From Leucobacter sp. wl10 (GTDB lineage Bacteria; Actinomycetota; Actinomycetes; Actinomycetales; Microbacteriaceae): a DNA stretch of 64,000 nucleotides. Shown piece after piece: positions 1 to 64,000 of this stretch (position 1 is the first letter of the stretch; each line of letters starts with the position of its first letter). The stretch is from NCBI RefSeq assembly GCF_003569785.1, contig NZ_KZ983991.1, positions 124,001-188,000 of the forward strand, read 5' to 3'. The position numbers and the translations under genes are program-made. The notes beneath the pieces are model-generated. The model saw only the letters and a program-made list of their open reading frames with translations. It was not told the DNA's origin and searched no databases.

Positions 1-1147
1 AGTAGGCATCGTAGTAGCCCGCCGAGAGCGCGTAGGTGCCGAGGATGATGCGACGCTTCACCTCGGCGCCGAAGCCGGCGGCCCGGGTCTCGCTCATCAC
101 GCTCTCGACGGTGCCGACGCCCTCGGGAACCACCCGCAGGCCGAAGCGCACCGAGTCGTACTTCGCGAGGTTGCTCGAGGCCTCCGCGGGGAGGATGAGG
201 TAGTACGCCGCGACCGCGTACTCGAAGTGCGGCGCGTCGATCTCGACGATCTCGGCACCCTGCGCGGCGAGCAGCGCGAGCGCCTCCTCGAAGCGGGACC
301 TGACCCCCGGCTGCACCCCCTCGATCATGAGCTGCTTCACCACACCGACGCGCAGGCCCCTGAGGGATGCGGGATCGGCCCCGCCCCGAGCCGCCTCGGC
401 CATCGACGGCCACGCGAAGTCGAGCGAGGTGGAATCGTGGCGGTCGTGGCCGGCGATCACGTCGTGCAGCAGGGCCGTGTCGAGCACCGTGCGGGCGCAG
501 GGGCCGATCTGGTCGAGCGACGAGGCGAGGGCGATCGCGCCGTAGCGGCTCACGCCCCCGTAAGTGGGCTTGGCGCCCACGGTGCCCGTGAGCGCGGCAG
601 GCTGCCGGATCGAGCCGCCCGTGTCGGAGCCGAGCGCGAGCGGTGCTTCGAAGGCTCCCACGGCGACGGCGGAGCCGCCGCCCGAGCCGCCTGGCACGCG
701 GCCTACGGCCCACTGGTTGCGCACGGGGCCGTAGGCCGAGTTCTCCGTGGAGGAGCCCATGGCGAACTCGTCCATGTTGGTCTTGCCGATGCTCACGAGG
801 CCGGCCGCCCGCGCCTTCGCCACCGCGGTCGCATCGTAGGGCGAGCGGTAGCCCTCGAGGATCCGCGATCCCGAGGTCGATGGCATGTCCGTCGTCACGA
901 GCACATCCTTGATGGCGAGCGGTACGCCCGCGAGAGCGCCGAGCGCCTCGCCCGCGGCCCGGCGCTCGTCGATCGCCCGCGCCGCGCCGAGGGAGGCCTC
1001 GGCGTCGGTCGCGAGGAAGGCGTTCAATTCGCCGTCGACGGCGGCGATGCGGTCGAGATGCGCCCGCGTCGCCTCTTCGGAGGATACGTCGCCCGCGACG
1101 AGTCCGGCGGCGAGCTCCGCCGCGGTCAGGTGGATCAACTCGGTCAT
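1..1147 (-). CDS. gatA: Glutamyl-tRNA(Gln)/Asp-tRNA(Asn) amidotransferase subunit A (C-terminus outside window)
   Basis: Amidase subunit of GatCAB, which releases ammonia from glutamine and transamidates Glu-tRNA(Gln) (and often Asp-tRNA(Asn)) in the cytoplasm. The amidase-signature Ser-cisSer-Lys triad is visible: Lys80 in PLAIKD, Ser155 in PGGSGGGSA and Ser179 in [12 protein letters not shown]. The ATG at 1147 lies 10 bases after the gatC stop, with a G-rich GGGGGCGGCAG stretch before it. The gene runs off the left edge of the window, so about 380 residues are seen of a family that usually has close to 500. Gene order gatC-gatA is the usual actinobacterial one, and gatB presumably follows outside the window. 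Confidence 0.95.
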
Positions 1148-1157
1148 CTGCCGCCCC

Positions 1158-1493
1158 CTACTGCTCTTCGCCGAGGATCGACGAGACGCGGAACATGCCG
1201 TCGGTCTGCTCCGGCGCGTTCGCGAGCGCCTGCTCGCGCGTGAGCACGTCGGCGATCTCGTCGGGCCTCGTCACGTCGTCCAGCGGGATCGGGTGGCTCG
1301 TCGCCGGGACGTCCTCGCGGGCCACCTCGCTGACCTTGGCGATGCTGGCGAGGATCGAGTCGAGCTCGCTCGTGAGCGACTCGATCTCGTCTTCGGTGAG
1401 GGCGATCCGAGCGAGTCCGGCGAGATGCTGCACGGTGTCGGCCGTGATCTCGCCGCTCGCCTCGCCGCGTTCTGCCGCAGGGGTTTCAGGCAT
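1158..1493 (-). CDS. gatC: Glutamyl-tRNA(Gln)/Asp-tRNA(Asn) amidotransferase subunit C
   Basis: Small subunit (111 residues) of GatCAB that stabilises the GatA-GatB interface. The sequence has the family hallmarks: a [16 protein letters not shown] helix near residues 20-37, then the [11 protein letters not shown] and DVTRPDE segments and a C-terminal [12 protein letters not shown] chose the ATG at 1493 (MPETPAAE) because GGAG lies shortly upstream and no other start gives the usual length. Stop 1158 is 10 bases from the gatA start, so the two are surely co-transcribed. The upstream neighbour tag ends 47 bases before the start. Confidence 0.93.
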
Positions 1494-1540
1494 GCTGCTC
1501 CATCGTGAGATCGGGAGTGGGGTCGGTGAACCACACCATC

Positions 1541-2209
1541 CTATCGAGGCGCGAAGGGCAGGGCCTTCGCGGTGCGGGATCCATCGACGTTCCACAGCCC
1601 GGAGCAGCCTCTGCGATGGCTCGACACCAGATGCGCGTCGACGATGCCGATTGCGGTCATCAGTGCGTACACGGTCGTCGGCCCCACGAAGGAGAAGCCG
1701 TGGCGCTTCAGTTCCTTCGCGAGCGCGCGGGACTCGGACGAGGCGCTGGGCACCTGCTCGTCGTGCTCGGGCGCGGGCGACCGAGCCGGCATGTACGACC
1801 AGACCAGTTCGGCGATCCCGACGCCCTCTCGGTCGCGCAGCTGCAGAGCGACCCGCGCGTTGCGCACCGTCGCCGCGATCTTGAGCCGATTGCGGATGAT
1901 TCCGGCGTCGGCGAGGAGCCGCTCGACCTCGGCCTCGCCGTATGCCGCAACCCGCTCGAGGGCGAAGCCGTCGAACGCCGCGCGGAACGCCTCCCGCTTG
2001 CGCAGCACCGTGAGCCAGGACAGCCCGGACTGGAACGCCTCCAGGCTCAACCGCTCGAACACCTCCGTGTCGCCGAAGACCGGCATCCCCCACTCCGTGT
2101 CGTAGTACTCGGTCAGCAGTGGATCCTGGGTCGCCCAGGATGCTCGCGCGGGCGCGTCGGCTCCGAGTCGAGCGTCGTCGCTGACGGGATCGGCGGTCTT
2201 GTGCGGCAT
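1541..2209 (-). CDS. tag: DNA-3-methyladenine glycosylase I
   Basis: Base-excision repair glycosylase that removes 3-methyladenine from alkylated DNA. The 222-residue product matches the Tag family along its length: DPLLTEYYDTEWGMP near residue 30, the SGLSWLTVLRKRE helix-hairpin-helix region, DAGIIRNRLKIAATVRNA and GFSFVGPTTVYALMTA. E. coli Tag binds zinc with Cys4, His17, His175 and Cys179. Here the aligned positions read Ala, Tyr, His and Ser, so three ligands appear lost. The ATG at 2209 has GGAAGGACC upstream. About 145 non-coding bases separate it from ligA. Confidence 0.88.
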   Translation of the reverse strand: MPHKTADPVSDDARLGADAPARASWATQDPLLTEYYDTEWGMPVFGDTEVFERLSLEAFQSGLSWLTVLRKREAFRAAFDGFALERVAAYGEAEVERLLADAGIIRNRLKIAATVRNARVALQLRDREGVGIAELVWSYMPARSPAPEHDEQVPSASSESRALAKELKRHGFSFVGPTTVYALMTAIGIVDAHLVSSHRRGCSGLWNVDGSRTAKALPFAPR

Positions 2210-2355
2210 CTTCGGTCCTTCCCAGGGCGGCGGGTGATCTGCCGGAGCATCGCCTCCGGCGTCGTTTCTCAGGCTAATCACACATCCGGCGGAAATGAGA
2301 CGGAAATCAGAAACTGTGGATAACTCGTACTCACCCACATCTGTGCACGACGTCG

Positions 2356-5885
<3,530 letters not shown>

Positions 5886-5895
5886 CCGCCCCAGT

Positions 5896-7098
5896 CTACG
5901 CGAGCCCCGCCGCGCGGGCGCGTCGCAGCGCCCCGGGCAGCGCGCCGAGCAGCGCGTCGACCTCCTCGTCGGCGGTTTCGGGCCCGAGGGTGAACCGCAG
6001 CGCGCCCGCGGCCTCGCGCTCCGGCAGCCCCATCGCCAGCAGCACGTGCGACGTCTCGGCGACGCCCGCCTGACACGCCGAGCCCACCGACACCGAGACG
6101 CCGGCCGCGTCGAGCAGCAGCACGAGCGAGTCGCCCTGGCATCCCGGGAACGTGAAGTGGGCGTTGCCCGGCAGACGGGCGCCGGGAGCCTCCGGATCCG
6201 CGCCCCGCAGCACGGCGCCCCGGTCGATCCCGCGCACGCCCGCGATGAGCCGGTCGCGGAGCCGGGCGAGGCGCTCGATCCGCTCCGGACGGGGCCCGCC
6301 GTCGGGCTCGAGCGCGACGTTCAGCGCGGCGGCGAACGCGATCGCCCCGGCGACGTCCTGGGTGCCGGATCGCGCGCGCTGCTGCGTCCCCCCGTGCAGC
6401 AGCGGATCCGCGCGCGTGCGCCTCCCGAGCACCAGCGCGCCGACCCCCGCCGGGCCTCCGATCTTGTGCGCCGACACGGAGAGGGCCGCGGCGCCCGAAG
6501 CGGCGAAATCGATGGGCACCTGCCCCAGTGCCGAGACGGCGTCGACGTGCGCCGGCACGCCCGCCGCGGCGGCGATCCCGCAGAGCTCGGACACCCGTTG
6601 CACCGTGCCCACCTCGTTGCTGGCCCAGAGGAAGGAGACGAGCGCGACGCGATCCGGGCCCTCCTCCGCGAGGGCGGCGGCGAGCGTCTCGGGGCGCAGC
6701 AGCCCGTCTCGGTCGATGGGCAGCCAGCGCACCCGGGCGCCCTGCGCGTCGCGCAGCCACTCGACCGACTCGACCGTCGCGTGGTGCTCGCCCTCGGCGA
6801 CGAGGATCGTGTCCCGCGATCCGCTCCCCCGCCCGGCCCAGTACACGCCCTTGAGCGCGAGATTGATCGACTCGGTGCCGCCGCCGGTGAGGATCAGCTC
6901 GGCGTGATCGCAGCCGAGCGCTCGCGCGATACGCTCGCGCGCCTCCTCGAGCAGCTCGCTCGCCCGCTGGCCGTGGCCGTGCGTCGAGGCCGGGTTGCCG
7001 ACGCTCCGCAGCGCGAGCGCGTAGGCCTCGAGCACCTCCTCGGGCATCGGAGACGTCGCCGCGTGATCGAGGTAGGCGCGCACGGCACCGCCGGGCAT
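5896..7098 (-). CDS. Cysteine desulfurase (IscS/NifS family)
   Basis: PLP enzyme that converts cysteine to alanine and carries the sulfur as a persulfide. The N-terminal [20 protein letters not shown] and [10 protein letters not shown] motifs are all present. The PLP lysine is Lys212 (SVSAHKIGG) and the catalytic cysteine is Cys342 in VGSACQAG. At 400 residues it has the family's normal length. I take ATG 7098 ([13 protein letters not shown]) because an upstream extension would overlap the thioredoxin-like gene. It lies 8 bases after that gene and 10 bases before mnmA, so its likely acceptor is MnmA. A general role in Fe-S assembly is possible too. Confidence 0.93.
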
Positions 7099-7106
7099 CG
7101 GATCCC

Positions 7107-8078
7107 TCAGTACAGCAGGTTCGCGAGACGACCTCGGGCCGCGACCACCCGCGGATCCGTCGCCCCGACCACCTCGAAGAGCTCGAGCAGACGCTCCCGC
7201 ACCGCGGTGCGGTCGTCCGCGTCGCTCGAGGCGAAGAGGTCGAGCAGGCGCAGGAACGCGTCCTCGACGTGCCCGCCGGCCACGTCGAGATCGGCCACCC
7301 GCAGCTGGGCCGCCACGTCGCCCGGGTCCGCCGCCGCGGCTTCGCGGATCTCGTCCGCGACGCCGCCCTCGAGCCGCTGCAGCAGCTTCATCTGCACGAG
7401 CGCGGCCCGGGCCTCGGCATCGGCCGGGGCCTTCACGAGCACGGCCTCCCACTCGCTCACGGCGGCGGCGTAATCGCCGCGCTCCGCGGCCTCGACCGCG
7501 GCCACGTGGGCCGGCGGGATCGGCGGTTCGGCCGGCTCCTCGACCGGCTCGCCCGCGTCGTCGGTGGCGCTCACGCGGCCGGTGACGCCCTGCTGCTCCG
7601 CGAGCTGGACGAGCTGGGCGAACACCTCGCGCACCTGAGCCTCGGGCACCGCGCCCTGGAACAGCGGAACGGGGCGGCCGCCCACGAGGGCGACGACGGT
7701 GGGGATCGACTGCGCCTGGAACGCCTGCGCCAGAGCCGGGTTCGCGTCGACGTCGACCTTCGCGAGCAGCACGCGCCCGTCGAGCTCGCGCGTCACCTTC
7801 TCGATCACCGGGCTCAGCGTCTTGCACGGCTGGCACCACTCCGCCCACAGGTCGAACACCACCGGCACGACGGCCGAGAGCTGGGCGATCTGCTCGAAGG
7901 TGGCGTCGGTCACGTCGAGCACGAGCGACGGAACGTCGACGGTCCGCCCGCCCGGGGCGGCTTGACCCGCCGCGCCGTCGCGCCCGTTCGCCGGATCGGC
8001 TGCCGACGAGCCGCGCGCGGCGAGGTGGCTCAGGTCGACTCCGCCGCCGGGGATCCGTTCGGGCATCTGCTGGCTCAT
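7107..8078 (-). CDS. Thioredoxin-fold protein with TPR-like C-terminus (CnoX/YbbN type)
   Basis: The 323-residue protein has a low-complexity N-terminus, a thioredoxin fold from about residue 50 to 155 with active site W81-C-Q-P-C85-K, and a C-terminal region (about 195-323) of helical repeats rich in Ala and Glu that resembles the tetratricopeptide half of E. coli YbbN/CnoX. There is no signal peptide, so it should act in the cytoplasm, probably as a redox chaperone or holdase. I chose ATG 8078, which has GAGGAA seven bases upstream, over a TTG six bases earlier. It is two bases after the stop of the upstream gene. Confidence 0.85.
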   Translation of the reverse strand: MSQQMPERIPGGGVDLSHLAARGSSAADPANGRDGAAGQAAPGGRTVDVPSLVLDVTDATFEQIAQLSAVVPVVFDLWAEWCQPCKTLSPVIEKVTRELDGRVLLAKVDVDANPALAQAFQAQSIPTVVALVGGRPVPLFQGAVPEAQVREVFAQLVQLAEQQGVTGRVSATDDAGEPVEEPAEPPIPPAHVAAVEAAERGDYAAAVSEWEAVLVKAPADAEARAALVQMKLLQRLEGGVADEIREAAAADPGDVAAQLRVADLDVAGGHVEDAFLRLLDLFASSDADDRTAVRERLLELFEVVGATDPRVVAARGRLANLLY

Positions 8079-8080
8079 GC

Positions 8081-10006
8081 TCAATTCCTCACTCCCACCA
8101 GCTCGCTCGTGACGCCGAGCAGCTGGATCTTCGATCCGTCCGTCTTGCTGGGCACGTAGAACAGCAGTTGGTGCGAGACCTCCTGCACCAGCTTCTCCTG
8201 CTCGCCCTCGAGCCCCGAGAGCGCCGTCACCGCATCCTGGGCCTGCGGCTTGTACCGCCCCCCGGCCGCGTCGACGATCTGCTCCTCGATCACGGTCGTG
8301 GCGACGAGCGCACCGCCCACGCCCGTGGAGAGCGCGACGGTCTGCGCGTCTCCCTGGCGCGCCGTGGCGGAGAAGGCCATCGTCTGCCCCTTATCGTCCG
8401 ACTGCTGCTGCTGAGCGGCCGCCCTGGCCTGACCGTAGTTCTTCAGCAGCGGCTCGTTCGCGAGGTCGAAGGCCTTCCCCTGCGGCGAGTCGGCGCCATC
8501 CTGCAGCACCGCCGCGAATGCGGCTCCGACCTCGCCGGGAGGCAGCACCAGCGACTCGATGTCGTTGGCGAGCAGCGCGGTGCCCTCCTCGGCCGGGGCC
8601 GCCTGCGGCATCGAGATCCCGCCGCGCAGCGCGATGACCCGCGACACCTGATAGTTCTGCTGGGGCGTCTCCTGCGTCAGGATGAGCGCCAGCGACGGCG
8701 AGGCGGTCTTCTCGTCGGTCTGAGCGTCGGCCTGCGGTTGCTGCGTCTCTCCCTGGGCGGCGGGGGGTGACGGATCGCCGGCGGCGTCCGCCTTGCCCGA
8801 CTTCGACGCGACGGTCACGAAGAGGGTGCGCGGCCAGGACTCGGTGCTCTGCACGAGCTCGTAGTCGAGTTCCTGGTCGGTGATGCGCGGCGGCACGACT
8901 CCGTAGTCCGACATCGCCGCGCGAATGGTGTAGTTGGCGGTGCGCTGCGCGAGCGCGTCGCCCGTGAAGCGCTTCCCGAGCGCCTGGGCGTCGAGCGCAT
9001 CGTCCCCCTGGGCCGCGACCGCGGCCACGTCCCCCACGATCCGCTGCAGCTGCTGATCGGTGACGGGCACCGGTGCGATCGCCGAGGACTGCTCCTGCGG
9101 AGCCTTCTCGACCGGCTCCGAGCCGAACTGCGGCCAGTAGCCCGCCGTGCAGCCGCTGAGTCCGAGCGCGACGGCGACTCCGAGCGCCGGGATCGCGGCG
9201 GCGCGCGAACGACGCGTCGCGCGACGCGTCGCGCGCATCCGTGCGGTGCCCTCCCCGGCGCCCGGCTGCGCGCCCTCCCCGCGGCGGCGGCCGCGACGGC
9301 GGAACGCGTTGCGGATGCCCTGCAGCGGTCCGCGGCGACCGCGACGCGGCCCGAGACCGCGGCGGTCGTGATCGATCGCGAGCAGGTACAGCACGCCGCC
9401 GACCAGGGCGAGGAGGCCTCCGGCGACCAGCAGAGGCCCGGCCCACGGGGTGTTGCGATCCTGCGCCCAGACCAGGGAGACGTCTTCGGGCATCGGGCTT
9501 CGGCCGTCCGAGGCGATCAGCACCGACTGATCCGCGGCCAACGAGACGGGCACGCGCAGCGTCCCCGTCTCGGCTCCGCTTCCGGCGTCGTCGATCACTC
9601 GCTCCTCCAACCACAGATCGCTCCCCCGCGGGTCGAGGGGCTCCGGCTCCTTGGCCTCACCGCCGGGCGGCGCGTCCACGACGGCCGGAGCGACCATCGC
9701 GCTCAGCACGCGATCCTGCTTCGCGTCGACCGTGAGCTCGGCGTGCCGGAACGGCTCGACCCACCCCAGCACATCGCGCGTCGCGCCCGTCGCGACGAAG
9801 GCCCCCTTGCCCTTCACCACCACGTTCGCCTGGCCGCTCACCTTGCCGAGCTCCGCCCCGTCGACGACCGCGTACCCGGTCTCCGACTTTGTGTCGACCG
9901 GGAAGCTGATCTCCGATGGGCCTGCGAGAAAGGTGCGCTGGCCGATGCCCAGCAGCAGCAGGACTCCGGAGAGCACCAGCGCCGCAATCGCAAGCAGGTA
10001 TCGCAC
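8081..10006 (-). CDS. Envelope protein of unknown function with internal lipobox
   Basis: I do not recognise the function. The 641-residue product starts with a transmembrane or signal segment (residues 3-22), has an extracytoplasmic part, a second membrane span (about 190-211), a very basic Arg/Gly-rich linker (about 213-270), and then a third hydrophobic stretch ending LGLSGC with Cys286, which looks like a complete lipobox. The rest (287-641) is a polar domain rich in Ala, Gln and Asp. I chose the GTG at 10006 because AAGGAG lies just upstream. An internal ATG at 9238 would yield a 385-residue free lipoprotein. The gene ends 2 bases before the thioredoxin-like start. Confidence 0.75.
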   Translation of the reverse strand: MRYLLAIAALVLSGVLLLLGIGQRTFLAGPSEISFPVDTKSETGYAVVDGAELGKVSGQANVVVKGKGAFVATGATRDVLGWVEPFRHAELTVDAKQDRVLSAMVAPAVVDAPPGGEAKEPEPLDPRGSDLWLEERVIDDAGSGAETGTLRVPVSLAADQSVLIASDGRSPMPEDVSLVWAQDRNTPWAGPLLVAGGLLALVGGVLYLLAIDHDRRGLGPRRGRRGPLQGIRNAFRRRGRRRGEGAQPGAGEGTARMRATRRATRRSRAAAIPALGVAVALGLSGCTAGYWPQFGSEPVEKAPQEQSSAIAPVPVTDQQLQRIVGDVAAVAAQGDDALDAQALGKRFTGDALAQRTANYTIRAAMSDYGVVPPRITDQELDYELVQSTESWPRTLFVTVASKSGKADAAGDPSPPAAQGETQQPQADAQTDEKTASPSLALILTQETPQQNYQVSRVIALRGGISMPQAAPAEEGTALLANDIESLVLPPGEVGAAFAAVLQDGADSPQGKAFDLANEPLLKNYGQARAAAQQQQSDDKGQTMAFSATARQGDAQTVALSTGVGGALVATTVIEEQIVDAAGGRYKPQAQDAVTALSGLEGEQEKLVQEVSHQLLFYVPSKTDGSKIQLLGVTSELVGVRN

Positions 10007-10116
10007 GGGGGCTCCTTTGATGTCGGGGGAATGAATGGAAGACCAGTTCAACGGTACCGGAGCTTTCCTGATGCGACATCGATACGCATCCGATTCGAGC
10101 CCGGAATCGCGGCCCG

Positions 10117-10144
10117 TCGCGGCCGATCGCGGCCGATCGCGGCC
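10117..10144. repeat. 10-bp tandem repeat (2.8 copies) in the divergent intergenic region
   Basis: The unit TCGCGGCCGA occurs twice in full and once as an 8-base partial copy. It lies between the divergently transcribed envelope gene (start 10006) and coiled-coil gene (start 10272), where promoters for both must sit. I see no other clear element in this 265-base gap apart from a possible TATCGT -10 hexamer near 10195 for the plus-strand gene. Confidence 0.6.
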
Positions 10145-10271
10145 TCGGAAGAGCCGATCCGCGTTCTCCGGTACGCCGTCGGCGAAGTACGGTATCGTGG
10201 TTCTCTACCTCTTCGGCCGTCCGACGAATCCACCGCGGCCGTGGTGACCTCGTTCAGATTCCGGAGGCACA

Positions 10272-13130
10272 GTGTCCGAATCCGCCCAGCCGTTCTCCCC
10301 TGCGTTCCGCGGTTACAACCGCGACGAGGTCGACGAGCGCATGACCGCTCTCACGAGCCACATCAACACGCTCCAGTCGCACCTCGAATCCCTGCAGCAG
10401 GCGCACCAGCAGGCGACGCAGACGGGGCAGGAGCAGCGACAGCTCATCTCGGAGCTGCAGGAGCAGGTCGCCGAGCTCGGTGCGAGCGGTTACTCCGGGC
10501 TCGGACTGCGGGTCGAGAAGAGCCTGCAGGTCGCCGAGGACCACGCCCAGCGCCTCATGGCGCAGGCCGACCTCGACGCCGAGAAGCTGCGGCACTCCTC
10601 GGAGGAGGAGGCCAAGCGCGTGCTCACACAGGCGCAGCTCCGCGCCGACGAGCTGCTCGCCTCGGCCTCGGAGCAGGCCGAGGTCGTCGTCTCCGGGGCG
10701 CGCAACGACCTCGCCGAGCAGACCGCGGCGGCGAATGCCGAGCGCGAGCGGCTGCTCGACGAGGCGCGGCGGACAGCCGCACTCGAGCGCAGCTCCGCCG
10801 AACGCGAGGCCACGGCCGAGCGCGAGACCGCCCACCGCGACGCCCAGGCCGAGCTCGCCGGAGCCCGGGCGGAGGCCGAACGGCTGCTCTCCGAGGCGCG
10901 CACGCTCGCGAACGAGCTGCGCTCCGAGACCGAGCTGCACGCCGAGACGTTCGCCAGGCAGAAGGCCGAGAGCGAGCGAGAGGCCGAGCTCGAGCGAGCC
11001 CGGCTGATCCGCGAGGGAGAGCGGGCGCGAGCCGAGTTCGAGGCGAAGCGCCAGCGGGAGGAGGCCGAGCTCGAGGAGCGCTACACCGAGCGCCTGCGCG
11101 AGCTGGAGGCCGGCGTCGAGGCCCAGCGCCGCGAGCTGACCACCGAGATGGAGACGCTGCGCGGGCGCGTCGCGCAGGAGCGGCAGGAGCACGAGGCCTC
11201 CATCGCCGCCGAGCGCGAGCAGCACGAGCGCCGCATCGCCACCGAGCAGCGCGCGCACGCCGACCGCGTCGCGCAGGAGCGGCAGGAGCACGAGGCCTCC
11301 GTCGCACGGGCGATGGAGGCGCAGCGGGCGGAGCTCGCCACGCTCGCCGCTCAGGGCGCGCGCGAGCGGGAGCGGGCGGGCGAACTCGCCGCGCAGGAGC
11401 GCGCGGAGCTGCACGAGCGCGCCACCGGCGAGCTGAGCGCGACCCGGGAGCGGGAGGAGCAGCGGCTGCGGGAGGAGCGCCGGGCGCACGACGAGAGCAT
11501 CGCCGCGGAGCGCGAGGCGCACGAGCACGCGATCTCGGAGGAGCGCACCGCGCACGACGAGTCCCTCCGGGCCGAGATCGTGTCGCACCACGCCCGGCTC
11601 AGGGACGCGCAGGAGGCGCAGGAGAACCGGCTCTCCGCCGAACTCGAGGCCCACGTGTCGCGCCTGGCCCGCGAGCGCGGGGCCCATGAGCGCGCCATCA
11701 CGGATGAGCGCACCGCGCACGAGACCGCCCTGACCGCGGAGCGGCAGGCGCACGACGCGGCCCTCGCCGCCGAACGCGAGGCGCACGAGACCGAGCTCGC
11801 CGCTCGGCGGGAGGGTCAGGAGGCCCGGCTCGCCGCGCAGCTCGAGGAGCACGAGGCCCGCATCGCCGCCGAACGCGAAACGCACGAGGCGAGGATCGCG
11901 GAGGAGCGCCGAACGCACGAGACCGCGATCGCCGGGGAGCGCGCCGCGCACGAGACCGCCCTGACCGCGGAGCGGCAGGCGCACGACGCCCGCCTCGGCG
12001 GCGAGCTCGCAGCCCACCAGGATCGCCTCATCGCCGAGTGGGAGGAGCACCGCTCTCGAATCGACGCCGAGCGCGCCTCCCACGACGAGCAGCTCGCGAC
12101 GGAGCGACGGGACCAGGACGATCGGCTCGCCCGGGAGCTCGACGCCCACGGCGCCCGGATCGCCGACGAGTCGACGGTGCACGAGGAGCGCCTCGCCGCC
12201 CAGCTGCGCGAGCACCAGCGGCGCATCGACGACGAGCGGTCGGCCGAGGAGGAGCGCCTGCGCATTCAACGCGATGAGATCGCCGAGTCGCTGGGGCTCG
12301 AGCGGGAAGCGCTCGAGCTGCAGATGGATCGCGAGCGAGCGAAGCTCGCGGCCGACATCGAGCGGGAGCAGGAGGAGCACGAGCGTGCCGTCGCCGCCGA
12401 GCGCGAGCAGCACGAGGAGGACCTGCGCCGCGAGCGCGAGACCCAGGCCGCGGCCGTCGCCCGCGAGGTCGAGGCCAAGCGCGCCTCCGTCGTCGAGGAG
12501 ACCGATCTGCTGCGCGCCGACACGGTCGCCGAGCTGGCGGAGTACCGCGCGGCCGAGGAGGCGCGCCTCGCCCGGCTGCGCGCCGACGCGGAGGACGCCG
12601 CCCGCGAGCTGCAGCAGCGGGTCGAGGCCGACACGATCGAGTTCGACACCTCCTCCGCGCAGCGGAGGGAACAGCTGGAGCAGGAGCTCTCCGCTCGTCA
12701 GCATGAGGCGGCGGAGGCGGGCAGGCGCGAGATCGAGGCCACCCGGGCCGAACTGGAGGAGCTGCGCGCACAGCTCGAACTCGCGCGAGCCGAGTACGAT
12801 CGCATCACCTCGGAAGCCGCGCAGGACGCCCGGAGCACGCGGGCGGCAGCCGAGCGGCAGGCGGCCGAGATCGTGCTCGAGGCCGATCGCCGGGCGCAGA
12901 CCACATTCGCCGCCGCCGAGGACCGTGCCACCAAGGTGCTCGCCGCCGCGGAGGACCGCATGACCCAGCTCAAGGTCGAGCGCGGCGCCGTGGCGCGCTA
13001 CTTCGAGAGCCTCGGCGAGGTCATCACGAACGCGCAGAAGATGAGCACCGTCGCCGGTCGCCTCGTGGATCAGCCGGTCGCGGAGGCCGTGAACGCCGAT
13101 GACGCGCCGAGTGACGGGACGCGGTCGTGA
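10272..13130 (+). CDS. Scy/FilP-like polar-growth coiled-coil protein
   Basis: A 952-residue protein that is almost entirely coiled coil. The N-terminus carries a DivIVA-like motif (FRGYNRDEVDERM, residues 13-25), and the rest is Glu/Arg/Ala-rich helix. From residue 406 to 658 it is built of 23 uninterrupted 11-residue units, most beginning with His, and four more units occur near residue 300. The closest known type is the Streptomyces Scy/FilP group of cytoskeletal coiled coils that assemble with DivIVA at growing poles, which suggests a scaffold role here. That assignment rests on architecture, not on a conserved active site. The start is GTG, with GGAGG seven bases upstream. The stop overlaps the RNase HI start (GTGA). 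Confidence 0.8.
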   Translation: MSESAQPFSPAFRGYNRDEVDERMTALTSHINTLQSHLESLQQAHQQATQTGQEQRQLISELQEQVAELGASGYSGLGLRVEKSLQVAEDHAQRLMAQADLDAEKLRHSSEEEAKRVLTQAQLRADELLASASEQAEVVVSGARNDLAEQTAAANAERERLLDEARRTAALERSSAEREATAERETAHRDAQAELAGARAEAERLLSEARTLANELRSETELHAETFARQKAESEREAELERARLIREGERARAEFEAKRQREEAELEERYTERLRELEAGVEAQRRELTTEMETLRGRVAQERQEHEASIAAEREQHERRIATEQRAHADRVAQERQEHEASVARAMEAQRAELATLAAQGARERERAGELAAQERAELHERATGELSATREREEQRLREERRAHDESIAAEREAHEHAISEERTAHDESLRAEIVSHHARLRDAQEAQENRLSAELEAHVSRLARERGAHERAITDERTAHETALTAERQAHDAALAAEREAHETELAARREGQEARLAAQLEEHEARIAAERETHEARIAEERRTHETAIAGERAAHETALTAERQAHDARLGGELAAHQDRLIAEWEEHRSRIDAERASHDEQLATERRDQDDRLARELDAHGARIADESTVHEERLAAQLREHQRRIDDERSAEEERLRIQRDEIAESLGLEREALELQMDRERAKLAADIEREQEEHERAVAAEREQHEEDLRRERETQAAAVAREVEAKRASVVEETDLLRADTVAELAEYRAAEEARLARLRADAEDAARELQQRVEADTIEFDTSSAQRREQLEQELSARQHEAAEAGRREIEATRAELEELRAQLELARAEYDRITSEAAQDARSTRAAAERQAAEIVLEADRRAQTTFAAAEDRATKVLAAAEDRMTQLKVERGAVARYFESLGEVITNAQKMSTVAGRLVDQPVAEAVNADDAPSDGTRS
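11487..12245 (+). repeat. 23 in-frame copies of a 33-bp (11-residue) repeat
   Basis: This stretch encodes 23 back-to-back hendecads, for example HETALTAERQA, HDAALAAEREA and HEARIAAERET. Position 1 is His in 20 copies and Gln in three (copies 5, 11 and 20). Position 5 is almost always Leu or Ile, and positions 8-10 are mostly Glu-Arg-x. HETALTAERQA occurs twice exactly (copies 8 and 15), which points to recent duplication within the array. No copy has an insertion or deletion, so the 11-residue phase is held over 253 residues. Confidence 0.9.
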
Positions 13131-13651
13131 CGCTCACCGCGGCGGCGGACGGGTCGGCGCTCGGCAACCCCGGCCCCGCCGGCTGGGCGTGGGTGGTCGA
13201 CGAGCAGCAGTGGCGGGCCGGGGGGTGGCCGCGCGCCACCAACAATCAGGGCGAGCTGATGGCGGTGCTCGACCTGCTCCACGCGACTGCGGCGCGCGCC
13301 GACGAGCCGCTGCGGATCCTCTGCGACAGCCAGTACGTCATCAACTCGGTGACGCGGTGGATGCCCGGCTGGAAGCGGCGGGGCTGGCGCAAGGCCGACG
13401 GCAGGCCAGTGCTCAACCGCGAGCTGCTGGAGCAGCTGGACGCGGCGCTGACGGGGCGCGACGTTCGGTTCGAGTGGGTCAAGGGGCACGCGGGCCACCC
13501 GCTCAACGAGGCGGCGGATCTGCGCGCACGCGCCGCAGCCACGGCTTTCCAGGCCGGCCGACGGCCCGACGGCGGCCCCGGCCTCGCGGGGTCATCGGCT
13601 CCCACCCCGGAGGTCAGTCCGCATCGACCGGCTCCGCCGACGCTGTTCTAG
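13127..13651 (+). CDS. rnhA: Ribonuclease HI
   Basis: Cleaves the RNA strand of RNA-DNA hybrids. The N-terminus has ADGSALGNPGPAGWAW (first catalytic Asp in ADGS), followed by the NNQGEL segment with the catalytic Glu, the CDSQYVINSV segment with the next Asp, KGHAGHPLNE, and the final catalytic Asp in NEAAD. The core ends near residue 140, and a 35-residue Pro/Gly-rich tail follows. The GTG start overlaps the stop of the coiled-coil gene by 4 bases (GTGA), so translation is probably coupled. Its TAG stop shares the self-complementary CTAG with the stop of the convergent gene. Confidence 0.92.
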   Translation: MTLTAAADGSALGNPGPAGWAWVVDEQQWRAGGWPRATNNQGELMAVLDLLHATAARADEPLRILCDSQYVINSVTRWMPGWKRRGWRKADGRPVLNRELLEQLDAALTGRDVRFEWVKGHAGHPLNEAADLRARAAATAFQAGRRPDGGPGLAGSSAPTPEVSPHRPAPPTLF

Positions 13652-13944
13652 GACGAGCTCCAGCAGTAGGCGTGGTAGTGGCGTCGATCCCGCACGGCGG
13701 CCTCGTCGCCGAAGAGGTGATCGGCGCTCCAGGCGACCACGTGCGCCTGGCCGGCCGGCACGTCCGTTCCGCAGGCCGGGCAGCGGTAGCTCTTCTCGGC
13801 TCGGTGCGCGGGAATGTCGCGCACGAACCACTCGACGCCGCGGCGGGTCTCCCTGCGGGCGCCGCCGTACGCCAGGCGCGTCACATCGCTCGGCGGGGCG
13901 GCCGCGGCGCGCTGATACTTGTTGACCCGGCGATGGCGCGCCAT
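13648..13944 (-). CDS. Small zinc-ribbon-like protein of unknown function
   Basis: A 98-residue basic protein. Its N-terminus (MARHRRVNKYQR) is strongly positive. The C-terminal half has CPACGTDVPAGQAH and later HYHAYCW, so a Cys2/His-Cys zinc-binding site is likely. I cannot name a function. Nucleic-acid binding is a guess from the charge and ribbon. The ATG at 13944 lies 7 bases after the stop of the transglycosylase-like gene, and the TAG stop overlaps the rnhA stop on the opposite strand. Confidence 0.75.
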   Translation of the reverse strand: MARHRRVNKYQRAAAAPPSDVTRLAYGGARRETRRGVEWFVRDIPAHRAEKSYRCPACGTDVPAGQAHVVAWSADHLFGDEAAVRDRRHYHAYCWSSS

Positions 13945-13951
13945 GGCCCGA

Positions 13952-14587
13952 CTACCACCAGCTGTTCGCGGTCCAGAACGCGTAGGCCGCAGCCCAGCTG
14001 CCGTAGCGGTCGACCGCGTAGCCATTGGCCCAGCGGAGGTTGTCCACGGGATTGTAGCCGCTGCCCGGCACCTTGCTGCACGGCAGCGCCTGGATGAGCC
14101 CACAGGCTCCCGAGCTGGCGTTGGTCGCGTTCGGGTTCCAGCCGCTCTCCTTGGAGGCGATGAAGTCGACGTACCCCCAGTCGCTCTCCGCGATCCCGGC
14201 GGCGGCCATCCACTCGGCCGGCGACCCCCCGCCCGTGTACCTGGGCGGGGCCGCGGGGCTCGAGGGCGGCTGCTTCGACGAGGCCTCCTCCGCGGCCTTC
14301 TTCTTCGCATCCTCCGCGGCCTTCTCGGCCTCGATCCGCTGACGCTCCTCGCTCGAGATGTCCACCGGAACCTCGGTGAACACGAGGTCCGCCTCGGGGG
14401 ACGGGTTCGGCGTGAACTGCTGGTGGATGCGCTGCTGGAAGGCGAGCGTCTGGGCATCGGCCTCCGCCGGGGGCATGGCGAACGGAGCGACCACCGCCAC
14501 CCCGAGGATTCCGGCGACGGCGACCACCGCGACCGGAGCCCTGAATCGAGACCAGCGTGAGACGGAGTTGATATTCACAGCAGACAC
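13952..14587 (-). CDS. Secreted lytic-transglycosylase-like protein
   Basis: The 211-residue product has an N-terminal signal or anchor helix (about residues 16-38), a Glu/Lys/Ala-rich linker (about 75-115) and a C-terminal domain with IASKESGWNPNATN, SGACGLIQALPCSK and WANGYAVDRYGSW. This is the pattern of the lysozyme-like domain in actinobacterial transglycosylase and aggregation-promoting-factor proteins, with the Glu of SKESGW as the probable catalytic acid. It should act on peptidoglycan outside the membrane. The start is GTG at 14587, though GTG at 14578 is possible. No Shine-Dalgarno is evident, and TAGAAT lies nine bases before the first GTG. Confidence 0.83.
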   Translation of the reverse strand: MSAVNINSVSRWSRFRAPVAVVAVAGILGVAVVAPFAMPPAEADAQTLAFQQRIHQQFTPNPSPEADLVFTEVPVDISSEERQRIEAEKAAEDAKKKAAEEASSKQPPSSPAAPPRYTGGGSPAEWMAAAGIAESDWGYVDFIASKESGWNPNATNASSGACGLIQALPCSKVPGSGYNPVDNLRWANGYAVDRYGSWAAAYAFWTANSWW

Positions 14588-14650
14588 AATATAACGATTC
14601 TATCTCAGATCGGCGCAGCACTCAACGTCGCGGCGAAACCCGCGGCGCCG

Positions 14651-15250
14651 TCAGCGAGTCGCGAGGATCAGCTCCACGACCGAATCGAGCAGAGCGTCCA
14701 CCTGATCCTCGTCGTATCCGCGCCACTCCGAGTGGAACACGACGTCCCGCACCTCGGCGGGTTTGAGGCCGAGCTCCCGCCGCTCGAACATCTCGGAGAT
14801 GCGATCCAGAAACGCGTCGACCTGCGAACGCCGATAGCCCGTCGCGAAGATCCCGCGTCGCCTGAAGCGCTTGCCCTTCTGCCGCTGAATGCGTCCCCGC
14901 ACCTCCGAGAGCAGCTGACGGGTCTCCTCCCACCACGCGTCCTCGCCCTCGGCGCGAAGCCGCGCGCGGCGCTCGCGCTCGAAGAAGACCTCCTCGAGGC
15001 GGTCGAGCGCCGCGTCCACGTACCGCGTGGCGTACCCGCCCCGCTTCACCCCGAACGCCGCGCGCCTCACGTCCTCCGCCGTCATCGGAGCGGACGCCGC
15101 GCCCGCCCCCTCGTATGCGGTGCGGGCGAGGGCGAGGAAATCATCGACCTGCTCGGGATGGTAGCCCCGCTGCGCACCGCTCGCGAGGGGAAAGGAATTG
15201 GGCACCGCACCATTCTGCCGCGTCCGCGACCGGCGAGCCTGAGAGGCCAT
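14651..15250 (-). CDS. Protein with four DivIVA-type motifs
   Basis: A 199-residue soluble protein in which the DivI1A-like signature recurs four times: RGYHPEQVDDFL, GGYATRYVDAAL, TGYRRSQVDAFL and RGYDEDQVDALL. Each is followed by a helical segment. DivIVA motifs of this kind usually bind membranes or cell-pole scaffolds, so a role in growth or division is likely but unproven. The ATG at 15250 shares one base with the cdsA stop (TGATG). It is the last gene of the rpsB-to-cdsA run and could tie lipid synthesis to wall growth. Confidence 0.82.
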   Translation of the reverse strand: MASQARRSRTRQNGAVPNSFPLASGAQRGYHPEQVDDFLALARTAYEGAGAASAPMTAEDVRRAAFGVKRGGYATRYVDAALDRLEEVFFERERRARLRAEGEDAWWEETRQLLSEVRGRIQRQKGKRFRRRGIFATGYRRSQVDAFLDRISEMFERRELGLKPAEVRDVVFHSEWRGYDEDQVDALLDSVVELILATR

Positions 15251-16167
15251 CAGACCGCCCCCAGCGCGAGCGCGACGCCGTAGACGCCGACGGCCGAGGG
15301 GAGCAGCGAGTCGAGCCGGTCGAGAAACCCGCCGTGGCCCGGAATCCAGGAGCTCATATCCTTCACCCCGAGGTTGCGCTTGATGAGCGACTCGGTGAGA
15401 TCGCCCCCCGTCGCCGTGAGCAGCACCACGACGCCGAGCACGATCCCCACCCACCACGGCTGTTGCAGTGCCAGCACCGCCACCGCCGCGCCCGCCGCCA
15501 TCGCCGCGATCGCGGCGCCCGCGAAGCCCTCCCAGGTCTTGTTGGGACTGATCCTCGGCGTCATCTTGTGCCGGCCCAGGGTGACGCCCGCCGCGTAGGC
15601 CCCGACGTCGACGGAGACGACCACGAGCACCAGCGCGAAGACCCACCACTCGCCGCGCTGCTGCGTGACGAGCAGCACGGCGAAGGAGGCGAGAAAGGCG
15701 ACGTAGACCAGCGTGAAGAGACCCGAGAACACATCGCGCACGAGGGTGCGGCGAGGAGTCTCCCAGGCGGGCACCAGCCCCTCGACGAGGCGCCACACGG
15801 TCAGCAGCGCCGACCCCGCGAACAGCCCGAGCAGCATGCCCTCGGCGCCCCAGAAGAAGGCCCCTCCGACCACCACGAGCCCGCCGAGCACCACTCCGAC
15901 GCGCGGAACGCGGCGGCCGGCCACGCGGAACGCAGCCGCCAGCTCGACCAGGGCGATCGACACGAGCGCCACGACCAGCAGCACGAAGAGCTGCTTCACG
16001 AGCAGCAGGCTCACGAGGAACACGGCGGCGAACACGAGACCGGAGAGCACCGCGAAGAACAGGTTGCGCCCGGCGCGCGCCTCGATGCGCGCGTTCGTCG
16101 CCTCGAACTGTGCGCGCGTGGACTCGAGGGCGCTCCGGATCTCGTCGCGGCGCTCCGGACCCGGCAT
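15250..16167 (-). CDS. cdsA: Phosphatidate cytidylyltransferase
   Basis: Integral membrane enzyme that makes CDP-diacylglycerol from phosphatidate and CTP. The 305-residue product has about eight hydrophobic spans beginning near residue 35. The CdsA signature is complete: GDLTESLIKRNLGVKD followed by PGHGGFLDRLDS, which supplies the metal-binding Asp residues. It starts 4 bases after the frr stop, in the common actinobacterial order pyrH-frr-cdsA. The N-terminal 35 residues are polar and probably cytoplasmic. Confidence 0.95.
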   Translation of the reverse strand: MPGPERRDEIRSALESTRAQFEATNARIEARAGRNLFFAVLSGLVFAAVFLVSLLLVKQLFVLLVVALVSIALVELAAAFRVAGRRVPRVGVVLGGLVVVGGAFFWGAEGMLLGLFAGSALLTVWRLVEGLVPAWETPRRTLVRDVFSGLFTLVYVAFLASFAVLLVTQQRGEWWVFALVLVVVSVDVGAYAAGVTLGRHKMTPRISPNKTWEGFAGAAIAAMAAGAAVAVLALQQPWWVGIVLGVVVLLTATGGDLTESLIKRNLGVKDMSSWIPGHGGFLDRLDSLLPSAVGVYGVALALGAV

Positions 16168-16171
16168 GAGG

Positions 16172-16726
16172 TTAGACCTCCAGCAGTTCGGCCTCTTTGC
16201 GCTTCAGCGCATCGTCGACCTGGTCGATGAACTGCTTGGTCACGGCCTCGAGCTCCTTCTCGGCGCGCGCCACCTCGTCCTCGCCGATCTCGCTCTTCAG
16301 CGCGTCGAGATCGTCCTTGCCGCTGCGACGCACGTTGCGGATCGCCACGCGCGCATCCTCGGCGCGCCCCTTGACGATCTTGACGAACTCCTTGCGGCGC
16401 TCCTCGGTGAGCTCGGGGAGCGAGACGCGGATCACATTGCCGTCGTTCGAGGGATTGGCCCCGAGGTTCGGCATGTCGCGAATCGCCTGCTCGATGCCCT
16501 TCATCGCCCCCTTGTCGTACGGCGTGACGATGAGGCTGCGGGCGTCCTGATTCTGCACCGACGCCAGCTGGGCCAGCGGAGTCGGAGTGCCGTAGTAGTC
16601 GACCTGCAGATTCTGCAGCAGAGACGGGTTGGCGCGCCCCGTGCGCACCGTGGCGAAGCTCTCCTTCGCAGCCTCGACCGCCCTGGTCATGCGGTCCTTG
16701 ACGTCGACGAAGACCTCTTCGATCAC
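16172..16726 (-). CDS. frr: Ribosome recycling factor
   Basis: Splits post-termination ribosomes together with EF-G. The 184-residue product has the family length and the conserved [23 protein letters not shown] and [13 protein letters not shown] segments of the L-shaped three-helix protein. The GTG start at 16726 has AGAAGGAG eight bases upstream. It lies about 70 bases downstream of pyrH and 4 bases upstream of cdsA. Confidence 0.97.
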
Positions 16727-16794
16727 GGTGTACTCCTTCTGAAACCTACTGGTATCGCTCGTGCATCAAGCTTAGCGGTCGCGGGCGGTGACGC

Positions 16795-17514
16795 TCAGCG
16801 ATGCACCAGCGTGCCGAGCCGCTCGCCCCTGATGGCCGCCGTCACGTTGCCCTCGGGCTCCATGCCGAAGACGCGCATGGGCATGCCGTTGTCCATGCAC
16901 AGGCTGAACGCGGTCGAGTCGACCACCCTGAGGCCGCGCACCAGCGCATCGCCGTAGGCGATCTCTTCGATGAGCGTGGCGTCGGGATCCCGGTTGGGAT
17001 CGGCCGTGTACACGCCGTCGACGCCGTTCTTGGCCACGAGCACCTCGTCGGCGTGGATCTCGAGCGCGCGCTGCGCGGCGACGGTGTCGGTGGAGAAGTA
17101 GGGCAGGCCGGCGCCGGCGCCGAAGATCACCACGCGGCCCTTCTCGAGATGGCGGATCGCCCGCAGCGGGATGTAGGTCTCGGCGACCTGCGTCATGGTG
17201 ATGGCCGACTGCACGCGGCTGCCGACGCCGGCCTGCTCGAGGAAGTCCTGCAGCGCGAGCGCGTTCATCACGGTGCCCAGCATGCCCATGTAGTCGGCGC
17301 GCGCGCGGTCCATGCCGCGCTGGGAGAGCTCGGCGCCCCGGAAGAAGTTGCCGCCGCCCACCACGACCGCGACCTCGGCGTGCTCCATCGCCGCCGCGAT
17401 CTCGCGCGCGATCTGGCTCACCACGTCGGGGTTCACGCCGAGGGTGCCGCCCCCGAAGGCCTCACCCGAGAGCTTCAGCAGAACTCGGCGCTTGCGATCG
17501 GCGGTCTCGGTCAT
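16795..17514 (-). CDS. pyrH: Uridylate kinase
   Basis: Phosphorylates UMP to UDP with ATP in pyrimidine synthesis. The 239-residue product has the amino-acid-kinase fold motifs: [11 protein letters not shown] at the start, [11 protein letters not shown], the [17 protein letters not shown] region and [11 protein letters not shown] near the end. I set the start at ATG 17514 (MTETADRK) because GAAGGAGCACC precedes it. Longer readings begin in the intergenic spacer. A strong hairpin lies between tsf and this gene, so pyrH probably also has its own promoter. Confidence 0.96.
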
Positions 17515-17577
17515 GGTGCTCCTTCGTGGGTGTGCGGTGTCGGGTGTCGACTGAGGCAATGATAGTGGGCAGCAGAA

Positions 17578-17606
17578 GGGCCCGGATCGCATCACGATCC
17601 GGGCCC
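17578..17606 (-). terminator. Hairpin between tsf and pyrH
   Basis: A perfect 12-bp inverted repeat (17578-17589 with 17595-17606, arm GGGCCCGGATCG) with a 5-base loop starts 11 bases downstream of the tsf stop. On the minus strand it is followed by TTCTGCTGC, a weak U-tract. It is probably a terminator or partial terminator that uncouples rpsB-tsf from pyrH-frr-cdsA. Confidence 0.75.
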
Positions 17607-17616
17607 GACGCGGCGC

Positions 17617-18447
17617 TTAGGCGCCGACCTTGCTGCGCGCGAAGCCGGTGACGGCGATGCCGGCGGCCTCGGCGACCTTCTTGACCTCGCGCTTGTCGGC
17701 GTCGAGGGCGTGCACCTGCTCGTTCAGCGCGACCTGCTTGAAGAACGCCGTGAGGCGGCCCTCGACGATCTTCGGCAGTGCGGCCTCGGGCTTGCCCTCG
17801 TTCTTCGAGATCTCGGTGACGAGCGCGCGCTCCTTCTCAACGTCGGCCCCGGGAACGTCCTCGCGGTCGAGGTAGAGCGGGTCGGCGAAGGAGATGTGGC
17901 GCGCGATGCTGAGCGCAGCATCGGCGTCGTCGCCCTCGTAGCCCACGATCACGCCGATCTGCGGGGGCAGATCCTTCGAGGTCTGGTGCAGGTAGACGGA
18001 GGTCGAGGGGGCCTCGACGCGCGACACCTTGCGCAGCTCGATGCGTTCGCCGATGACGGCGGCCTCGTCGGTGATCACCTCGGCGACGGTCTTCCCCTCC
18101 GCGGGGGCTGCGAGCGCCTCCTCGAGGCTCTTCGCGTTCGCGGCCACGATCGCCTCGAGCACGCGATCGGCGAGCGCGATGAACTTCTCGTTCTTCGCGA
18201 CGAAGTCGGTCTCGCAGACGAGCTCGATCATCGTGGCGGCGCCCGCGCTCTGCCTGACCGCGACGAGGCCCTCGCTCGCCTCGCGATCGCCGCGCTTCGC
18301 GACGCCCTTCAGTCCCTTGAGGCGCAGGATCTCGATCGCCCGCTCGATGTCACCCTCCGCCTCGGTGAGCGCGTTCTTGCAGTCGACCATGCCGGCGCCG
18401 AGGCGCTCGCGCAGTTCCTTCACAGCGGCCATGCTTACTGCAGCCAT
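17617..18447 (-). CDS. tsf: Elongation factor Ts
   Basis: Guanine-nucleotide exchange factor for EF-Tu. The N-terminal UBA-like domain has VKELRERLGAGMVDCKNAL, and the core carries the diagnostic CETDFVAKNEKF. The 276-residue length is normal. Two in-frame ATGs occur: 18447, with AAGGAG upstream, which I choose, and 18432. It follows rpsB by about 50 bases in the conserved rpsB-tsf operon. Confidence 0.96.
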   Translation of the reverse strand: MAAVSMAAVKELRERLGAGMVDCKNALTEAEGDIERAIEILRLKGLKGVAKRGDREASEGLVAVRQSAGAATMIELVCETDFVAKNEKFIALADRVLEAIVAANAKSLEEALAAPAEGKTVAEVITDEAAVIGERIELRKVSRVEAPSTSVYLHQTSKDLPPQIGVIVGYEGDDADAALSIARHISFADPLYLDREDVPGADVEKERALVTEISKNEGKPEAALPKIVEGRLTAFFKQVALNEQVHALDADKREVKKVAEAAGIAVTGFARSKVGA

Positions 18448-18496
18448 GTGTGACTCCTTATGTGAGTGTCGTGAGTGGGATTCGGGAAGAACCGGA

Positions 18497-19390
18497 TTAC
18501 TCGGCGGCCGGAGCCTCGGCGGCAACCGGGGTCTCGGCGGACTCGGCGGCCTCCGGGGCCTCGGCGGGCTCGGACGCGGGCTCGGCGGCCTCCGGGGCCT
18601 CGGACGCGGGAGCCTCCTCGGCCTTCTGGTCGGCGTTCAGCAGCTCGACCTCCCACTCGGCGAGGGGCTCCGCAGCGGTCTCGGCGCCCTCGGCGGGCTT
18701 CTGGTGGCGCTCCATGAGGCCCTCGGCGGCCGCATCCGCGATCACGCGGGTGAGCAGGGCGACCGAGCGGATCGCGTCGTCGTTGCCCGGGATCGGGTAG
18801 GTCACCTCATCGGGATCGCAGTTGGTGTCGAGGATCGCGATCACCGGAATCCCGAGCTTCTTGGCCTCGTCGATCGCGAGGTGCTCCTTCTTGGTGTCGA
18901 CCACCCAGAGGGCCGACGGGGTCTTGGACATGTTGCGGATGCCGCCGAGCGACTTCTGCAGCTTCTCGAGCTCGCGCTTCTTGAGCAGCAGCTCCTTCTT
19001 GGTGAAGCCGCTCGTGGTGCCGTCGAAATCGAGCTGCTCGAGCTCCTTCATGCGCTCCAGGCGGCCGGTCACGGTCTGGAAATTGGTCAGGAGGCCGCCG
19101 AGCCAGCGCTGGTTCACGTACGGCTGGTTGACGCGCTGAGACTGCTCGGCGATCGTCTCCTGGGCCTGCTTCTTGGTGCCGACGAAGAGGATGGTGCCGC
19201 CGCGGGAGACGGTCTGCTTCACGAACTCGTAGGCGGCGTCGATGTAGCCGAGCGACTGCTGGAGGTCGATGATGTAGATGCCCGAGCGCTCGGTGAAGAT
19301 GAAGCGCTTCATCTTCGGGTTCCAGCGACGGGTCTGGTGTCCGAAGTGGACGCCGCTGTCGAGCAGCTGGCGCATGGTGACGACGGCCAT
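18497..19390 (-). CDS. rpsB: 30S ribosomal protein S2
   Basis: Core S2 motifs are complete: [20 protein letters not shown], the IDLQQSL segment, [11 protein letters not shown] and [10 protein letters not shown]. After about residue 250 the protein continues into a tail of almost only Ala, Glu, Pro and Ser (total 297 residues), which is longer than E. coli S2 (about 240). The tail is encoded by imperfect GC-rich direct repeats (for example two copies of CTCGGCGGCCTCCGGGGCCT near 18540 and 18580 on the plus strand). The ATG at 19390 has AGGAGAAC upstream. Confidence 0.96.
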
Positions 19391-19591
19391 TGCCGTTCTC
19401 CTGTTCTGCACGCCTCTGCGGGCGCGCGTTTGCGGTTGTCATCGGTCGCGGTAGCGACCAGATCCTGGTGCCCTCGGATTCCGCCGCCCCGTTCCGCGCT
19501 GATCTGCGATCTGCGCGAGCGAGGACCGATGACGGTGCGCCGATGAGCGGGCACGCGAAGTCACCTCTTGCGAGGTGCGAGGACCAGTGTA
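19391..19591 (-). promoter_or_regulatory. rpsB leader with tetraloop hairpin and candidate promoter
   Basis: The 408 bases between rpsB and yraN hold no convincing gene. On the minus strand a TACACT -10-like hexamer lies at 19586-19591. Just downstream (19562-19577) a perfect 6-bp stem (CACCTC/GAGGTG) is closed by a GCAA tetraloop. About 170 more bases lead to the rpsB start. S2 is known to autoregulate rpsB-tsf through the leader in several bacteria, so this leader could have that role, but I see no proven S2 site. I could not identify a good -35 box. Confidence 0.4.
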
Positions 19592-19798
19592 GCACTCCCG
19601 ACGGCCCGGCATCCGGGGATCCGAGCGACGGAGACCCCGGTCGAGCGCCCCGGATCCACCGGAGCCCGGCAGCGCTCGCGAACGCCGCTCAGATGGCGCA
19701 CTTCAGAGCCTGAACCGGAGAACCTCTCCACATCGCCACCGCGACCGCTTCCGTGCGCCGCACCGAGCCGTCCAAGATGGGCGGCCAGGAGGTGCCCC

Positions 19799-20182
19799 AT
19801 GAACACCGGCTCAGCGAACCCCGCAGCAACGCACAATCAGCGACTCGGCTCCCGCGGCGAGGCGATCGCAGCGCGCTATCTCGAGGAGCGCGGCTACCGC
19901 ATCATCGACCGCAACTGGCGCACGCGTCACGGAGAGCTCGATCTGGTCGTCGAGGACCGCGGAACGCTCGTCGCGGTCGAGGTGAAGACGCGCAGCGGAT
20001 CAGGATACGGCCATCCCCTCGAGGCGATCACCACGCGGAAAGCCGGGCGCCTCAAACGGCTGCTGCTCGACTGGGCGCGCGTCCACGACTCGCACGCCCT
20101 CGGTCTGCGGGTGGACGCCGTCGGCATCACGGTGCATCACGACGCCGCTCCCCGCATCGACCATCTGCGGGGCATCCTGTGA
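19799..20182 (+). CDS. YraN/UPF0102 family endonuclease-like protein
   Basis: A 127-residue protein of the UPF0102 family, which has a Holliday-junction-resolvase-like nuclease fold. Visible motifs are LGSRGEAIAARYLEERGY, the Asp/Glu-containing RHGELDLVVED and VAVEVKTRSG, which together form the PD-(D/E)xK-like core. The ATG at 19799 has a perfect AGGAGGTG five bases upstream, and longer readings of the frame extend into the rpsB leader. The stop overlaps the comM start by four bases. In actinobacteria this gene regularly precedes comM and dprA. Confidence 0.88.
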   Translation: MNTGSANPAATHNQRLGSRGEAIAARYLEERGYRIIDRNWRTRHGELDLVVEDRGTLVAVEVKTRSGSGYGHPLEAITTRKAGRLKRLLLDWARVHDSHALGLRVDAVGITVHHDAAPRIDHLRGIL

Positions 20183-21735
20183 GCGCCGCGGTCTGCCGCG
20201 CGGCCTCGATCGCGCTCACCGGCCTCGAGGGCACTGCCGTCACGGTGGAGGCGGCGGTCTCCCGACAACTGCCGGGGATGGCCATCATCGGCCTGCCCGA
20301 CACGGCGCTGGCCGAGGCCAAGCTCCGGGTGCGTACCGCCACCGCGCAGGTGGGACTGCCTCTGAGCGATCGCTTCCTGACCATCAATCTGAGCCCTGCC
20401 TCCCTGCCGAAGCACGGTTCGGGCTTCGACCTGGCCATCGCGCTCGCGGCGCTGGCCGCGTCGAAGCACCTCCCGCCGGAACGCCTGCCCGGCGTCGCCC
20501 ACCTCGGCGAACTGGGGCTCGACGGCGAACTGCGGCGACCCGCCGGGCTGCTCTCCGCAAGCCTCGCCGCGCGGTCACTCGGCTTCCGCCGGGTCATGGT
20601 GCCCGCCTCCTGCGGCACCGAGGCCGCGCTGGTGCCCGGGATCGAGGTCATCGCGGTGCCCGACCTCGCGAGCGCGGTGGCCTGGTACCGAGGAGCGTTC
20701 GAGGCGCCGCCGATCGTGGCGCTCGACGAGACCGACCGTCGGCACGTCGCCCCGCCCACCGGCAGCCCGCAGCTCGACATGTCGGATGTCGTGGGCCAGC
20801 CGGAGGCGGTGGAGGCGCTCATCGTCGCGGCAGCGGGACGGCATCATCTCTCGCTGCTCGGCCCGCCGGGGGCCGGCAAGACGCTGCTCGCCTCGCGGCT
20901 GCCCTCGATCCTGCCCGACCTCACGGCCGACGAGTCGCTCACCGCGAGCAGCATCGCGGCGCTCGGCGGCGTTCCGCTCACCCGTCTGGTGCGACGCCCG
21001 CCCATCGAGTCCCCGCACCACACGGCCTCGGCCGCGTCCATCATCGGGTCGGGCGACCACGGCGGGGTGCGGCCGGGATCGATCACCCGGGCCTGCCACG
21101 GAGTGCTGTTCCTCGACGAGGCTCCCGAGTTCCCCCGCAGCGTGCTCGACGCGCTGCGGCAGCCGCTCGAATCCGGCCGGATCGAGATCCACCGCGCTCG
21201 CCTGCGCACGATGCTTCCCGCGCGCGTCCAGCTCGTGCTCGCCTCCAACCCCTGCCCGTGCGGTAACGCGGACTCCCCCGATGCCGCGAACGCGTGCCGC
21301 TGTTCTCCCAGCATGCGGGTGAAGTACCTGCAGCGCATCTCGGGACCGCTCAGCGACCGCATCGATCTCCGGCTCACGATTCGGCGCGTGTCGAGTGTTC
21401 TGCAGCACGGATCGGGTATCCCGGCCCCGCCGAGTCGCGAGCTGCGCCGCCGGGTCACCGCCGCTCGCGAGCTCGCGGCGGAACGCCTCAGGACGACCCC
21501 GTGGAGTGTCAACTCCGAGGTACCGGGCAACTGGCTGCGCGGGCCCGGAATGCGACTGCCGCGCGCGGACACGGCGGTGATCGACCGCGCGCTCGCCCGG
21601 GGCTCGCTGACCCTGCGCGGCTACGACCGCGTGCTGCGGGTCGCCTGGAGCATCGCCGATCTCGCCGGGCTCGAGCGGCCCGGCAGGAACGAGGTCGCGC
21701 GAGCGCTCGTGCTGAGGGAAGGCGGGAGCGCATGA
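20179..21735 (+). CDS. comM: YifB/ComM family Mg-chelatase-like AAA+ ATPase
   Basis: A 518-residue AAA+ protein. The N-terminal ComM domain (GLPDTALAEAKLRVRTA, LSPASLPKHGSGFDLAIA) is followed by Walker A GPPGAGKT (about residue 230), Walker B GVLFLDEAPEF and a zinc-binding-like cysteine cluster (NPCPCGN...CRCS). ComM of naturally competent bacteria is a helicase that extends branch migration during recombination of incoming DNA. The GTG start overlaps the yraN stop (GTGA) and its own stop overlaps dprA (ATGA). Confidence 0.93.
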   Translation: MSAAVCRAASIALTGLEGTAVTVEAAVSRQLPGMAIIGLPDTALAEAKLRVRTATAQVGLPLSDRFLTINLSPASLPKHGSGFDLAIALAALAASKHLPPERLPGVAHLGELGLDGELRRPAGLLSASLAARSLGFRRVMVPASCGTEAALVPGIEVIAVPDLASAVAWYRGAFEAPPIVALDETDRRHVAPPTGSPQLDMSDVVGQPEAVEALIVAAAGRHHLSLLGPPGAGKTLLASRLPSILPDLTADESLTASSIAALGGVPLTRLVRRPPIESPHHTASAASIIGSGDHGGVRPGSITRACHGVLFLDEAPEFPRSVLDALRQPLESGRIEIHRARLRTMLPARVQLVLASNPCPCGNADSPDAANACRCSPSMRVKYLQRISGPLSDRIDLRLTIRRVSSVLQHGSGIPAPPSRELRRRVTAARELAAERLRTTPWSVNSEVPGNWLRGPGMRLPRADTAVIDRALARGSLTLRGYDRVLRVAWSIADLAGLERPGRNEVARALVLREGGSA

Positions 21736-23030
21736 GCCGGGGCGACGTGCGCATCCGCGCCGACGGGGATCTGCGCGACCGGCTCGTCCGCCTGCTCCCC
21801 GCCGCCGGTCGGAGCCTGCCGAGCGAACCGGCGCGTCCCGACGAGTCGTCCCCCGCCGACACCCTGCTGGCCCGGATCGTGTGGGCGCGGCTCGTCGAAC
21901 CCGGCGACGCCGTAGCCGGAGCCCTGATCTCGGTCCTCGGCGCCGCGCCAGCCCTCGACCTCCTCGCCTCCCGGGCCCCGCTCGCGCGCGTCCGCGACCT
22001 CGTGCGCGCCGCGGCCGGCACCGAGCTCGACCCGGCCGAGCTCGGGAGGGCGTTCAAGCGGTGGGGGCTGCGCCTCGACCGCGCGGCCACGGTCGGCGAT
22101 CTCGACCGCGGCATCGCATCGGGCATGCGCGTGGTGACCCCGGAATCCGAGCGCTGGCCCTCCGCACTGGACGATCTGGGCGATCACGCCCCGCTGCTGC
22201 TCTGGGTGCGGGGCAGCGCGGCTCTCCTCGCGAGCTCCTCGCTCGCGGTCGTCGGAGCCCGCGCCTGCACCGGGTACGGCTCGCACATCACCGCAGAGAT
22301 CGTCGAGGGCGTGTGCTCGGCGGGGATCACCATCGTCTCGGGAGCCGCCTACGGCATCGACGCGGTCGCCCACCGCACCGCGCTCGCCCTCGGATCGCCC
22401 ACCGTCGCGGTCCTCGCCGGCGGGGCCGACGTACCCTATCCGCGTTCTCACGGGTCGCTGCTGGAGCGCATCGCGGAATCGGGCGCCGTCTGCTCGGAGA
22501 TGGTGCCCGGCTCAGCACCGACTCGTTGGAGATTCTTGCAGCGGAATCGCTCGATCGCCGCGCTGGCGCGCGCCACCCTCGTCCCCGAGGCCGGCGTCCG
22601 CTCGGGATCCCTCAACACGGCGGGGCACGCCGCCGAACTGGGCCGGCCGCTCGGAACCGTTCCCGGACCGGTCACGAGCGTCGCATCGGCCGGGTGTCAC
22701 CGCCTGGTTCGCGAGTACGGGGCGACGCTCGTGACGAACAGCGCGGAGGCGCGCGAATTCCTCGGCCTCTCCGAGCACCCCGCCCTGTTCGATTCCGGCT
22801 CGGATCCCGGTTGCGCTTCGGGCGCCCGTCCACCCGCCCTGCACCGGCGCGTGCTCGACGCGCTGCCGCTGCGCGGGAGCCGCGGGAGCTCCGACATCGC
22901 GCGTCTCGCCGGTCTCGAACTCGGCGAGACCCGGGCCGCGCTCGCCGAACTCGAGTTGCTCGGCGCCGCCGCCCGTCGCGAAACGCCGGGGGCGGGCGAG
23001 AGCCGATGGGTGATGCTGCGACGAGAATGA
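21732..23030 (+). CDS. dprA: DNA-processing protein DprA
   Basis: Loads RecA onto incoming single-stranded DNA in transformation. The 432-residue product contains the DprA Rossmann domain ([11 protein letters not shown] near residue 175, [53 protein letters not shown]) and a C-terminal winged-helix-like segment. The N-terminal 110 residues form a helical domain. The ATG overlaps the comM stop (ATGA). With yraN and comM it suggests some competence or recombination capacity, but no uptake machinery is visible in this window. Confidence 0.93.
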
Positions 23031-23034
23031 GAGC

Positions 23035-23955
23035 ATGCGACTGGAGGCGGCGATCGAGGCCTTCCTCGAGGCCGTCCGCTTCGAGTACGGCTACTCCGAG
23101 CACACGGCACGCGCGTACCGGCGCGATCTGCACGATTTCTCGTCCTTCGCCGAGCGCGGCGCGGCGGGCGCCGCGACGGTCGCCGACTGCGACCTCGAAC
23201 TCATGCGCGCGTGGCTCTGGGACCGCCAGCAGCGCGGCCTCGCCCCCAGCACGCTGGCCCGCAACGTCGCCACGCTGAAGTCGTTCGGCGGCTGGCTCGA
23301 GCTGCGCCGCCTGGTCCCCGGCAACCCGGCCTCACGGCTGCGATCCCCGAGGGCGCCCCGCGAGCTGCCCCGAGTGCTCGCGGACGAGCAGATGGCGCGC
23401 ATCCTCGATCGCGCGGCGCGGCGTGCGGAGAGCGGGGATCCCGCGCAACTGCGCGATCACGCCGTGCTCGAGCTGCTGTACGCGACCGCTCTGCGCGTAT
23501 CGGAGCTCTGCTCGCTTCCGCTCACCGGACTCGACCGCAGGGAGCGGACGGTGCGGGTGCTCGGCAAGGGCGGCAAGGAGCGCGTCGTACCGCTGGGCGC
23601 GCCCGCGGCGCGCGCGATCGAGCGCTACCTGGACGGCGCCCGTGCCGCCCTCGCGGCGCGGGCCGAGCGCCCCGAAGAGGTCCCGCTCTTCCTCGGCAAC
23701 CGTGGGGGCCGGCTCGGCCCGAACGCGGTGTATCGCCTGGTGTCGCGCGAGCTGGAGCGGGAGCCCGGCGGCGGACCCCGCGGGCCGCACACCTTCCGGC
23801 ACACGGCGGCGACGCACCTGCTGAACGGCGGCGCCGATCTGCGCGTGGTGCAGGAGATGCTCGGGCATTCGAGCCTTTCCAGCACGCAGGTCTACACCCA
23901 CGTCTCGGCCGAGCGGCTCGCGGAGAGCTACCGGCAGGCACACCCCCGCGCCTGA
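23035..23955 (+). CDS. xerC: Tyrosine recombinase XerC
   Basis: Site-specific recombinase that resolves chromosome dimers at dif with a XerD partner. The N-terminal SAM-like core-binding domain spans residues 1-95. The catalytic set is intact: Arg154 ([10 protein letters not shown]), Lys178 ([12 protein letters not shown]), His252 and Arg255 ([12 protein letters not shown]), His278 ([10 protein letters not shown]) and the nucleophile Tyr287. At 306 residues it has normal length. It starts 4 bases after dprA. The position after dprA is the usual actinobacterial one, which argues against a phage integrase. Confidence 0.9.
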
Positions 23956-23962
23956 CCGCCCC

Positions 23963-24520
23963 TCACTCGAGGGGCAGCAGCACGGGGCGGCGCAGGAAGT
24001 AGCGCAGCGGATTGACGTACTCGCCGTCCACGCGCACCCCCAGATGAACGCACTCCTCCTCGCAGTGCCCGCCGCCCGCCACCCCGCCGATCGTCTCCCC
24101 GCTCACCACGGCGGCGCCGACCGCGAGCTCGCTGCTCACGGGCTCCAGCGAGTAGACCGTGCGCCCGTCGATGCGGATCGAGACCACCTCCCGGTCCACC
24201 ACCGACCCCACGAACGACACGCTTCCCCCCGCGGGGGCGATGACCGCGCCGCCCGGACGCGCCACGAGGTCGATGCCGCGGTGGCCCGCCCCGTATCGGT
24301 TCGGGGGCGCACGATACGGGCCCGAGACGTCGAGCGGCACGCCGAGCGGCGGCACCCACAGCGGGGCCGCGGCAGGCGGGCCACCGGAGCCCCGGGCCGC
24401 CGGGGACTGGAGGGGGCGCTGAGGAAGGTCTGGGTGAGGCGCCGCTCCCCCGCCCGCGTTGGTGAGCAGCGGGAGCACCGCCAGCAATGGGGCGATCAGC
24501 AGCGTGTGCGGTGAGGTCAT
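23963..24520 (-). CDS. Secreted M23-family peptidase-like protein
   Basis: A 185-residue protein with a signal peptide (about residues 1-22) and one M23 (LytM) domain. The first zinc motif, HRGID, is present. In the second motif, normally HxH, the residues read CVHLGV, so the zinc-binding His remains but the first His is Cys. Variants of the CLHWG type are common in actinobacterial M23 proteins, so this may be a subfamily trait. Two cysteines (GGHCEEEC) flank the site. It probably acts on the wall or as a regulator of other hydrolases. It is convergent with xerC, 7 bases apart. Confidence 0.85.
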   Translation of the reverse strand: MTSPHTLLIAPLLAVLPLLTNAGGGAAPHPDLPQRPLQSPAARGSGGPPAAAPLWVPPLGVPLDVSGPYRAPPNRYGAGHRGIDLVARPGGAVIAPAGGSVSFVGSVVDREVVSIRIDGRTVYSLEPVSSELAVGAAVVSGETIGGVAGGGHCEEECVHLGVRVDGEYVNPLRYFLRRPVLLPLE

Positions 24521-24649
24521 GCCTCGACTCTCGCAGGGAATCGCCCGCGCCTCGGGGGCTCTCGACGAATCTGTGGAGAAGTCGTGACGGACCGCCTGGA
24601 GTGACGGTTGTGAGCGGAGGCATCTCGACGGCTGGAGCGCCCCCGTCTG

Positions 24650-24973
24650 CTACTCGTCGAGCGCCAGCTCCTGCGGCAGGGAGAACTCGCGGGCCGAGAG
24701 CTCCTCGACGTTGACGTCCTTGAAGGTGAGCACCCGCACGGACTTGACGAAGCGGTCGGCGCGGTAGACGTCCCACACCCAGACATCGGTCATCGAGAGC
24801 TCGAAGTAGAAGTCGCTGCCGGCGTCCTGCCGCTTGAGGTCCACCTCGTTCGCCAGGTAGAAGCGGCGCTCGGTCTCGACGACGTAGCGGAACTGGCTGG
24901 CGATGTCGCGGTACTCGCGAAACAGCGACAGCTCGGCCTCGCGTTCGTAATCGTCTAGCTCGTCCTCGTTCAT
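24650..24973 (-). CDS. DUF2469 family protein
   Basis: A 107-residue acidic protein of the actinobacterial DUF2469 family (like mycobacterial Rv2901c). Hallmarks are ELSLFREYRDIASQFRYVVETERRFYLAN, then DVWVWDVYR, FVKSVRVLTFKDVNVEEL and FSLPQEL. The function is unknown. In mycobacteria it lies near yraN, comM and dprA, as here, which supports the assignment. I chose ATG 24973 by comparison with the family. An ATG at 24982 would add three residues. Neither has a well-placed Shine-Dalgarno sequence. Confidence 0.85.
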   Translation of the reverse strand: MNEDELDDYEREAELSLFREYRDIASQFRYVVETERRFYLANEVDLKRQDAGSDFYFELSMTDVWVWDVYRADRFVKSVRVLTFKDVNVEELSAREFSLPQELALDE

Positions 24974-25036
24974 CTCCCCCATCCTACGCCGTCTTCGCGC
25001 AGGGCTCCGGGCGCGGCGCGCTCGCAGAGATCGAGA

Positions 25037-25065
25037 TTGACTTATTCGAACACATGTTCGAATAT
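25037..25065 (+). promoter_or_regulatory. Probable promoter of the imuA'-imuB-dnaE2 cassette
   Basis: A TTGACT -35 hexamer at 25037-25042 is followed by a 17-base spacer and GAATAT at 25060-25065. The -10 hexamer ends six bases before the ATG at 25072, which would put the transcription start at or next to that ATG and give a leaderless message. The LexA box lies inside the spacer and overlaps the -10, so LexA would block RNA polymerase directly. Confidence 0.7.
25044..25063. promoter_or_regulatory. LexA/SOS box
   Basis: Two perfect 8-base arms, ATTCGAAC and GTTCGAAT, flank an ACAT spacer. This contains the actinobacterial LexA consensus TCGAAC-N4-GTTCGA with no mismatch. It sits directly before a mutasome cassette that is SOS-regulated in mycobacteria, so the functional reading is strong. 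Confidence 0.92.
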
Positions 25066-25071
25066 TGCTGC

Positions 25072-25722
25072 ATGAACTCCGCCGCGACCGTCCACTCGCT
25101 GCAGCAGCGCATCGCCGAGATGCAGCCGCTGCGGCTCGACGATCGCGCGCTGCCCATCGCCCCCGGTCTACGGCCGCTGCTCCCCGGGGGCGCGCTGCGC
25201 CGCGGCGCGAGCTACGCGGTGCTGGGCTCCCAGCAGCTCGCCCTCGCCCTGCTGGCCGAGGCCTCATCGGCGGGGTCCTGGTGCGGCGTGATCGGCTGCC
25301 CCGCCTTCGGCGCTGAGGCCGCCGCCGCCCTCGGGATCGCGCTCGACCGCTGCGTGCTCGTGCCCCGGCCGGGCGCGGATGCGCTGGGCATCGCGGGGTC
25401 GCTGAGCGAGGTGCTCGCGGTGGTCCTGCTGCGCCCCCGGTCCCACGCCGGACCCGGCGAGGTCGAGCGGATCTCGGCTCGACTCCGCGAGCACGGATCG
25501 GCGCTCGTCGCGGTGGGCGACTGGCCCCGTTCCGAGAGCACGCTGCGCGTCACGGCGTCGCGGTGGCGGGGGCTCGGCGAGGGGCACGGTCTGCTCGAGG
25601 GGCGGGAGCTCACCGTGCAGTCCCAGGACCGCCGCGGCACGAGACGGCACACGGTGCGCTTCGCGGGCGGCGCAGTGGCGGATCCCGCCGTCCCCGAGGT
25701 GCGCAGACTGGTGCCCCGATGA
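25072..25722 (+). CDS. ImuA'-like RecA-fold protein of the SOS mutasome
   Basis: A 216-residue protein with the layout of actinobacterial ImuA': a RecA-like core (LPGGALRRGASYAVLGSQQLALALLAEAS, GVIGCPAFGAEAAAALG, VVLLRPRSHAG) without a proper Walker A motif. It works with ImuB and DnaE2 in error-prone translesion synthesis. I chose ATG 25072. An ATG at 25054 lies inside the LexA box and would be upstream of the likely transcription start. The stop overlaps imuB (ATGA). Confidence 0.8.
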   Translation: MNSAATVHSLQQRIAEMQPLRLDDRALPIAPGLRPLLPGGALRRGASYAVLGSQQLALALLAEASSAGSWCGVIGCPAFGAEAAAALGIALDRCVLVPRPGADALGIAGSLSEVLAVVLLRPRSHAGPGEVERISARLREHGSALVAVGDWPRSESTLRVTASRWRGLGEGHGLLEGRELTVQSQDRRGTRRHTVRFAGGAVADPAVPEVRRLVPR

Positions 25723-27350
25723 GCAGCGTTCTGGCCAGAGCCGTCGAGCGGATCATGGTGGTCTGGGTGCCCGACTGGCCGGTGCACGCCCACCTTCGCG
25801 AGCTCGAGAGCACGGCGGAGGAGCTTCCCGGCACGCCCGCCATCGCGCTGATCGCGAATCGGCGCGTGGTCGCGTGCTCGGCCGCAGCGCGGGCGGAGGG
25901 GGTGCGCGCGGGACTGCGCGAGAGCGAAGCGCAGTCCCGCTGCCCGACGCTCGCGGTCCGCCCGCACGACCCGGAGGTCGACGAGCGCCGCTTCGCCCCC
26001 GTGCTCGCCTCGCTCGAGCGCCTCACGCCGGGCGTCGAGCCGACCCGGCCGGGGCTCTGCACCATGCGCGCCCGGGGTCCGGCCCGGTACTACGGGGGCG
26101 AGGAGGCAGCCGCCGAGGCGATCCTGAGCCTCGCAGCGGATCTCGGGCTGCACGAGGCGAGGGTCGGGATCGCCGACGGCCGGTTCGCGGCGGAGCAGGC
26201 CGCTCGCGCGGCCTCGACCGATCCGGGAGTCACGGCCCCGAGCGGTGGCGCGCGCATCGTACCTGCGGGGGTCGCAGCGGCCTTCCTCAGCGGGCTCCCG
26301 GTCGGGCGCGCCGCGGAGCCGGCCCTCACCGAGGTGCTCCATGGCCTCGGCATCCGCACGCTGGGCGCGCTGGCCGCGCTGCCCGAGGACGCGGTGCGGC
26401 AGCGCTTCGGGCCCGAGGGGGTCGCCGCGCACCGCCGGGCTTCGGTCGCGGGCCCCCGGCACGGCTCCGAGATCCGGCCCCGCGCCCCGGTGCGGGAGCT
26501 CGCGGTGGAGCTCTCCCTCGAGCCGCCGGTCGACAGCGCGGAGCAGCTCGCCTTCGCCTGCATGGCGCTCGCCGAGCGCTTCGTCTCCGGGCTCGCCGAG
26601 GATCGCCTCGTCTGCACCGCGCTGCGCGTCGAACTCACCGACGACATCGGCGTGCGGCACGAGCGGGTATGGTCCCATCCGCACCGCTTCACCGCGGCGG
26701 ACGCGGTCAACCGCGTCCGCTGGCAGCTCTCCGCGATGCCGGCGGGGCCCGCGGCCCGGGAGGACGGGCGGGAGGGTGCCGGGATCGCCCGCGTGCGCCT
26801 GGCGCCCGCGCACACCGACCGCGTCTCGGCGCACGAACCCGGGCTGTGGGCCACGGAGCCCGACGCGCGCGTGCACCACCACCTCAGCAGAGTGCAGAGT
26901 CGGCTCGGGCACACCGGCGTCGGCACGGCGGAGCTCGCCGGGGGCCGCCTCCTCGCCGAGCGTCAGCGCTTCGTGCCCTGGAGCACGGGCCGGGCCCGGC
27001 CCCGCGGATCGCGCGGCTCCGCCGCCGGTCCCTGGCCGGGAGCGGTGCCGGGGCCGACCCCCAGCCTCGTGTTCCCCGAGCCGATCCCGGCCGAGCTCTG
27101 CGACGGCTCGGGGCGCCTCGTGGGCATCGACGATGAGGACCTGCTCACCGCCCGGCCGGCGAGGCTGCGGGTGGGGAGCACCTCCTTCCGCGCCCCGGTG
27201 AGCGACTGGTCCCTCCCCTGGCCCGTCCGCGAGCAGTGGTGGCGGGGCGCGCCGGAGCGCTTCAGGCTGCAGCTGCAGCTCGCCGACGGCGACGCCTGGA
27301 TGCTGCTGCACGAGGGCGATCGGTGGTACGCCGAAGGGAGGTACGACTGA
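25719..27350 (+). CDS. imuB: ImuB, inactive Y-family polymerase homologue
   Basis: A 543-residue Y-family protein. The fold is recognisable (MVVWVPDWPV at the start, RRVVACSAAARAEGVRAGL, the GLGIRTLGALAALPEDAVRQRFG helix-hairpin-helix). The acidic catalytic residues are missing: the first motif reads VWVPDWP in place of the usual DxD type, and no SxDE motif follows. This is typical of ImuB, which serves as a hub that binds DnaE2 and the sliding clamp. The C-terminal 150 residues are long and low-complexity. The ATG overlaps imuA' and the stop overlaps dnaE2 (TGATG). Confidence 0.9.
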   Translation: MSSVLARAVERIMVVWVPDWPVHAHLRELESTAEELPGTPAIALIANRRVVACSAAARAEGVRAGLRESEAQSRCPTLAVRPHDPEVDERRFAPVLASLERLTPGVEPTRPGLCTMRARGPARYYGGEEAAAEAILSLAADLGLHEARVGIADGRFAAEQAARAASTDPGVTAPSGGARIVPAGVAAAFLSGLPVGRAAEPALTEVLHGLGIRTLGALAALPEDAVRQRFGPEGVAAHRRASVAGPRHGSEIRPRAPVRELAVELSLEPPVDSAEQLAFACMALAERFVSGLAEDRLVCTALRVELTDDIGVRHERVWSHPHRFTAADAVNRVRWQLSAMPAGPAAREDGREGAGIARVRLAPAHTDRVSAHEPGLWATEPDARVHHHLSRVQSRLGHTGVGTAELAGGRLLAERQRFVPWSTGRARPRGSRGSAAGPWPGAVPGPTPSLVFPEPIPAELCDGSGRLVGIDDEDLLTARPARLRVGSTSFRAPVSDWSLPWPVREQWWRGAPERFRLQLQLADGDAWMLLHEGDRWYAEGRYD

Positions 27351-30300
27351 TGCGCTGGCAGAACTCGCCGCTGCCCTGGCAGGAGTTCGAGCGGCGACTC
27401 TCGGGCCGCGCACCGGAGGAGGCTCTGCAGTCCGCCCGCGAAGCCGGCCTCGAAGCCGCCCCCGAGGCGCGGGATCCCGGCTCCTCCTACGAGCCCGGGC
27501 CATCCGGACCGCCGACTCCGACTCCGAACACGCCCTACGCCGAGCTGCACGTCCACTCCCACTACAGCTTCCTCGACGGCGCCTCCTCGCCCGAGCACCT
27601 CGTCGCCGAGGCCTCCCGGCTGGGCCTCACCGGAATCGCGCTCACCGATCACGACGGCTTCTACGGAGCGGCGCGCTTCGCGGAGGCCGCAGAGGCGCAG
27701 GCAGGGAGGGGCCCGGAGGAAGGCGGGGATCGCTCTCCGCCCCTCACGGTCTACGGCGCCGAGCTCTCGCTCGGGCTCGATGCGCCGCAGCTCGGGGCGG
27801 CCGACCCGATGGGCACGCACCTGCTGGTGCTCGCGCGCGGAGCGCAGGGCTACCACCGGCTCGCGGGAGCGATCACGCAGGCGCAGCTGGCCGGGGGCGA
27901 GAAGGGGCGACCCGTCTACGACCTGGAGGCGCTCGCCGAGGCGGGGAAGGACGAGTGGGTGATCCTCACGGGGTGCCGCAAGGGCGGCCTGCGCCGCGCG
28001 CTGGCGTCCGCCGACAACGCGGCCGACGGCGAGGCCCGGGCCCTCGCGGAGCTCGACCGCCTCACCGCGCTCTTCGGCGCCGACAGCGTGCACGTCGAGC
28101 TCACGCACCACGGGCACCCCGACGACGATCCCCGCAACGCCCGCCTCGCAGCTCTCGCCGCCGCCCGCGGCCTCCCCGCGATCGTCACGGGCAACGTGCA
28201 CTACGCGACCCGCGAGGACGCTCCCCTGGCCGAGTCCATGGCCGCGGTGCGGGCCAGGCGCAGTCTCGATGAGCTCGATCCCCACCTGCCTGCCTCGGGC
28301 GCGGCGCACCTGCGCAGCGGCGGCGCGATGCTCCGGCGCTTCGCCCGCTATCCCGACGCGGTCGCGCGCACGGTGCCCCTCGCCCGAGAGCTCGCCTTCC
28401 CGCTCAGAGCCGCCCGCCCGAAGCTCCCGAGGCTCGACGTGCCCGAGGGCCACACGCAGATGAGCTGGCTGCGCAGGCTCGTGTGGGAGGGCGCCGAGCA
28501 CCGCTACGGGGCGCCGCTCCCCGAGCGCAACCGCGCCAGGATCGAGCGGGAGCTCAAGGTCATCGCGCAGAAGGACTTCCCCGGCTACTTCCTCATCGTG
28601 CACGACCTGGTGCGGAAGGCGCGAGACCTCGGCATCCTGTGCCAGGGCCGCGGGTCGGCCGCGAACTCGGCCGTCTGCTACGTGCTGGGCATCACGGCCG
28701 TCGACGCGATCTTCTACGATCTCCCCTTCGAGCGCTTCCTGTCGAGCATGCGCGACGAGGAGCCCGACATCGACGTCGACTTCGACTCCGAGCGGCGCGA
28801 GGAGATCATCCAGTACGTCTACGGGAAGTACGGCAGGCTCAACGCGGCGCAGGTCGCGAACGTCATCAGCTACCGCCCGAAGGCCGCGATCCGCGACGCC
28901 GCCAAGGCGCTCGGCTACGGCCCGGGGCAGCAGCGCGCGTGGACCAGGGGCCTGGAGCGGTGGAGCGGCATCGACGACGATCCCGACAGCCCCATCCCCG
29001 CCCCCGTGCAGCAGCTGGCCGGGCAGTTCATGAGAGCCCCGCGGCACCTCGGCATCCACTCGGGCGGCATGGTGCTGACCGATCGCCCCGTCGGGGAGGT
29101 CTGCCCCATCGAGCACGCACGCATGGACGGCCGCACCGTGCTGCAGTGGGACAAGGACAGCTGCGAGACGATGGGGCTCGTCAAGTTCGACCTGCTCGGC
29201 CTCGGCATGCTCAGCGCCCTGCAGAAGACGATGGACATCGTCGAGGCGGGCACGGGCGAGCGCTGGGATCTGGACACGATCCCCGGCGAGGAACCCGGCG
29301 TCTACGACATGCTGTGCCGAGCCGACGCCGTCGGCGTGTTCCAGGTCGAGAGCCGCGCGCAGCTGAACACCCTGCCGCGGCTGAAGCCCCGCTGCTTCTA
29401 CGACCTCGTCATCGAGATCGCGCTCATCCGCCCCGGCCCCATCCAGGGCGGCGCGGTGCACCCGTACCTGCGGCGCAGGGAGGGGGAGGCCGTCACCTAC
29501 CCGCATCCGATGCTCGAGCCGGTGCTCGCGCGCACCCTGGGCGTGCCGATCTTCCAGGAGCAGCTCATGCAGATGGCCACGACGATCGGCGGCTGCAGCG
29601 CCGAGGACGCCGACCTGCTGCGCCGTTCCATGGGCTCGAAGCGGGGCGAGGAGCGGATCGAGAGCCTCGAGGCGAAGCTCTTCGCCGGCATGGAGAAGAA
29701 CGGGATCGTGGGCGAGGAGGCCGCCCGCCTCTACACGCAGATCAAGTCCTTCGCCGACTTCGGCTTCGCAGAGAGCCACTCGATCAGCTTCGCGCTGCTC
29801 GTCTACGTGAGCTCCTGGTTCAAACTGCACTACCCCGCCGCCTTCCTCGCGGGGTTGCTGCGCTCCCAGCCCATGGGCTTCTACTCGTCCCGCGAACTCG
29901 TGCAGGACGCGCGGCGGCACGGCGTCGAGGTGCGCCAGCCCGACGTGCAGCACTCGGCCGCGCAGGCCGGCCTCGAGACGCTGTCGGGCGAGGCGGCCCC
30001 GGCTCGAGGGCGGGCCACCGGCGCGGACGCCTGCCTCGCGGATCCGCAGCCCCCTGTCGGCCGCTTCGACCCGGAGGCCCCCGATGGGAGCGGCCTCCAC
30101 CGCCGTGACGGCGCGTTCGCGGTGCGGCTCGGGCTCACCGGCGTCCGGGGCATCGAGGCCGAGGCTGCGGAACGCATCGCCCGGGCCCGCGCGCGGGGCC
30201 CCTTCGCGGACCTCGCGGATCTCGCGCGCAGGGCGGATCTGGATCGCGGCCGCATCGAGGCTCTGGCCGCCGCGGGGGCCTGCGAGAGCCTCGGGATCGG

Positions 30301-30817
30301 CCGGCGCGAGGCGCTCTGGGCGGCTGCGCCCGCGGCGGACAACCGCGAGCGCTTCCTGCCGGGCATCGCCGTGCACGTGCAGCCGCCCCTGCTCCCGATG
30401 CTCAATCCGGCCGAGCAGACCGCGCTCGACCTGTGGACGACCGGGATCCCGCTCGACGCGCACCCGCTCGCGCTGCTGCGCGACGCGCTCGACGCCCGGG
30501 GCGTGGTGCGCTCCGACCTGGTGCGCCGCAACCGGCCCGGCGCGCTCGTGGAGGTCGCGGGTCTCGTGACGCACCGGCAGCGCCCCGGCACCGCCGGCGG
30601 CATCGTGTTCATCACCCTGGAGGACGAGGCCGGCAGCGTCAACGTCGTCACCTGGCGGGATGTCTGGCTGCGCAACCGGCTCGTGGCGCGATCCTCCCCC
30701 GCGCTCGTGATCCGCGGCCTGCTTGAGCGCTCCCCCGACGGGGTGGTCAACGTCATCGCCGAGGCCTTCGAGCCGCTCGCCTCCCCGGCGGGCGTCGCAT
30801 CGCGGGACTTCCGCTGA
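27350..30817 (+). CDS. dnaE2: Error-prone DNA polymerase DnaE2
   Basis: The catalytic member of the mutasome, a C-family polymerase used for damage-induced mutagenesis. The 1155-residue protein has a PHP domain (AELHVHSHYSFLDG near residue 65), the palm with the catalytic aspartates in PDIDVDFDSERRE (about residue 470), the GRGSAANSAVCYVLG segment and a C-terminal OB-fold. There is no tau-binding tail. GGGAGG precedes the ATG, which shares one base with the imuB stop. It ends 18 bases before the convergent aldehyde dehydrogenase gene. Confidence 0.95.
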   Translation: MRWQNSPLPWQEFERRLSGRAPEEALQSAREAGLEAAPEARDPGSSYEPGPSGPPTPTPNTPYAELHVHSHYSFLDGASSPEHLVAEASRLGLTGIALTDHDGFYGAARFAEAAEAQAGRGPEEGGDRSPPLTVYGAELSLGLDAPQLGAADPMGTHLLVLARGAQGYHRLAGAITQAQLAGGEKGRPVYDLEALAEAGKDEWVILTGCRKGGLRRALASADNAADGEARALAELDRLTALFGADSVHVELTHHGHPDDDPRNARLAALAAARGLPAIVTGNVHYATREDAPLAESMAAVRARRSLDELDPHLPASGAAHLRSGGAMLRRFARYPDAVARTVPLARELAFPLRAARPKLPRLDVPEGHTQMSWLRRLVWEGAEHRYGAPLPERNRARIERELKVIAQKDFPGYFLIVHDLVRKARDLGILCQGRGSAANSAVCYVLGITAVDAIFYDLPFERFLSSMRDEEPDIDVDFDSERREEIIQYVYGKYGRLNAAQVANVISYRPKAAIRDAAKALGYGPGQQRAWTRGLERWSGIDDDPDSPIPAPVQQLAGQFMRAPRHLGIHSGGMVLTDRPVGEVCPIEHARMDGRTVLQWDKDSCETMGLVKFDLLGLGMLSALQKTMDIVEAGTGERWDLDTIPGEEPGVYDMLCRADAVGVFQVESRAQLNTLPRLKPRCFYDLVIEIALIRPGPIQGGAVHPYLRRREGEAVTYPHPMLEPVLARTLGVPIFQEQLMQMATTIGGCSAEDADLLRRSMGSKRGEERIESLEAKLFAGMEKNGIVGEEAARLYTQIKSFADFGFAESHSISFALLVYVSSWFKLHYPAAFLAGLLRSQPMGFYSSRELVQDARRHGVEVRQPDVQHSAAQAGLETLSGEAAPARGRATGADACLADPQPPVGRFDPEAPDGSGLHRRDGAFAVRLGLTGVRGIEAEAAERIARARARGPFADLADLARRADLDRGRIEALAAAGACESLGIGRREALWAAAPAADNRERFLPGIAVHVQPPLLPMLNPAEQTALDLWTTGIPLDAHPLALLRDALDARGVVRSDLVRRNRPGALVEVAGLVTHRQRPGTAGGIVFITLEDEAGSVNVVTWRDVWLRNRLVARSSPALVIRGLLERSPDGVVNVIAEAFEPLASPAGVASRDFR

Positions 30818-30835
30818 GCGGGCGAGTGGGCCGGA

Positions 30836-32290
30836 TCAGACCGCTCGCCGGCGGATCCTGACGTGCCGCTGCTGCATCATCCCCTGCAGGCCCTCGGGCC
30901 CGAGCTCACGCCCGAAGCCCGACATCTTCCACCCTCCGAAGGGCGCCTGGAGTTCGGACACGTCGTTGACGTTCACGCCGACGCCGCCCACGTGCAGCCG
31001 CTCGGCGATCCCCCACGCCCGATCGAGATCGCCGCCGAACACGTACGCCGCCAGCCCGTAGTCCCCGCGGTTCGCGAGTTCCGCCACGTCGTCGCCCGCC
31101 CCGAAGCGATGCACGGCGACGAGCGGGCCGAAGGTCTCCTCGCGCATCACGAGCGCGTCGGCGGGCACGCCGTCGAGCACGGTCGGCTCGAAGAACAGCG
31201 AGGGATCGAGCCGGGCGTCGACCTCTGCTCCTCCGCCGCCCGCCCGCAGGCGGGCTCCGGAGGCGAGCGCCTCGTCGATGTGCCGCCGCGACTTCTCGAT
31301 GACCGCCGCGGTCGTCACGGGGCCTCCCGTGACGCCGGGGTCGAAGCCGTGCCCGAGCCGGATCGCCCGCGCCTCGGCGGCCACGGCCTCGACGAAATCG
31401 TCCGCCACGCGCTCGTCGACGAGGATGCGGTTCACGGCGATGCAGATCTGGCCCGCATTCGAGAAGGATCGGCGCGCGGCCGCGGCGGCGGCCTCCGCGA
31501 CGTCGGCGTCGTCGAGCACGACGAACGGCGAATGCCCGCCGAGCTCCAGGGTGACCCGTTTCAGGGTCGAGGCCGCCGAGCGCATGATCGCCTGCCCGGT
31601 CGCCGTCGACGCCGTCGCCGTGATCGCCGCGATGCCCGGGTGCTCGGAGAGCCGCGAACCGGCCTCGAACGCGCCGGGAAGATCCGAGAGCACACCCTCG
31701 GGCAGGCCCGCATCGAAGAGGCACCGTACGATCTCCGCCACCGCGAGCGGCGTCTCGATCGGCGGCTTGACGATCACGGCGTTGCCCGCCGCGAGCGCGG
31801 GCCCGACCTTCCACGCGTAGAGGTCGACGGGATAGTTCCAGGGGACGATCGCCGCGACGACGCCCAGGGGCTCCCAGGTGACGAGCGAGCGGATGTCGCG
31901 TCTCGCCGCGGGCCGTATCGAGCCGGCGACGCGGCGGCCCTGCTCGGCGTAGTACCGGATCACCCGCGCCCCGAAGGTGATCTCCTTGCGGCTGTCCACC
32001 ACCGTCTTCCCCTGCTCGCGCGTGAGCAGCTCGGCGATGCGCTCGATGCGCTCGTCGATGAGGGCCGCCGCTCGCAGCAGGATCTCGCAGCGCTCGTCGG
32101 CGGTCAGCGCCGCCCAGCGGGCGGATCCGGCATGCCCGGCCTCGACGGCGCGATCCACGTCGCCCGCGCCCGCGACGGCGCTCGTCCCGACGAGTTCGCC
32201 GGTCGCCGGATCCCGCACCTCGGCCGTCTCACCGCTCAGAGCGGCGACCCACTCGCCCCCGATGCAGACGCCGCGCTCCAGCCCCGTCAT
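30836..32290 (-). CDS. NAD(P)-dependent aldehyde dehydrogenase
   Basis: A 484-residue aldehyde dehydrogenase. The Rossmann region has PWNYPVDLYAWKVGPALAAGNAVIVKPP, the catalytic Glu lies in LELGGHSPF and the nucleophilic Cys in NAGQICIAVNR. It oxidises an aldehyde to an acid. The substrate cannot be read from sequence. The ATG at 32290 shares a base with the stop of the SIS gene (TGATG), so it is the last gene of the GntR-headed operon and probably handles an aldehyde formed by the upstream steps. Confidence 0.9.
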   Translation of the reverse strand: MTGLERGVCIGGEWVAALSGETAEVRDPATGELVGTSAVAGAGDVDRAVEAGHAGSARWAALTADERCEILLRAAALIDERIERIAELLTREQGKTVVDSRKEITFGARVIRYYAEQGRRVAGSIRPAARRDIRSLVTWEPLGVVAAIVPWNYPVDLYAWKVGPALAAGNAVIVKPPIETPLAVAEIVRCLFDAGLPEGVLSDLPGAFEAGSRLSEHPGIAAITATASTATGQAIMRSAASTLKRVTLELGGHSPFVVLDDADVAEAAAAAARRSFSNAGQICIAVNRILVDERVADDFVEAVAAEARAIRLGHGFDPGVTGGPVTTAAVIEKSRRHIDEALASGARLRAGGGGAEVDARLDPSLFFEPTVLDGVPADALVMREETFGPLVAVHRFGAGDDVAELANRGDYGLAAYVFGGDLDRAWGIAERLHVGGVGVNVNDVSELQAPFGGWKMSGFGRELGPEGLQGMMQQRHVRIRRRAV

Positions 32291-33078
32291 CACCGCACCT
32301 CGGGGGCGGAGAACTCGCGCGAGCGGAGGCGGCGCCACAGCTCGGCGTAGTTGCGGTCGTTCTGCTGATGCGCGAACGTCGTGCGGTTCGAGTTGGTGTT
32401 CACCATGATCATCGGCTCGACCCCGCGGGCCACGAGCTCGGCGGTGGTCGAGGCGTTGATCGCGTGCCCGACCGCGATCGCGACCGACGTCGAGGTCGGT
32501 CCGACGGGGAACTCGAGGCCGTCGATGAACTGCGAGGCGTCCTCGAGCGGGATTCCGGTGTCGATCGTGACGTCGGCGATCTCGTAGAGGCGCTTGCCGC
32601 AGGAATGGCGGCTCTCGACCTGCGAGGAGTGCGGCACCGAGGTCACCGCGATGACCTTGAGCCCGCGCTCCTTGAACTCGACCGCCATGTCGAGGATCAC
32701 GGCGTTGATGCCGGAGTGCGAGAAGAGGATGAGCGCGTCGTCCTCCTTGAGCTGGTGGGATCGCAGGATCGCCGTGCCGTAGCCCTCCCGCGTGTGCAGG
32801 AAGCGGTACTGGGCGGTGCCCTGATCGCCGAGCACGTGGTGCATGAGCGCGATGGAGCTCTCCACGATGGGGCGGAAGCCCGTCACGCCCCCGGTGCGGG
32901 GGAACATCTCGAGCGCGGCGAAGCCGCCGTGGCCCGTGCCGAAGGTGAAGACGAGTCCGTCTCGGGCGATGGTGTCCGCGCAGATCTGCGCGGCCCGCCC
33001 GATAGCCTCGCCCTGGGTGTCGCGCACCCGCGCGAGCTTGGCGATCACGTCGTCGAAGTATCCCGTTGCGATGCTCAT
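32290..33078 (-). CDS. SIS-domain sugar isomerase-like protein (UPF0309 type)
   Basis: A 262-residue protein with one SIS domain. It has the UPF0309 hallmarks: VFTFGTGHGGFAALEMF, LILFSHSGINAV, VIAVTSVPHSSQVESRH, SCGKRLYEIADVTID and PVGPTSTSVAIA. SIS proteins bind phosphosugars and isomerise or sense them. UPF0309 members have no settled function. The ATG at 33078 is 53 bases from the phosphorylase stop. It probably handles the phosphosugar released by the phosphorylase or made by the kinase. Confidence 0.83.
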   Translation of the reverse strand: MSIATGYFDDVIAKLARVRDTQGEAIGRAAQICADTIARDGLVFTFGTGHGGFAALEMFPRTGGVTGFRPIVESSIALMHHVLGDQGTAQYRFLHTREGYGTAILRSHQLKEDDALILFSHSGINAVILDMAVEFKERGLKVIAVTSVPHSSQVESRHSCGKRLYEIADVTIDTGIPLEDASQFIDGLEFPVGPTSTSVAIAVGHAINASTTAELVARGVEPMIMVNTNSNRTTFAHQQNDRNYAELWRRLRSREFSAPEVR

Positions 33079-33131
33079 GGTTCTCTCTTCTTCCTGTGCG
33101 GTTGCCCGGTGGATGGTGTTGCCGGCGCGGG

Positions 33132-33869
33132 TCACTCGGCGGCGAGCGCCTCGAGGCCTGCCCGGAGCAGGTCGAGCTCCGCCTCGCGGCGGGGCTCGGC
33201 GTCGAGCTTGGAGTAGTCGCTGCCGCTCACGCTCGCGAGGCAGAGCGAGGCTGCCGCGATCCCGAGGGCGCGAGCGACGACGAGCACGGCGCTCGTCTCC
33301 ATGTCGGCGCCCACGACGTGCTGCAGGCGGCGCCTGGCCACGAGCTCGGCCTGTCTCTCGGGGTCCTCTCGGCGCATGAGGTCGGTGTAGAAGCCGTCCG
33401 CGGTCTCGTAGATGCCCGTGCGCACCGGCCGGCCCGTCGCCCGGGCGGCGGCCTCCACCCGCGCGGTCAGCTCGAAGTCGGGCACCGCCGGGTATCCGAT
33501 GGGCAGGTAGCCCGCGGAGGTTCCCTCGTTCCGGATCGCGCCGTGCGCGACGACGAGGTCGCCGAGCTCGCTGGGACCCGCAGTCATGACGGTCCCGAGG
33601 CGGAGCACGCGTCGGACCCCGATGGAGGCGAGCTCCTCCACGACCACGGCCGCGACGGGAGCCCCCATGCCGAAGGCGCTGACCGTGACTCGCCGGCCAC
33701 GGTGGCTCCCCGTCGCCGTTGTGAGACCGCGGTCCTCGTTGAGCAGTACCGCATCGTCGAGCAGCTCGGTCGCGAGCAGCACCCGGCCCCGGTCGCCGAC
33801 GACGATGGCGTCCTCCCCCACCTGGTCGGGCGTGCAGTGCAGGTACCAGGCCTCTCTCGGCGTTGTCAT
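33132..33869 (-). CDS. Nucleoside phosphorylase (NP-I / uridine phosphorylase-like)
   Basis: A 245-residue protein with the NP-I fold: VVGDRGRVLLATELLDD, SAFGMGAP, a phosphate-binding RLGTVMTAG, DLVVAHGAIRNEGTSAGY, ETADGFYTD and VGADMETSAV, the last being the region that contacts ribose. It should split an N-glycoside with phosphate into a base and a sugar-1-phosphate. The base pocket does not match one known specificity closely enough to name it. The ATG overlaps the kinase stop (ATGA). Confidence 0.85.
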   Translation of the reverse strand: MTTPREAWYLHCTPDQVGEDAIVVGDRGRVLLATELLDDAVLLNEDRGLTTATGSHRGRRVTVSAFGMGAPVAAVVVEELASIGVRRVLRLGTVMTAGPSELGDLVVAHGAIRNEGTSAGYLPIGYPAVPDFELTARVEAAARATGRPVRTGIYETADGFYTDLMRREDPERQAELVARRRLQHVVGADMETSAVLVVARALGIAAASLCLASVSGSDYSKLDAEPRREAELDLLRAGLEALAAE

Positions 33870-34801
33870 GCGTTCCTCTTCTCGTCTCGCTGGTGATCGG
33901 TCTGCAGGTCGGGATCGGGGCGTCTCTCGGAGAGCATCCGCGCGGTGGCATCGGATGCCGCGGCGAGGTGCGCGAGCATCTCCTCCGGTTCGGGATCGCC
34001 CCCGGCCGCGAGGAGCGCCACCAGAGTGCCGGAGAAGGTGTCGCCGGCCCCGGTCGTGTCGACGCCCGTCACCGGCTGTGCGGGAACCGACCCCACGCCG
34101 GTGAGTTCGCATCCGGGGCCGACGCGGAGCAGCTCGGCCCCCTCCGATCCGCGCGTCACGACGACGTAGGCTCCGGGCGCCGCTGCCGCGGCGACGGTCT
34201 CGAGGTATCCGCGCTCGCCCTCGCTCAGGGTCACGAGACGCGCCCGGGAGGCGAGCTCGGCGACGAGTTCGGCGGTGAGCGAGGCGGGATCCTGCTTGAC
34301 GATCCAGAAGACGGGGGCGCCGGCCGGGATCGCGGTGAGCAGCTCCCGGGTGGTCTCCTCCGGCCCGACCGTCACGACCGCGGCGTCCGCGGTGGCGAGC
34401 AGCTCGCGCTGCGCCGCGGTGAGCCGGTCGGCGTGGCAGTCCCCGGGGTCGAAGAGGCAGATGGCCCCCTGGCCCTCGGGGTAGAGGAGGTGGGCGCTCG
34501 GGCTGCGCGAGCCCGAGCGCGCGACGCCCGAGGTGTCGGCCCCGCCGGTCTCCACCGCGCGCACCCACGCCTCCCCCTCGGCGTCGCCTCCGACCCACGA
34601 GAGCGCGGCGACCCGCACGGCGCCTCCCGCGGCGCGGGCCGCCGCGCGGGTGACGTGGGCGATCCCGCCGTACCTCGGCCACTCGTCCGCGCGGGAGCGC
34701 ACTGTCGTCGTCGCGTGGTGTCCCTCGAACGGCGCGAGCTGCATGGCGTAGTCCACGCTCGCGTAACCGCTCACCACCAGGGTCGGGAGATGCTCCGTCA
34801 C
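33866..34801 (-). CDS. PfkB-family carbohydrate kinase
   Basis: A 311-residue ribokinase-like enzyme. The N-terminus has VSGYASVDYAM and the C-terminus the catalytic anion-hole motif GVDTTGAGDTFSGTLVAL. It phosphorylates a sugar or a nucleoside. Which one is not readable, though the neighbours suggest a ribose-containing compound. The GTG start overlaps the hydrolase stop (GTGA) and the stop overlaps the phosphorylase start (ATGA). Confidence 0.88.
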   Translation of the reverse strand: MTEHLPTLVVSGYASVDYAMQLAPFEGHHATTTVRSRADEWPRYGGIAHVTRAAARAAGGAVRVAALSWVGGDAEGEAWVRAVETGGADTSGVARSGSRSPSAHLLYPEGQGAICLFDPGDCHADRLTAAQRELLATADAAVVTVGPEETTRELLTAIPAGAPVFWIVKQDPASLTAELVAELASRARLVTLSEGERGYLETVAAAAAPGAYVVVTRGSEGAELLRVGPGCELTGVGSVPAQPVTGVDTTGAGDTFSGTLVALLAAGGDPEPEEMLAHLAAASDATARMLSERRPDPDLQTDHQRDEKRNA

Positions 34802-35367
34802 AGCATCTCCTCGGCCTCTGCGAGCGGCACGACCCGGCCGAAGTAGCGCCCGATGTCCTCGAGGCTCGCCTCGGCGAGGTGCGGGCGGTTGGAGTTCGTC
34901 GCCTCGCGCGGCACGACGACGTCGAAACCGCCCGCGAACGCGTCCTGCACGGTCGCCCGGATACACACGTTGGTCTTCACCCCGGCGACGACGACCCGCG
35001 TGATCCTCTGCTCCCGCAGGAGGAGGTCGAGGTCGGTCGCGTAGAAGCCCGAGTAGCGGCGCTTCGGCACGACGATCTCCCGGTCGCGGTCGACGGGTTC
35101 GAACCCGGGGAAGAACGCCGCGTCTCGCGCTCCGTCCTGGTGGTGGCGCGGGAGTTTCGCGAACTCGTAGTCGTCGAGCCCCCGATAGTGCCGTTCGACG
35201 ACGTGCACGAGCAGCGCGTCGCGGGCCCGCGCGGCGTCGCGCAGCGACGCGAGCGCCGGCAGCGTCTCCTCGACCTCGGGGTAGTAGTTGGCGTGACCGG
35301 GATCGTAGAAGGAGTTGATCACGTCCACGAGCAGCAGCGCGGTGTCGGGGCGGCGGGAGTACGACAT
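34798..35367 (-). CDS. Isochorismatase-family cysteine hydrolase
   Basis: A 189-residue hydrolase. The triad is Asp15 (LLLVDVINSF), Lys102 (VPKRRYSGFYAT) and Cys135 (GVKTNVCIRATVQDAF). Members cleave amides such as nicotinamide, ureidoacrylate or N-carbamoylsarcosine. The metal-binding DxH motif of nicotinamidases is not evident: the segment reads HVVERHYRGLDD. I therefore do not call it PncA. The ATG at 35367 is preceded by GAAGGAC. It lies 24 bases from the permease gene. Confidence 0.85.
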   Translation of the reverse strand: MSYSRRPDTALLLVDVINSFYDPGHANYYPEVEETLPALASLRDAARARDALLVHVVERHYRGLDDYEFAKLPRHHQDGARDAAFFPGFEPVDRDREIVVPKRRYSGFYATDLDLLLREQRITRVVVAGVKTNVCIRATVQDAFAGGFDVVVPREATNSNRPHLAEASLEDIGRYFGRVVPLAEAEEML

Positions 35368-35391
35368 GGTGTCCTTCACGGTGTTCAGGGG

Positions 35392-36294
35392 TCAGGCGGT
35401 CACGCGCGCCCGCCTGCGCAGGCCGGTAAAGCCTGCCCAGGCGAGTACCGCGACGACGGCGATGTACGGGAGGGTCTGGATCAGGTCCGCGGAGAATCCG
35501 CCGCTCGTCTGGAGTCGGATCTGCAGCGCGTCGAAGAAGGAGAAGAGCAGGCACGCGAGCGCCGTCGCCAACGGCTTGGAGCGGCCGAAGTAGAAGGCCG
35601 CGAGCGCGACGAAGCCGCGCCCGGCGATCATGTTCTCGTTGAAGAGACCGCTCACGCCCAGCGAGAGCGCGACGCCGCCCAGGCCGGCGAGCAGGCCGGC
35701 CAGCATCCCCGCGGTGTCGCGGAGACCGAGCGTGCGGACGCCGAGCGACGCGCTCGCCCGCTCGCTCACGCCCGTCGCGCGGGTGCGGACGCCCCACCGG
35801 GTGTTGGCGAAGGCCCAGGCCAGGAACGGCACGAGCAGCGCGGCGAGCCAGAACAGCGCGTCCTTTCCGCTCAGCATCGCTCCCAGGACCGGGATCCCGT
35901 CGACACCCGGGATCGAGATGCGCGGGATCCGGGGCTGATCGGGGAATCGCAGTGTGCCCGAGACCCCAAAGACCGCGCGGAGCACGAAGCCGACGATCCC
36001 GAGCGCGACGATGTTGAAGCCGAGCCCCACGATGATCTCGTTGGCCGAGAGCCGCGTGATCACCAGGCTCATGACGAGTCCGGCGAGCGCCCCGCCGAGA
36101 CCGCCCGCGAGCACGCCGACGAGCCAGTTGCCGGTCGCCGCGCTCGCGAGGATGCCGAGGAACGCCCCGACCAGCATCTGCCCCTCGAGGCCGATGTTGA
36201 CCACGCCCGCACGGCGGTGGATCGCGCCGCCCAGCGCGGCGAGCACGAGCGGCACCGCCAGCAATAGCGTCGAGTTGATGATGCTGTCGATCAT
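35392..36294 (-). CDS. ABC transporter permease, nucleoside (BMP) type, second subunit
   Basis: A 300-residue permease with about eight membrane spans. RRAGVVNIGLEGQMLVGAF at residues 27-45 is the signature of the permease partner in nucleoside ABC importers such as NupQ/YufQ of Bacillus. The ATG overlaps the stop of the first permease gene (ATGA). It forms the membrane channel together with that subunit. Confidence 0.9.
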   Translation of the reverse strand: MIDSIINSTLLLAVPLVLAALGGAIHRRAGVVNIGLEGQMLVGAFLGILASAATGNWLVGVLAGGLGGALAGLVMSLVITRLSANEIIVGLGFNIVALGIVGFVLRAVFGVSGTLRFPDQPRIPRISIPGVDGIPVLGAMLSGKDALFWLAALLVPFLAWAFANTRWGVRTRATGVSERASASLGVRTLGLRDTAGMLAGLLAGLGGVALSLGVSGLFNENMIAGRGFVALAAFYFGRSKPLATALACLLFSFFDALQIRLQTSGGFSADLIQTLPYIAVVAVLAWAGFTGLRRRARVTA

Positions 36295-37421
36295 GCGCTC
36301 GCCTCCGTGTTCTCCGCGGACCTCCTGCGCCTGCGCAACCGCGGAATGGCGAACTGCGCGACCGCGAGCATCATGACGGCGCCCTGCAGGATGTCGATGA
36401 GCTGGATGGGGATGTTCACGAAGAGCTGCACGGTCGCGCCGGCGGCTGCGAGCGCACCGAAGGCGACCGCGCCGATCACGATCCCGATCGGATTGAAACG
36501 CGCGAGCAGCGCGATCGCGATGCCGGTGAACCCGAAGTTCGCCGAGAAGCCGACCGAGAAGCGGTGGACCAGGCCGAGGGTGTGCACGGCTCCCCCGATG
36601 CCGCCGATCGCGCCCGAGGCGAGCATGGCCGTCATCAGGACCGGGCGAACGCGGAGCCCCTGCGCCGCCGAGAAGCGCGGCGTCCGGCCGACCGCGTCGA
36701 ACTCGAAGCCGAGCTGAGTGCGCCTGGTCCAGACCGCGTAGACGATGACGAGGGCGATCGCGATGAGGAAGCCCGCGCTGAGCTGACCGGGAGGGGCGAG
36801 CAGCGGGAGCTCGGCCGGGGTCGCGATGTAGGCGGTCGCCGAATTCGCCTGGCCGGGGGCCAGGAAGAACGACTGCACGAGCCAGGCCGTCACGCCCGCG
36901 ACGATGAAATTGAACATGAGGGTCGAGACGACCTCGTCCACGCCGAGCCAGGTGCGCAGCGCCGCCGGGATCAGCGCCACGAGCGCGCCCGCGAGGCCGC
37001 CCGCGACGAGGCAGGCGGCGATCGCGACGGCGGGCGGCGCATCCGTCATTCCGGCGCCCACCACGGAGGCGGCGAGTCCCGCGAAGGCGAAGCTCCCCTC
37101 CACGCCGACGTTGAACACGCCGGCACGGAAGGCGATCGCCGCCGCGAGGCCCGTGAAGAGCAGCGGGGTGGCCGCGGTGAGGGTCGCGTTGATCCTCGCC
37201 GCGTCGCCGAAGGCCTCCTGCGCGAGCATGCCGTAGATCTCGACGGGGCTCTCGCCGCCGATCAGGAGCGCGACGGCGCCGACGAGGAGCGCGATCGCCA
37301 CCGGCACTGCGATGCGCCACGCCGACCGGCCGATACGCCGCCAGGGCATTCCGCGCTGCTGCACGGGGACGGGTACGTAGCTCGTGTTCGCGCCCGTCTC
37401 GGGCGCCTGCTGGAAGGTCAC
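36291..37421 (-). CDS. ABC transporter permease, nucleoside (BMP) type, first subunit
   Basis: A 376-residue permease (NupP/YufP type) with a polar N-terminal 35 residues and about nine spans. The conserved FRAGVFNVGVEGSFAFAGL mirrors the equivalent motif in the partner permease. The GTG start overlaps the ATPase stop (GTGA). The C-terminus ends in a basic RRRRR cluster on the cytoplasmic side. Confidence 0.9.
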   Translation of the reverse strand: MTFQQAPETGANTSYVPVPVQQRGMPWRRIGRSAWRIAVPVAIALLVGAVALLIGGESPVEIYGMLAQEAFGDAARINATLTAATPLLFTGLAAAIAFRAGVFNVGVEGSFAFAGLAASVVGAGMTDAPPAVAIAACLVAGGLAGALVALIPAALRTWLGVDEVVSTLMFNFIVAGVTAWLVQSFFLAPGQANSATAYIATPAELPLLAPPGQLSAGFLIAIALVIVYAVWTRRTQLGFEFDAVGRTPRFSAAQGLRVRPVLMTAMLASGAIGGIGGAVHTLGLVHRFSVGFSANFGFTGIAIALLARFNPIGIVIGAVAFGALAAAGATVQLFVNIPIQLIDILQGAVMMLAVAQFAIPRLRRRRRSAENTEASA

Positions 37422-38971
37422 CCTTCTCCCTCCCGCCGCCCGGTGCCGGTGCCGAGCATGAGCTTGCCGAGCTCGACGCGATCGGCGCCGCGCCCGAGCT
37501 CGCCGACGACGCGGCCCTGATGCAGCACCACGACGCGGTCGGCGAGCGCCTGGATCTCGTCGAGCTCCTCGCTGAACAGCAAGACGGCGCCGCCCGCGTC
37601 GCGCGCCTCGCGCAGCTGCTCGTGGATGAAGCCGATCCCGCGGATGTCGACGCCGCGGGTCGGCTGGCTCGCGATGAGCACAGAGGGTTTCTCCCGCAGC
37701 TCGCGGGCGATCACCACGCGCTGCTGGTTGCCGCCGGAGAGGCTCGACATCGGATCCCGATCTGAGCCGTAGCGCACGGCGCCCGACTGCAGCACATCGG
37801 AGACCGCGGCCCGCACCCGGGAGCGCACGAGCCAGCCGAGGCGAGAGAGCTTCGCCAGGGCGGGCGTGGCGATGGCGTTCTCGGCGATCGACAGCTCGAG
37901 CGCGAGGCCCTCCTGCTTGCGGTCGGCGCTCACGTAGCCGAACCCGGCGCGCCGCCGCGCGCGGACGGAGGGTCTCGCGAGCCGCTCCCCGCGCAGCCTG
38001 ATCGTGCCCCGCTCGGGCTTCCGCAGCCCGATGAGGGCCTCGGCGAGCTCCTCCTGGCCGTTGCCGGTGACCGCGGCGACGCCCAGGATCTCCCCCGAGC
38101 GCACGTCGAGGTCGATGCCCGACAGGCGCTCCACCCCCCGGTCGTCCCGCGCGGCGAGGCCGCGGCACTCGAGCACCACGTCGCCGGGCTCCCCGGGCCT
38201 CGGCGCGTCCGCGGGCAGGGGCTCCCCGCCCATGATGAGGCGGGCGAGCATCTCGACCGAGGCCTCGCCGCTCGGGATGGCCGGCTGGGTCACCCCCGCC
38301 CGCAGCACCGTGATCTCATCGGCGACCCGCATCACCTCGCCGAGCTTGTGGCTGATGAACACGACCGTCCGCCCGTCGTCGGCGAGCCGTCGGAGCAGGC
38401 CGAGCAGCTGAGTGGCCTGGGCCGGCGCGAGCACGGCCGTGGGCTCGTCGAGGATGAGCACGTCGGCGCCCCTGCCGATCAAGCGCAGTATCTCGATCTG
38501 CTGCTGGATCGCGATCGGCGCGTGCGCGGCCCGGAGGCCCCAGTCGATGTCGGTGCCGACCGACCGCGCGAGCCGCTCGGCCTCCTCGCGCGCCCGGCGC
38601 CAGTCGATGCGGCCGAAGTCGGAGGGCTCATGGCCCAGCACGAGGTTCTCGAGCAGCGTGAGGTCGGGCACGATGGCGAGTTCCTGCTGCACGAGGCCGA
38701 TCCCGCGCCTGATCGCGTCGCGCGGGCCGGCGAAGCGCACGGGCGCGCCGTCGACCAGGATCTCGCCGTCGTCGGGCTGGTCGAGGCCGTAGAGCATTCT
38801 CATCAGCGTGCTCTTGCCCGCGCCGTTCTCCCCGATGACCGCGAGCACTCTTCCGCGGTGCGCGACGAGCGACACGTCGCGGTTCGCGCGCACCGGCCCG
38901 AAGGACCTCGCGATCCCGCGCGCCTCGATCCGGGGCGGGGAGTCGCGCTCCGCCTGGGTCACGTCTTCCAT
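37418..38971 (-). CDS. ABC transporter ATP-binding protein, double-domain nucleoside type
   Basis: A 517-residue protein with two ATPase domains, like NupO/YufO and RbsA. The first has Walker A GENGAGKST, Walker B VLILDEPTAVL and a degenerate signature (IAIQQQIEILR). The second has a degenerate Walker A (VTGNGQEE), a full LSGGNQQR signature and LIASQPTRG, which lacks the catalytic Glu. Thus one composite ATP site looks active, which is common in this family. I chose ATG 38971 (MEDVTQAE), with GGAAGAGC about ten bases upstream. Confidence 0.92.
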   Translation of the reverse strand: MEDVTQAERDSPPRIEARGIARSFGPVRANRDVSLVAHRGRVLAVIGENGAGKSTLMRMLYGLDQPDDGEILVDGAPVRFAGPRDAIRRGIGLVQQELAIVPDLTLLENLVLGHEPSDFGRIDWRRAREEAERLARSVGTDIDWGLRAAHAPIAIQQQIEILRLIGRGADVLILDEPTAVLAPAQATQLLGLLRRLADDGRTVVFISHKLGEVMRVADEITVLRAGVTQPAIPSGEASVEMLARLIMGGEPLPADAPRPGEPGDVVLECRGLAARDDRGVERLSGIDLDVRSGEILGVAAVTGNGQEELAEALIGLRKPERGTIRLRGERLARPSVRARRRAGFGYVSADRKQEGLALELSIAENAIATPALAKLSRLGWLVRSRVRAAVSDVLQSGAVRYGSDRDPMSSLSGGNQQRVVIARELREKPSVLIASQPTRGVDIRGIGFIHEQLREARDAGGAVLLFSEELDEIQALADRVVVLHQGRVVGELGRGADRVELGKLMLGTGTGRREGEG

Positions 38972-39006
38972 CACCTGTTCAGCTCTTCCGACGCGTCCGT
39001 GCCGGC

Positions 39007-40068
39007 CTAGCCGCCCTGGTAGAAGTCGGGGTAGCCGTCGCTCACCACGTTCCACACGTCGATGCTGCCGTCGATGATGCCCTGCCTCAGCTCCTCGATC
39101 CGGTCGAGCGTGGCCTGCGGAATGGCGTCCTTCGTGAACTCGAAGTCGGTCAGCCCCACCGCGTCCTCCTTGAGGCCGAAGGTGAGCGTCTTGCCGCCGG
39201 GGAAGGAGCCTTTCGCGTAGTCGCCGATCACCGTCTCGACGGCGAGGTCCGTGCGCTTCAGCACGCTCGTGAGCACCGAGCCCGGCGCGACGCCGTCCTG
39301 ATTGTCATCCACGCCGATGGCGTAGCGGTTCGACTCATCGGCGGCCTGGATCACCCCGGCACCGGTGCCGCCCGCCACCGAGTACACGATGTCGGCTCCC
39401 CGCTCGAACATCGACTGCGCGAGTTGCTGGCCCTTGGCCGGGTCCGCGAAGTCGTTGGAGTACGCGGTCAGCACCTCGACCTCGGGATCGATGTCCTTCG
39501 CGCCCTGGATGAAGCCGACGAGGAACTTGTCGATGCCCACGCCCGAGGTACCGCCGATCACCCCGATCACCTTGTCCGCGTTGATCCTCGGATCCTCGGT
39601 GTTCGTCGTCTGCATCGCCGCGAGGGCGCCCGCGAGATAGGAGCCCTCCTGCTCCTGGAAGAGTACCGAGGCCACGTTGTCGCCCTTGGCCTCCGCGTTG
39701 ACGATCACCCAGTCGCTCTCCGGGAAGTCCGCTGCGACCTGACTGATGATCTGGTTGTGTGAGAACTCCAGGTCGATGACGAGGTCGACCCCCGACTGGC
39801 CGGCGCGGCGCAACAGCTGCTCGCCCTGACCGACGACGTCGTCGGACTCGATCGTGCTGCCCTGGAGACCGGTGTCGGCGAGCGCCCTCTCGAAGCCCGC
39901 GTTCGCGAGATCGTTGTAGGACTGGTCGCCGAGGCCGCCCTGCGCGATGACGAGGGCGACCCTGCCCCCGTCTTTACCGCTGCTGTCAGCCGCGCCCGTC
40001 GAGCAGGCTGTGAGCGCGAGGAGCGTAGCCGCCGCCGGCACGACGAGCAGTGCTCGGGTTCGTTTCAT
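39007..40068 (-). CDS. BMP-family substrate-binding lipoprotein
   Basis: A 353-residue Bmp/PnrA-family binding protein, the extracellular receptor of the importer. The signal peptide ends in LALTAC with Cys22 as the lipid anchor. The mature part has VALVIAQGGLGDQSYNDLANAGFERAL and GVIGGTSGVGIDKFLVGFIQGAKD, typical of nucleoside-binding PnrA/BmpA proteins. GGAGG lies six bases before the ATG at 40068. The start sits inside the gntR reading frame, which overlaps by 83 bases. Confidence 0.92.
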   Translation of the reverse strand: MKRTRALLVVPAAATLLALTACSTGAADSSGKDGGRVALVIAQGGLGDQSYNDLANAGFERALADTGLQGSTIESDDVVGQGEQLLRRAGQSGVDLVIDLEFSHNQIISQVAADFPESDWVIVNAEAKGDNVASVLFQEQEGSYLAGALAAMQTTNTEDPRINADKVIGVIGGTSGVGIDKFLVGFIQGAKDIDPEVEVLTAYSNDFADPAKGQQLAQSMFERGADIVYSVAGGTGAGVIQAADESNRYAIGVDDNQDGVAPGSVLTSVLKRTDLAVETVIGDYAKGSFPGGKTLTFGLKEDAVGLTDFEFTKDAIPQATLDRIEELRQGIIDGSIDVWNVVSDGYPDFYQGG

Positions 40069-40831
40069 GAGATCCTCCGTTGGATGGGTTGTTGAGGGTG
40101 ACGCGGTAGAGGTAGTGAGTGCCGAGATAACGGGCACGCACGTGCTCAAGGAGCTGCCCCGAGGCGTCGTGGGAGCGGCGGTCTACCTCGATGAGCGCGG
40201 TCCCCGGGTCGACGCCGAGGTGCTCGGCCTCGTCGGGCTCCGCGTTGATTGCGCGCAGCGTCTCCTCGCCCTCAGCGAGGGAGAGACCGGCGGCACGGAG
40301 GGCGCCGTAGAACGAGAAGTCGAGCTGCGCCGCGCGCCACTCGTCGAGTCCGACCCGGGCGGCGATGTAGTCGGGCACGATGAGCCGCTGCAGGCCGACC
40401 GCGCTGCCGCCCACGCTGCGCAACCGCTCGAGCACGACCAGACCGACGTCCTCGGGGAAGGGCGAGCCGGGTCGATCCTGCGCACCGGGGGCGAACTCCG
40501 CGTAGTCGAGCAGGATGTTGCCCGGAACGAGGCCCAGGCTGTCGATGTGCTCGCTGAAGCTCGTGAGCTCGGGCAGCTTGCGCTCCATCGGGCGCGCGCG
40601 CACGAAGGTGCCCTTGCCGCGCCGGCGTGAGACGAGTCCTCTGTCGACGAGAAGCTCGAACGCCTTGAGGATCGTGGCGCGGGAGAGGCCGTTCTCGGCT
40701 GCGAGCATCGGCTCGCTCGGCAGCTGGGTGCCGGGCGACAGCTGCTGATCCGCGATGTGGGCTTCGAGCGCATTGGCCAATTGCATGTACAGCGGCTGCG
40801 CACCCCGCTCGGTGTCGAGATCGAATCGCAT
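39986..40831 (-). CDS. GntR-family (HutC-type) transcription regulator
   Basis: A 281-residue regulator with an N-terminal winged helix (LPSEPMLAAENGLSRATILKAFELLVDRGLVSRRRGKGTFV, residues ~38-78) and a C-terminal UTRA ligand domain (about 95-245). UTRA regulators often sense a substrate or phosphosugar of the operon they control. A typical UTRA end is reached near residue 245; after it the frame runs on for about 35 residues into the start of the lipoprotein gene, an 83-base overlap. As first gene it likely regulates itself and the following nine genes. Confidence 0.88.
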   Translation of the reverse strand: MRFDLDTERGAQPLYMQLANALEAHIADQQLSPGTQLPSEPMLAAENGLSRATILKAFELLVDRGLVSRRRGKGTFVRARPMERKLPELTSFSEHIDSLGLVPGNILLDYAEFAPGAQDRPGSPFPEDVGLVVLERLRSVGGSAVGLQRLIVPDYIAARVGLDEWRAAQLDFSFYGALRAAGLSLAEGEETLRAINAEPDEAEHLGVDPGTALIEVDRRSHDASGQLLEHVRARYLGTHYLYRVTLNNPSNGGSHETNPSTARRAGGGYAPRAHSLLDGRG

Positions 40832-40860
40832 CACTGCCCTCTATTCCGCATCTTATCCTG

Positions 40861-40872
40861 TTGTCCGGTCAA
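40861..40872. promoter_or_regulatory. Candidate operator for the GntR regulator
   Basis: TTGTCCGGTCAA is a near-palindrome (one mismatched pair, a TTG-N-CCGG-N-CAA pattern) located 30 bases upstream of the regulator start and 89 bases before pncB. On the minus strand it contains TTGACC, which could be a -35, with TAAGAT downstream at shorter than ideal spacing. Position and symmetry are the only evidence. Confidence 0.35.
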
Positions 40873-40960
40873 GTATAGGCACAAGATCGTCGCCGCCGGA
40901 GGAAGATCTCGCATTCTCTCGGTCCCCGTTCAGCGGCACCCGACCGGCTAGGCTGACGAC

Positions 40961-42346
40961 GTGCACACCTCGACGGCCCTCCTCACCGACCACTACGAGC
41001 TCACGATGGTCGACGCCGCGCTCCAGGCCGGCACCGCTCACCGGCGCAGCGTCTTCGAGCTCTTCGCGCGACGCCTCACGGGCGCGAGGCGCTACGGCGT
41101 TGTCGCCGGCACCGGCCGGCTGCTCGAGGCGATCGAGCGCTTCCGCTTCACCGAGGCCGAGCTCGGCTTCCTGCGCGAGCGGGGCGTCGTGAGCGACGCC
41201 GCCCTCGACTGGCTCGCTGATTTCCGCTTCAGCGGCGACATCTGGGGATATCCGGAGGGCGAGGTCTTCTTCCCCGGCTCGCCGCTCATCACGGTCGAGG
41301 CGAGCTTCGCCGAGGGGGTGCTGCTCGAGACGCTCGCCCTCAGCATCCTCAACGCCGACTCCGCCGTCGCCACGGCGGCCTCCCGCATGGCGCACGCCGC
41401 GAACGGCAAGCCGCTCGCCGAGATGGGATCCCGCCGCACCGGCGAACGCAGTGCCGTCGCCGCCGCCCGCGCCGCCTACATCGCGGGCTTCAGCGCCACC
41501 TCCAACCTCGAGGCGGGCCGCAGCTACGGCATCCCCACGATGGGCACCGCGGCGCACAGCTTCACCCTGCTGCACGACAGCGAGCGCGAGGCCTTCGAGG
41601 CCCAGGTCGCGGCGCTCGGCACCGGCACCACGCTGCTCGTCGACACCTACGACATCGAGCAGGGCGTGCGCACGGCCGTCGAGGTCGCGGGCACGGGGCT
41701 CGGCGCGGTGCGCATCGACTCGGGCGACCTGCCCGTGGTCGTCGCGCGCGTGCGGCGGCTGCTCGACGAGCTCGGCGCGACCCGCACCCGCATCACCGTG
41801 ACCAACGACCTCGACGAGTACACCGTCGCGGCGCTCGCGGCGTCGCCGGTGGACAGCTTCGGCGTGGGGACCTCGGTGGTCGTCGGATCCGGATCGCCCA
41901 CGATGGGCATGGTCTACAAGCTCGTCGCCCGCGAGGACGACGCCGGCCGCTGGGTGTCGGTGGCGAAGAAGTCGGCCGACAAGGTCTCGGTCGGCGGTCG
42001 CAAGAGCGTGCGCCGCGAGTACAGCGCACGCGGCGTCGCGACCGCGGAACTGATGCTCCTGGGCGACGGCCCCGGCGGAGAGCCCGGGGGCGCGGCGGGC
42101 ACCGGCGCGGAGAGCACCGGCGCGGAGGGCACCGGCGCGGAGTGCGGGAGCGCCCGCCCGGTGCTCGCCCCGCTGGTCGTCGCCGGCTCGGTGCAGCCGG
42201 GGCACACGGGCGCCGAGGGCATCGCGGCCGCCCGCGAGCGGCACGCGCTGCGCGTGCGCGAGCTCCCGCCCGTCGCGATGCGGCTCACCCGCGGCGACCC
42301 GGCGATCCCGACCGAGTACCGGCGGGCGCAACGGAGTACGTCATGA
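40961..42346 (+). CDS. pncB: Nicotinate phosphoribosyltransferase
   Basis: Makes nicotinate mononucleotide from nicotinate and PRPP in NAD salvage. The 461-residue product has LLTDHYELTMVDAAL at the start, the active-site segment AEMGSRRTGE, GTAAHSF with a conserved His, VDTYD, RIDSGDL and GVGTSVVVGSGSP. A Gly/Ala/Glu insertion of three 5-residue units lies near residue 380. The start is GTG 40961. It is divergent from the GntR operon, and the downstream membrane-protein gene overlaps its stop (ATGA). Confidence 0.93.
   Translation: MHTSTALLTDHYELTMVDAALQAGTAHRRSVFELFARRLTGARRYGVVAGTGRLLEAIERFRFTEAELGFLRERGVVSDAALDWLADFRFSGDIWGYPEGEVFFPGSPLITVEASFAEGVLLETLALSILNADSAVATAASRMAHAANGKPLAEMGSRRTGERSAVAAARAAYIAGFSATSNLEAGRSYGIPTMGTAAHSFTLLHDSEREAFEAQVAALGTGTTLLVDTYDIEQGVRTAVEVAGTGLGAVRIDSGDLPVVVARVRRLLDELGATRTRITVTNDLDEYTVAALAASPVDSFGVGTSVVVGSGSPTMGMVYKLVAREDDAGRWVSVAKKSADKVSVGGRKSVRREYSARGVATAELMLLGDGPGGEPGGAAGTGAESTGAEGTGAECGSARPVLAPLVVAGSVQPGHTGAEGIAAARERHALRVRELPPVAMRLTRGDPAIPTEYRRAQRSTS
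42098..42142. repeat. Three 15-bp tandem repeats inside pncB
   Basis: Units at 42098, 42113 and 42128 read GGCACCGGCGCGGAG, AGCACCGGCGCGGAG and GGCACCGGCGCGGAG, and encode GTGAE, STGAE and GTGAE. The array keeps the reading frame and lies in a surface loop-like stretch just before the C-terminal region. Confidence 0.85.
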
Positions 42347-43092
42347 GCACGGTGGATCCCGAACTGCGGTGGTGGAGGAACGCCCGCACCCTGCGCGCGA
42401 CATCGACCGTGCTGTGGTGCGCGACGTTCGCGGGATCGCTGGTGACCGGCTGGTCGAACGCGCGCGTTCTCGGCGGCGGCCGGTGGGTGCGCTGGGCCGG
42501 GGCCGACTGGCTCGTCGGCACCGACGGCACCTCGGAGACGGTGCAGCAGATCGCGCGGGTCTCGCTGATCGTCCTCCCGTTGCTGATCATCGTCGCCGGT
42601 GCGGTCGACGGCTACGCTCGCGCCAGGAGCCGCACCGGCCCGGCCTGGTGCATCTTCTCCGCATTCGGCTGGGCGGCGCTCGGTCTCGGCCTCGGTTCGT
42701 TCGCCGCCCTCGTGGGTTCGGGATCCCTGGCGCTGCCCGTGCTGCTCACGGCGCTCGGTGCGCTCGCCCTGGTGATCCGCCCCATCACCCGCCGCGCGCT
42801 CGCCACGCGTGCGGAACGTCGGGCCTGGTCCAGGACCCACGGCGCTCCGGCCGATGCCGTTGCGACGAAGGTCGACGTCGAGACAGTCGCCGGGATCGAT
42901 CGCTGGAGGGTCACCCTGCGCTACGAGGATCGCACCGGCCGGACGCGGTGGCATCGGGCCTCCATCCGCTTCCAGGAACGCGTCATGCCGCGCATCGGCG
43001 ACGGGTACGAGATCCGCTACGACCCCGATCACCCGGGCCGACGCTCGTCGATCCACGTGAACCTGGCGAGGACGAAGAAGGCGGCGCGCTGA
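42343..43092 (+). CDS. Membrane protein with DUF3592-like C-terminal domain
   Basis: A 249-residue protein of unknown function. Hydrophobic spans occur at about residues 18-36, 70-90 and 100-148, followed by a soluble domain with DRWRVTLRYEDRTGRTRWHRA and GDGYEIRYDPDHPGRRS, which resembles the DUF3592 beta-rich fold. The ATG overlaps the pncB stop (ATGA). There is no evident metabolic link to pncB. Confidence 0.75.
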   Translation: MSTVDPELRWWRNARTLRATSTVLWCATFAGSLVTGWSNARVLGGGRWVRWAGADWLVGTDGTSETVQQIARVSLIVLPLLIIVAGAVDGYARARSRTGPAWCIFSAFGWAALGLGLGSFAALVGSGSLALPVLLTALGALALVIRPITRRALATRAERRAWSRTHGAPADAVATKVDVETVAGIDRWRVTLRYEDRTGRTRWHRASIRFQERVMPRIGDGYEIRYDPDHPGRRSSIHVNLARTKKAAR

Positions 43093-43117
43093 CGAACCGG
43101 CCGGGCACCGCCCGGCG

Positions 43118-43390
43118 CTACTTCTTCATGCGCTCGTAGATCCGCTTGCAGTCGGGGCAGACCGGAAACTTCTCGGGGTCGCGCGAGGGCGTCCACTTCT
43201 TGCCGCAGAGCGCGCGCACCGGCTTGCCCGTCACCGCGGACTCGAGGATCTTGTCCTTCGGCACGTAGTGCGAGAAGCGCTCGTGGTCGCCCTCCTCGAT
43301 CTGCTCTTCCTCGAGCAGCTTCTCGAGTTCGCGGTCGAGCACATCGGCTCCCCCGGCGGATCCGGAATCGCTTCGCGTGAAGATACCCAT
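43118..43390 (-). CDS. DUF3039 family protein
   Basis: A 90-residue acidic protein. It has the DUF3039 pattern: HYVPKDKILESAVTGKPVRALCGKKW, then CPDCKRIYE. The three cysteines (CGKKW...CPDC) suggest a metal site. The function is unknown. No Shine-Dalgarno precedes the ATG at 43390. TACAAT lies six bases upstream, so the message may be leaderless. Confidence 0.82.
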   Translation of the reverse strand: MGIFTRSDSGSAGGADVLDRELEKLLEEEQIEEGDHERFSHYVPKDKILESAVTGKPVRALCGKKWTPSRDPEKFPVCPDCKRIYERMKK

Positions 43391-43428
43391 GCGCCCATTG
43401 TAACCCCGGCGCCGCGCCGGGGCCGGGG

Positions 43429-45000
43429 TCAGTCGAACACCTGCGTCACCGCGATCAGCTCGGGCCCGCTGCGGTCGAAGATCCACCCGCCGATGAGCAC
43501 GCCGAGCAGCAGCGCGACCGCACCGTAGCCGACGCCGAAGAGCAGCGCCCAGACGTTCTGCACGAACTCGACATCGATGAGGGCGGTGACCGAGAACCAC
43601 ACGGGCGGCACGGCGAGCACGAGCGAGATCAGCATCGAGAGCGTCTGCGCGAGGCCCGATCCCGAACCCGACCACTGGGGCTGCACGAAGGGGCTGTCGC
43701 CCGGCCGTGTCGCGGGGTAGGGCATCAGCGCCGAGAAGACGCTCGACACGGCGCTCGCCACGAGCAGCACCGCCACGTTCATGCCGATCACGGCGGGCAG
43801 CACCCGCCAGTCCCCCAGCACCGTGACGGTGATGCTCGACCCGATGAGCGCGAGCGGCACGCCGATCAGCATCACCGGGGCGAGACGCCCGGCGCGATCC
43901 GCACGCCCCGGGATGCCGCTCGCCACGTGCTCCCAGATGGCGGTGGAGTCCATGGAGACGTCGTTGTGCTGGGACCAGCCGAGCAGCAGCAGGATGATCG
44001 GCAGCGGCACGAGCGACAGCGTGCGCAGGTCGGCTCCCGCGACCCAGAAGGCGAGCAGCATCACGATCGGAGCGATCGGGATCGCGAACAGCGCGACGCG
44101 GTAGCGGGGATCCCGCCCCCAGTAGGTGAGCTCGCGCGCCGCGATCACCTGGGAGGGGCGGGCGGGGAAGCGCTCGAACCAGCCGAGCCCGGCGCGCGCG
44201 ACGGCCGGATCCGCGGGACGCGCCACGCGCTGATTGGACACCCACGTGATCGGGATCCAGAGCGCCACGAGGAGCAGGATCGCGCCCCCAACGACGAGAA
44301 GATGCACGATGGCGCCGTCCACGTCGCCGGACGCGGCGAGGGAGAGCGCGGCGAAGGGAGCCCCGAAGGGGGTCCAGGCGGCTGCGTCGGCCGCGGCGGC
44401 CGCGGCGTCGCGCCCGTCGGGGCCGAACGCCGTCGCTCCGGCGAACACCGCGACCGGCAGAAACGCGACGAACAGCACCGCCCCCGCGGTGTGCAGGGCT
44501 CCCGCGAAGCGCTGGCCGGCCAGCAGCTTGGAGAGCGCCGACATCACTCTGGCGCTGCAGAGCGCGAGCACCGCGGCGAGAGCGAGCGCGGCCGGGGCGA
44601 TCCACCCCGGTTCGCGCCACTCGGGTCGCAGCGCGCCGAGCGAGACGAGCCACACCGCGAGCAGCAGGAACGGCCAGCTCACGACCGATGTGACGAGCAG
44701 TCCGAAGGCGATCGCGCCCGGGCTCGTGGGGAGCTGCGCGAACTGCCGCGGCTCGAGGTGGCGCCGATTCTCGAAGAAGGGCACCACGAAGACCGCCGCG
44801 AGCAGGATCGCACCGATGAGCGTGTCGACGAGCGCGCGATCCTCGCCGGCCGGGATGAGCCGCGCCGGCAGGTAGGCGAGCAGCGCGGCGGCGGCGGCGA
44901 GCACGAGGTACCACAGCGAGGTGCGCAGGCCCTTCGCGAGCGAGCCCCGGAAGGCGCCCCCCAGCAGCGCTACTCGGAGTCGGAAGAGCCGTGCAACCAC
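43429..45000 (-). CDS. ABC transporter membrane protein, substrate unknown
   Basis: A 523-residue protein with about twelve hydrophobic spans and no ATPase motifs. Its start overlaps the end of the adjacent ATP-binding gene by 31 bases, so the two form one transporter. Pairs of this kind (ATPase plus a large membrane protein) are usually exporters in actinobacteria, but the substrate is not readable. I chose the GTG at 45000 (VVARLFRLRVALL) because it gives a positive-inside first helix. Confidence 0.78.
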   Translation of the reverse strand: MVARLFRLRVALLGGAFRGSLAKGLRTSLWYLVLAAAAALLAYLPARLIPAGEDRALVDTLIGAILLAAVFVVPFFENRRHLEPRQFAQLPTSPGAIAFGLLVTSVVSWPFLLLAVWLVSLGALRPEWREPGWIAPAALALAAVLALCSARVMSALSKLLAGQRFAGALHTAGAVLFVAFLPVAVFAGATAFGPDGRDAAAAAADAAAWTPFGAPFAALSLAASGDVDGAIVHLLVVGGAILLLVALWIPITWVSNQRVARPADPAVARAGLGWFERFPARPSQVIAARELTYWGRDPRYRVALFAIPIAPIVMLLAFWVAGADLRTLSLVPLPIILLLLGWSQHNDVSMDSTAIWEHVASGIPGRADRAGRLAPVMLIGVPLALIGSSITVTVLGDWRVLPAVIGMNVAVLLVASAVSSVFSALMPYPATRPGDSPFVQPQWSGSGSGLAQTLSMLISLVLAVPPVWFSVTALIDVEFVQNVWALLFGVGYGAVALLLGVLIGGWIFDRSGPELIAVTQVFD

Positions 45001-45866
45001 TCGAGTCCCTTCCTCGTGTCGCTCGTGCCGGTGAGCTTCGTGAACCGCTCCTCCAGGCTGAGCCCGTCGCGCACGGCGTCGACCGTGCCCTGCGCGATCA
45101 CGCTGCCGTCGACGATGATCGAGACGTGGTCGCACACGCGCTGGATCAGATCGAGGCTGTGGCTCGACATGATCACGCTGCCGCCGCCGCCGACGTACTT
45201 CTCGAGGATCTCCGTGACGTTCGAGGCCGAGACCGGGTCGATGGCCTCGAACGGCTCGTCGAGCACGAGCACCTCGGGCGCGTGGATCATGGAGCAGGCG
45301 AGGGCGATCTTCTTCTGCATGCCCGCCGAGTAGTCGGAGACGAGGCGGCCGAGCGCAGACTCCAGGCCGAACGCCTCGGCTAGTTCGGTGGAGCGCTTCG
45401 CCACCGCGGCCTCGGGCACCCCGTGCAGCACGCCCGAGTAGTAGAGCAGCTGCGCCCCGGTGAGCCGGTCGAAGAGTCGGAGCCGGTCGGGCAGCGTGCC
45501 GATGAGCCGCTTCGCGGCGGGCCCATCCGACCAGACGTCGACGTCGCCGACGGTCACGCGGCCGGAGGTGGGGCGCAGCAGCCCGCTGATCATGGAGAGC
45601 GTGGTGGTCTTGCCCGCGCCGTTCGGGCCGACGATGCCCGTGAACGAACCCGCGTGCACGTCGATCGAAACGTCGCCGGCGGCGACGAGAGGTCCGTAGG
45701 TCTTCGTGAGCATCTCCGTGCGCAGCACGACCGGGTTCTGCTCGGCCAGCCGCCCGCGCTCGCGGGCGCGCACGACGGAGGGCACCGGAACCTGAATGCG
45801 GCCCGTACGCGGCGCTCGCTCCTCAGACTGGGGAACGGACGTGGCTGACGTGGTTTCGGGCGGCAC
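44970..45866 (-). CDS. ABC transporter ATP-binding protein
   Basis: A 298-residue ATPase with about 45 polar residues before the domain. Walker A is GPNGAGKTT, the signature is the variant YSAGMQKKIALA and Walker B is VLVLDEPFEAIDP. The C-terminal EERFTKLTG resembles ABC-2 type exporters. It pairs with the overlapping membrane-protein gene. The GTG at 45866 has no Shine-Dalgarno. TAAATT lies seven bases upstream, so the mRNA may be leaderless. Confidence 0.88.
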   Translation of the reverse strand: MPPETTSATSVPQSEERAPRTGRIQVPVPSVVRARERGRLAEQNPVVLRTEMLTKTYGPLVAAGDVSIDVHAGSFTGIVGPNGAGKTTTLSMISGLLRPTSGRVTVGDVDVWSDGPAAKRLIGTLPDRLRLFDRLTGAQLLYYSGVLHGVPEAAVAKRSTELAEAFGLESALGRLVSDYSAGMQKKIALACSMIHAPEVLVLDEPFEAIDPVSASNVTEILEKYVGGGGSVIMSSHSLDLIQRVCDHVSIIVDGSVIAQGTVDAVRDGLSLEERFTKLTGTSDTRKGLEWLHGSSDSE

Positions 45867-46008
45867 GAGTTCTAATTTATCAAATCATCTCGACCGCACG
45901 GTGCATACCGCACGGGGGCCGCGCCTCCGCGGGGCGATCCACCGCCCGATCGACCCGGCGCGCCGCCCGATGCGCGCCGGGTCCGCAGGAACCGGCAGAA
46001 TAGCTGTT

Positions 46009-46797
46009 GTGACTTCCTCCTCCGAGCACCGGCCGCCGCGCGCGAGCGCGTGGTCCTCGCTGTGGCTGCTGAGCCGCCGCGACCTGAAGGTGCGGTACTC
46101 GACCTCGCTGCTCGGATACCTGTGGTCGATCCTCGACCCGCTGCTGATGAGCCTCATCTACTGGTTCATCTTCACCCAGGTGTTCTCGCGCACGGTCGGC
46201 GAAGAGCCCTACATCGTGTTCCTGCTCACGGCGATGCTGCCCTGGGTGTGGTTCAACGGCGCGGTCTCCGACTCCACGCGCGCGTTCCTGCGCGACGTGA
46301 GGCTGGTGCGCTCCGTGTCGCTGCCCCACTGGATCTGGGTGGGCCGCATCGTGTGCTCCAAGGGCATCGAGTTCCTGCTCAGCATCCCGGTGCTCGTCGT
46401 CTTCGCGATCGGGGCGGGGGCGACACCGGGCTGGGGGCTGCTGCTGTTCCCCGTGGCCGTGCTGCTGTTCACCGCGCTCACGCTCGGGATCGGGCTCATC
46501 ATCGCCCCGCTCACCGTGTTCTTCCGCGACTTCGAGCGCGCGGCGAAGCTGATCCTGCGCGTGCTCTTCTACGCGTCGCCCGTCATCTACGGCGCCTCCG
46601 ATCTTCCCGGTTTCGCGCAGCCCTTCGCCTGGTTCAACCCGCTCTCCGGCATCTTCGCGCTGTTCCGCGCGGGATTCTTCCCGGATCAGCTGAACTGGCC
46701 GCTCATCGGCGTCTCCGCCGCGCTCTCGCTCGTCATCCTCGCCGTCGGCGCGGTCGTCTTCCGCCGCACCATCGGCGGCGTTCTGAAGGAGCTGTGA
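46009..46797 (+). CDS. ABC-2 type polysaccharide/teichoic acid export permease (TagG-like)
   Basis: A 262-residue permease with six spans. LLSRRDLKVRYSTSLLGYLWSILDPL at the start is the signature of exporters for lipid-linked wall polymers and O-antigens. AMLPWVWFNGAV and FYASPVIYG are also typical. The GTG at 46009 follows CAGAAT by seven bases without a Shine-Dalgarno. ATG 45970 would add 13 residues. The TagH-like ATPase gene overlaps its stop (TGATG), so the two form the exporter of the envelope polymer cluster. Confidence 0.88.
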   Translation: MTSSSEHRPPRASAWSSLWLLSRRDLKVRYSTSLLGYLWSILDPLLMSLIYWFIFTQVFSRTVGEEPYIVFLLTAMLPWVWFNGAVSDSTRAFLRDVRLVRSVSLPHWIWVGRIVCSKGIEFLLSIPVLVVFAIGAGATPGWGLLLFPVAVLLFTALTLGIGLIIAPLTVFFRDFERAAKLILRVLFYASPVIYGASDLPGFAQPFAWFNPLSGIFALFRAGFFPDQLNWPLIGVSAALSLVILAVGAVVFRRTIGGVLKEL

Positions 46798-47555
46798 TGG
46801 AGGCCACCTCGACCGACGCCGGGCGGACCATCATCTCGGCCCGCGGCCTCGGCGTGCGCTTCCGCCGCAACCGGGGTTCGCGGCGCAGCTTCAAGGACCT
46901 CTTCGCGGGACGATCGCGGCGCAGCCGGCCCGGCGAGTTCTGGGCGCTGCGCGAGGTCTCCTTCGATGTGCGCCCCGGCGAGGCGATCGGCGTCGTCGGG
47001 CGCAACGGGCAGGGCAAGTCGACGCTGCTCAAACTCGTCGCCGGGGTGCTGTTCCCGGACGAGGGCCGCGTTCGGGTGCGCGGCGGCGTCGCGCCGCTCA
47101 TCGAGATCACCGGCGGTTTCGTCGGCGATCTGACCGTGCGCGACAACGTGCACCTCACGGCTGGGCTGCACGGCCTCGGCAAGGGCGAGATCGCCCGGCG
47201 CTTCGAGTCCATCATCGACTTCGCGGGCGCGGAGGACGTGATCGACACCCCGTTCAAGCACCTCTCGAGCGGCATGAAGGTGCGGGTGGCGTTCGCCCTG
47301 ATCTCGCAGCTCGACGAACCGATACTGCTGGTCGACGAGGTGCTCGCGGTGGGCGACAGGGCGTTCCGCGCCAAGTGCTACCGCCGCATCGAGGAGCTGC
47401 TGGCCGAGGGCAAGACCCTCTTCCTCGTCTCGCACAACGAGCGCGACCTGCGCCGCTTCTGCGGCCGCGGCCTGTACCTCGATCAGGGAAGGCTCGTGCT
47501 CGACGCCCCCATCGACGAGGTGCTCGACCGCTACAACAGCGACCACCCCGCCTAG
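46797..47555 (+). CDS. Polysaccharide/teichoic acid export ATPase (TagH-like)
   Basis: A 252-residue ATPase of the TagH/RfbB class: Walker A GRNGQGKST, GVAPLIEITGGFVGDLTVRDN (typical of this export family), signature LSSGMKVRVAFA and Walker B ILLVDEVLAVGD. There is no long C-terminal ligand domain, so it probably exports a finished undecaprenyl-linked chain. It is coupled to the permease by TGATG. Its TAG stop shares CTAG with the stop of the convergent glycerophosphotransferase gene. Confidence 0.9.
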   Translation: MEATSTDAGRTIISARGLGVRFRRNRGSRRSFKDLFAGRSRRSRPGEFWALREVSFDVRPGEAIGVVGRNGQGKSTLLKLVAGVLFPDEGRVRVRGGVAPLIEITGGFVGDLTVRDNVHLTAGLHGLGKGEIARRFESIIDFAGAEDVIDTPFKHLSSGMKVRVAFALISQLDEPILLVDEVLAVGDRAFRAKCYRRIEELLAEGKTLFLVSHNERDLRRFCGRGLYLDQGRLVLDAPIDEVLDRYNSDHPA

Positions 47556-48769
47556 GCCCGTCGCGCCTCCGCGCGGGCGAGGAGCGCCTCGATCGCGGCG
47601 TGGAACCGCGCGGTGGGCGCCCCGGGCGAGGTGTCGCCGAAGTAGTGCTGCGACCAGGTGCCGAGGCGCTCGCGGGCGGCGGCGTCGCCGATCACCCGAT
47701 CCAGCACCTCGGCGATGTCGGGCGCGTCGACCGCGTCGAGCCACTCGCAGACGCTCAGGTACCCTCCCTCGTCGACCGCGGCCTCGGGAGCGGTCGGCCG
47801 CGTGACCATGAGCGGCTTGCCCGTCGCGAGGCGGTCGTACACCATGGCCGAGATGTCGCAGATGGCCGCATCGGGCAGGCTGAGCTGCCACCCGAGCGCC
47901 GGGGAGTCGTCGTAGAGGTGCTGCGCCGCGGGATCCTGCCGGTTCGCCTCCTCCAGCATGGCGATGATGCGCTGGTTCGCCGCCCCGAACTCGGGGTCCA
48001 CGACGCCGCTGCGCGGGTGCGGTCGGTACACGACCCGGTGCCGCCCGGTGGCCAGGAGCGCGCACACGAGCTTCTCGCCGTGCGTGGCGACCGAGCCGTA
48101 GCAGGCCGCGGGGCGGTCGCCCTCCCAGGTCGGGGCGTAGAACACGACCGTGCGATCGTCGGGCTCGAACGGGGGGCGTCCGTCGAGGTGATCGGTCTGC
48201 GGGCGGCCGATGGGGATCGTGCGCTGCGCGACGTCGTAGTCCCACAGCGCCTTCGAGAGCCGCGCCCGCGCCGCGTCGCCCGCCACCAGCGCGACGTCGT
48301 ACGTCTTGTGCTGGTTGCTGGTCATGTACATCTTGTCGCTCTCGCCGTGATTGATGAAGACGTGCCAGCGCCGGCCGTAGCGCATCATCTGGAAGTTGCG
48401 CGTGTTCTGATTCACGTACAGGATCACGTCGAGCCGCTGCTGCTCGATCGCCTGCTCGATGTCGGTCACCTTCGGCACGAATGCGACGTCGAGCCCGCTC
48501 TCGCGCATCAGCTGCCGGGCCCCCGCCGCGTTGCGCGCGAGCACCAGCACCGGCCACCGCTTCGAGAGCCCGCGCAGCGGCGCGTACCACTGGCGCATCT
48601 GATAGATGTTGACGTCGCTGTCGGCGAAGTAGACGCCGACCCGGTAGTGCTGCTCGGGCAGCGGCCCGCGACCCTCGATCATGTCCCGCAGCTCGAAGTA
48701 GGCCCGGCGCCCCTTGAGCACGCGCTTCGCCAGCCGCACGGCGCGCTTCGCATCCTTCGCCAGTTGCAT
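47552..48769 (-). CDS. CDP-glycerol glycerophosphotransferase-like protein (TagF/TagB family)
   Basis: A 405-residue protein. The C-terminal two thirds have the glycerophosphotransferase motifs: FINHGESDKMYMTSNQHK (the HGxxxK-like site), VFYAPTWEGDR, VVYRPHPRSG and DAAICDISAMVYDRL. It would add glycerol-phosphate or a similar unit to a wall polymer. The WHGT site of TagF is altered to NHGES, so the acceptor or donor may differ. It starts at ATG 48769, only 41 bases from the divergent GT2 gene. Confidence 0.82.
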   Translation of the reverse strand: MQLAKDAKRAVRLAKRVLKGRRAYFELRDMIEGRGPLPEQHYRVGVYFADSDVNIYQMRQWYAPLRGLSKRWPVLVLARNAAGARQLMRESGLDVAFVPKVTDIEQAIEQQRLDVILYVNQNTRNFQMMRYGRRWHVFINHGESDKMYMTSNQHKTYDVALVAGDAARARLSKALWDYDVAQRTIPIGRPQTDHLDGRPPFEPDDRTVVFYAPTWEGDRPAACYGSVATHGEKLVCALLATGRHRVVYRPHPRSGVVDPEFGAANQRIIAMLEEANRQDPAAQHLYDDSPALGWQLSLPDAAICDISAMVYDRLATGKPLMVTRPTAPEAAVDEGGYLSVCEWLDAVDAPDIAEVLDRVIGDAAARERLGTWSQHYFGDTSPGAPTARFHAAIEALLARAEARRA

Positions 48770-48810
48770 CCCTCCAGGGTAATCGTTTCTTCCTGTGGGA
48801 GGATCGGGGG

Positions 48811-49851
48811 GTGCTCCTCACCCCCCTGCCGGACTCCCCCGCGGTGAGCTATGTCATGCCGGTGCTCAACGAGGAGGGGTATCTCGAGACGGCGGTGCGC
48901 ACGATCCTCGCGCAGGACTACACGGGAGCGAAGGAGATCGTGCTCGCCCTGGGCCCCTCGCGCGATCGCACCGACGAGATCGCCCGCCGCCTCGCCGCCG
49001 AGGATCCCCGGGTTCGGCTCGTCGCGAACCCGGAGCGCGACATCCCGGCGGGCCTCAACCGCGCGATCGCGTCGAGCCGGCACCCCGTGGTGGTGCGCGT
49101 CGACGCGCACTCGGAGCTCACCCCCGACTACACGCGGCTCGGGATCGCGGCCCTGCGGCGCGAGGGCGCGGCGAACGTGGGCGGCGTCATGCGGGCCGCC
49201 GGCGACGGGCCGGTGCAGCGGGCGATCGCGCGCGGATACAACAGTCCCTTCGGCCTCGGCGGGGGCGCCTACCACGGCGACGGCGCCCCGGGGCCGGCGG
49301 AGTCGGCCTACCTCGGCATCTTCCGGCGCGAGGCGCTCGAGGCGGTGCGGGGCTACGACCCAGAGATCCTGCGCGGCGAGGACTGGGAGCTCAACCTGCG
49401 GCTGCGGCGCGCCGGATACGCCGTGTGGTTCGAGCCCGCGCTCGGCGTGACCTACTGGCCGCGCGCGAGCCTCGGCGACCTCGCGCGGCAGTTCTTCGCC
49501 ACCGGCACCTGGCGCGCGGTGCTCGTGCGACGCTACGGCCGGGCCAACCCGTGGCGGTTCTTCGTCCCGGGCGCGCTCGTGCTCGGGATCGCCGCGGGTC
49601 TCGTCGGCCTGCTGCTGCTGGCACTCGGCGTGCTCCCCTGGGCGTCGGGGTGGCCGCTGCTGCTCGCGCCCGCCGCGGGCTACCTGCTCGGGGTCGCTTT
49701 CGCCGTGATCCGGATCCCCGATCAGCGCGGCGCACGCGACCGCCTGCTCACCGCGGCCACCCTCGTGACCATGCATCTGAGCTGGGGCGCGGGCTTCCTG
49801 CGCGGCCTGCTCCTCGGCGGCGGCCGGGTGGTCGACCGCTCGCGAGTGTGA
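48811..49851 (+). CDS. Family 2 glycosyltransferase with membrane C-terminus
   Basis: A 346-residue GT2 enzyme. The GT-A domain (residues ~10-220) shows VSYVMPVLNEEGYLETAV, the VRVDAHS metal-binding DxD-like site, GIFRREALEAVRGYD and GEDWELNLRLRRAG. Three or so hydrophobic helices follow (about 245-325). It likely builds the linkage unit or side chains of the envelope polymer at the cytoplasmic membrane face. The GTG at 48811 has GGGAGG upstream. Confidence 0.87.
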   Translation: MLLTPLPDSPAVSYVMPVLNEEGYLETAVRTILAQDYTGAKEIVLALGPSRDRTDEIARRLAAEDPRVRLVANPERDIPAGLNRAIASSRHPVVVRVDAHSELTPDYTRLGIAALRREGAANVGGVMRAAGDGPVQRAIARGYNSPFGLGGGAYHGDGAPGPAESAYLGIFRREALEAVRGYDPEILRGEDWELNLRLRRAGYAVWFEPALGVTYWPRASLGDLARQFFATGTWRAVLVRRYGRANPWRFFVPGALVLGIAAGLVGLLLLALGVLPWASGWPLLLAPAAGYLLGVAFAVIRIPDQRGARDRLLTAATLVTMHLSWGAGFLRGLLLGGGRVVDRSRV

Positions 49852-49855
49852 TCGC

Positions 49856-50722
49856 GTGGCCTCCGACGTGCGCCTCACCGCGCTCATCACCGGCGCCTCG
49901 GCGGGCCTCGGCCGTGAACTCGCCCGGCAGCTCGCCGCGCGCGGCGTGCACCTGGTGCTGGTGGCGCGCGACGAGGCGCGCCTCGAGGGCGTTGCCGCCG
50001 AGCTCCGGAACCGCTACCGGGTGCGGGCCGAGGTGCTCGCGGCCGATCTGAGCGAGGGCTCGGAACAGGATCGGGTCGCGGATCGGCTGCGACGCGACGA
50101 CTCCCCCGTGGACATCCTCGTCAACAACGCCGGCTTCGGCGTGCACGACGGATTCGAGGCGAGCGGTATCGCGGATGAACGGCGGCTGCACGAGCTGCTC
50201 TCCTGGGCGCCCCTGCGCCTCTGCCACGCCGCGGTGCCCGGCATGCTGCGGCGCGGGCGCGGCTGGATCCTCAACGTCGCGAGCGTCGCGGCCTTCACGC
50301 CCGCGGGCACCTACGGCTCGGCGAAGGCGGCGCTCGTGTCGCTGTCGCGCTCGCTGAACGCCCGGTACCGCGGGCGCGGGGTGAACGTGACGGCGCTGTG
50401 CCCGGGGCTGCTCGACACCGAGTTCCACGAGCGCATGGGCGCGGATCACCTGCCGTCGCTCCCCCGCGTCGCCTGGGCGCCCGTCGCGCGCGTCGCCCGC
50501 GAAGGAATCCGCGGGGTCCGCCGCGGCCGCGCGGTCGTCGTCTCCGACTGGCGCTACCGCCTCTTCTCGCCGCTCGCGCGCGTGATCCCGGACCGCCTGC
50601 TCGAGCGGCTGACCACGACGAGCGACCCCGGCCCGGCCCGGATCACGACGCCGGCAGCGCGCCCCGCTCGACGAGCGCCTCGACGACCCGCGCGGCCGCG
50701 CGGCCGTCGTCGTGCGGATTGA
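49856..50722 (+). CDS. Short-chain dehydrogenase/reductase
   Basis: A 288-residue classical SDR: ALITGASAGLGRELA (NAD(P) site), the LVNNAGFGVHDGF segment, and the catalytic Ser-Tyr-Lys in NVASVAAF...TYGSAKAAL. The substrate is unknown; its place in the polymer cluster hints at sugar or polyol modification but that is not firm. The last 27 residues are an Arg/Pro/Ala-rich tail that lies antisense to the end of the convergent TagF gene (80-base overlap). The start is GTG, 4 bases after the GT2 stop. Confidence 0.85.
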   Translation: MASDVRLTALITGASAGLGRELARQLAARGVHLVLVARDEARLEGVAAELRNRYRVRAEVLAADLSEGSEQDRVADRLRRDDSPVDILVNNAGFGVHDGFEASGIADERRLHELLSWAPLRLCHAAVPGMLRRGRGWILNVASVAAFTPAGTYGSAKAALVSLSRSLNARYRGRGVNVTALCPGLLDTEFHERMGADHLPSLPRVAWAPVARVAREGIRGVRRGRAVVVSDWRYRLFSPLARVIPDRLLERLTTTSDPGPARITTPAARPARRAPRRPARPRGRRRAD

Positions 50723-53021
50723 ATCGCCCTCGCCAGGCCGCGGCCCGATCCTTCCGCGCCCGGATCCAGTCCGCCTCCGCGCCGCGCTCCGCGAGCTCCC
50801 GCGCGCACGCCACCAGCTCGGCCCGGTGCGCGAGCAGCGGCCCGGGCGCCTCCCGCTCGAAGTCGAACGTGAAGCCGCGCTCGCGATCCCGGTAGGCCGC
50901 GAGATCGGGCACGAAGAAGGCCATCGGCACGCGCGCGATCGAGGCGTCGAACATGATCGACGAGTAGTCGGTGACGAGCATGTCGGCGGCGAGGATCACG
51001 TCGTTGACGTCGGCGTGCCGCGAGGCGTCGAGCACTCGCGCCCCGGCGCCCACCCCGTAGCTGCCGAAGGCGTGCGTGCGCGTGTGGCCGCGGGCCACGA
51101 CCACCCAATCCTCCCCCAGCTCCTCGGCGAGACGGCGCACGTCGAGCTCGTCCACGAGCGTGATCCCGCCGTCGCGCCAGGTGGGGGCGTAGACGAGCAC
51201 GCGCGCTTCCGGGGCGACGCCGAGCGCTGCGCGGGCGGTGCGCACCTCGACCGGGTTGGGCTCCTCGCCCGCCACCGCGCGTGCGAGCCGGTCGTCGCGC
51301 GGATATCCGGTCTCGAGGATCTCTCCGCGAAAGGCGTAGCTGGAGCGGAACTGGGCGGTCGAGTGCGGGTTCTGCGACAGCATCAGGCTCCAGCGGCGGC
51401 TCTCCCGATGGATCGCGATCCGGGTGCGCAGACCCGCGCCCGGCCGGCCGAGGGCGAGGCGCTTGAGCATGGTGCCGTGCCAGGTCTGCAGCACGGTCTG
51501 CCCTCGCCGCCGCCGGAAGCCGTATCTCAGCCAGTCGTTGACCACCAGCAGCCGCGCGTACCGCCGCGCGGCGAACCACTCCCGTCCCCCCACGAGCAGC
51601 GCGGTCGCCCCCTCGGGCACCGACTGGCGCTCGCTCGTCACGCTCCAGTAGCGGGCGAGGCCCGGGTGACTGCGCGCGATCTCCCGGTCCAGCGCCAGCG
51701 GGTTGCAGCCGACCTGCCGCCCGTAGAAGCTCTCGAAGAAGACCGCATCCTCCGCCACGAGCTCGCGGGCCGGCGTGCGGAGACGGCGGATCTCGGCGAG
51801 CACGCGCCGCGCGGCGCCCCCCTCCGGGCGCGCGTGGAAGCGCGCGGCCAGCGCCCGCGCGTCGGCCTCCGCCGCGCGGGAAGCGTGGGATCCGGGAACG
51901 AGCTCCTCGATCCGGGCCGCGACGCCCGCCCAGTTCCGCAGAACCCGGCCCGCGCTCGTCACCTCGAGCGGCTCATAGAGGCCCCGCGTGTTCGAGTAGC
52001 GCTCGAGGTCCGGGGCGAACCAGATGATGGGCCGTCCGAGTCGTGAGAAGTCGAGGGCCAGCGAGGAGTAGTCGGTGATCACGACGTCGACGCCGCCGAG
52101 CAGCGGGGTGGCGTCGCGCACCAGGTCGGCGCCCAGCGCGTGAATGCGGCCCCCGAGGAGCGGCTCGTACGCCCCGCTGCCGAGCGGGTGCGGGCGGATC
52201 ACGAGGCGGGCGTTCGCGCGCTCGAGCGCGCGTCGGATGAGCTCCGCCTCCTCCCCGTCGGGAACCGCGGGATCCGGCTCGCCGTCGCGCCACGTGGGCG
52301 CGTAGAGCACGACGGTCTCGTCCGCCCCGATGCGCGATCCCGCGTCTCCCAGCGCTTCGACGAGGCTGCGGCGGGCCTCGCCGGCCGCGCGGGGGTCGAC
52401 GGCCTGGACCGCGAGCGCGTCGTCGCGCGGGTCGCCGAGCACCCGCACCCGGCCCGGCGCCACCCGGAAGGCCGATCGCAGCCGCTCGGCGGCGAGCGGC
52501 GATCCCGCGACGAAGAGATCCACCTCCCGGGAGCCCGCGAGGTACATGCGCCGCAGCAGCGCGCGCAGCGGGGCGGGGCCGCGCACGGAGGTGGTCACGG
52601 GCGAGTCGAGGTGCAGCCGCTTCAGCGGTGCGCCGTGCCAGAGCTGCACGACGAGCGCGCCGTGCACACCGAAGCGGTTGGCGTCGCCGAGGCCGTGGGT
52701 CACCACGACCTGCCCCGCCCGCAGCGTCGCCCAGTACCCCTGCCGTCCGACGCGGGCGAGCGGTTCGAAGCCCTCGGCGCGCGCGGCCGCGGCCTCGGCC
52801 TCGTCGGCCACGAGCCACGTGATCCGGGCCGCGGGATCCTCCCGGCGCAGCGCCCGCGCCAGGACGAGCGCCCCCTCTCCGACGCCGATCCCGCTGCCGA
52901 ACACCCAGCGCTGCTCGCGCCTCGGCACGAACCAGGAGACGAGGACTGACAGCAGGTACTTGGGAAGCGCGAGCAGCTTCGCGAGATTGCCGCTCGCGAA
53001 GCTGAATCCGGCGGTACTCAT
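50643..53021 (-). CDS. Two-domain CDP-glycerol glycerophosphotransferase-like protein
   Basis: A 792-residue protein with two TagF-type catalytic domains in tandem. The first (about residues 120-420) has WHGAPLKRL, LYAPTWRDG, RPHP and VITDYSSLALDFSRLGRP. The second (about 515-790) has WHGTMLKRL, YAPTWRDG, ARGHT and VTDYSSIMFDASIARVP. Both keep the His, Arg and Ser/Asp motifs thought to bind the donor, so both may be active, perhaps for two different residues of a polymer. The ATG at 53021 has no Shine-Dalgarno. TAAAGT lies seven bases upstream. Confidence 0.88.
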   Translation of the reverse strand: MSTAGFSFASGNLAKLLALPKYLLSVLVSWFVPRREQRWVFGSGIGVGEGALVLARALRREDPAARITWLVADEAEAAAARAEGFEPLARVGRQGYWATLRAGQVVVTHGLGDANRFGVHGALVVQLWHGAPLKRLHLDSPVTTSVRGPAPLRALLRRMYLAGSREVDLFVAGSPLAAERLRSAFRVAPGRVRVLGDPRDDALAVQAVDPRAAGEARRSLVEALGDAGSRIGADETVVLYAPTWRDGEPDPAVPDGEEAELIRRALERANARLVIRPHPLGSGAYEPLLGGRIHALGADLVRDATPLLGGVDVVITDYSSLALDFSRLGRPIIWFAPDLERYSNTRGLYEPLEVTSAGRVLRNWAGVAARIEELVPGSHASRAAEADARALAARFHARPEGGAARRVLAEIRRLRTPARELVAEDAVFFESFYGRQVGCNPLALDREIARSHPGLARYWSVTSERQSVPEGATALLVGGREWFAARRYARLLVVNDWLRYGFRRRRGQTVLQTWHGTMLKRLALGRPGAGLRTRIAIHRESRRWSLMLSQNPHSTAQFRSSYAFRGEILETGYPRDDRLARAVAGEEPNPVEVRTARAALGVAPEARVLVYAPTWRDGGITLVDELDVRRLAEELGEDWVVVARGHTRTHAFGSYGVGAGARVLDASRHADVNDVILAADMLVTDYSSIMFDASIARVPMAFFVPDLAAYRDRERGFTFDFEREAPGPLLAHRAELVACARELAERGAEADWIRARKDRAAAWRGRFNPHDDGRAAARVVEALVERGALPAS

Positions 53022-53050
53022 CGGATCCACTTTAGGCCATCGCGCACGGC

Positions 53051-53092
53051 GACGCCGCGAGCGCGCTCCTCGGAAGGGGCGCTCGCGGCGTC
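53051..53092 (-). terminator. Hairpin downstream of the HtrA gene
   Basis: Perfect 14-bp arms (53051-53064 and 53079-53092, GACGCCGCGAGCGC and its complement) with a 14-base loop start 25 bases after the protease stop. It lies between that gene and the promoter region of the TagF-like gene. No U-tract follows, which is usual for GC-rich actinobacterial terminators. Confidence 0.7.
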
Positions 53093-53117
53093 TGCGTGGG
53101 GTTGTGGGAGGGACGGA

Positions 53118-54773
53118 TCACCACTTGAGTTTGCCCAGTGTGGCCTCCGTCTTCGCGGCCTTGCCGCCTCGCGTGTAGTCGATCGTGACGGTGCTGCCGC
53201 CCGGCTGCATGCGGATCAGCGCGGAGACCGAGGTGCCGTCGACCGCGGGGACGCCGCCGACCGCCGTGATGACGTCTCCGGGCTTCAGCCCGGCCTGCTC
53301 CGCGGCGCCGCCGCGGGTGAGCTCCATGAGCAGGCCGCCCGCGCGGTTCGCGTCCTCGTCGGTGTCCTGCGTCGAGTCCGCCACCGTCGCCCCGAGCAGG
53401 CCGTGCGAGGGCTGGTCGCCCGAGATGAGCTCGTCGGCCACGCGGGTCGCGAGGTTGGCCGGGATGGCGAAGCCGAGGCCGTCGCTGCCTGCGGTGCCGC
53501 CGCCGGAGCCCGCCGCCGAAGCGATGGCCACGTTGATGCCGATGAGCTCGCCCTTGCCGTTGAGCAGCGCGCCCCCCGAGTTGCCCGGGTTGATCGAGGC
53601 ATCGGTCTGGATCACGGGCAGCGTCACGGTGCCGCCCGACTGCTGCTGGGGCTGCTGGGGCTGCTGGGGCTGCTGCGGCTGCTGGGGCTGCTGGGGCTGC
53701 TGCTGGCCCTCGTCGGGGAGGCCGAAACGGAAGTCCCAGGGGAAGCCGTAGCCGTTGTCGCCCTGGCCGCCGCCCTGGCCCTCGTCCTGCTGCGGCGAGG
53801 GATCCTGCGGGATCAGCGGGCTGCCCACCGAGATGCCGCGGTTCAGCGCGCTCACCACACCGCTCGTGACGGTGTTCGCGAGGTTGAGCGGAGCGCCGAT
53901 GGCGACGGTGAGGTCGCCCACGTTCAGCTTGTTGGAGTCGGCCGTCTTGATGGCGGGCAGGTCGGTGGCGTCGACCTTCACCACGGCGAGGTCGGCGTAG
54001 GGGTCGGCGCCGACCAGGGCGCCGTCGAGAATCCGTCCGTCGCTCAGCTTGACGCGGATCTGCGCGTCGCTCGTGGCCGCGCCGTCGAGGGTGACGACGT
54101 GAGCATTGGTGATGATGTAACCGTCGTTCCGGTAGATCACCCCGGATCCGGACCCGCTGGCGCCCCCGCCCGCGATCTCGAGCGTGACGACGCTCGGGGT
54201 CGCAACGGCGGCGACTCCGGAGATCGCGGTGGCGTTCTCCGCGTTGTTCAGGGTGATGGTACCGGTTCCACTGCCCTGCCCCTGCCCGGCCGCCTGCTGC
54301 GTCGCGTTGGAGGCCACGACGGCCGCGACTCCGCCGCCGACCGCGCCGCCCAGCAGCGCGCCGATCGCGAGGCCGGCGAGCAGCGCCCCCGTGCGGCTCT
54401 TCGGCTGAGTCGGTTGGTGGGGCGTCTCGGCGACCCCGCTCTGCTGAGCGGCCGGACCCTGCGCGCCGTACTGGTGCTGGGCCTGCTGCTGGGTCGCGGC
54501 GAAGCCGTGCGGCCCCTGCGGCGGCTGCGCCCCGTACGCCGACGCCTGCGGCTCGGCCGGGTACCCGCTCGGCAGAGGCCGGTGATCACCCTGCGCCGCC
54601 GACTCGGGCAGGGGGGCGGTCGGCTGCGTGTGCTGGAACTGCGGCGGCTGCGGCGCTTCGTCCCGCCCCCCGGCCGGGACGGCATCCGGACGATCTGCGT
54701 CGGATCCCGCCCCGCCGGAGGCGCCGGGAACGCGCTGCGAACCCTGCGGGTCGTACTCGGGGGTGTTGGTCAT
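53118..54773 (-). CDS. HtrA/DegP-type membrane-anchored serine protease with PDZ domain
   Basis: A 551-residue protein for envelope quality control. A long Pro/Gln-rich cytoplasmic region (1-125) precedes one membrane span (about 128-155). The trypsin-like domain has His225 (NAHVV), Asp261 (DLAVV) and Ser399 (NPGNSGGALL), and a PDZ domain follows (about 455-545, GLKPGDVITAVGGVP). Between Asp and Ser sits an unusual 50-60-residue insert with six PQQ units. I chose ATG 54773 (MTNTPEYD), with AAGGGAG upstream. It is 90 bases downstream of the surface protein gene start-to-end gap and may have its own promoter there. Confidence 0.92.
   Translation of the reverse strand: MTNTPEYDPQGSQRVPGASGGAGSDADRPDAVPAGGRDEAPQPPQFQHTQPTAPLPESAAQGDHRPLPSGYPAEPQASAYGAQPPQGPHGFAATQQQAQHQYGAQGPAAQQSGVAETPHQPTQPKSRTGALLAGLAIGALLGGAVGGGVAAVVASNATQQAAGQGQGSGTGTITLNNAENATAISGVAAVATPSVVTLEIAGGGASGSGSGVIYRNDGYIITNAHVVTLDGAATSDAQIRVKLSDGRILDGALVGADPYADLAVVKVDATDLPAIKTADSNKLNVGDLTVAIGAPLNLANTVTSGVVSALNRGISVGSPLIPQDPSPQQDEGQGGGQGDNGYGFPWDFRFGLPDEGQQQPQQPQQPQQPQQPQQPQQQSGGTVTLPVIQTDASINPGNSGGALLNGKGELIGINVAIASAAGSGGGTAGSDGLGFAIPANLATRVADELISGDQPSHGLLGATVADSTQDTDEDANRAGGLLMELTRGGAAEQAGLKPGDVITAVGGVPAVDGTSVSALIRMQPGGSTVTIDYTRGGKAAKTEATLGKLKW
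53641..53706. repeat. 9-bp tandem repeat encoding PQQ units in the HtrA protease domain
   Basis: The plus strand shows CTGCTGGGG repeated, with one unit varied to CTGCTGCGG. On the coding strand this gives six Pro-Gln-Gln units inside the protease domain, before the catalytic serine. Gain or loss of units would keep the reading frame. Confidence 0.9.
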
Positions 54774-54863
54774 CGGGGACTCCCTTCTCGTACGACCAGA
54801 CTGGCCTGCCAATCTATGAATTAGGTTTGCACGCACTGCATGTGATCTGCGGATCGCCGGAAA

Positions 54864-57800
54864 TCAGCGACCACGGCGCGCATCTCCGCTCGGCTCCGCC
54901 CCCGGCTCGGCGAGCTCCGCGACGTCTCGGCACTCCCTGATCCGGCCGCGACGGCCTCCGCCGCGACGCATCAGCGCTCCGACGACCGCACCACCGGCGA
55001 CAAGCAGCCCGCCGGCGATCAGCAGCGGCTGCAACGTCCCGTCTCCGGTGGAGGCGAGAGGCGGCCTCGCCGGAGCCGCGGGTTCGCTCCGGCGCACCTC
55101 GAAGTTCTCCCCTGCGGCACCGCAGCGGCCCGTCCGAACGACGTATCTCTCGCCGGCCTCGATCATCACGAGCGTCTCCACGTAGCCGCCGAGGCCCACC
55201 TGCTCCGGCGTGGTGCGCACCCGCCGCGACTCGTAACGCCCCGGTCCGGCGACCACGACCCCCTCGGGGTCGCCGAGCTCCGGGATCTCCGTCTCGGGCG
55301 AGCAGGTCAGCTCGCCAGACGCGGCGCGCCCGTATGCGGCGAAGGTCACCCTGAACTCGACGTCCTCGCGCTGCGAGAGCGCACCCGTCACGATCGCGGT
55401 GTCGTACATGTCCTCGCCGACGGATACCGTACCCGCCGATTCCGTGCGCACCTCCGGGTACTGGATCGTGGTGGTCTCGTTCGGGAGCCCGCAGCGGCCC
55501 CGCTGCAGCTCGAGCGATTCTCCGCCCTCGCGCATCAGCAGCGTCTCCACCCACCAGATCGTGTCGCCGTACTCCGGCAGCGCCGTCACCTCCGGCGAGG
55601 TCACCTCGCCGGGCCCGCCCACCGGCACCGGTTCCGTCGCGAACAGCCGATTCTCCTCGGTGCACTCCGCGGCGTCGGTTCCGGTGGCGCGCGCGTCGCC
55701 GCGATACCCCTCGAACACCACCTCGTGCATCACGCCCTCGCGCCTGCTCAGCTCGCCGGTGATGACGGCGGTATCGCGCACTCGGTCTCCGACGGCCACG
55801 AATCCGCTCGCGCGGGTGACCACCTCCGGAGCGCTGATCACCGTCGTCTCGTTGTCGAGCCCGCACTTGCCCTCGCTCACGGCGATGCGCTCCTCACCCT
55901 GCACGAGCCACAGCGTCTCGACCCACCAGACCTTTCCCGCCCAGTCGGGCTGCGCGAGCACCTCCTCAGAGCGCACCTCTCCGGGGCCCGTCACCTCGGT
56001 CGCTCCCGTCTCGAAGAGCTGGTTCTCCGCCGTGCACAGCGGCGGGCCGGCGAGCTCCGCGCCCGACTCCCGCTGCTCCGCCGAGGACTCGATCGCCTCG
56101 TAGCGCTCGCGATAGCCGCGGAAGGTGACCTCCCAGCGCGCGGCGTCGTTCGCAGAGATCTGCCCGGAGACGCGCGCCACGTCCGAGATCCGATCCCCGA
56201 CTGCGGCGGTGGCCATCGCCACCGTCTCCACGGCGGGCCGTGCGATGCGCGTGGTCTCGTTCTCGAGCCCGCACTCGCCTCGCTGGATGGCCCGAGGGCC
56301 GTCTCCGGTATCGGCGAACAGGGTCTCCACCCACCACACGGTCGTCCCGTACTCCCAACGGGCAGTGAGCCCCGGCGAGCGGACGTCGCCCGGCTCCGTG
56401 ACCGGCAGTGCCTCCGAGCGGAAGATGATGTTCTCCGCGTTGCAGACCGGGGCCTCCGGAGCCGGCGCGGGCGGTGGCGCGGGCCCGATCGGCGGGGCCG
56501 AGGGGGCGCCGGCCCCCTCGCCGTCCGCCGCGCCCGGCGCCCGGTAGGCCTCGAAGCGCACGGTGTACTTCGTCTCCGGGCTGAACGTGCCCGAGAGGGT
56601 CGCCACGTCGTAGATCTCCTCGCCGACCGCCGCTTCGGGCAGCGCCTGCGTCACCACCCCCGGCTGCCCGACGCGCGTGGTCTCGTTCGCAAGACCGCAC
56701 TCGCCCTCGTGCACCACCTCGCCGCCCGAGCGCACCCGCTCCACCCAGTGAATCGTCCCGGAAGAGCGGACCCGCACGGGAGACGAGCTGAATCGCCCCG
56801 CTCCGGGCACGGGGGTTCCCGCTTGCCGGTGCACCGGCTGAGCGGTGCACCGCTCGGCCGGGCTCATCGCCTCGATCTCCTCGGCGCTCCATCGCATCGG
56901 ATCGCGCCGTTCCTCCATCACCGGGTCCCGGCCCGTGAGATAGGCGGGTGCTCCGTTCTCGTCCAGAACCGCCCGGCCGTTCCCGTCGAGTTCCGGCACC
57001 GGATAGCTCGTGCCGTCGGCGGCGGTGCCCGACGTCGGCAGGCCGTCGGGGCCCACCACGGGAATCGGTTCGCCCGCCCGGTCCAGCAGGGGGCTGCCAT
57101 CGGTCGCCGCCCACCACTCACGCCACAGAGCTGCACCGGTGTCCGGATCCTCCGCCTGGGCCTCATAGGGCTCGCCCAGCACCGGCCGCCAGGCCTCGTC
57201 GTACTTCTGCGCCCCGGCCTCCGGCTGCAGGTAGGCCGTGAACTCCGCCTCGGCATCCGGCCACATCTGCAGTTCCTTGCCTTCGGGCGGCGTGACGATC
57301 AGCACGTCGGTCATCGTCTCGCCCAGTTCTGCAGAGGGCTGAGCCAGGGAGGACGCGGTCGGGGGTGCGGGCTCACGCGTATCCTGCGACACCGCCTTGA
57401 AGACGCCGGTCAGGTCCCGGCCGACCGAACTGCCGATCGTCACGGCGATCCGCTGCCCCACCGCGCCCGTCGCCGAACTCGTGTTGTAGATATCGAGCTT
57501 CGGCTCCCAGCCTCGGGTCCCCTTCGCCACCCACGCGCCCGTCACCTCGAGTTCCTCCGCGCCCGGCTGCAGGTCGATGTACCGCGCAGCAGCCTCAGCC
57601 GGCGACACCGCGATCCTCTCGGCCCCGTTGCGCACGAAGACTCCTCCGCGCACCGTCAGTGAGGTCGTGCCCTTCGGGTAGGCGACCCGGTACCGACCCG
57701 GCTGGCCACCGGGGTCCGCACCGAGGCTGAGCGCGCCGGTCACCGGCTTCGGATCGACGGGCGCCTTGGCGTTCCTCTTCGCGTCCGCGTAGAGCCGATC

Positions 57801-58340
57801 GGATGCCGCGATGAGATCGCGGCCCCGCTGCGAACTCTGCAGCACCGTGATCTTCTGGTTCAGGGAGACGTTGCCCCCCGTGAAGTTCTCGCGCATGCGC
57901 CAGATGGTCAGCTGCACCGCCGCGGCCTTCCAGGCGTCGCCGTTCTGCCCGTGCCGGTCGATGAGATAGTTCATCTGCCGCATGCCCGCCGGTTCGCCCC
58001 AGGCCGGGAACATGCCCGAGCGGCCCGGCAGAATCCCCACGCGACCGGCCTCGGAGATGTACCCCGACGGCTCGCTGAGCGGCACCTCGATGCAGTAGGC
58101 CCGCTTGCCGTTCGGCATCACGAAGTTCGAGATGGTCAGGCCGCCGGGGAATTCGACGCGCTCACCCCGCGGCAGCGACTGAGCAGGGGTCGAATCGACG
58201 GAGACCACCGCCCCGACGACGAGCAGGCAGGCCGCGGCGGCTCCCGCGAACCGCCGCGCGAGCCGTCCCACTCGCTCCCGCAGACCGGGGCGCGGGGCAC
58301 GAGACCCGCCACGAAGCCCCTCTGAATCGAATCTCATCAT
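54864..58340 (-). CDS. Large surface protein: thioester domain, repeated domains, LAxTG-like sorting signal
   Basis: A 1158-residue secreted protein. The signal peptide is residues ~25-54. The N-terminal domain has AYCIEV (Cys83) and AAVQLTIW (Gln143), the two motifs of thioester domains in Gram-positive adhesins, where Cys and Gln form an internal thioester that bonds to host or surface targets. Four and a half repeats of about 95 residues follow (from about residue 590), each with WWVETL, a CGLxNETT core, VGDxxxDxA and a VxFxxYR end. The C-terminus is LASTG (1095-1099), a hydrophobic helix and basic residues, followed by a 25-residue polar tail. AGGAGG lies seven bases before ATG 58340. Confidence 0.82.
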   Translation of the reverse strand: MMRFDSEGLRGGSRAPRPGLRERVGRLARRFAGAAAACLLVVGAVVSVDSTPAQSLPRGERVEFPGGLTISNFVMPNGKRAYCIEVPLSEPSGYISEAGRVGILPGRSGMFPAWGEPAGMRQMNYLIDRHGQNGDAWKAAAVQLTIWRMRENFTGGNVSLNQKITVLQSSQRGRDLIAASDRLYADAKRNAKAPVDPKPVTGALSLGADPGGQPGRYRVAYPKGTTSLTVRGGVFVRNGAERIAVSPAEAAARYIDLQPGAEELEVTGAWVAKGTRGWEPKLDIYNTSSATGAVGQRIAVTIGSSVGRDLTGVFKAVSQDTREPAPPTASSLAQPSAELGETMTDVLIVTPPEGKELQMWPDAEAEFTAYLQPEAGAQKYDEAWRPVLGEPYEAQAEDPDTGAALWREWWAATDGSPLLDRAGEPIPVVGPDGLPTSGTAADGTSYPVPELDGNGRAVLDENGAPAYLTGRDPVMEERRDPMRWSAEEIEAMSPAERCTAQPVHRQAGTPVPGAGRFSSSPVRVRSSGTIHWVERVRSGGEVVHEGECGLANETTRVGQPGVVTQALPEAAVGEEIYDVATLSGTFSPETKYTVRFEAYRAPGAADGEGAGAPSAPPIGPAPPPAPAPEAPVCNAENIIFRSEALPVTEPGDVRSPGLTARWEYGTTVWWVETLFADTGDGPRAIQRGECGLENETTRIARPAVETVAMATAAVGDRISDVARVSGQISANDAARWEVTFRGYRERYEAIESSAEQRESGAELAGPPLCTAENQLFETGATEVTGPGEVRSEEVLAQPDWAGKVWWVETLWLVQGEERIAVSEGKCGLDNETTVISAPEVVTRASGFVAVGDRVRDTAVITGELSRREGVMHEVVFEGYRGDARATGTDAAECTEENRLFATEPVPVGGPGEVTSPEVTALPEYGDTIWWVETLLMREGGESLELQRGRCGLPNETTTIQYPEVRTESAGTVSVGEDMYDTAIVTGALSQREDVEFRVTFAAYGRAASGELTCSPETEIPELGDPEGVVVAGPGRYESRRVRTTPEQVGLGGYVETLVMIEAGERYVVRTGRCGAAGENFEVRRSEPAAPARPPLASTGDGTLQPLLIAGGLLVAGGAVVGALMRRGGGRRGRIRECRDVAELAEPGAEPSGDARRGR

Positions 58341-58498
58341 GTCGCATCCTCCTGGTACGCATCGATCGATCGCGCCGCGAACGGGCGCTCCCATCGATGC
58401 TGCTCGCTGCGCCGCGTCGGCCGTCCCGCCTATCCACAGGGGCGTGTCGGGCTCGATTCGCACCAGCAGAGGATTCGTGCTAGAGTCATTTCTTGTGC

Positions 58499-58575
58499 CG
58501 CGGGGTGGAGCAGTTCGGTAGCTCGCCGGGCTCATAACCCGGAGGTCGTGGGTTCAAATCCCGCCCCCGCAACCA
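58499..58575 (+). tRNA. Initiator tRNA-fMet (anticodon CAT)
   Basis: A 77-base gene that folds into a full cloverleaf and encodes the CCA end. The acceptor stem CGCGGGG/CCCCGCA has the unpaired C1-A72 that marks initiator tRNAs, and the anticodon stem has the three G-C pairs (GGG CTCATAA CCC) of initiators. The T-loop is TTCAAAT. A TAGAGT -10 hexamer at 58481-58486 with TTCGCA 18 bases upstream is a likely promoter. Confidence 0.97.
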
Positions 58576-58576
58576 C

Positions 58577-58616
58577 AAGAAGAGGCCCTCTGCTGAGGGC
58601 CTCTTCTTCTTTTCTT
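58577..58616 (+). terminator. Intrinsic terminator of the tRNA gene
   Basis: A perfect 14-bp stem (58577-58590 with 58595-58608, starting AAGAAGAGGCCCTC) with a TGCT loop begins two bases after the tRNA CCA end and is followed by CTTTTCTT. It is a classic intrinsic terminator with a U-rich tail. Confidence 0.95.
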
Positions 58617-58742
58617 CGAACCCGGGGGGATCCGCGATTTGCCCTCCTGAGCGTCGATCGCCCTGACGGGCAGCGCGGGGCTATCGGGCAGGGGACGCCG
58701 GGCACACCGTTACCCCCGCCCTCGGGCTTCTGCGACCAGTGC

Positions 58743-58768
58743 CTCTTCGCTCACGTGTGAGCGAAGAG
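58743..58768. repeat. Perfect 12-bp palindrome with 2-base centre
   Basis: CTCTTCGCTCAC and its exact complement flank a GT centre. The loop is too short for an ordinary terminator, so an operator or a cruciform-type element is as likely. It lies 127 bases downstream of the tRNA terminator, in a region without a convincing gene. Confidence 0.85.
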
Positions 58769-58836
58769 CGGGCTCCTAGGATCACCGGTTCATCGGGTTT
58801 GAGCTGTCGGGCAGCGCGTGCCGCGTCGTGGGAACG

Positions 58837-58920
58837 CGCCGGGAGACCATGATCCTCCCGAGGCGCCACGAAAATCACGTGAATAGCATGGCGTCTCGGG
58901 AACAGCATGGCCTCCCGGCG
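58837..58920. repeat. 84-bp imperfect palindrome centred on CACGTG
   Basis: Two 42-base arms pair at 33 of 42 positions with no gap. The arms begin CGCCGGGAG and end at the central CACGTG (58876-58881). The outer 9 bases and the CCCGAG and CGCCA blocks are perfect. Both strands read nearly the same, so the same peptide-like pattern shows in opposite frames, which marks it as a palindrome and not a gene. It could be a small mobile palindromic element, a structured RNA or a protein-binding site. Confidence 0.85.
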
Positions 58921-58949
58921 GGAGCGGGCCCAGCCCGCCGCCACGACCA

Positions 58950-59095
58950 ACGCATCAAGCATCGCGCCCCTATCCCACCCCCGCACACCCACAAGCGAAC
59001 ACCTTCACCAAACCACGACGCGACGCCACCGCCCGCCCCACCCACACAAGGCTCACCCAAGACAAACACCACACTCCCCGGATTACCGGATACCG
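58950..59095. other. Non-coding, strongly C/A-rich (plus strand) spacer
   Basis: This is part of the 619-base interval between the tRNA-fMet gene and the UPF0182 gene. The plus strand is rich in C and A and poor in G and T, with runs such as CCCCACCCACACAAGG and CCAAGACAAACACC. C-rich, G-poor RNA is the hallmark of Rho-loading sites, so plus-strand transcripts could be ended here before they run antisense into the UPF0182 gene. I see no ribosome-binding site or codon pattern that supports a gene. Confidence 0.5.
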
Positions 59096-59121
59096 GGCGG
59101 GCGCGTGCGCACGCGGGCTTC

Positions 59122-59152
59122 CCGCCGGGCCCGGCGAAACCGGGCCCGGCGG
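59122..59152 (-). terminator. Terminator-like hairpin after the UPF0182 gene
   Basis: Perfect 13-bp arms (59122-59134 and 59140-59152, CCGCCGGGCCCGG and complement) with a CGAAA loop begin 42 bases downstream of the UPF0182 stop. A second perfect palindrome, GCGTGCGCACGC (59103-59114), follows. There is no U-tract. Confidence 0.75.
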
Positions 59153-59194
59153 ACGATACGATTCGCGAGACCGCTCGGAACCTGCGTGGGCCCG

Positions 59195-62100
59195 CTACTG
59201 GGCCTGCAGAGCGGCCTCCAGCGCCGCGCGCAGGCGCTGGTCGGCCTCCCCGTAGGTGGCCCAGTCGCCGGCCTGCATGGCCTCATCACGATCCTTGATG
59301 GCCTGCTGCATCTGACTCAGCGCGTCGGCGAGATTCGTGCCGGAACCACCCGAGCCGCCGCCGGAGGATCCGTCTCCCCCGCCCGTCCCGCCGGTGCCGC
59401 CCGTCCCGCCGGTGCCATCACCGGGCTCGCCGGAGCCCCCCGCCGTCGAGCCCGCCGCGCCGTCATCGCCGGCACTGGCTCCGGAGTTGCCGCCGAAGAG
59501 CGCGTTGAGCGCCTCGTCGAGCGTGTTCTCGAAGGCGATCTGATCGCCGAACGACACGAGCACCTTCTGCAGGATCGGGAAGCTCGTTCCGGAGGAGGCC
59601 TGCACGTACACCGGCTGCACGTACAGCAGACCGCCGCCGACGGGCAGGGTGAGCAGGTTGCCGCTGATGACGCGGCTCTCGCCCTGGCGCAGGATGTTGA
59701 GCAGTCGCGACACCTCCGAGTCCGTGGTGAAGCTGTTCTGCACCTGTCCGGGGCCGGGAATGGGGTTGCCCTTCGGAAGCGTGAGCAGCTTGAGCGTTCC
59801 GTACTCGCCCGAAACCTTGCCCGCCGTCGAGCCGGCGTTCGAGTTCGCAGCGAGATATCCCGTGAGGATGTCGCGCGATCCCTCGCCCTGCTGGTCGGGG
59901 ATGTAGGTCGAGTAGATCGAGAAGTCGGGCTCGGCATCGGCCCCGGCCGCGAGCGTGAGGTAGTACGGAGGCTGCGGACGCTTGGCCGCCCCCGCCGACG
60001 CGGTCGACACCGGATCGTCGGGCGTGCGCCACTTGTCCTCGGCCGAGTAGAAGGCGTCGGGATCGGTCACGTGGTACTGGCCGAGCATCGCGCGCTGCAC
60101 CTTGAAGAGATCGCTCGGGTAGCGCACATGGCTGAGCAGTTCTCCGCTCATATCCGAGACGCTCTTGAGGGTGCCCGGGAAGATCTTGCCCCACGACTTC
60201 AGAAGCGGATCCTCGGCGTCCCACGCGTACAGCTTCACGGAACCGTCGTAGGCGTCGACGGTGGCCTTCACCGAGTTGCGAATGTAGTTGACCGGCTTGG
60301 GCATCGGATCGGTGCGGTCGTTGTCGGCGTCGACCGTCAGCGCGTTCATGTCCGCCTGCTGGGAGTAGGGGTAGTCGGCCGAAGTGGTGTAGCCGTCGAT
60401 GATCCAGACGATCCGCCCGTCGACCACCGAGGCGTACGGGGACTTGTCGATCGTGAGGTACGGGGCGACCTTCTGCACGCGGGTCACCGGGCTGCGGTCG
60501 TAGAGGATCTGGGATCCGTCGACCACGGCGCCGGACAGCAGCACCTCCATATCCTGGAACTTCAGCGCGTAGATGAGCTTGGAGAAGAAGTTGTCGAGCT
60601 TGGGACCGCCGTTGCCGGAGAAGGTGGTCATGTTCTGGCGACCCGCGGGGGCCCCGTCGGGCGCGGGGTCTTCGGCGGGCGGCGTCTCGGTGGTGGTCCC
60701 GCTGCCGCCCGGCTCGGCCGGCTGCGGATCCTCGGCCGTGGCCTCGGCGTTGCTCTCCCCGTCGGCCGGGAAGTCGAGTTCGATGGGCTTCGAGCGATCA
60801 CCGCCCACGATCGAATACTCGGGCGAGTTCATGCCGAAGTAGACACGCGGCTCGAATTTGCCGAGCTTGCCGGTCGTCGGGATCCCGTTCTCCAGGAACA
60901 CCGGCTCGCCTCCCGGTGAGCGCTGGTTGCCGTAGGCCGCGACAAGCCCGTAGCCGTGGGTGTACACGAGCGTGCGGTTGTACCAGCCGCTCTGATCGCT
61001 GATGTCGATGTCGCGGACCGCCGACACGGTGTCTTCGACCTTCCCGTCGATCTTGTAGCGGTCGACGTTGAGCGAGGTGGGGAACTGGTAGTACTGGCGG
61101 ATCTGCTCGAGCTGGGCGAACGTCGGCGACACGATCTCGGGGTCGATGATGCGGATGTTCGCCGTGGTCACGGCATCGTTGCGCAGCGCCCCCGGTTCCG
61201 CGTCGGTCGCCGCGTCGTAGCGCTCGACCTCGACCTTGTCGATGCCGTAGGCGGTGCGGGTGGCGTCGATGTTGCGCTGGATGTACTCGGATTCGAGGCT
61301 CTTCTCGTCCGGGCGCACCTGGAACTGCTGCACGGCCCAGGGGTAGCCGATGCCCAGCACGATGCTGGAGATGAGGAAGAGCGCCGTGCCGATCACCGGC
61401 AGCCGCCACTTGCCGGTGAAAGCCGTGACGAGGAAGAGCACGGAGACGATGATCGCGATGCCCGCGAGGATCTGCTTGCCCGGGATGACCGCATTCACGT
61501 CCTGGAACATCGCACCGGTCCACTGCCCGCCCGTGTTCGTCATCGCGCCGTACTGGTCGAGCCACAGGCTCCCGGCCTGCAGCAGCAGGTACAGGGTGGC
61601 GAGCACCGCCGCCTGGATGCGGGTGGCCTTCGAGACGCGCACGTCGCGGCCGGAGAACGAGATGCCGCCGTAGAGGTAGCTGGTGGCGATGCCCGCGATG
61701 AGCGAGAGCAGCACGACCGCGGAGGCGAAACCTGCGATGCCCCGCAGCATCGGCAGATCGAAGAGGAAGAACGAGATGTCGAGTCCGAACTGGGCGTCCT
61801 TCTTCCCCGATGCCTCGCCGTTGAGCCAGAGCAGCACCCGCTGCCACTGCGTCGCGGTGCTGAAGCCCGCGAAGAGGCCGACGATGGCGGGCAGAGCCCA
61901 CTTCACGAGCCGGCGCAGCGGCTCGAACAGTTCCTGGTAGCGGTCGAGCTGCGCCGTGAGCCGCGCGTAGACGGGGCGTTTGCGATAGGCGACGTCGATG
62001 GCGAAGAACACCGGCACCGCCATGCCGACGAAGCCGATCGCGAACATCACTCCCGCCGCGATCCACTGCGTGGTCAGCACGGGCAGGTACCCGAGCTGGT

Positions 62101-62236
62101 CGTACCACATCACCTCGGTGAGCACCGCCGCGACGGCGAGGAAGCCGAGGATCAGCACCACCACCAGGATCACGGTGACGGCGAGGGGCGAGAGTCGGCG
62201 CTGACGAGCCGGGGCGTTGGCGTTCTGGTCGGTCAC
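59195..62236 (-). CDS. UPF0182 family large membrane protein
   Basis: A 1013-residue membrane protein of a conserved actinobacterial family (like mycobacterial Rv3193c) with no settled function. About seven spans lie in residues 20-340. The large outer part has the family segments VEVERYDAATDAEPGALRND, NRTLVYTHGYGLVAAYGN, YFGMNSPEYSIVGG, WIIDGYTTSADYPYSQQ and YVQPVYVQAS. The C-terminus (from about 930) is Gly/Ser/Thr-rich with GGTGGTGG repeats, then a helix. The GTG start at 62236 has only a weak GGAAG upstream. It follows the YlbL-like gene by 94 bases, as in mycobacteria. Confidence 0.9.
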   Translation of the reverse strand: MTDQNANAPARQRRLSPLAVTVILVVVLILGFLAVAAVLTEVMWYDQLGYLPVLTTQWIAAGVMFAIGFVGMAVPVFFAIDVAYRKRPVYARLTAQLDRYQELFEPLRRLVKWALPAIVGLFAGFSTATQWQRVLLWLNGEASGKKDAQFGLDISFFLFDLPMLRGIAGFASAVVLLSLIAGIATSYLYGGISFSGRDVRVSKATRIQAAVLATLYLLLQAGSLWLDQYGAMTNTGGQWTGAMFQDVNAVIPGKQILAGIAIIVSVLFLVTAFTGKWRLPVIGTALFLISSIVLGIGYPWAVQQFQVRPDEKSLESEYIQRNIDATRTAYGIDKVEVERYDAATDAEPGALRNDAVTTANIRIIDPEIVSPTFAQLEQIRQYYQFPTSLNVDRYKIDGKVEDTVSAVRDIDISDQSGWYNRTLVYTHGYGLVAAYGNQRSPGGEPVFLENGIPTTGKLGKFEPRVYFGMNSPEYSIVGGDRSKPIELDFPADGESNAEATAEDPQPAEPGGSGTTTETPPAEDPAPDGAPAGRQNMTTFSGNGGPKLDNFFSKLIYALKFQDMEVLLSGAVVDGSQILYDRSPVTRVQKVAPYLTIDKSPYASVVDGRIVWIIDGYTTSADYPYSQQADMNALTVDADNDRTDPMPKPVNYIRNSVKATVDAYDGSVKLYAWDAEDPLLKSWGKIFPGTLKSVSDMSGELLSHVRYPSDLFKVQRAMLGQYHVTDPDAFYSAEDKWRTPDDPVSTASAGAAKRPQPPYYLTLAAGADAEPDFSIYSTYIPDQQGEGSRDILTGYLAANSNAGSTAGKVSGEYGTLKLLTLPKGNPIPGPGQVQNSFTTDSEVSRLLNILRQGESRVISGNLLTLPVGGGLLYVQPVYVQASSGTSFPILQKVLVSFGDQIAFENTLDEALNALFGGNSGASAGDDGAAGSTAGGSGEPGDGTGGTGGTGGTGGGDGSSGGGSGGSGTNLADALSQMQQAIKDRDEAMQAGDWATYGEADQRLRAALEAALQAQ

Positions 62237-62330
62237 GTCTCTGCAGTTCTTCCTGTCCAGAGTGCACCCTGATGGGCGCCGGGCGGGGTCCGTACCACCC
62301 TATCGGTCGCCGCTGACAAACCGCTCCGCC

Positions 62331-63407
62331 TCACCCGCAGCGTTCGAGTCCCGCGGGCTCCTGACCCGCGGCGACGGCCTCGATCGCGCCGACGGCCTCG
62401 TCGAGCGTCCCGACAGGCGCGATCCTCAAGCCCTGCGGCGGCCGCCGGGGCAGATCCCCGCAGTTCGCGAGCGGCATGAGGAACAGATCGCTGCCGGCCC
62501 GCTGAGCCGCCCACATCTTCTGCGTGAGCCCGCCGATGGCTCCCACCTGCCCCGAGTCCGACATCGTGCCGGTGCCGCTCACCGTGAGTCCGTCGAGCAG
62601 CGGTCCCGGCGTCAGACGGTCGATGATCGCCACGGCGAACACGAGCCCGGCGCTCGGGCCGCCGATCTTGGAGAGGCTGACGTCGACCTTGGCGGGCAGC
62701 TGGTAGTCCATCGAGATCGCCGCACCGATCAGCGGTTCGGAGCCTCCCTCGGGCGCGCGCGGCGTGAGCACGGTCTCGCGCGCCTCTCCGTCGCGCTCGA
62801 ACCGGATCCGGATCTGCGCACCGTCACCGGCGTCGATGATGCTGCGGCGCAGCGAGGCGAAGTCCTCGATGTTCCGGCCGTCGACGCTCAGAAGCCGGTC
62901 GCCGGGCTCGAGAGCGCCGTCGGCGGGGCCGTTCTTGGAGACATCGGCGACGCTCAGCTCGACCCCGACCTTCTTCCCCATCGCGCGGAAGGCCGCCGCC
63001 GCCGCCTGGGCCTGCGAGCCGTTCATGAGCACCGTGTTCGCCTTCTCCCGCTGCTCGACGGTGGTGCCCTGCGGGTAGAACTCGCTCACGGGCGCGATGC
63101 GCTGGGACGGGTCGAGCAGGGCGGGCAGGAGCGAGAGCCAGCTCCTCGGCTGCTCGGGATCGCCGAGGATCGTGACCGTGAGCAGGTTGAGTTCGCCGCT
63201 CGTGGAGTAGGTCTCGGCCCCCTCGATGGCGAGGACCGGGGTGTTCTTCCCGTCGACGAGGGCCTTTCCGAGCGTGTCGACCACCGGGCCCGGCTGCTCG
63301 ACGGCGTAGGGCGATGGCACCAGGGCGGCGAGCAGCAGGATGCAGGCGAGAATCATGAGCCCGAGCGTCGCGCGCGATCTGCGCCGTTCGAGTTTGTCGT
63401 CGTACAC
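62331..63407 (-). CDS. PDZ and Lon-type (S16) membrane protease, YlbL-like
   Basis: A 358-residue protein with one N-terminal membrane anchor (about residues 13-32), a PDZ domain (about 150-215, DGALEPGDRLLSVDGRNIEDF) and a C-terminal Lon-like protease domain. The Ser-Lys dyad is Ser252 (GGPSAGLVFA) and Lys297 (GGLTQKMWAA). YlbL of Bacillus degrades the cell-division inhibitor YneA after DNA damage, so a role in SOS recovery is possible here. The GTG at 63407 starts it. It is divergent from the metalloprotease gene across 139 bases. Confidence 0.9.
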   Translation of the reverse strand: MYDDKLERRRSRATLGLMILACILLLAALVPSPYAVEQPGPVVDTLGKALVDGKNTPVLAIEGAETYSTSGELNLLTVTILGDPEQPRSWLSLLPALLDPSQRIAPVSEFYPQGTTVEQREKANTVLMNGSQAQAAAAAFRAMGKKVGVELSVADVSKNGPADGALEPGDRLLSVDGRNIEDFASLRRSIIDAGDGAQIRIRFERDGEARETVLTPRAPEGGSEPLIGAAISMDYQLPAKVDVSLSKIGGPSAGLVFAVAIIDRLTPGPLLDGLTVSGTGTMSDSGQVGAIGGLTQKMWAAQRAGSDLFLMPLANCGDLPRRPPQGLRIAPVGTLDEAVGAIEAVAAGQEPAGLERCG

Positions 63408-63546
63408 CTGTCCCCAGTCTCTCCGCCGCCGGGCGCGGCTGTTCGCAGTCGGCGCAACGGAAATCGCCGGGCGACGGTCAATCTAGCAGGCGGATCTGAC
63501 CGCGTTGCCGTAGCGTGGTGGGCAACGGACGACCGGAGGAACGGGA

Positions 63547-64000
63547 ATGAGCGCGAACGACGAGAGTGGCGAGGGCGACCAGGGCCGGAACGATGATTTC
63601 GAGGAGCTCCAGCGTCTGCTGCGCAGCATGCTCTCGGGCGGCGCCCCGGCGTCCGGCATGGATCCCGAGCAGTTCGCGAAGGCCGCCGGCCTGCCGATCG
63701 ATCCGCAGACGCTGAAGGGCCTGTTCAACGCCCTGCAGGGGGCGATGCAGCGACCCACCGACGAGATCGACTGGTCGGCTGCGCGCCGCACCGCGATCGA
63801 GGTTGCGGGCAACGGCGATTCGTTGGGCGATCCCGCGTCCGCCGAGCGCGCCTTCCCCGTCGCCGCGCTGTGGCTGGACGAGGTCACCGAGCTGGGGGCC
63901 ACGCCCGATGCTCCGCGCACCCTGACGCGCATCGAGTGGGTGCAGCAGTCCATCGACACCTGGGTGGGGCTCGCCGACCCCGTGGCCCGGTCGATCACGG
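63547..64000 (+). CDS. Zinc-dependent metalloprotease family protein (DUF2342), N-terminal part
   Basis: The first 151 residues of a gene that leaves the window at its right edge. After a Gly/Asp/Glu-rich start come FEELQRLLRSMLSGG, DWSAARRTAIEVA, ALWLDEVTEL and RIEWVQQSIDTWVGL, which match the N-terminal helical part of the DUF2342/coenzyme F420-type protease family (like mycobacterial Rv3195). The HExxH site would lie outside the window. GGAGGA lies about ten bases before the ATG. The arrangement opposite YlbL and UPF0182 is conserved in actinobacteria. Confidence 0.82.
   Translation, partial: MSANDESGEGDQGRNDDFEELQRLLRSMLSGGAPASGMDPEQFAKAAGLPIDPQTLKGLFNALQGAMQRPTDEIDWSAARRTAIEVAGNGDSLGDPASAERAFPVAALWLDEVTELGATPDAPRTLTRIEWVQQSIDTWVGLADPVARSIT

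Follow-up and report, generated by a model that had tools for sequence, protein, structure and literature searches.

Ten minus-strand genes and a probable operator

The window analysed here is a stretch of 64,000 nucleotides from Leucobacter sp. wl10, and reading its open reading frames places ten genes, all on the minus strand, between positions 30836 and 40834 (Table 1). Pfam assigns to them the same families that an earlier, sequence-only reading had named, and the ten-gene set, or cassette, is one conserved unit of real genes. The statement that most of these genes overlap by 1-4 bases is only just true, since it applies to five of the nine junctions; the GntR and Bmp genes overlap by 83 bases, and the remaining three junctions are gaps of 12, 35 and 53 bases. 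A promoter and terminator scan added nothing, the Rfam scan returned one tRNA only and nothing on the unit, and no named function was returned by PHROGs.

Table 1. Genes and probable operator of the unit, with positions in the window
Feature	Protein	Coordinates	Strand	Remarks
Probable GntR operator TTGACCGGACAA		40861..40872	-	~30 bases upstream of the GntR start
GntR/HutC-type regulator	P0010	39986..40831	-	Pfam GntR and UTRA
Bmp/PnrA-type binding lipoprotein	P0009	39007..40068	-	Pfam Bmp, 196 bits
Double ABC ATPase	P0008	37418..38971	-	Two ABC_tran stretches (Pfam)
Permease 1	P0007	36291..37421	-	Pfam BPD_transp_2
Permease 2	P0006	35392..36294	-	Pfam BPD_transp_2
Isochorismatase-family amide hydrolase	P0005	34798..35379	-	Pfam isochorismatase, 115 bits
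PfkB-family kinase	P0004	33866..34801	-	Pfam PfkB
Nucleoside phosphorylase, NP-I family	P0003	33132..33869	-	Pfam PNP_UDP_1
SIS phosphosugar enzyme, UPF0309/NagS relative	P0002	32290..33078	-	Pfam SIS; NCBIfam NF002805
Aldehyde dehydrogenase	P0001	30836..32290	-	Pfam Aldedh, 497 bits

Conservation of the unit and its regulator

Twelve loci were compared, namely those of the own genome, Leucobacter sp. Ag1, eight further genomes of the same family and two Rhizobiaceae megaplasmids. The sequence-only reading had made conservation of the set elsewhere a test of its proposal, and the set withstood it: the five enzyme genes occur in identical order in all twelve loci, which span two phyla. In addition, the pairwise identities of eight unit proteins correlate with each other (r 0.78-0.98 over eleven of the twelve loci, L058 being left out). 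Because the enzyme order is kept and the identities are correlated, the gene set is more than a chance grouping. Searches with the SIS protein of 394 genomes of the class (E 1e-60) and 396 genomes of the order (E 1e-45) returned the own copy only.

The importer is of the Bmp type in 11 of the 12 loci and of the RbsABC type in the remaining one. At one of the 12 loci, L043, importer and enzymes constitute two separate units, but with a copy of the operator at each. An orthologue of the GntR protein is encoded at every locus, split into two pieces in L058, and a 12-base near-palindrome of the TTGACCGGACAA type, with at most one difference, lies upstream of its gene in all twelve. A scan with this pattern gave 16 site rows in the 12 genomes or records, three of them distant from any cassette; 8 matches were obtained with the reversed pattern used as control. 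The GntR protein is probably a repressor of the unit that acts at TTGACCGGACAA and would be released by the imported compound or an intermediate. As part of the best reading set out below, which we hold tentatively, the unit would constitute one regulon for the import and catabolism of a ribonucleoside-like compound; the earlier proposal of one regulated unit for an amide-bearing N-riboside is supported.

Relatives of the importer and the enzymes

The closest solved relatives of the Bmp protein by sequence are TmpC and Lbp, and, judging from its family, the ABC importer would bring the compound into the cell. Known operons that combine Bmp/PnrA importers with a nucleoside phosphorylase share with our unit the Bmp lipoprotein, the double ATPase, the two permeases and an NP-I phosphorylase with the phosphate and ribose residues. 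Compared with these operons, the unit adds an amide hydrolase, a PfkB kinase, a SIS protein and one or more aldehyde dehydrogenases, and its relatives add glutaryl-CoA genes.

The phosphorylase belongs to the NP-I family, and its aligned phosphate and ribose residues, presumably Gly26, Arg30, Arg48, Arg91, Thr94 and Glu198 by E. coli Udp numbering, are the same at all twelve loci; its family and these residues suggest that the enzyme would split the C1'-N bond with phosphate. The structure model (pLDDT 82) resembles purine, uridine and MTA phosphorylases alike (Z 28-30). At the places of Udp Gln166 and Arg168, which we take to be the uracil contacts, the cassette proteins have a gap and a non-Arg residue, and the uridine phosphorylase profile gives 113 of the 280 bits needed. 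The place of DeoD Asp204, which we assume to be catalytic, is occupied by Val in all twelve, with a provisional DeoD reference sequence and an uncertain loop alignment, and the DeoD profile gives 85 of the 230 bits needed. Uridine or purine salvage was rejected because the base-contact residues for uridine and purines are missing.

In the case of the hydrolase, Asp, Lys and Cys are kept in 12 of 12 loci at the positions of what we take to be the catalytic triad of the isochorismatase family. This family and the triad are common to P0005, RutB, biuret hydrolase and N-carbamoylsarcosine amidohydrolase; unlike members of the RutB and biuret hydrolase families, P0005 remains far under their NCBIfam cut-offs (65 of 378 bits and 58 of 370 bits, respectively). 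Its family and conserved residues suggest that it would remove an amide nitrogen. The sequence-only reading had noted that the nicotinamidase motif is lacking, and indeed the DWHP..H metal motif of E. coli PncA falls in an alignment gap, with 35 of the 174 bits needed. The same reading was right to reject NAD salvage, because the divergent pncB gene adjoins the cassette in the own window only (none of the other 11 loci) and the hydrolase is not PncA-like.

A profile of the PfkB protein, built from 10 of the 12 loci, is closest to fructokinase/ribokinase (60 bits), adenosine kinases scoring 27 bits or less, and the best NCBIfam profile of the core aldehyde dehydrogenase is succinate-semialdehyde dehydrogenase, with 420 of the 646 bits needed. 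The SIS protein is a phosphosugar SIS protein of the UPF0309 type (NF002805, 259 bits against an NCBIfam cut-off of 135) and a sequence relative of NagS, SCO4393 (124 bits); its structure model, with a mean pLDDT of 51, was too poor for use. The PfkB kinase and the SIS protein would process the ribose part.

NagS is a SIS dehydratase acting on GlcNAc-6-phosphate, and in its description residues His53, Ser54, Arg64, Ser91, Glu94, Ser119, Ser121, Asp179 and Asn228 were mutated (PMC12680351). Its gene stands in a different setting from that of the present SIS protein. The SIS protein of the unit keeps six of these nine, including both phosphate-binding serines, Ser119 and Ser121, which are invariant, and its gene adjoins that of the aldehyde dehydrogenase in 12 of 12 loci. 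It could thus be thought that the SIS protein, like NagS, acts as a dehydratase on the liberated sugar phosphate, that the core aldehyde dehydrogenase oxidises a sugar-derived aldehyde, and that only the second aldehyde dehydrogenase encoded in relatives serves the ring. We regard this as extremely unlikely: Ser54 is replaced by Gly, Ser91 by Thr or Ala and Glu94 by His, and in the same study three proteins with 26-36% identity to NagS were inactive on GlcNAc-6-phosphate (PMC12680351). NagS activity itself was rejected because of the changes at Ser54, Ser91 and Glu94.

Putative glutarate genes and a proposed substrate

Directly downstream of the cassette, seven of the eight other genomes of the same family encode a CoA-transferase of class III together with a putative glutaryl-CoA dehydrogenase; these seven represent four genera, and four of the seven loci belong to one genus. 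A second aldehyde dehydrogenase gene stands alongside in six of the seven, overlapping the CoA-transferase gene by 4 bases in each of the six. At five of the 12 loci (own, Leucobacter Ag1, the two Rhizobiaceae and G152), the glutarate genes have no place beside the cassette. The own genome carries the pair on another contig, where the operator was looked for and not found, and a search of the A. vitis plasmid record revealed no relative of the dehydrogenase. Of the ten solved proteins that match the downstream dehydrogenase best, nine (509-318 bits) carry the name glutaryl-CoA dehydrogenase; the other, 4w9u, is named acyl-CoA dehydrogenase (327 bits), the next group starts from 250 bits, and 3mpi, also named glutaryl-CoA dehydrogenase, reaches only 149. 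Against NCBIfam NF045552 the downstream dehydrogenase scores 165 bits, where 470 are needed, and it reaches none of the equivalogue cut-offs. The best listed NCBIfam profile of the CoA-transferase is that of succinate-glutarate CoA-transferase (NF052585, 352 bits, under the cut-off of 750), and the solved proteins closest to it are a CaiB/BaiF protein (311 bits) and then succinate-hydroxymethylglutarate CoA-transferase (285 bits). Since the operon continues into these two genes in seven of the eight genomes, the compound probably ends as glutarate, and the aldehyde oxidation formerly proposed as the finish is probably not the end, the route going on to glutaryl-CoA.

Among the common bases, only the pyridine ring has five contiguous carbons, and therefore a nicotinamide-type riboside is the best reading. 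Our tentative proposal, to which we give somewhat less than an even chance, is that the regulon imports a pyridine riboside of the nicotinamide type, in a dihydro or hydrated state, and catabolises it to glutarate. Catabolism of such a riboside had been set aside together with salvage in the sequence-only reading; it returns here on grounds independent of pncB. The cassettes of the 12 loci encode neither a ring hydroxylase nor a ring reductase or lactam hydrolase, and a reduced or hydrated substrate is thus the most likely, candidates being reduced nicotinamide riboside or its 6-hydroxy hydrate. A dihydro or hydrated ring would open to a five-carbon dialdehyde without a further redox enzyme, the carboxamide would leave as ammonia and CO2, the aldehyde dehydrogenase(s) would perform the two oxidations to glutarate, and the CoA-transferase and glutaryl-CoA dehydrogenase would carry glutarate to crotonyl-CoA. 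We infer the identity of the substrate and the roles of the PfkB and SIS proteins. It should be noted that the pyridine scheme needs neither of these two proteins, yet the SIS protein is the most conserved enzyme of the unit within the family, which counts against the scheme.

Alternatively, the base may not be a pyridine, the glutarate genes having been added in some genera for a different C5 product or for unrelated glutarate. This is consistent with the five loci at which those genes are not adjacent, and with a phosphorylase pocket that shows only missing contacts for uracil and the common purines. We consider it unlikely, as a chain of five carbons is absent from the common purines and pyrimidines, and the glutarate genes stand in the same run, with many overlapping junctions, in the seven genomes of four genera. 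A fructosamine-like unit was also envisaged. The frl and fra fructosamine operons encode a GntR regulator, a PfkB-type kinase and a SIS protein, and fra also an amide hydrolase, a plan that our unit resembles, although a phosphorylase, an aldehyde dehydrogenase and a glutarate end are not part of it; the kinase would phosphorylate a sugar-amine conjugate bearing an amide, the SIS protein would be the deglycase and the amine would be converted to glutarate. This is very unlikely in our view: the phosphorylase retains the machinery for an N-ribosyl bond, an aminotransferase for a five-carbon amine is absent from the unit, and the SIS protein belongs with UPF0309 and NagS.

The tentative pyridine assignment rests on the counting of carbons and on a neighbouring analogue. 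A second locus in genome G132 encodes AA_synth, an isochorismatase, an amidohydrolase, a nucleoside hydrolase, an SDR, a CoA-transferase, a glutaryl-CoA dehydrogenase and a ribose-type importer, and by analogy it supports the pyridine-riboside reading. On two Sulfitobacter plasmids, a gene annotated as 6-hydroxynicotinate reductase lies within 4 kb of a relative of its amidohydrolase. This link to nicotinate is partial: among 25 matching records, 12 of them Sulfitobacter, four contexts were opened, two (both Sulfitobacter) with the reductase, one with AA_synth and without the reductase, and one with neither; in R. lusitanum, the amidohydrolase had no match in the vicinity of the relative of 6-hydroxynicotinate reductase. 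AA_synth occurs outside the cassette in eight of the 12 genomes or records, the own genome and Leucobacter Ag1 lacking it; among seven stretches fetched, a part of the places listed, both a nucleoside hydrolase and a Bmp importer lie close by in three, whereas the other four do not show the two together. As a lone marker, AA_synth was rejected as too common.

Nicotinate catabolism in Azorhizobium ends in glutaryl-CoA. The route of Eubacterium barkeri and Azorhizobium caulinodans passes through 6-hydroxynicotinate, tetrahydro-6-oxonicotinate and 2-formylglutarate, and has in common with our scheme a hydrolytic breakdown of the pyridine ring towards a five-carbon dicarboxylate (PMC9304392). Unlike that route, the unit would act on a riboside and has an importer, a phosphorylase and aldehyde dehydrogenases but no hydroxylase, 6-hydroxynicotinate reductase or enamidase, neither of the latter two being encoded in any of the 12 cassettes. 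The substrate could instead be an oxidised pyridine riboside (nicotinamide, nicotinate or pyridone riboside), with the enzymes for its reduction or hydroxylation encoded elsewhere, or its ring may open to glutaconaldehyde rather than to glutaraldehyde. Such a substrate would explain the glutarate genes and the amide hydrolase equally well, and the kinship of the G132 amidohydrolase fits a 6-oxo ring. We judge it quite unlikely, given that aldehyde dehydrogenases stand in the cassettes where the hydroxylase, ring reductase and lactam hydrolase would be expected.

In summary, no description of the gene set was found in the literature searched, in agreement with the earlier statement that no described pathway has exactly this set, which points to a breakdown route that is apparently undescribed within that literature. 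A more specific possibility, which we regard as doubtful, is that the cassette is dedicated to reduced or hydrated nicotinamide riboside from NADH and NADHX debris, with glutaryl-CoA formed from the ring and a phosphosugar from the sugar, the latter via a NagS-like SIS enzyme of new specificity. All cells make pyridine nucleotides, and bacterial feeding on the ribosides from NAD(H) breakdown has, to our knowledge, been little studied. If our reading is true, the unit would provide a complete gene set for the use of such ribosides, in which a nucleoside phosphorylase, an isochorismatase-type hydrolase and a SIS enzyme each have a new specificity. Glutarate, as the end product, would be traceable by label, and the regulator, apparently with a single target, would be usable as a sensor.

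Conservation and distribution of the cassette

Pfam and NCBIfam returned the family assignments that the sequence-only reading had given to the ten genes. Five of the nine gene junctions are overlaps of 1-4 bases and three are gaps (12, 35 and 53 bases), the remaining one being the long GntR/Bmp overlap listed in the table; this overlap measures 71-83 bases in four same-family loci (L038-L041) and 80 in Agrobacterium vitis, and is thus kept across phyla. The G+C content of the cassette (71.6%, against 72.0% for the window) is similar to that of its flanks. No description of the gene set was found in the literature searched, which mostly did not extend to subscription journals, and nothing was found there under 'UPF0309'.

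Coordinates of features in the window and in the compared loci
Sequence	Positions	Strand	Feature
Window	30836-40834	minus	Cassette, ten genes
Window	39986-40068		End of GntR gene inside Bmp gene, 83 bases
Window	58499-58572		tRNA gene; sole Rfam match of the window at the gathering threshold
L035 (Rhizobium lusitanum p_1)	14764-16199		ALDH split over two frames; frame break or sequencing error
L036 (A. vitis pRvVAR031a)	37-972		Choline/ethanolamine kinase-like gene directly before cassette; weak match to guanitoxin GntI kinase profile
L043 (genome G152)	2299-8217		GntR, glyoxalase-like gene (by-eye reading), RbsABC-type importer replacing Bmp importer
L043 (genome G152)	2299 and 8217		Candidate operator sites
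L055 (Sinorhizobium medicae pMl3)	2380-10734		Isochorismatase amid Bmp importer, two nucleoside hydrolases, MarR, AA_synth
L056 (own contig C8)	1263-5982, 10027-12423	opposite strands	Second Bmp importer operon about 4 kb from CoA-transferase/glutaryl-CoA dehydrogenase pair
L101 (genome G132, contig C1, 2380001-2396000)	2371-13289		Second unit in a cassette-bearing genome

The search for the same gene set in other Microbacteriaceae, which that reading had proposed, found it in Leucobacter sp. Ag1, a locus taken from the genome collection, and in eight other genomes of the family. Cassette proteins of the two Leucobacter strains share 62-93% identity (GntR, 77%). The phosphorylase has some match in 67 of 299 genomes of the family, with at least 59% identity in seven, including our strain, and 42% in the next; the short loci around 23 weaker matches (L010-L032) showed no other cassette enzyme, and one has a weak Bmp match. 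The SIS protein is present in nine of 398 family genomes, including our own, and has no match in nine listed genomes of the genus in that search; searches at the level of the class (394 genomes) and the order (396 genomes) found only our own copy. A plasmid search with the SIS protein gave 42 records, the best two of which (57-60%) carry the same cassette: A. vitis pRvVAR031a, where it is annotated gene for gene in identical order, and R. lusitanum p_1. None of the ten other cassette loci that were fetched and scanned has a match to the kinase-like gene next to the A. vitis cassette.

Twelve loci were compared (our own, L033 from Leucobacter sp. Ag1, the two plasmids, and L038-L043, L057 and L058 from the family). 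All contain the GntR gene and keep the order isochorismatase, PfkB, phosphorylase, SIS, ALDH, and in 11 the Bmp importer stands directly upstream of the enzymes; in L043 an opposite-strand dGTPase-like gene (by-eye reading) separates importer from enzymes. Broken genes occur in L035 and L058. Pairwise identities of eight proteins across 11 loci are correlated (r 0.78-0.98), as expected for a unit inherited together. Within the family, no cassette enzyme is as well conserved as the SIS protein (mean 88%); across phyla (59%) it is level with the isochorismatase. The PfkB kinase is the least conserved (50% and 34%, respectively). Given its patchy occurrence in more than one phylum, the cassette has likely spread by transfer.

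A repeated DNA site and, in relatives, glutarate-type genes downstream

Direct reading of the DNA revealed a TTGACCGGACAA-type site upstream of the GntR gene in all 12 loci, with the variants TTGTCCGGACAA in Leucobacter sp. Ag1, TTGACTGGACAA in the two Rhizobiaceae and TTGAACGGACAA before the L043 GntR gene; the separated importer and enzyme parts of L043 have one site each. We read this conserved site as the putative operator of the GntR protein. The pattern TTGNCYGGACAA, built from the sites of the 12 loci and applied to 12 genomes or records, gave 16 rows, compared with eight matches for the reversed pattern in the same set. Three sites lie away from cassettes, in the genome G026, on contig C25 of G000 and in R. 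lusitanum.

Of the eight further genomes of the family, seven (L038-L042, L057 and L058; four genera, with four loci from one genus) have an operon that continues into genes for a class III CoA-transferase and then an acyl-CoA dehydrogenase, six of them with a second aldehyde dehydrogenase gene (ALDH2) in between. ALDH2 and the CoA-transferase gene overlap by 4 bases in all six, ALDH and ALDH2 by 1-4 bases in four of the six, and the CoA-transferase and dehydrogenase genes overlap in two of seven loci, being 10-76 bases apart in the rest. Of the ten solved proteins that match the dehydrogenase best, nine bear the name glutaryl-CoA dehydrogenase (3sf6, 509 bits; 1siq, 346; weakest, 318), the other being 4w9u, named acyl-CoA dehydrogenase (327 bits); the next protein below this group scores 250, and 3mpi, likewise named glutaryl-CoA dehydrogenase, only 149. 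The protein falls below every NCBIfam equivalogue cut-off. The CoA-transferase matches a CaiB/BaiF protein (311 bits) and succinate-hydroxymethylglutarate CoA-transferase (285 bits) among solved structures, and of the NCBIfam profiles listed for it, succinate-glutarate CoA-transferase scores highest (352 of 750 bits); the top profiles of ALDH2, below cut-off, are alpha-ketoglutaric semialdehyde dehydrogenase. In our strain, such a pair of CoA-transferase and dehydrogenase genes lies on contig C8 (55% and 64% identity), next to a PucR-like gene (by-eye reading) and with no TTGACCGGACAA-type operator; Leucobacter sp. Ag1 and G152 also carry the pair elsewhere in the genome.

Enzyme residues and a proposed route

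In all 12 phosphorylases, the positions of Gly26, Arg30, Arg48, Arg91, Thr94 and Glu198 of E. coli Udp are kept, and that of His8, which contacts O5', is Tyr. The aligned residues include no equivalent of the uracil contacts or of purine Asp204, and the structure model (pLDDT 82) resembles purine, uridine and methylthioadenosine phosphorylases to the same degree. The isochorismatase-type hydrolase keeps its catalytic triad and is without the PncA metal motif. The PfkB profile is closest to fructokinases and ribokinases. Nine residues of NagS were mutated in PMC12680351; the SIS protein keeps His53, Arg64, Ser119, Ser121, Asp179 and Asn228 of these, and differs at Ser54 (Gly), Ser91 (Thr/Ala) and Glu94 (His). 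Three NagS relatives with 26-36% identity are described there as lacking NagS activity. The PfkB and SIS proteins may process the ribose part of the substrate.

Glutarate is a five-carbon chain and, to our knowledge, the pyridine ring alone among common nucleoside bases offers five contiguous carbons, purines and pyrimidines having none, which argues for a pyridine riboside as substrate. The isochorismatase-type hydrolase would take off the nicotinamide amide. Hydrolytic opening of a 1,4-dihydronicotinamide ring would give 2-carbamoylpentanedial and ammonia; amide hydrolysis and decarboxylation would lead to pentanedial, a carboxyl adjoining a formyl group being readily lost as CO2, and two aldehyde oxidations to glutarate. 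For 1,4-dihydronicotinamide we infer that the balance closes by hydrolysis with the enzymes present, with no redox step beyond the aldehyde oxidations. Among the matches listed, judged by title and the start of the abstract, literature on dihydronicotinamide riboside, NADHX, enamidase and 6-hydroxynicotinate reductase contains nothing on this unit, and the available part of PMC11715087 does not name the hydrated riboside.

Similar units and the substrate

The L101 unit combines AA_synth, isochorismatase (34-36% identity to P0005, the cassette hydrolase), amidohydrolase, nucleoside hydrolase, SDR, CoA-transferase and a glutaryl-CoA dehydrogenase relative with a ribose-type importer, and looks like another riboside-to-glutarate unit. 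Two Sulfitobacter plasmids carry relatives of its amidohydrolase (41-42%) no more than 4 kb from a gene annotated as 6-hydroxynicotinate reductase, in a run that also includes two AA_synth genes and a molybdopterin-type oxidoreductase; two further amidohydrolase contexts opened have no such reductase. Bacterial nicotinate breakdown passes via tetrahydro-6-oxonicotinate to 2-formylglutarate, with an enamidase in E. barkeri, according to PMC9304392. A plasmid search with P0005 (E 1e-20 or better) found other isochorismatases in seven Sinorhizobium/Rhizobium records only; S. medicae pMl3, the record opened among these, carries a similar unit with nucleoside hydrolases in place of the phosphorylase. 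P0005-type hydrolases thus accompany nucleosidases in both opened loci, L101 and pMl3, and glutarate genes in one. R. lusitanum p_1 has, about 50 kb from its cassette, a stretch of at most 9 kb with a 6-hydroxynicotinate reductase relative (69%), two paired AA_synth genes and, at 46%, a glutaryl-CoA dehydrogenase relative. We take these contexts as independent support for a pyridine riboside.

AA_synth genes also lie close to a Bmp importer, nucleoside hydrolase and SDR in L121, L124 and L125 (genomes G026, G185 and G132), possibly a family of nucleoside-catabolic units in Microbacteriaceae. Beside the observed gene content, order, conservation, repeated site and glutarate-type genes of relatives, we infer that the cassette probably forms one regulon and turns an amide-bearing N-riboside into glutarate; the substrate may well contain a pyridine ring, and could be in a reduced or hydrated state.
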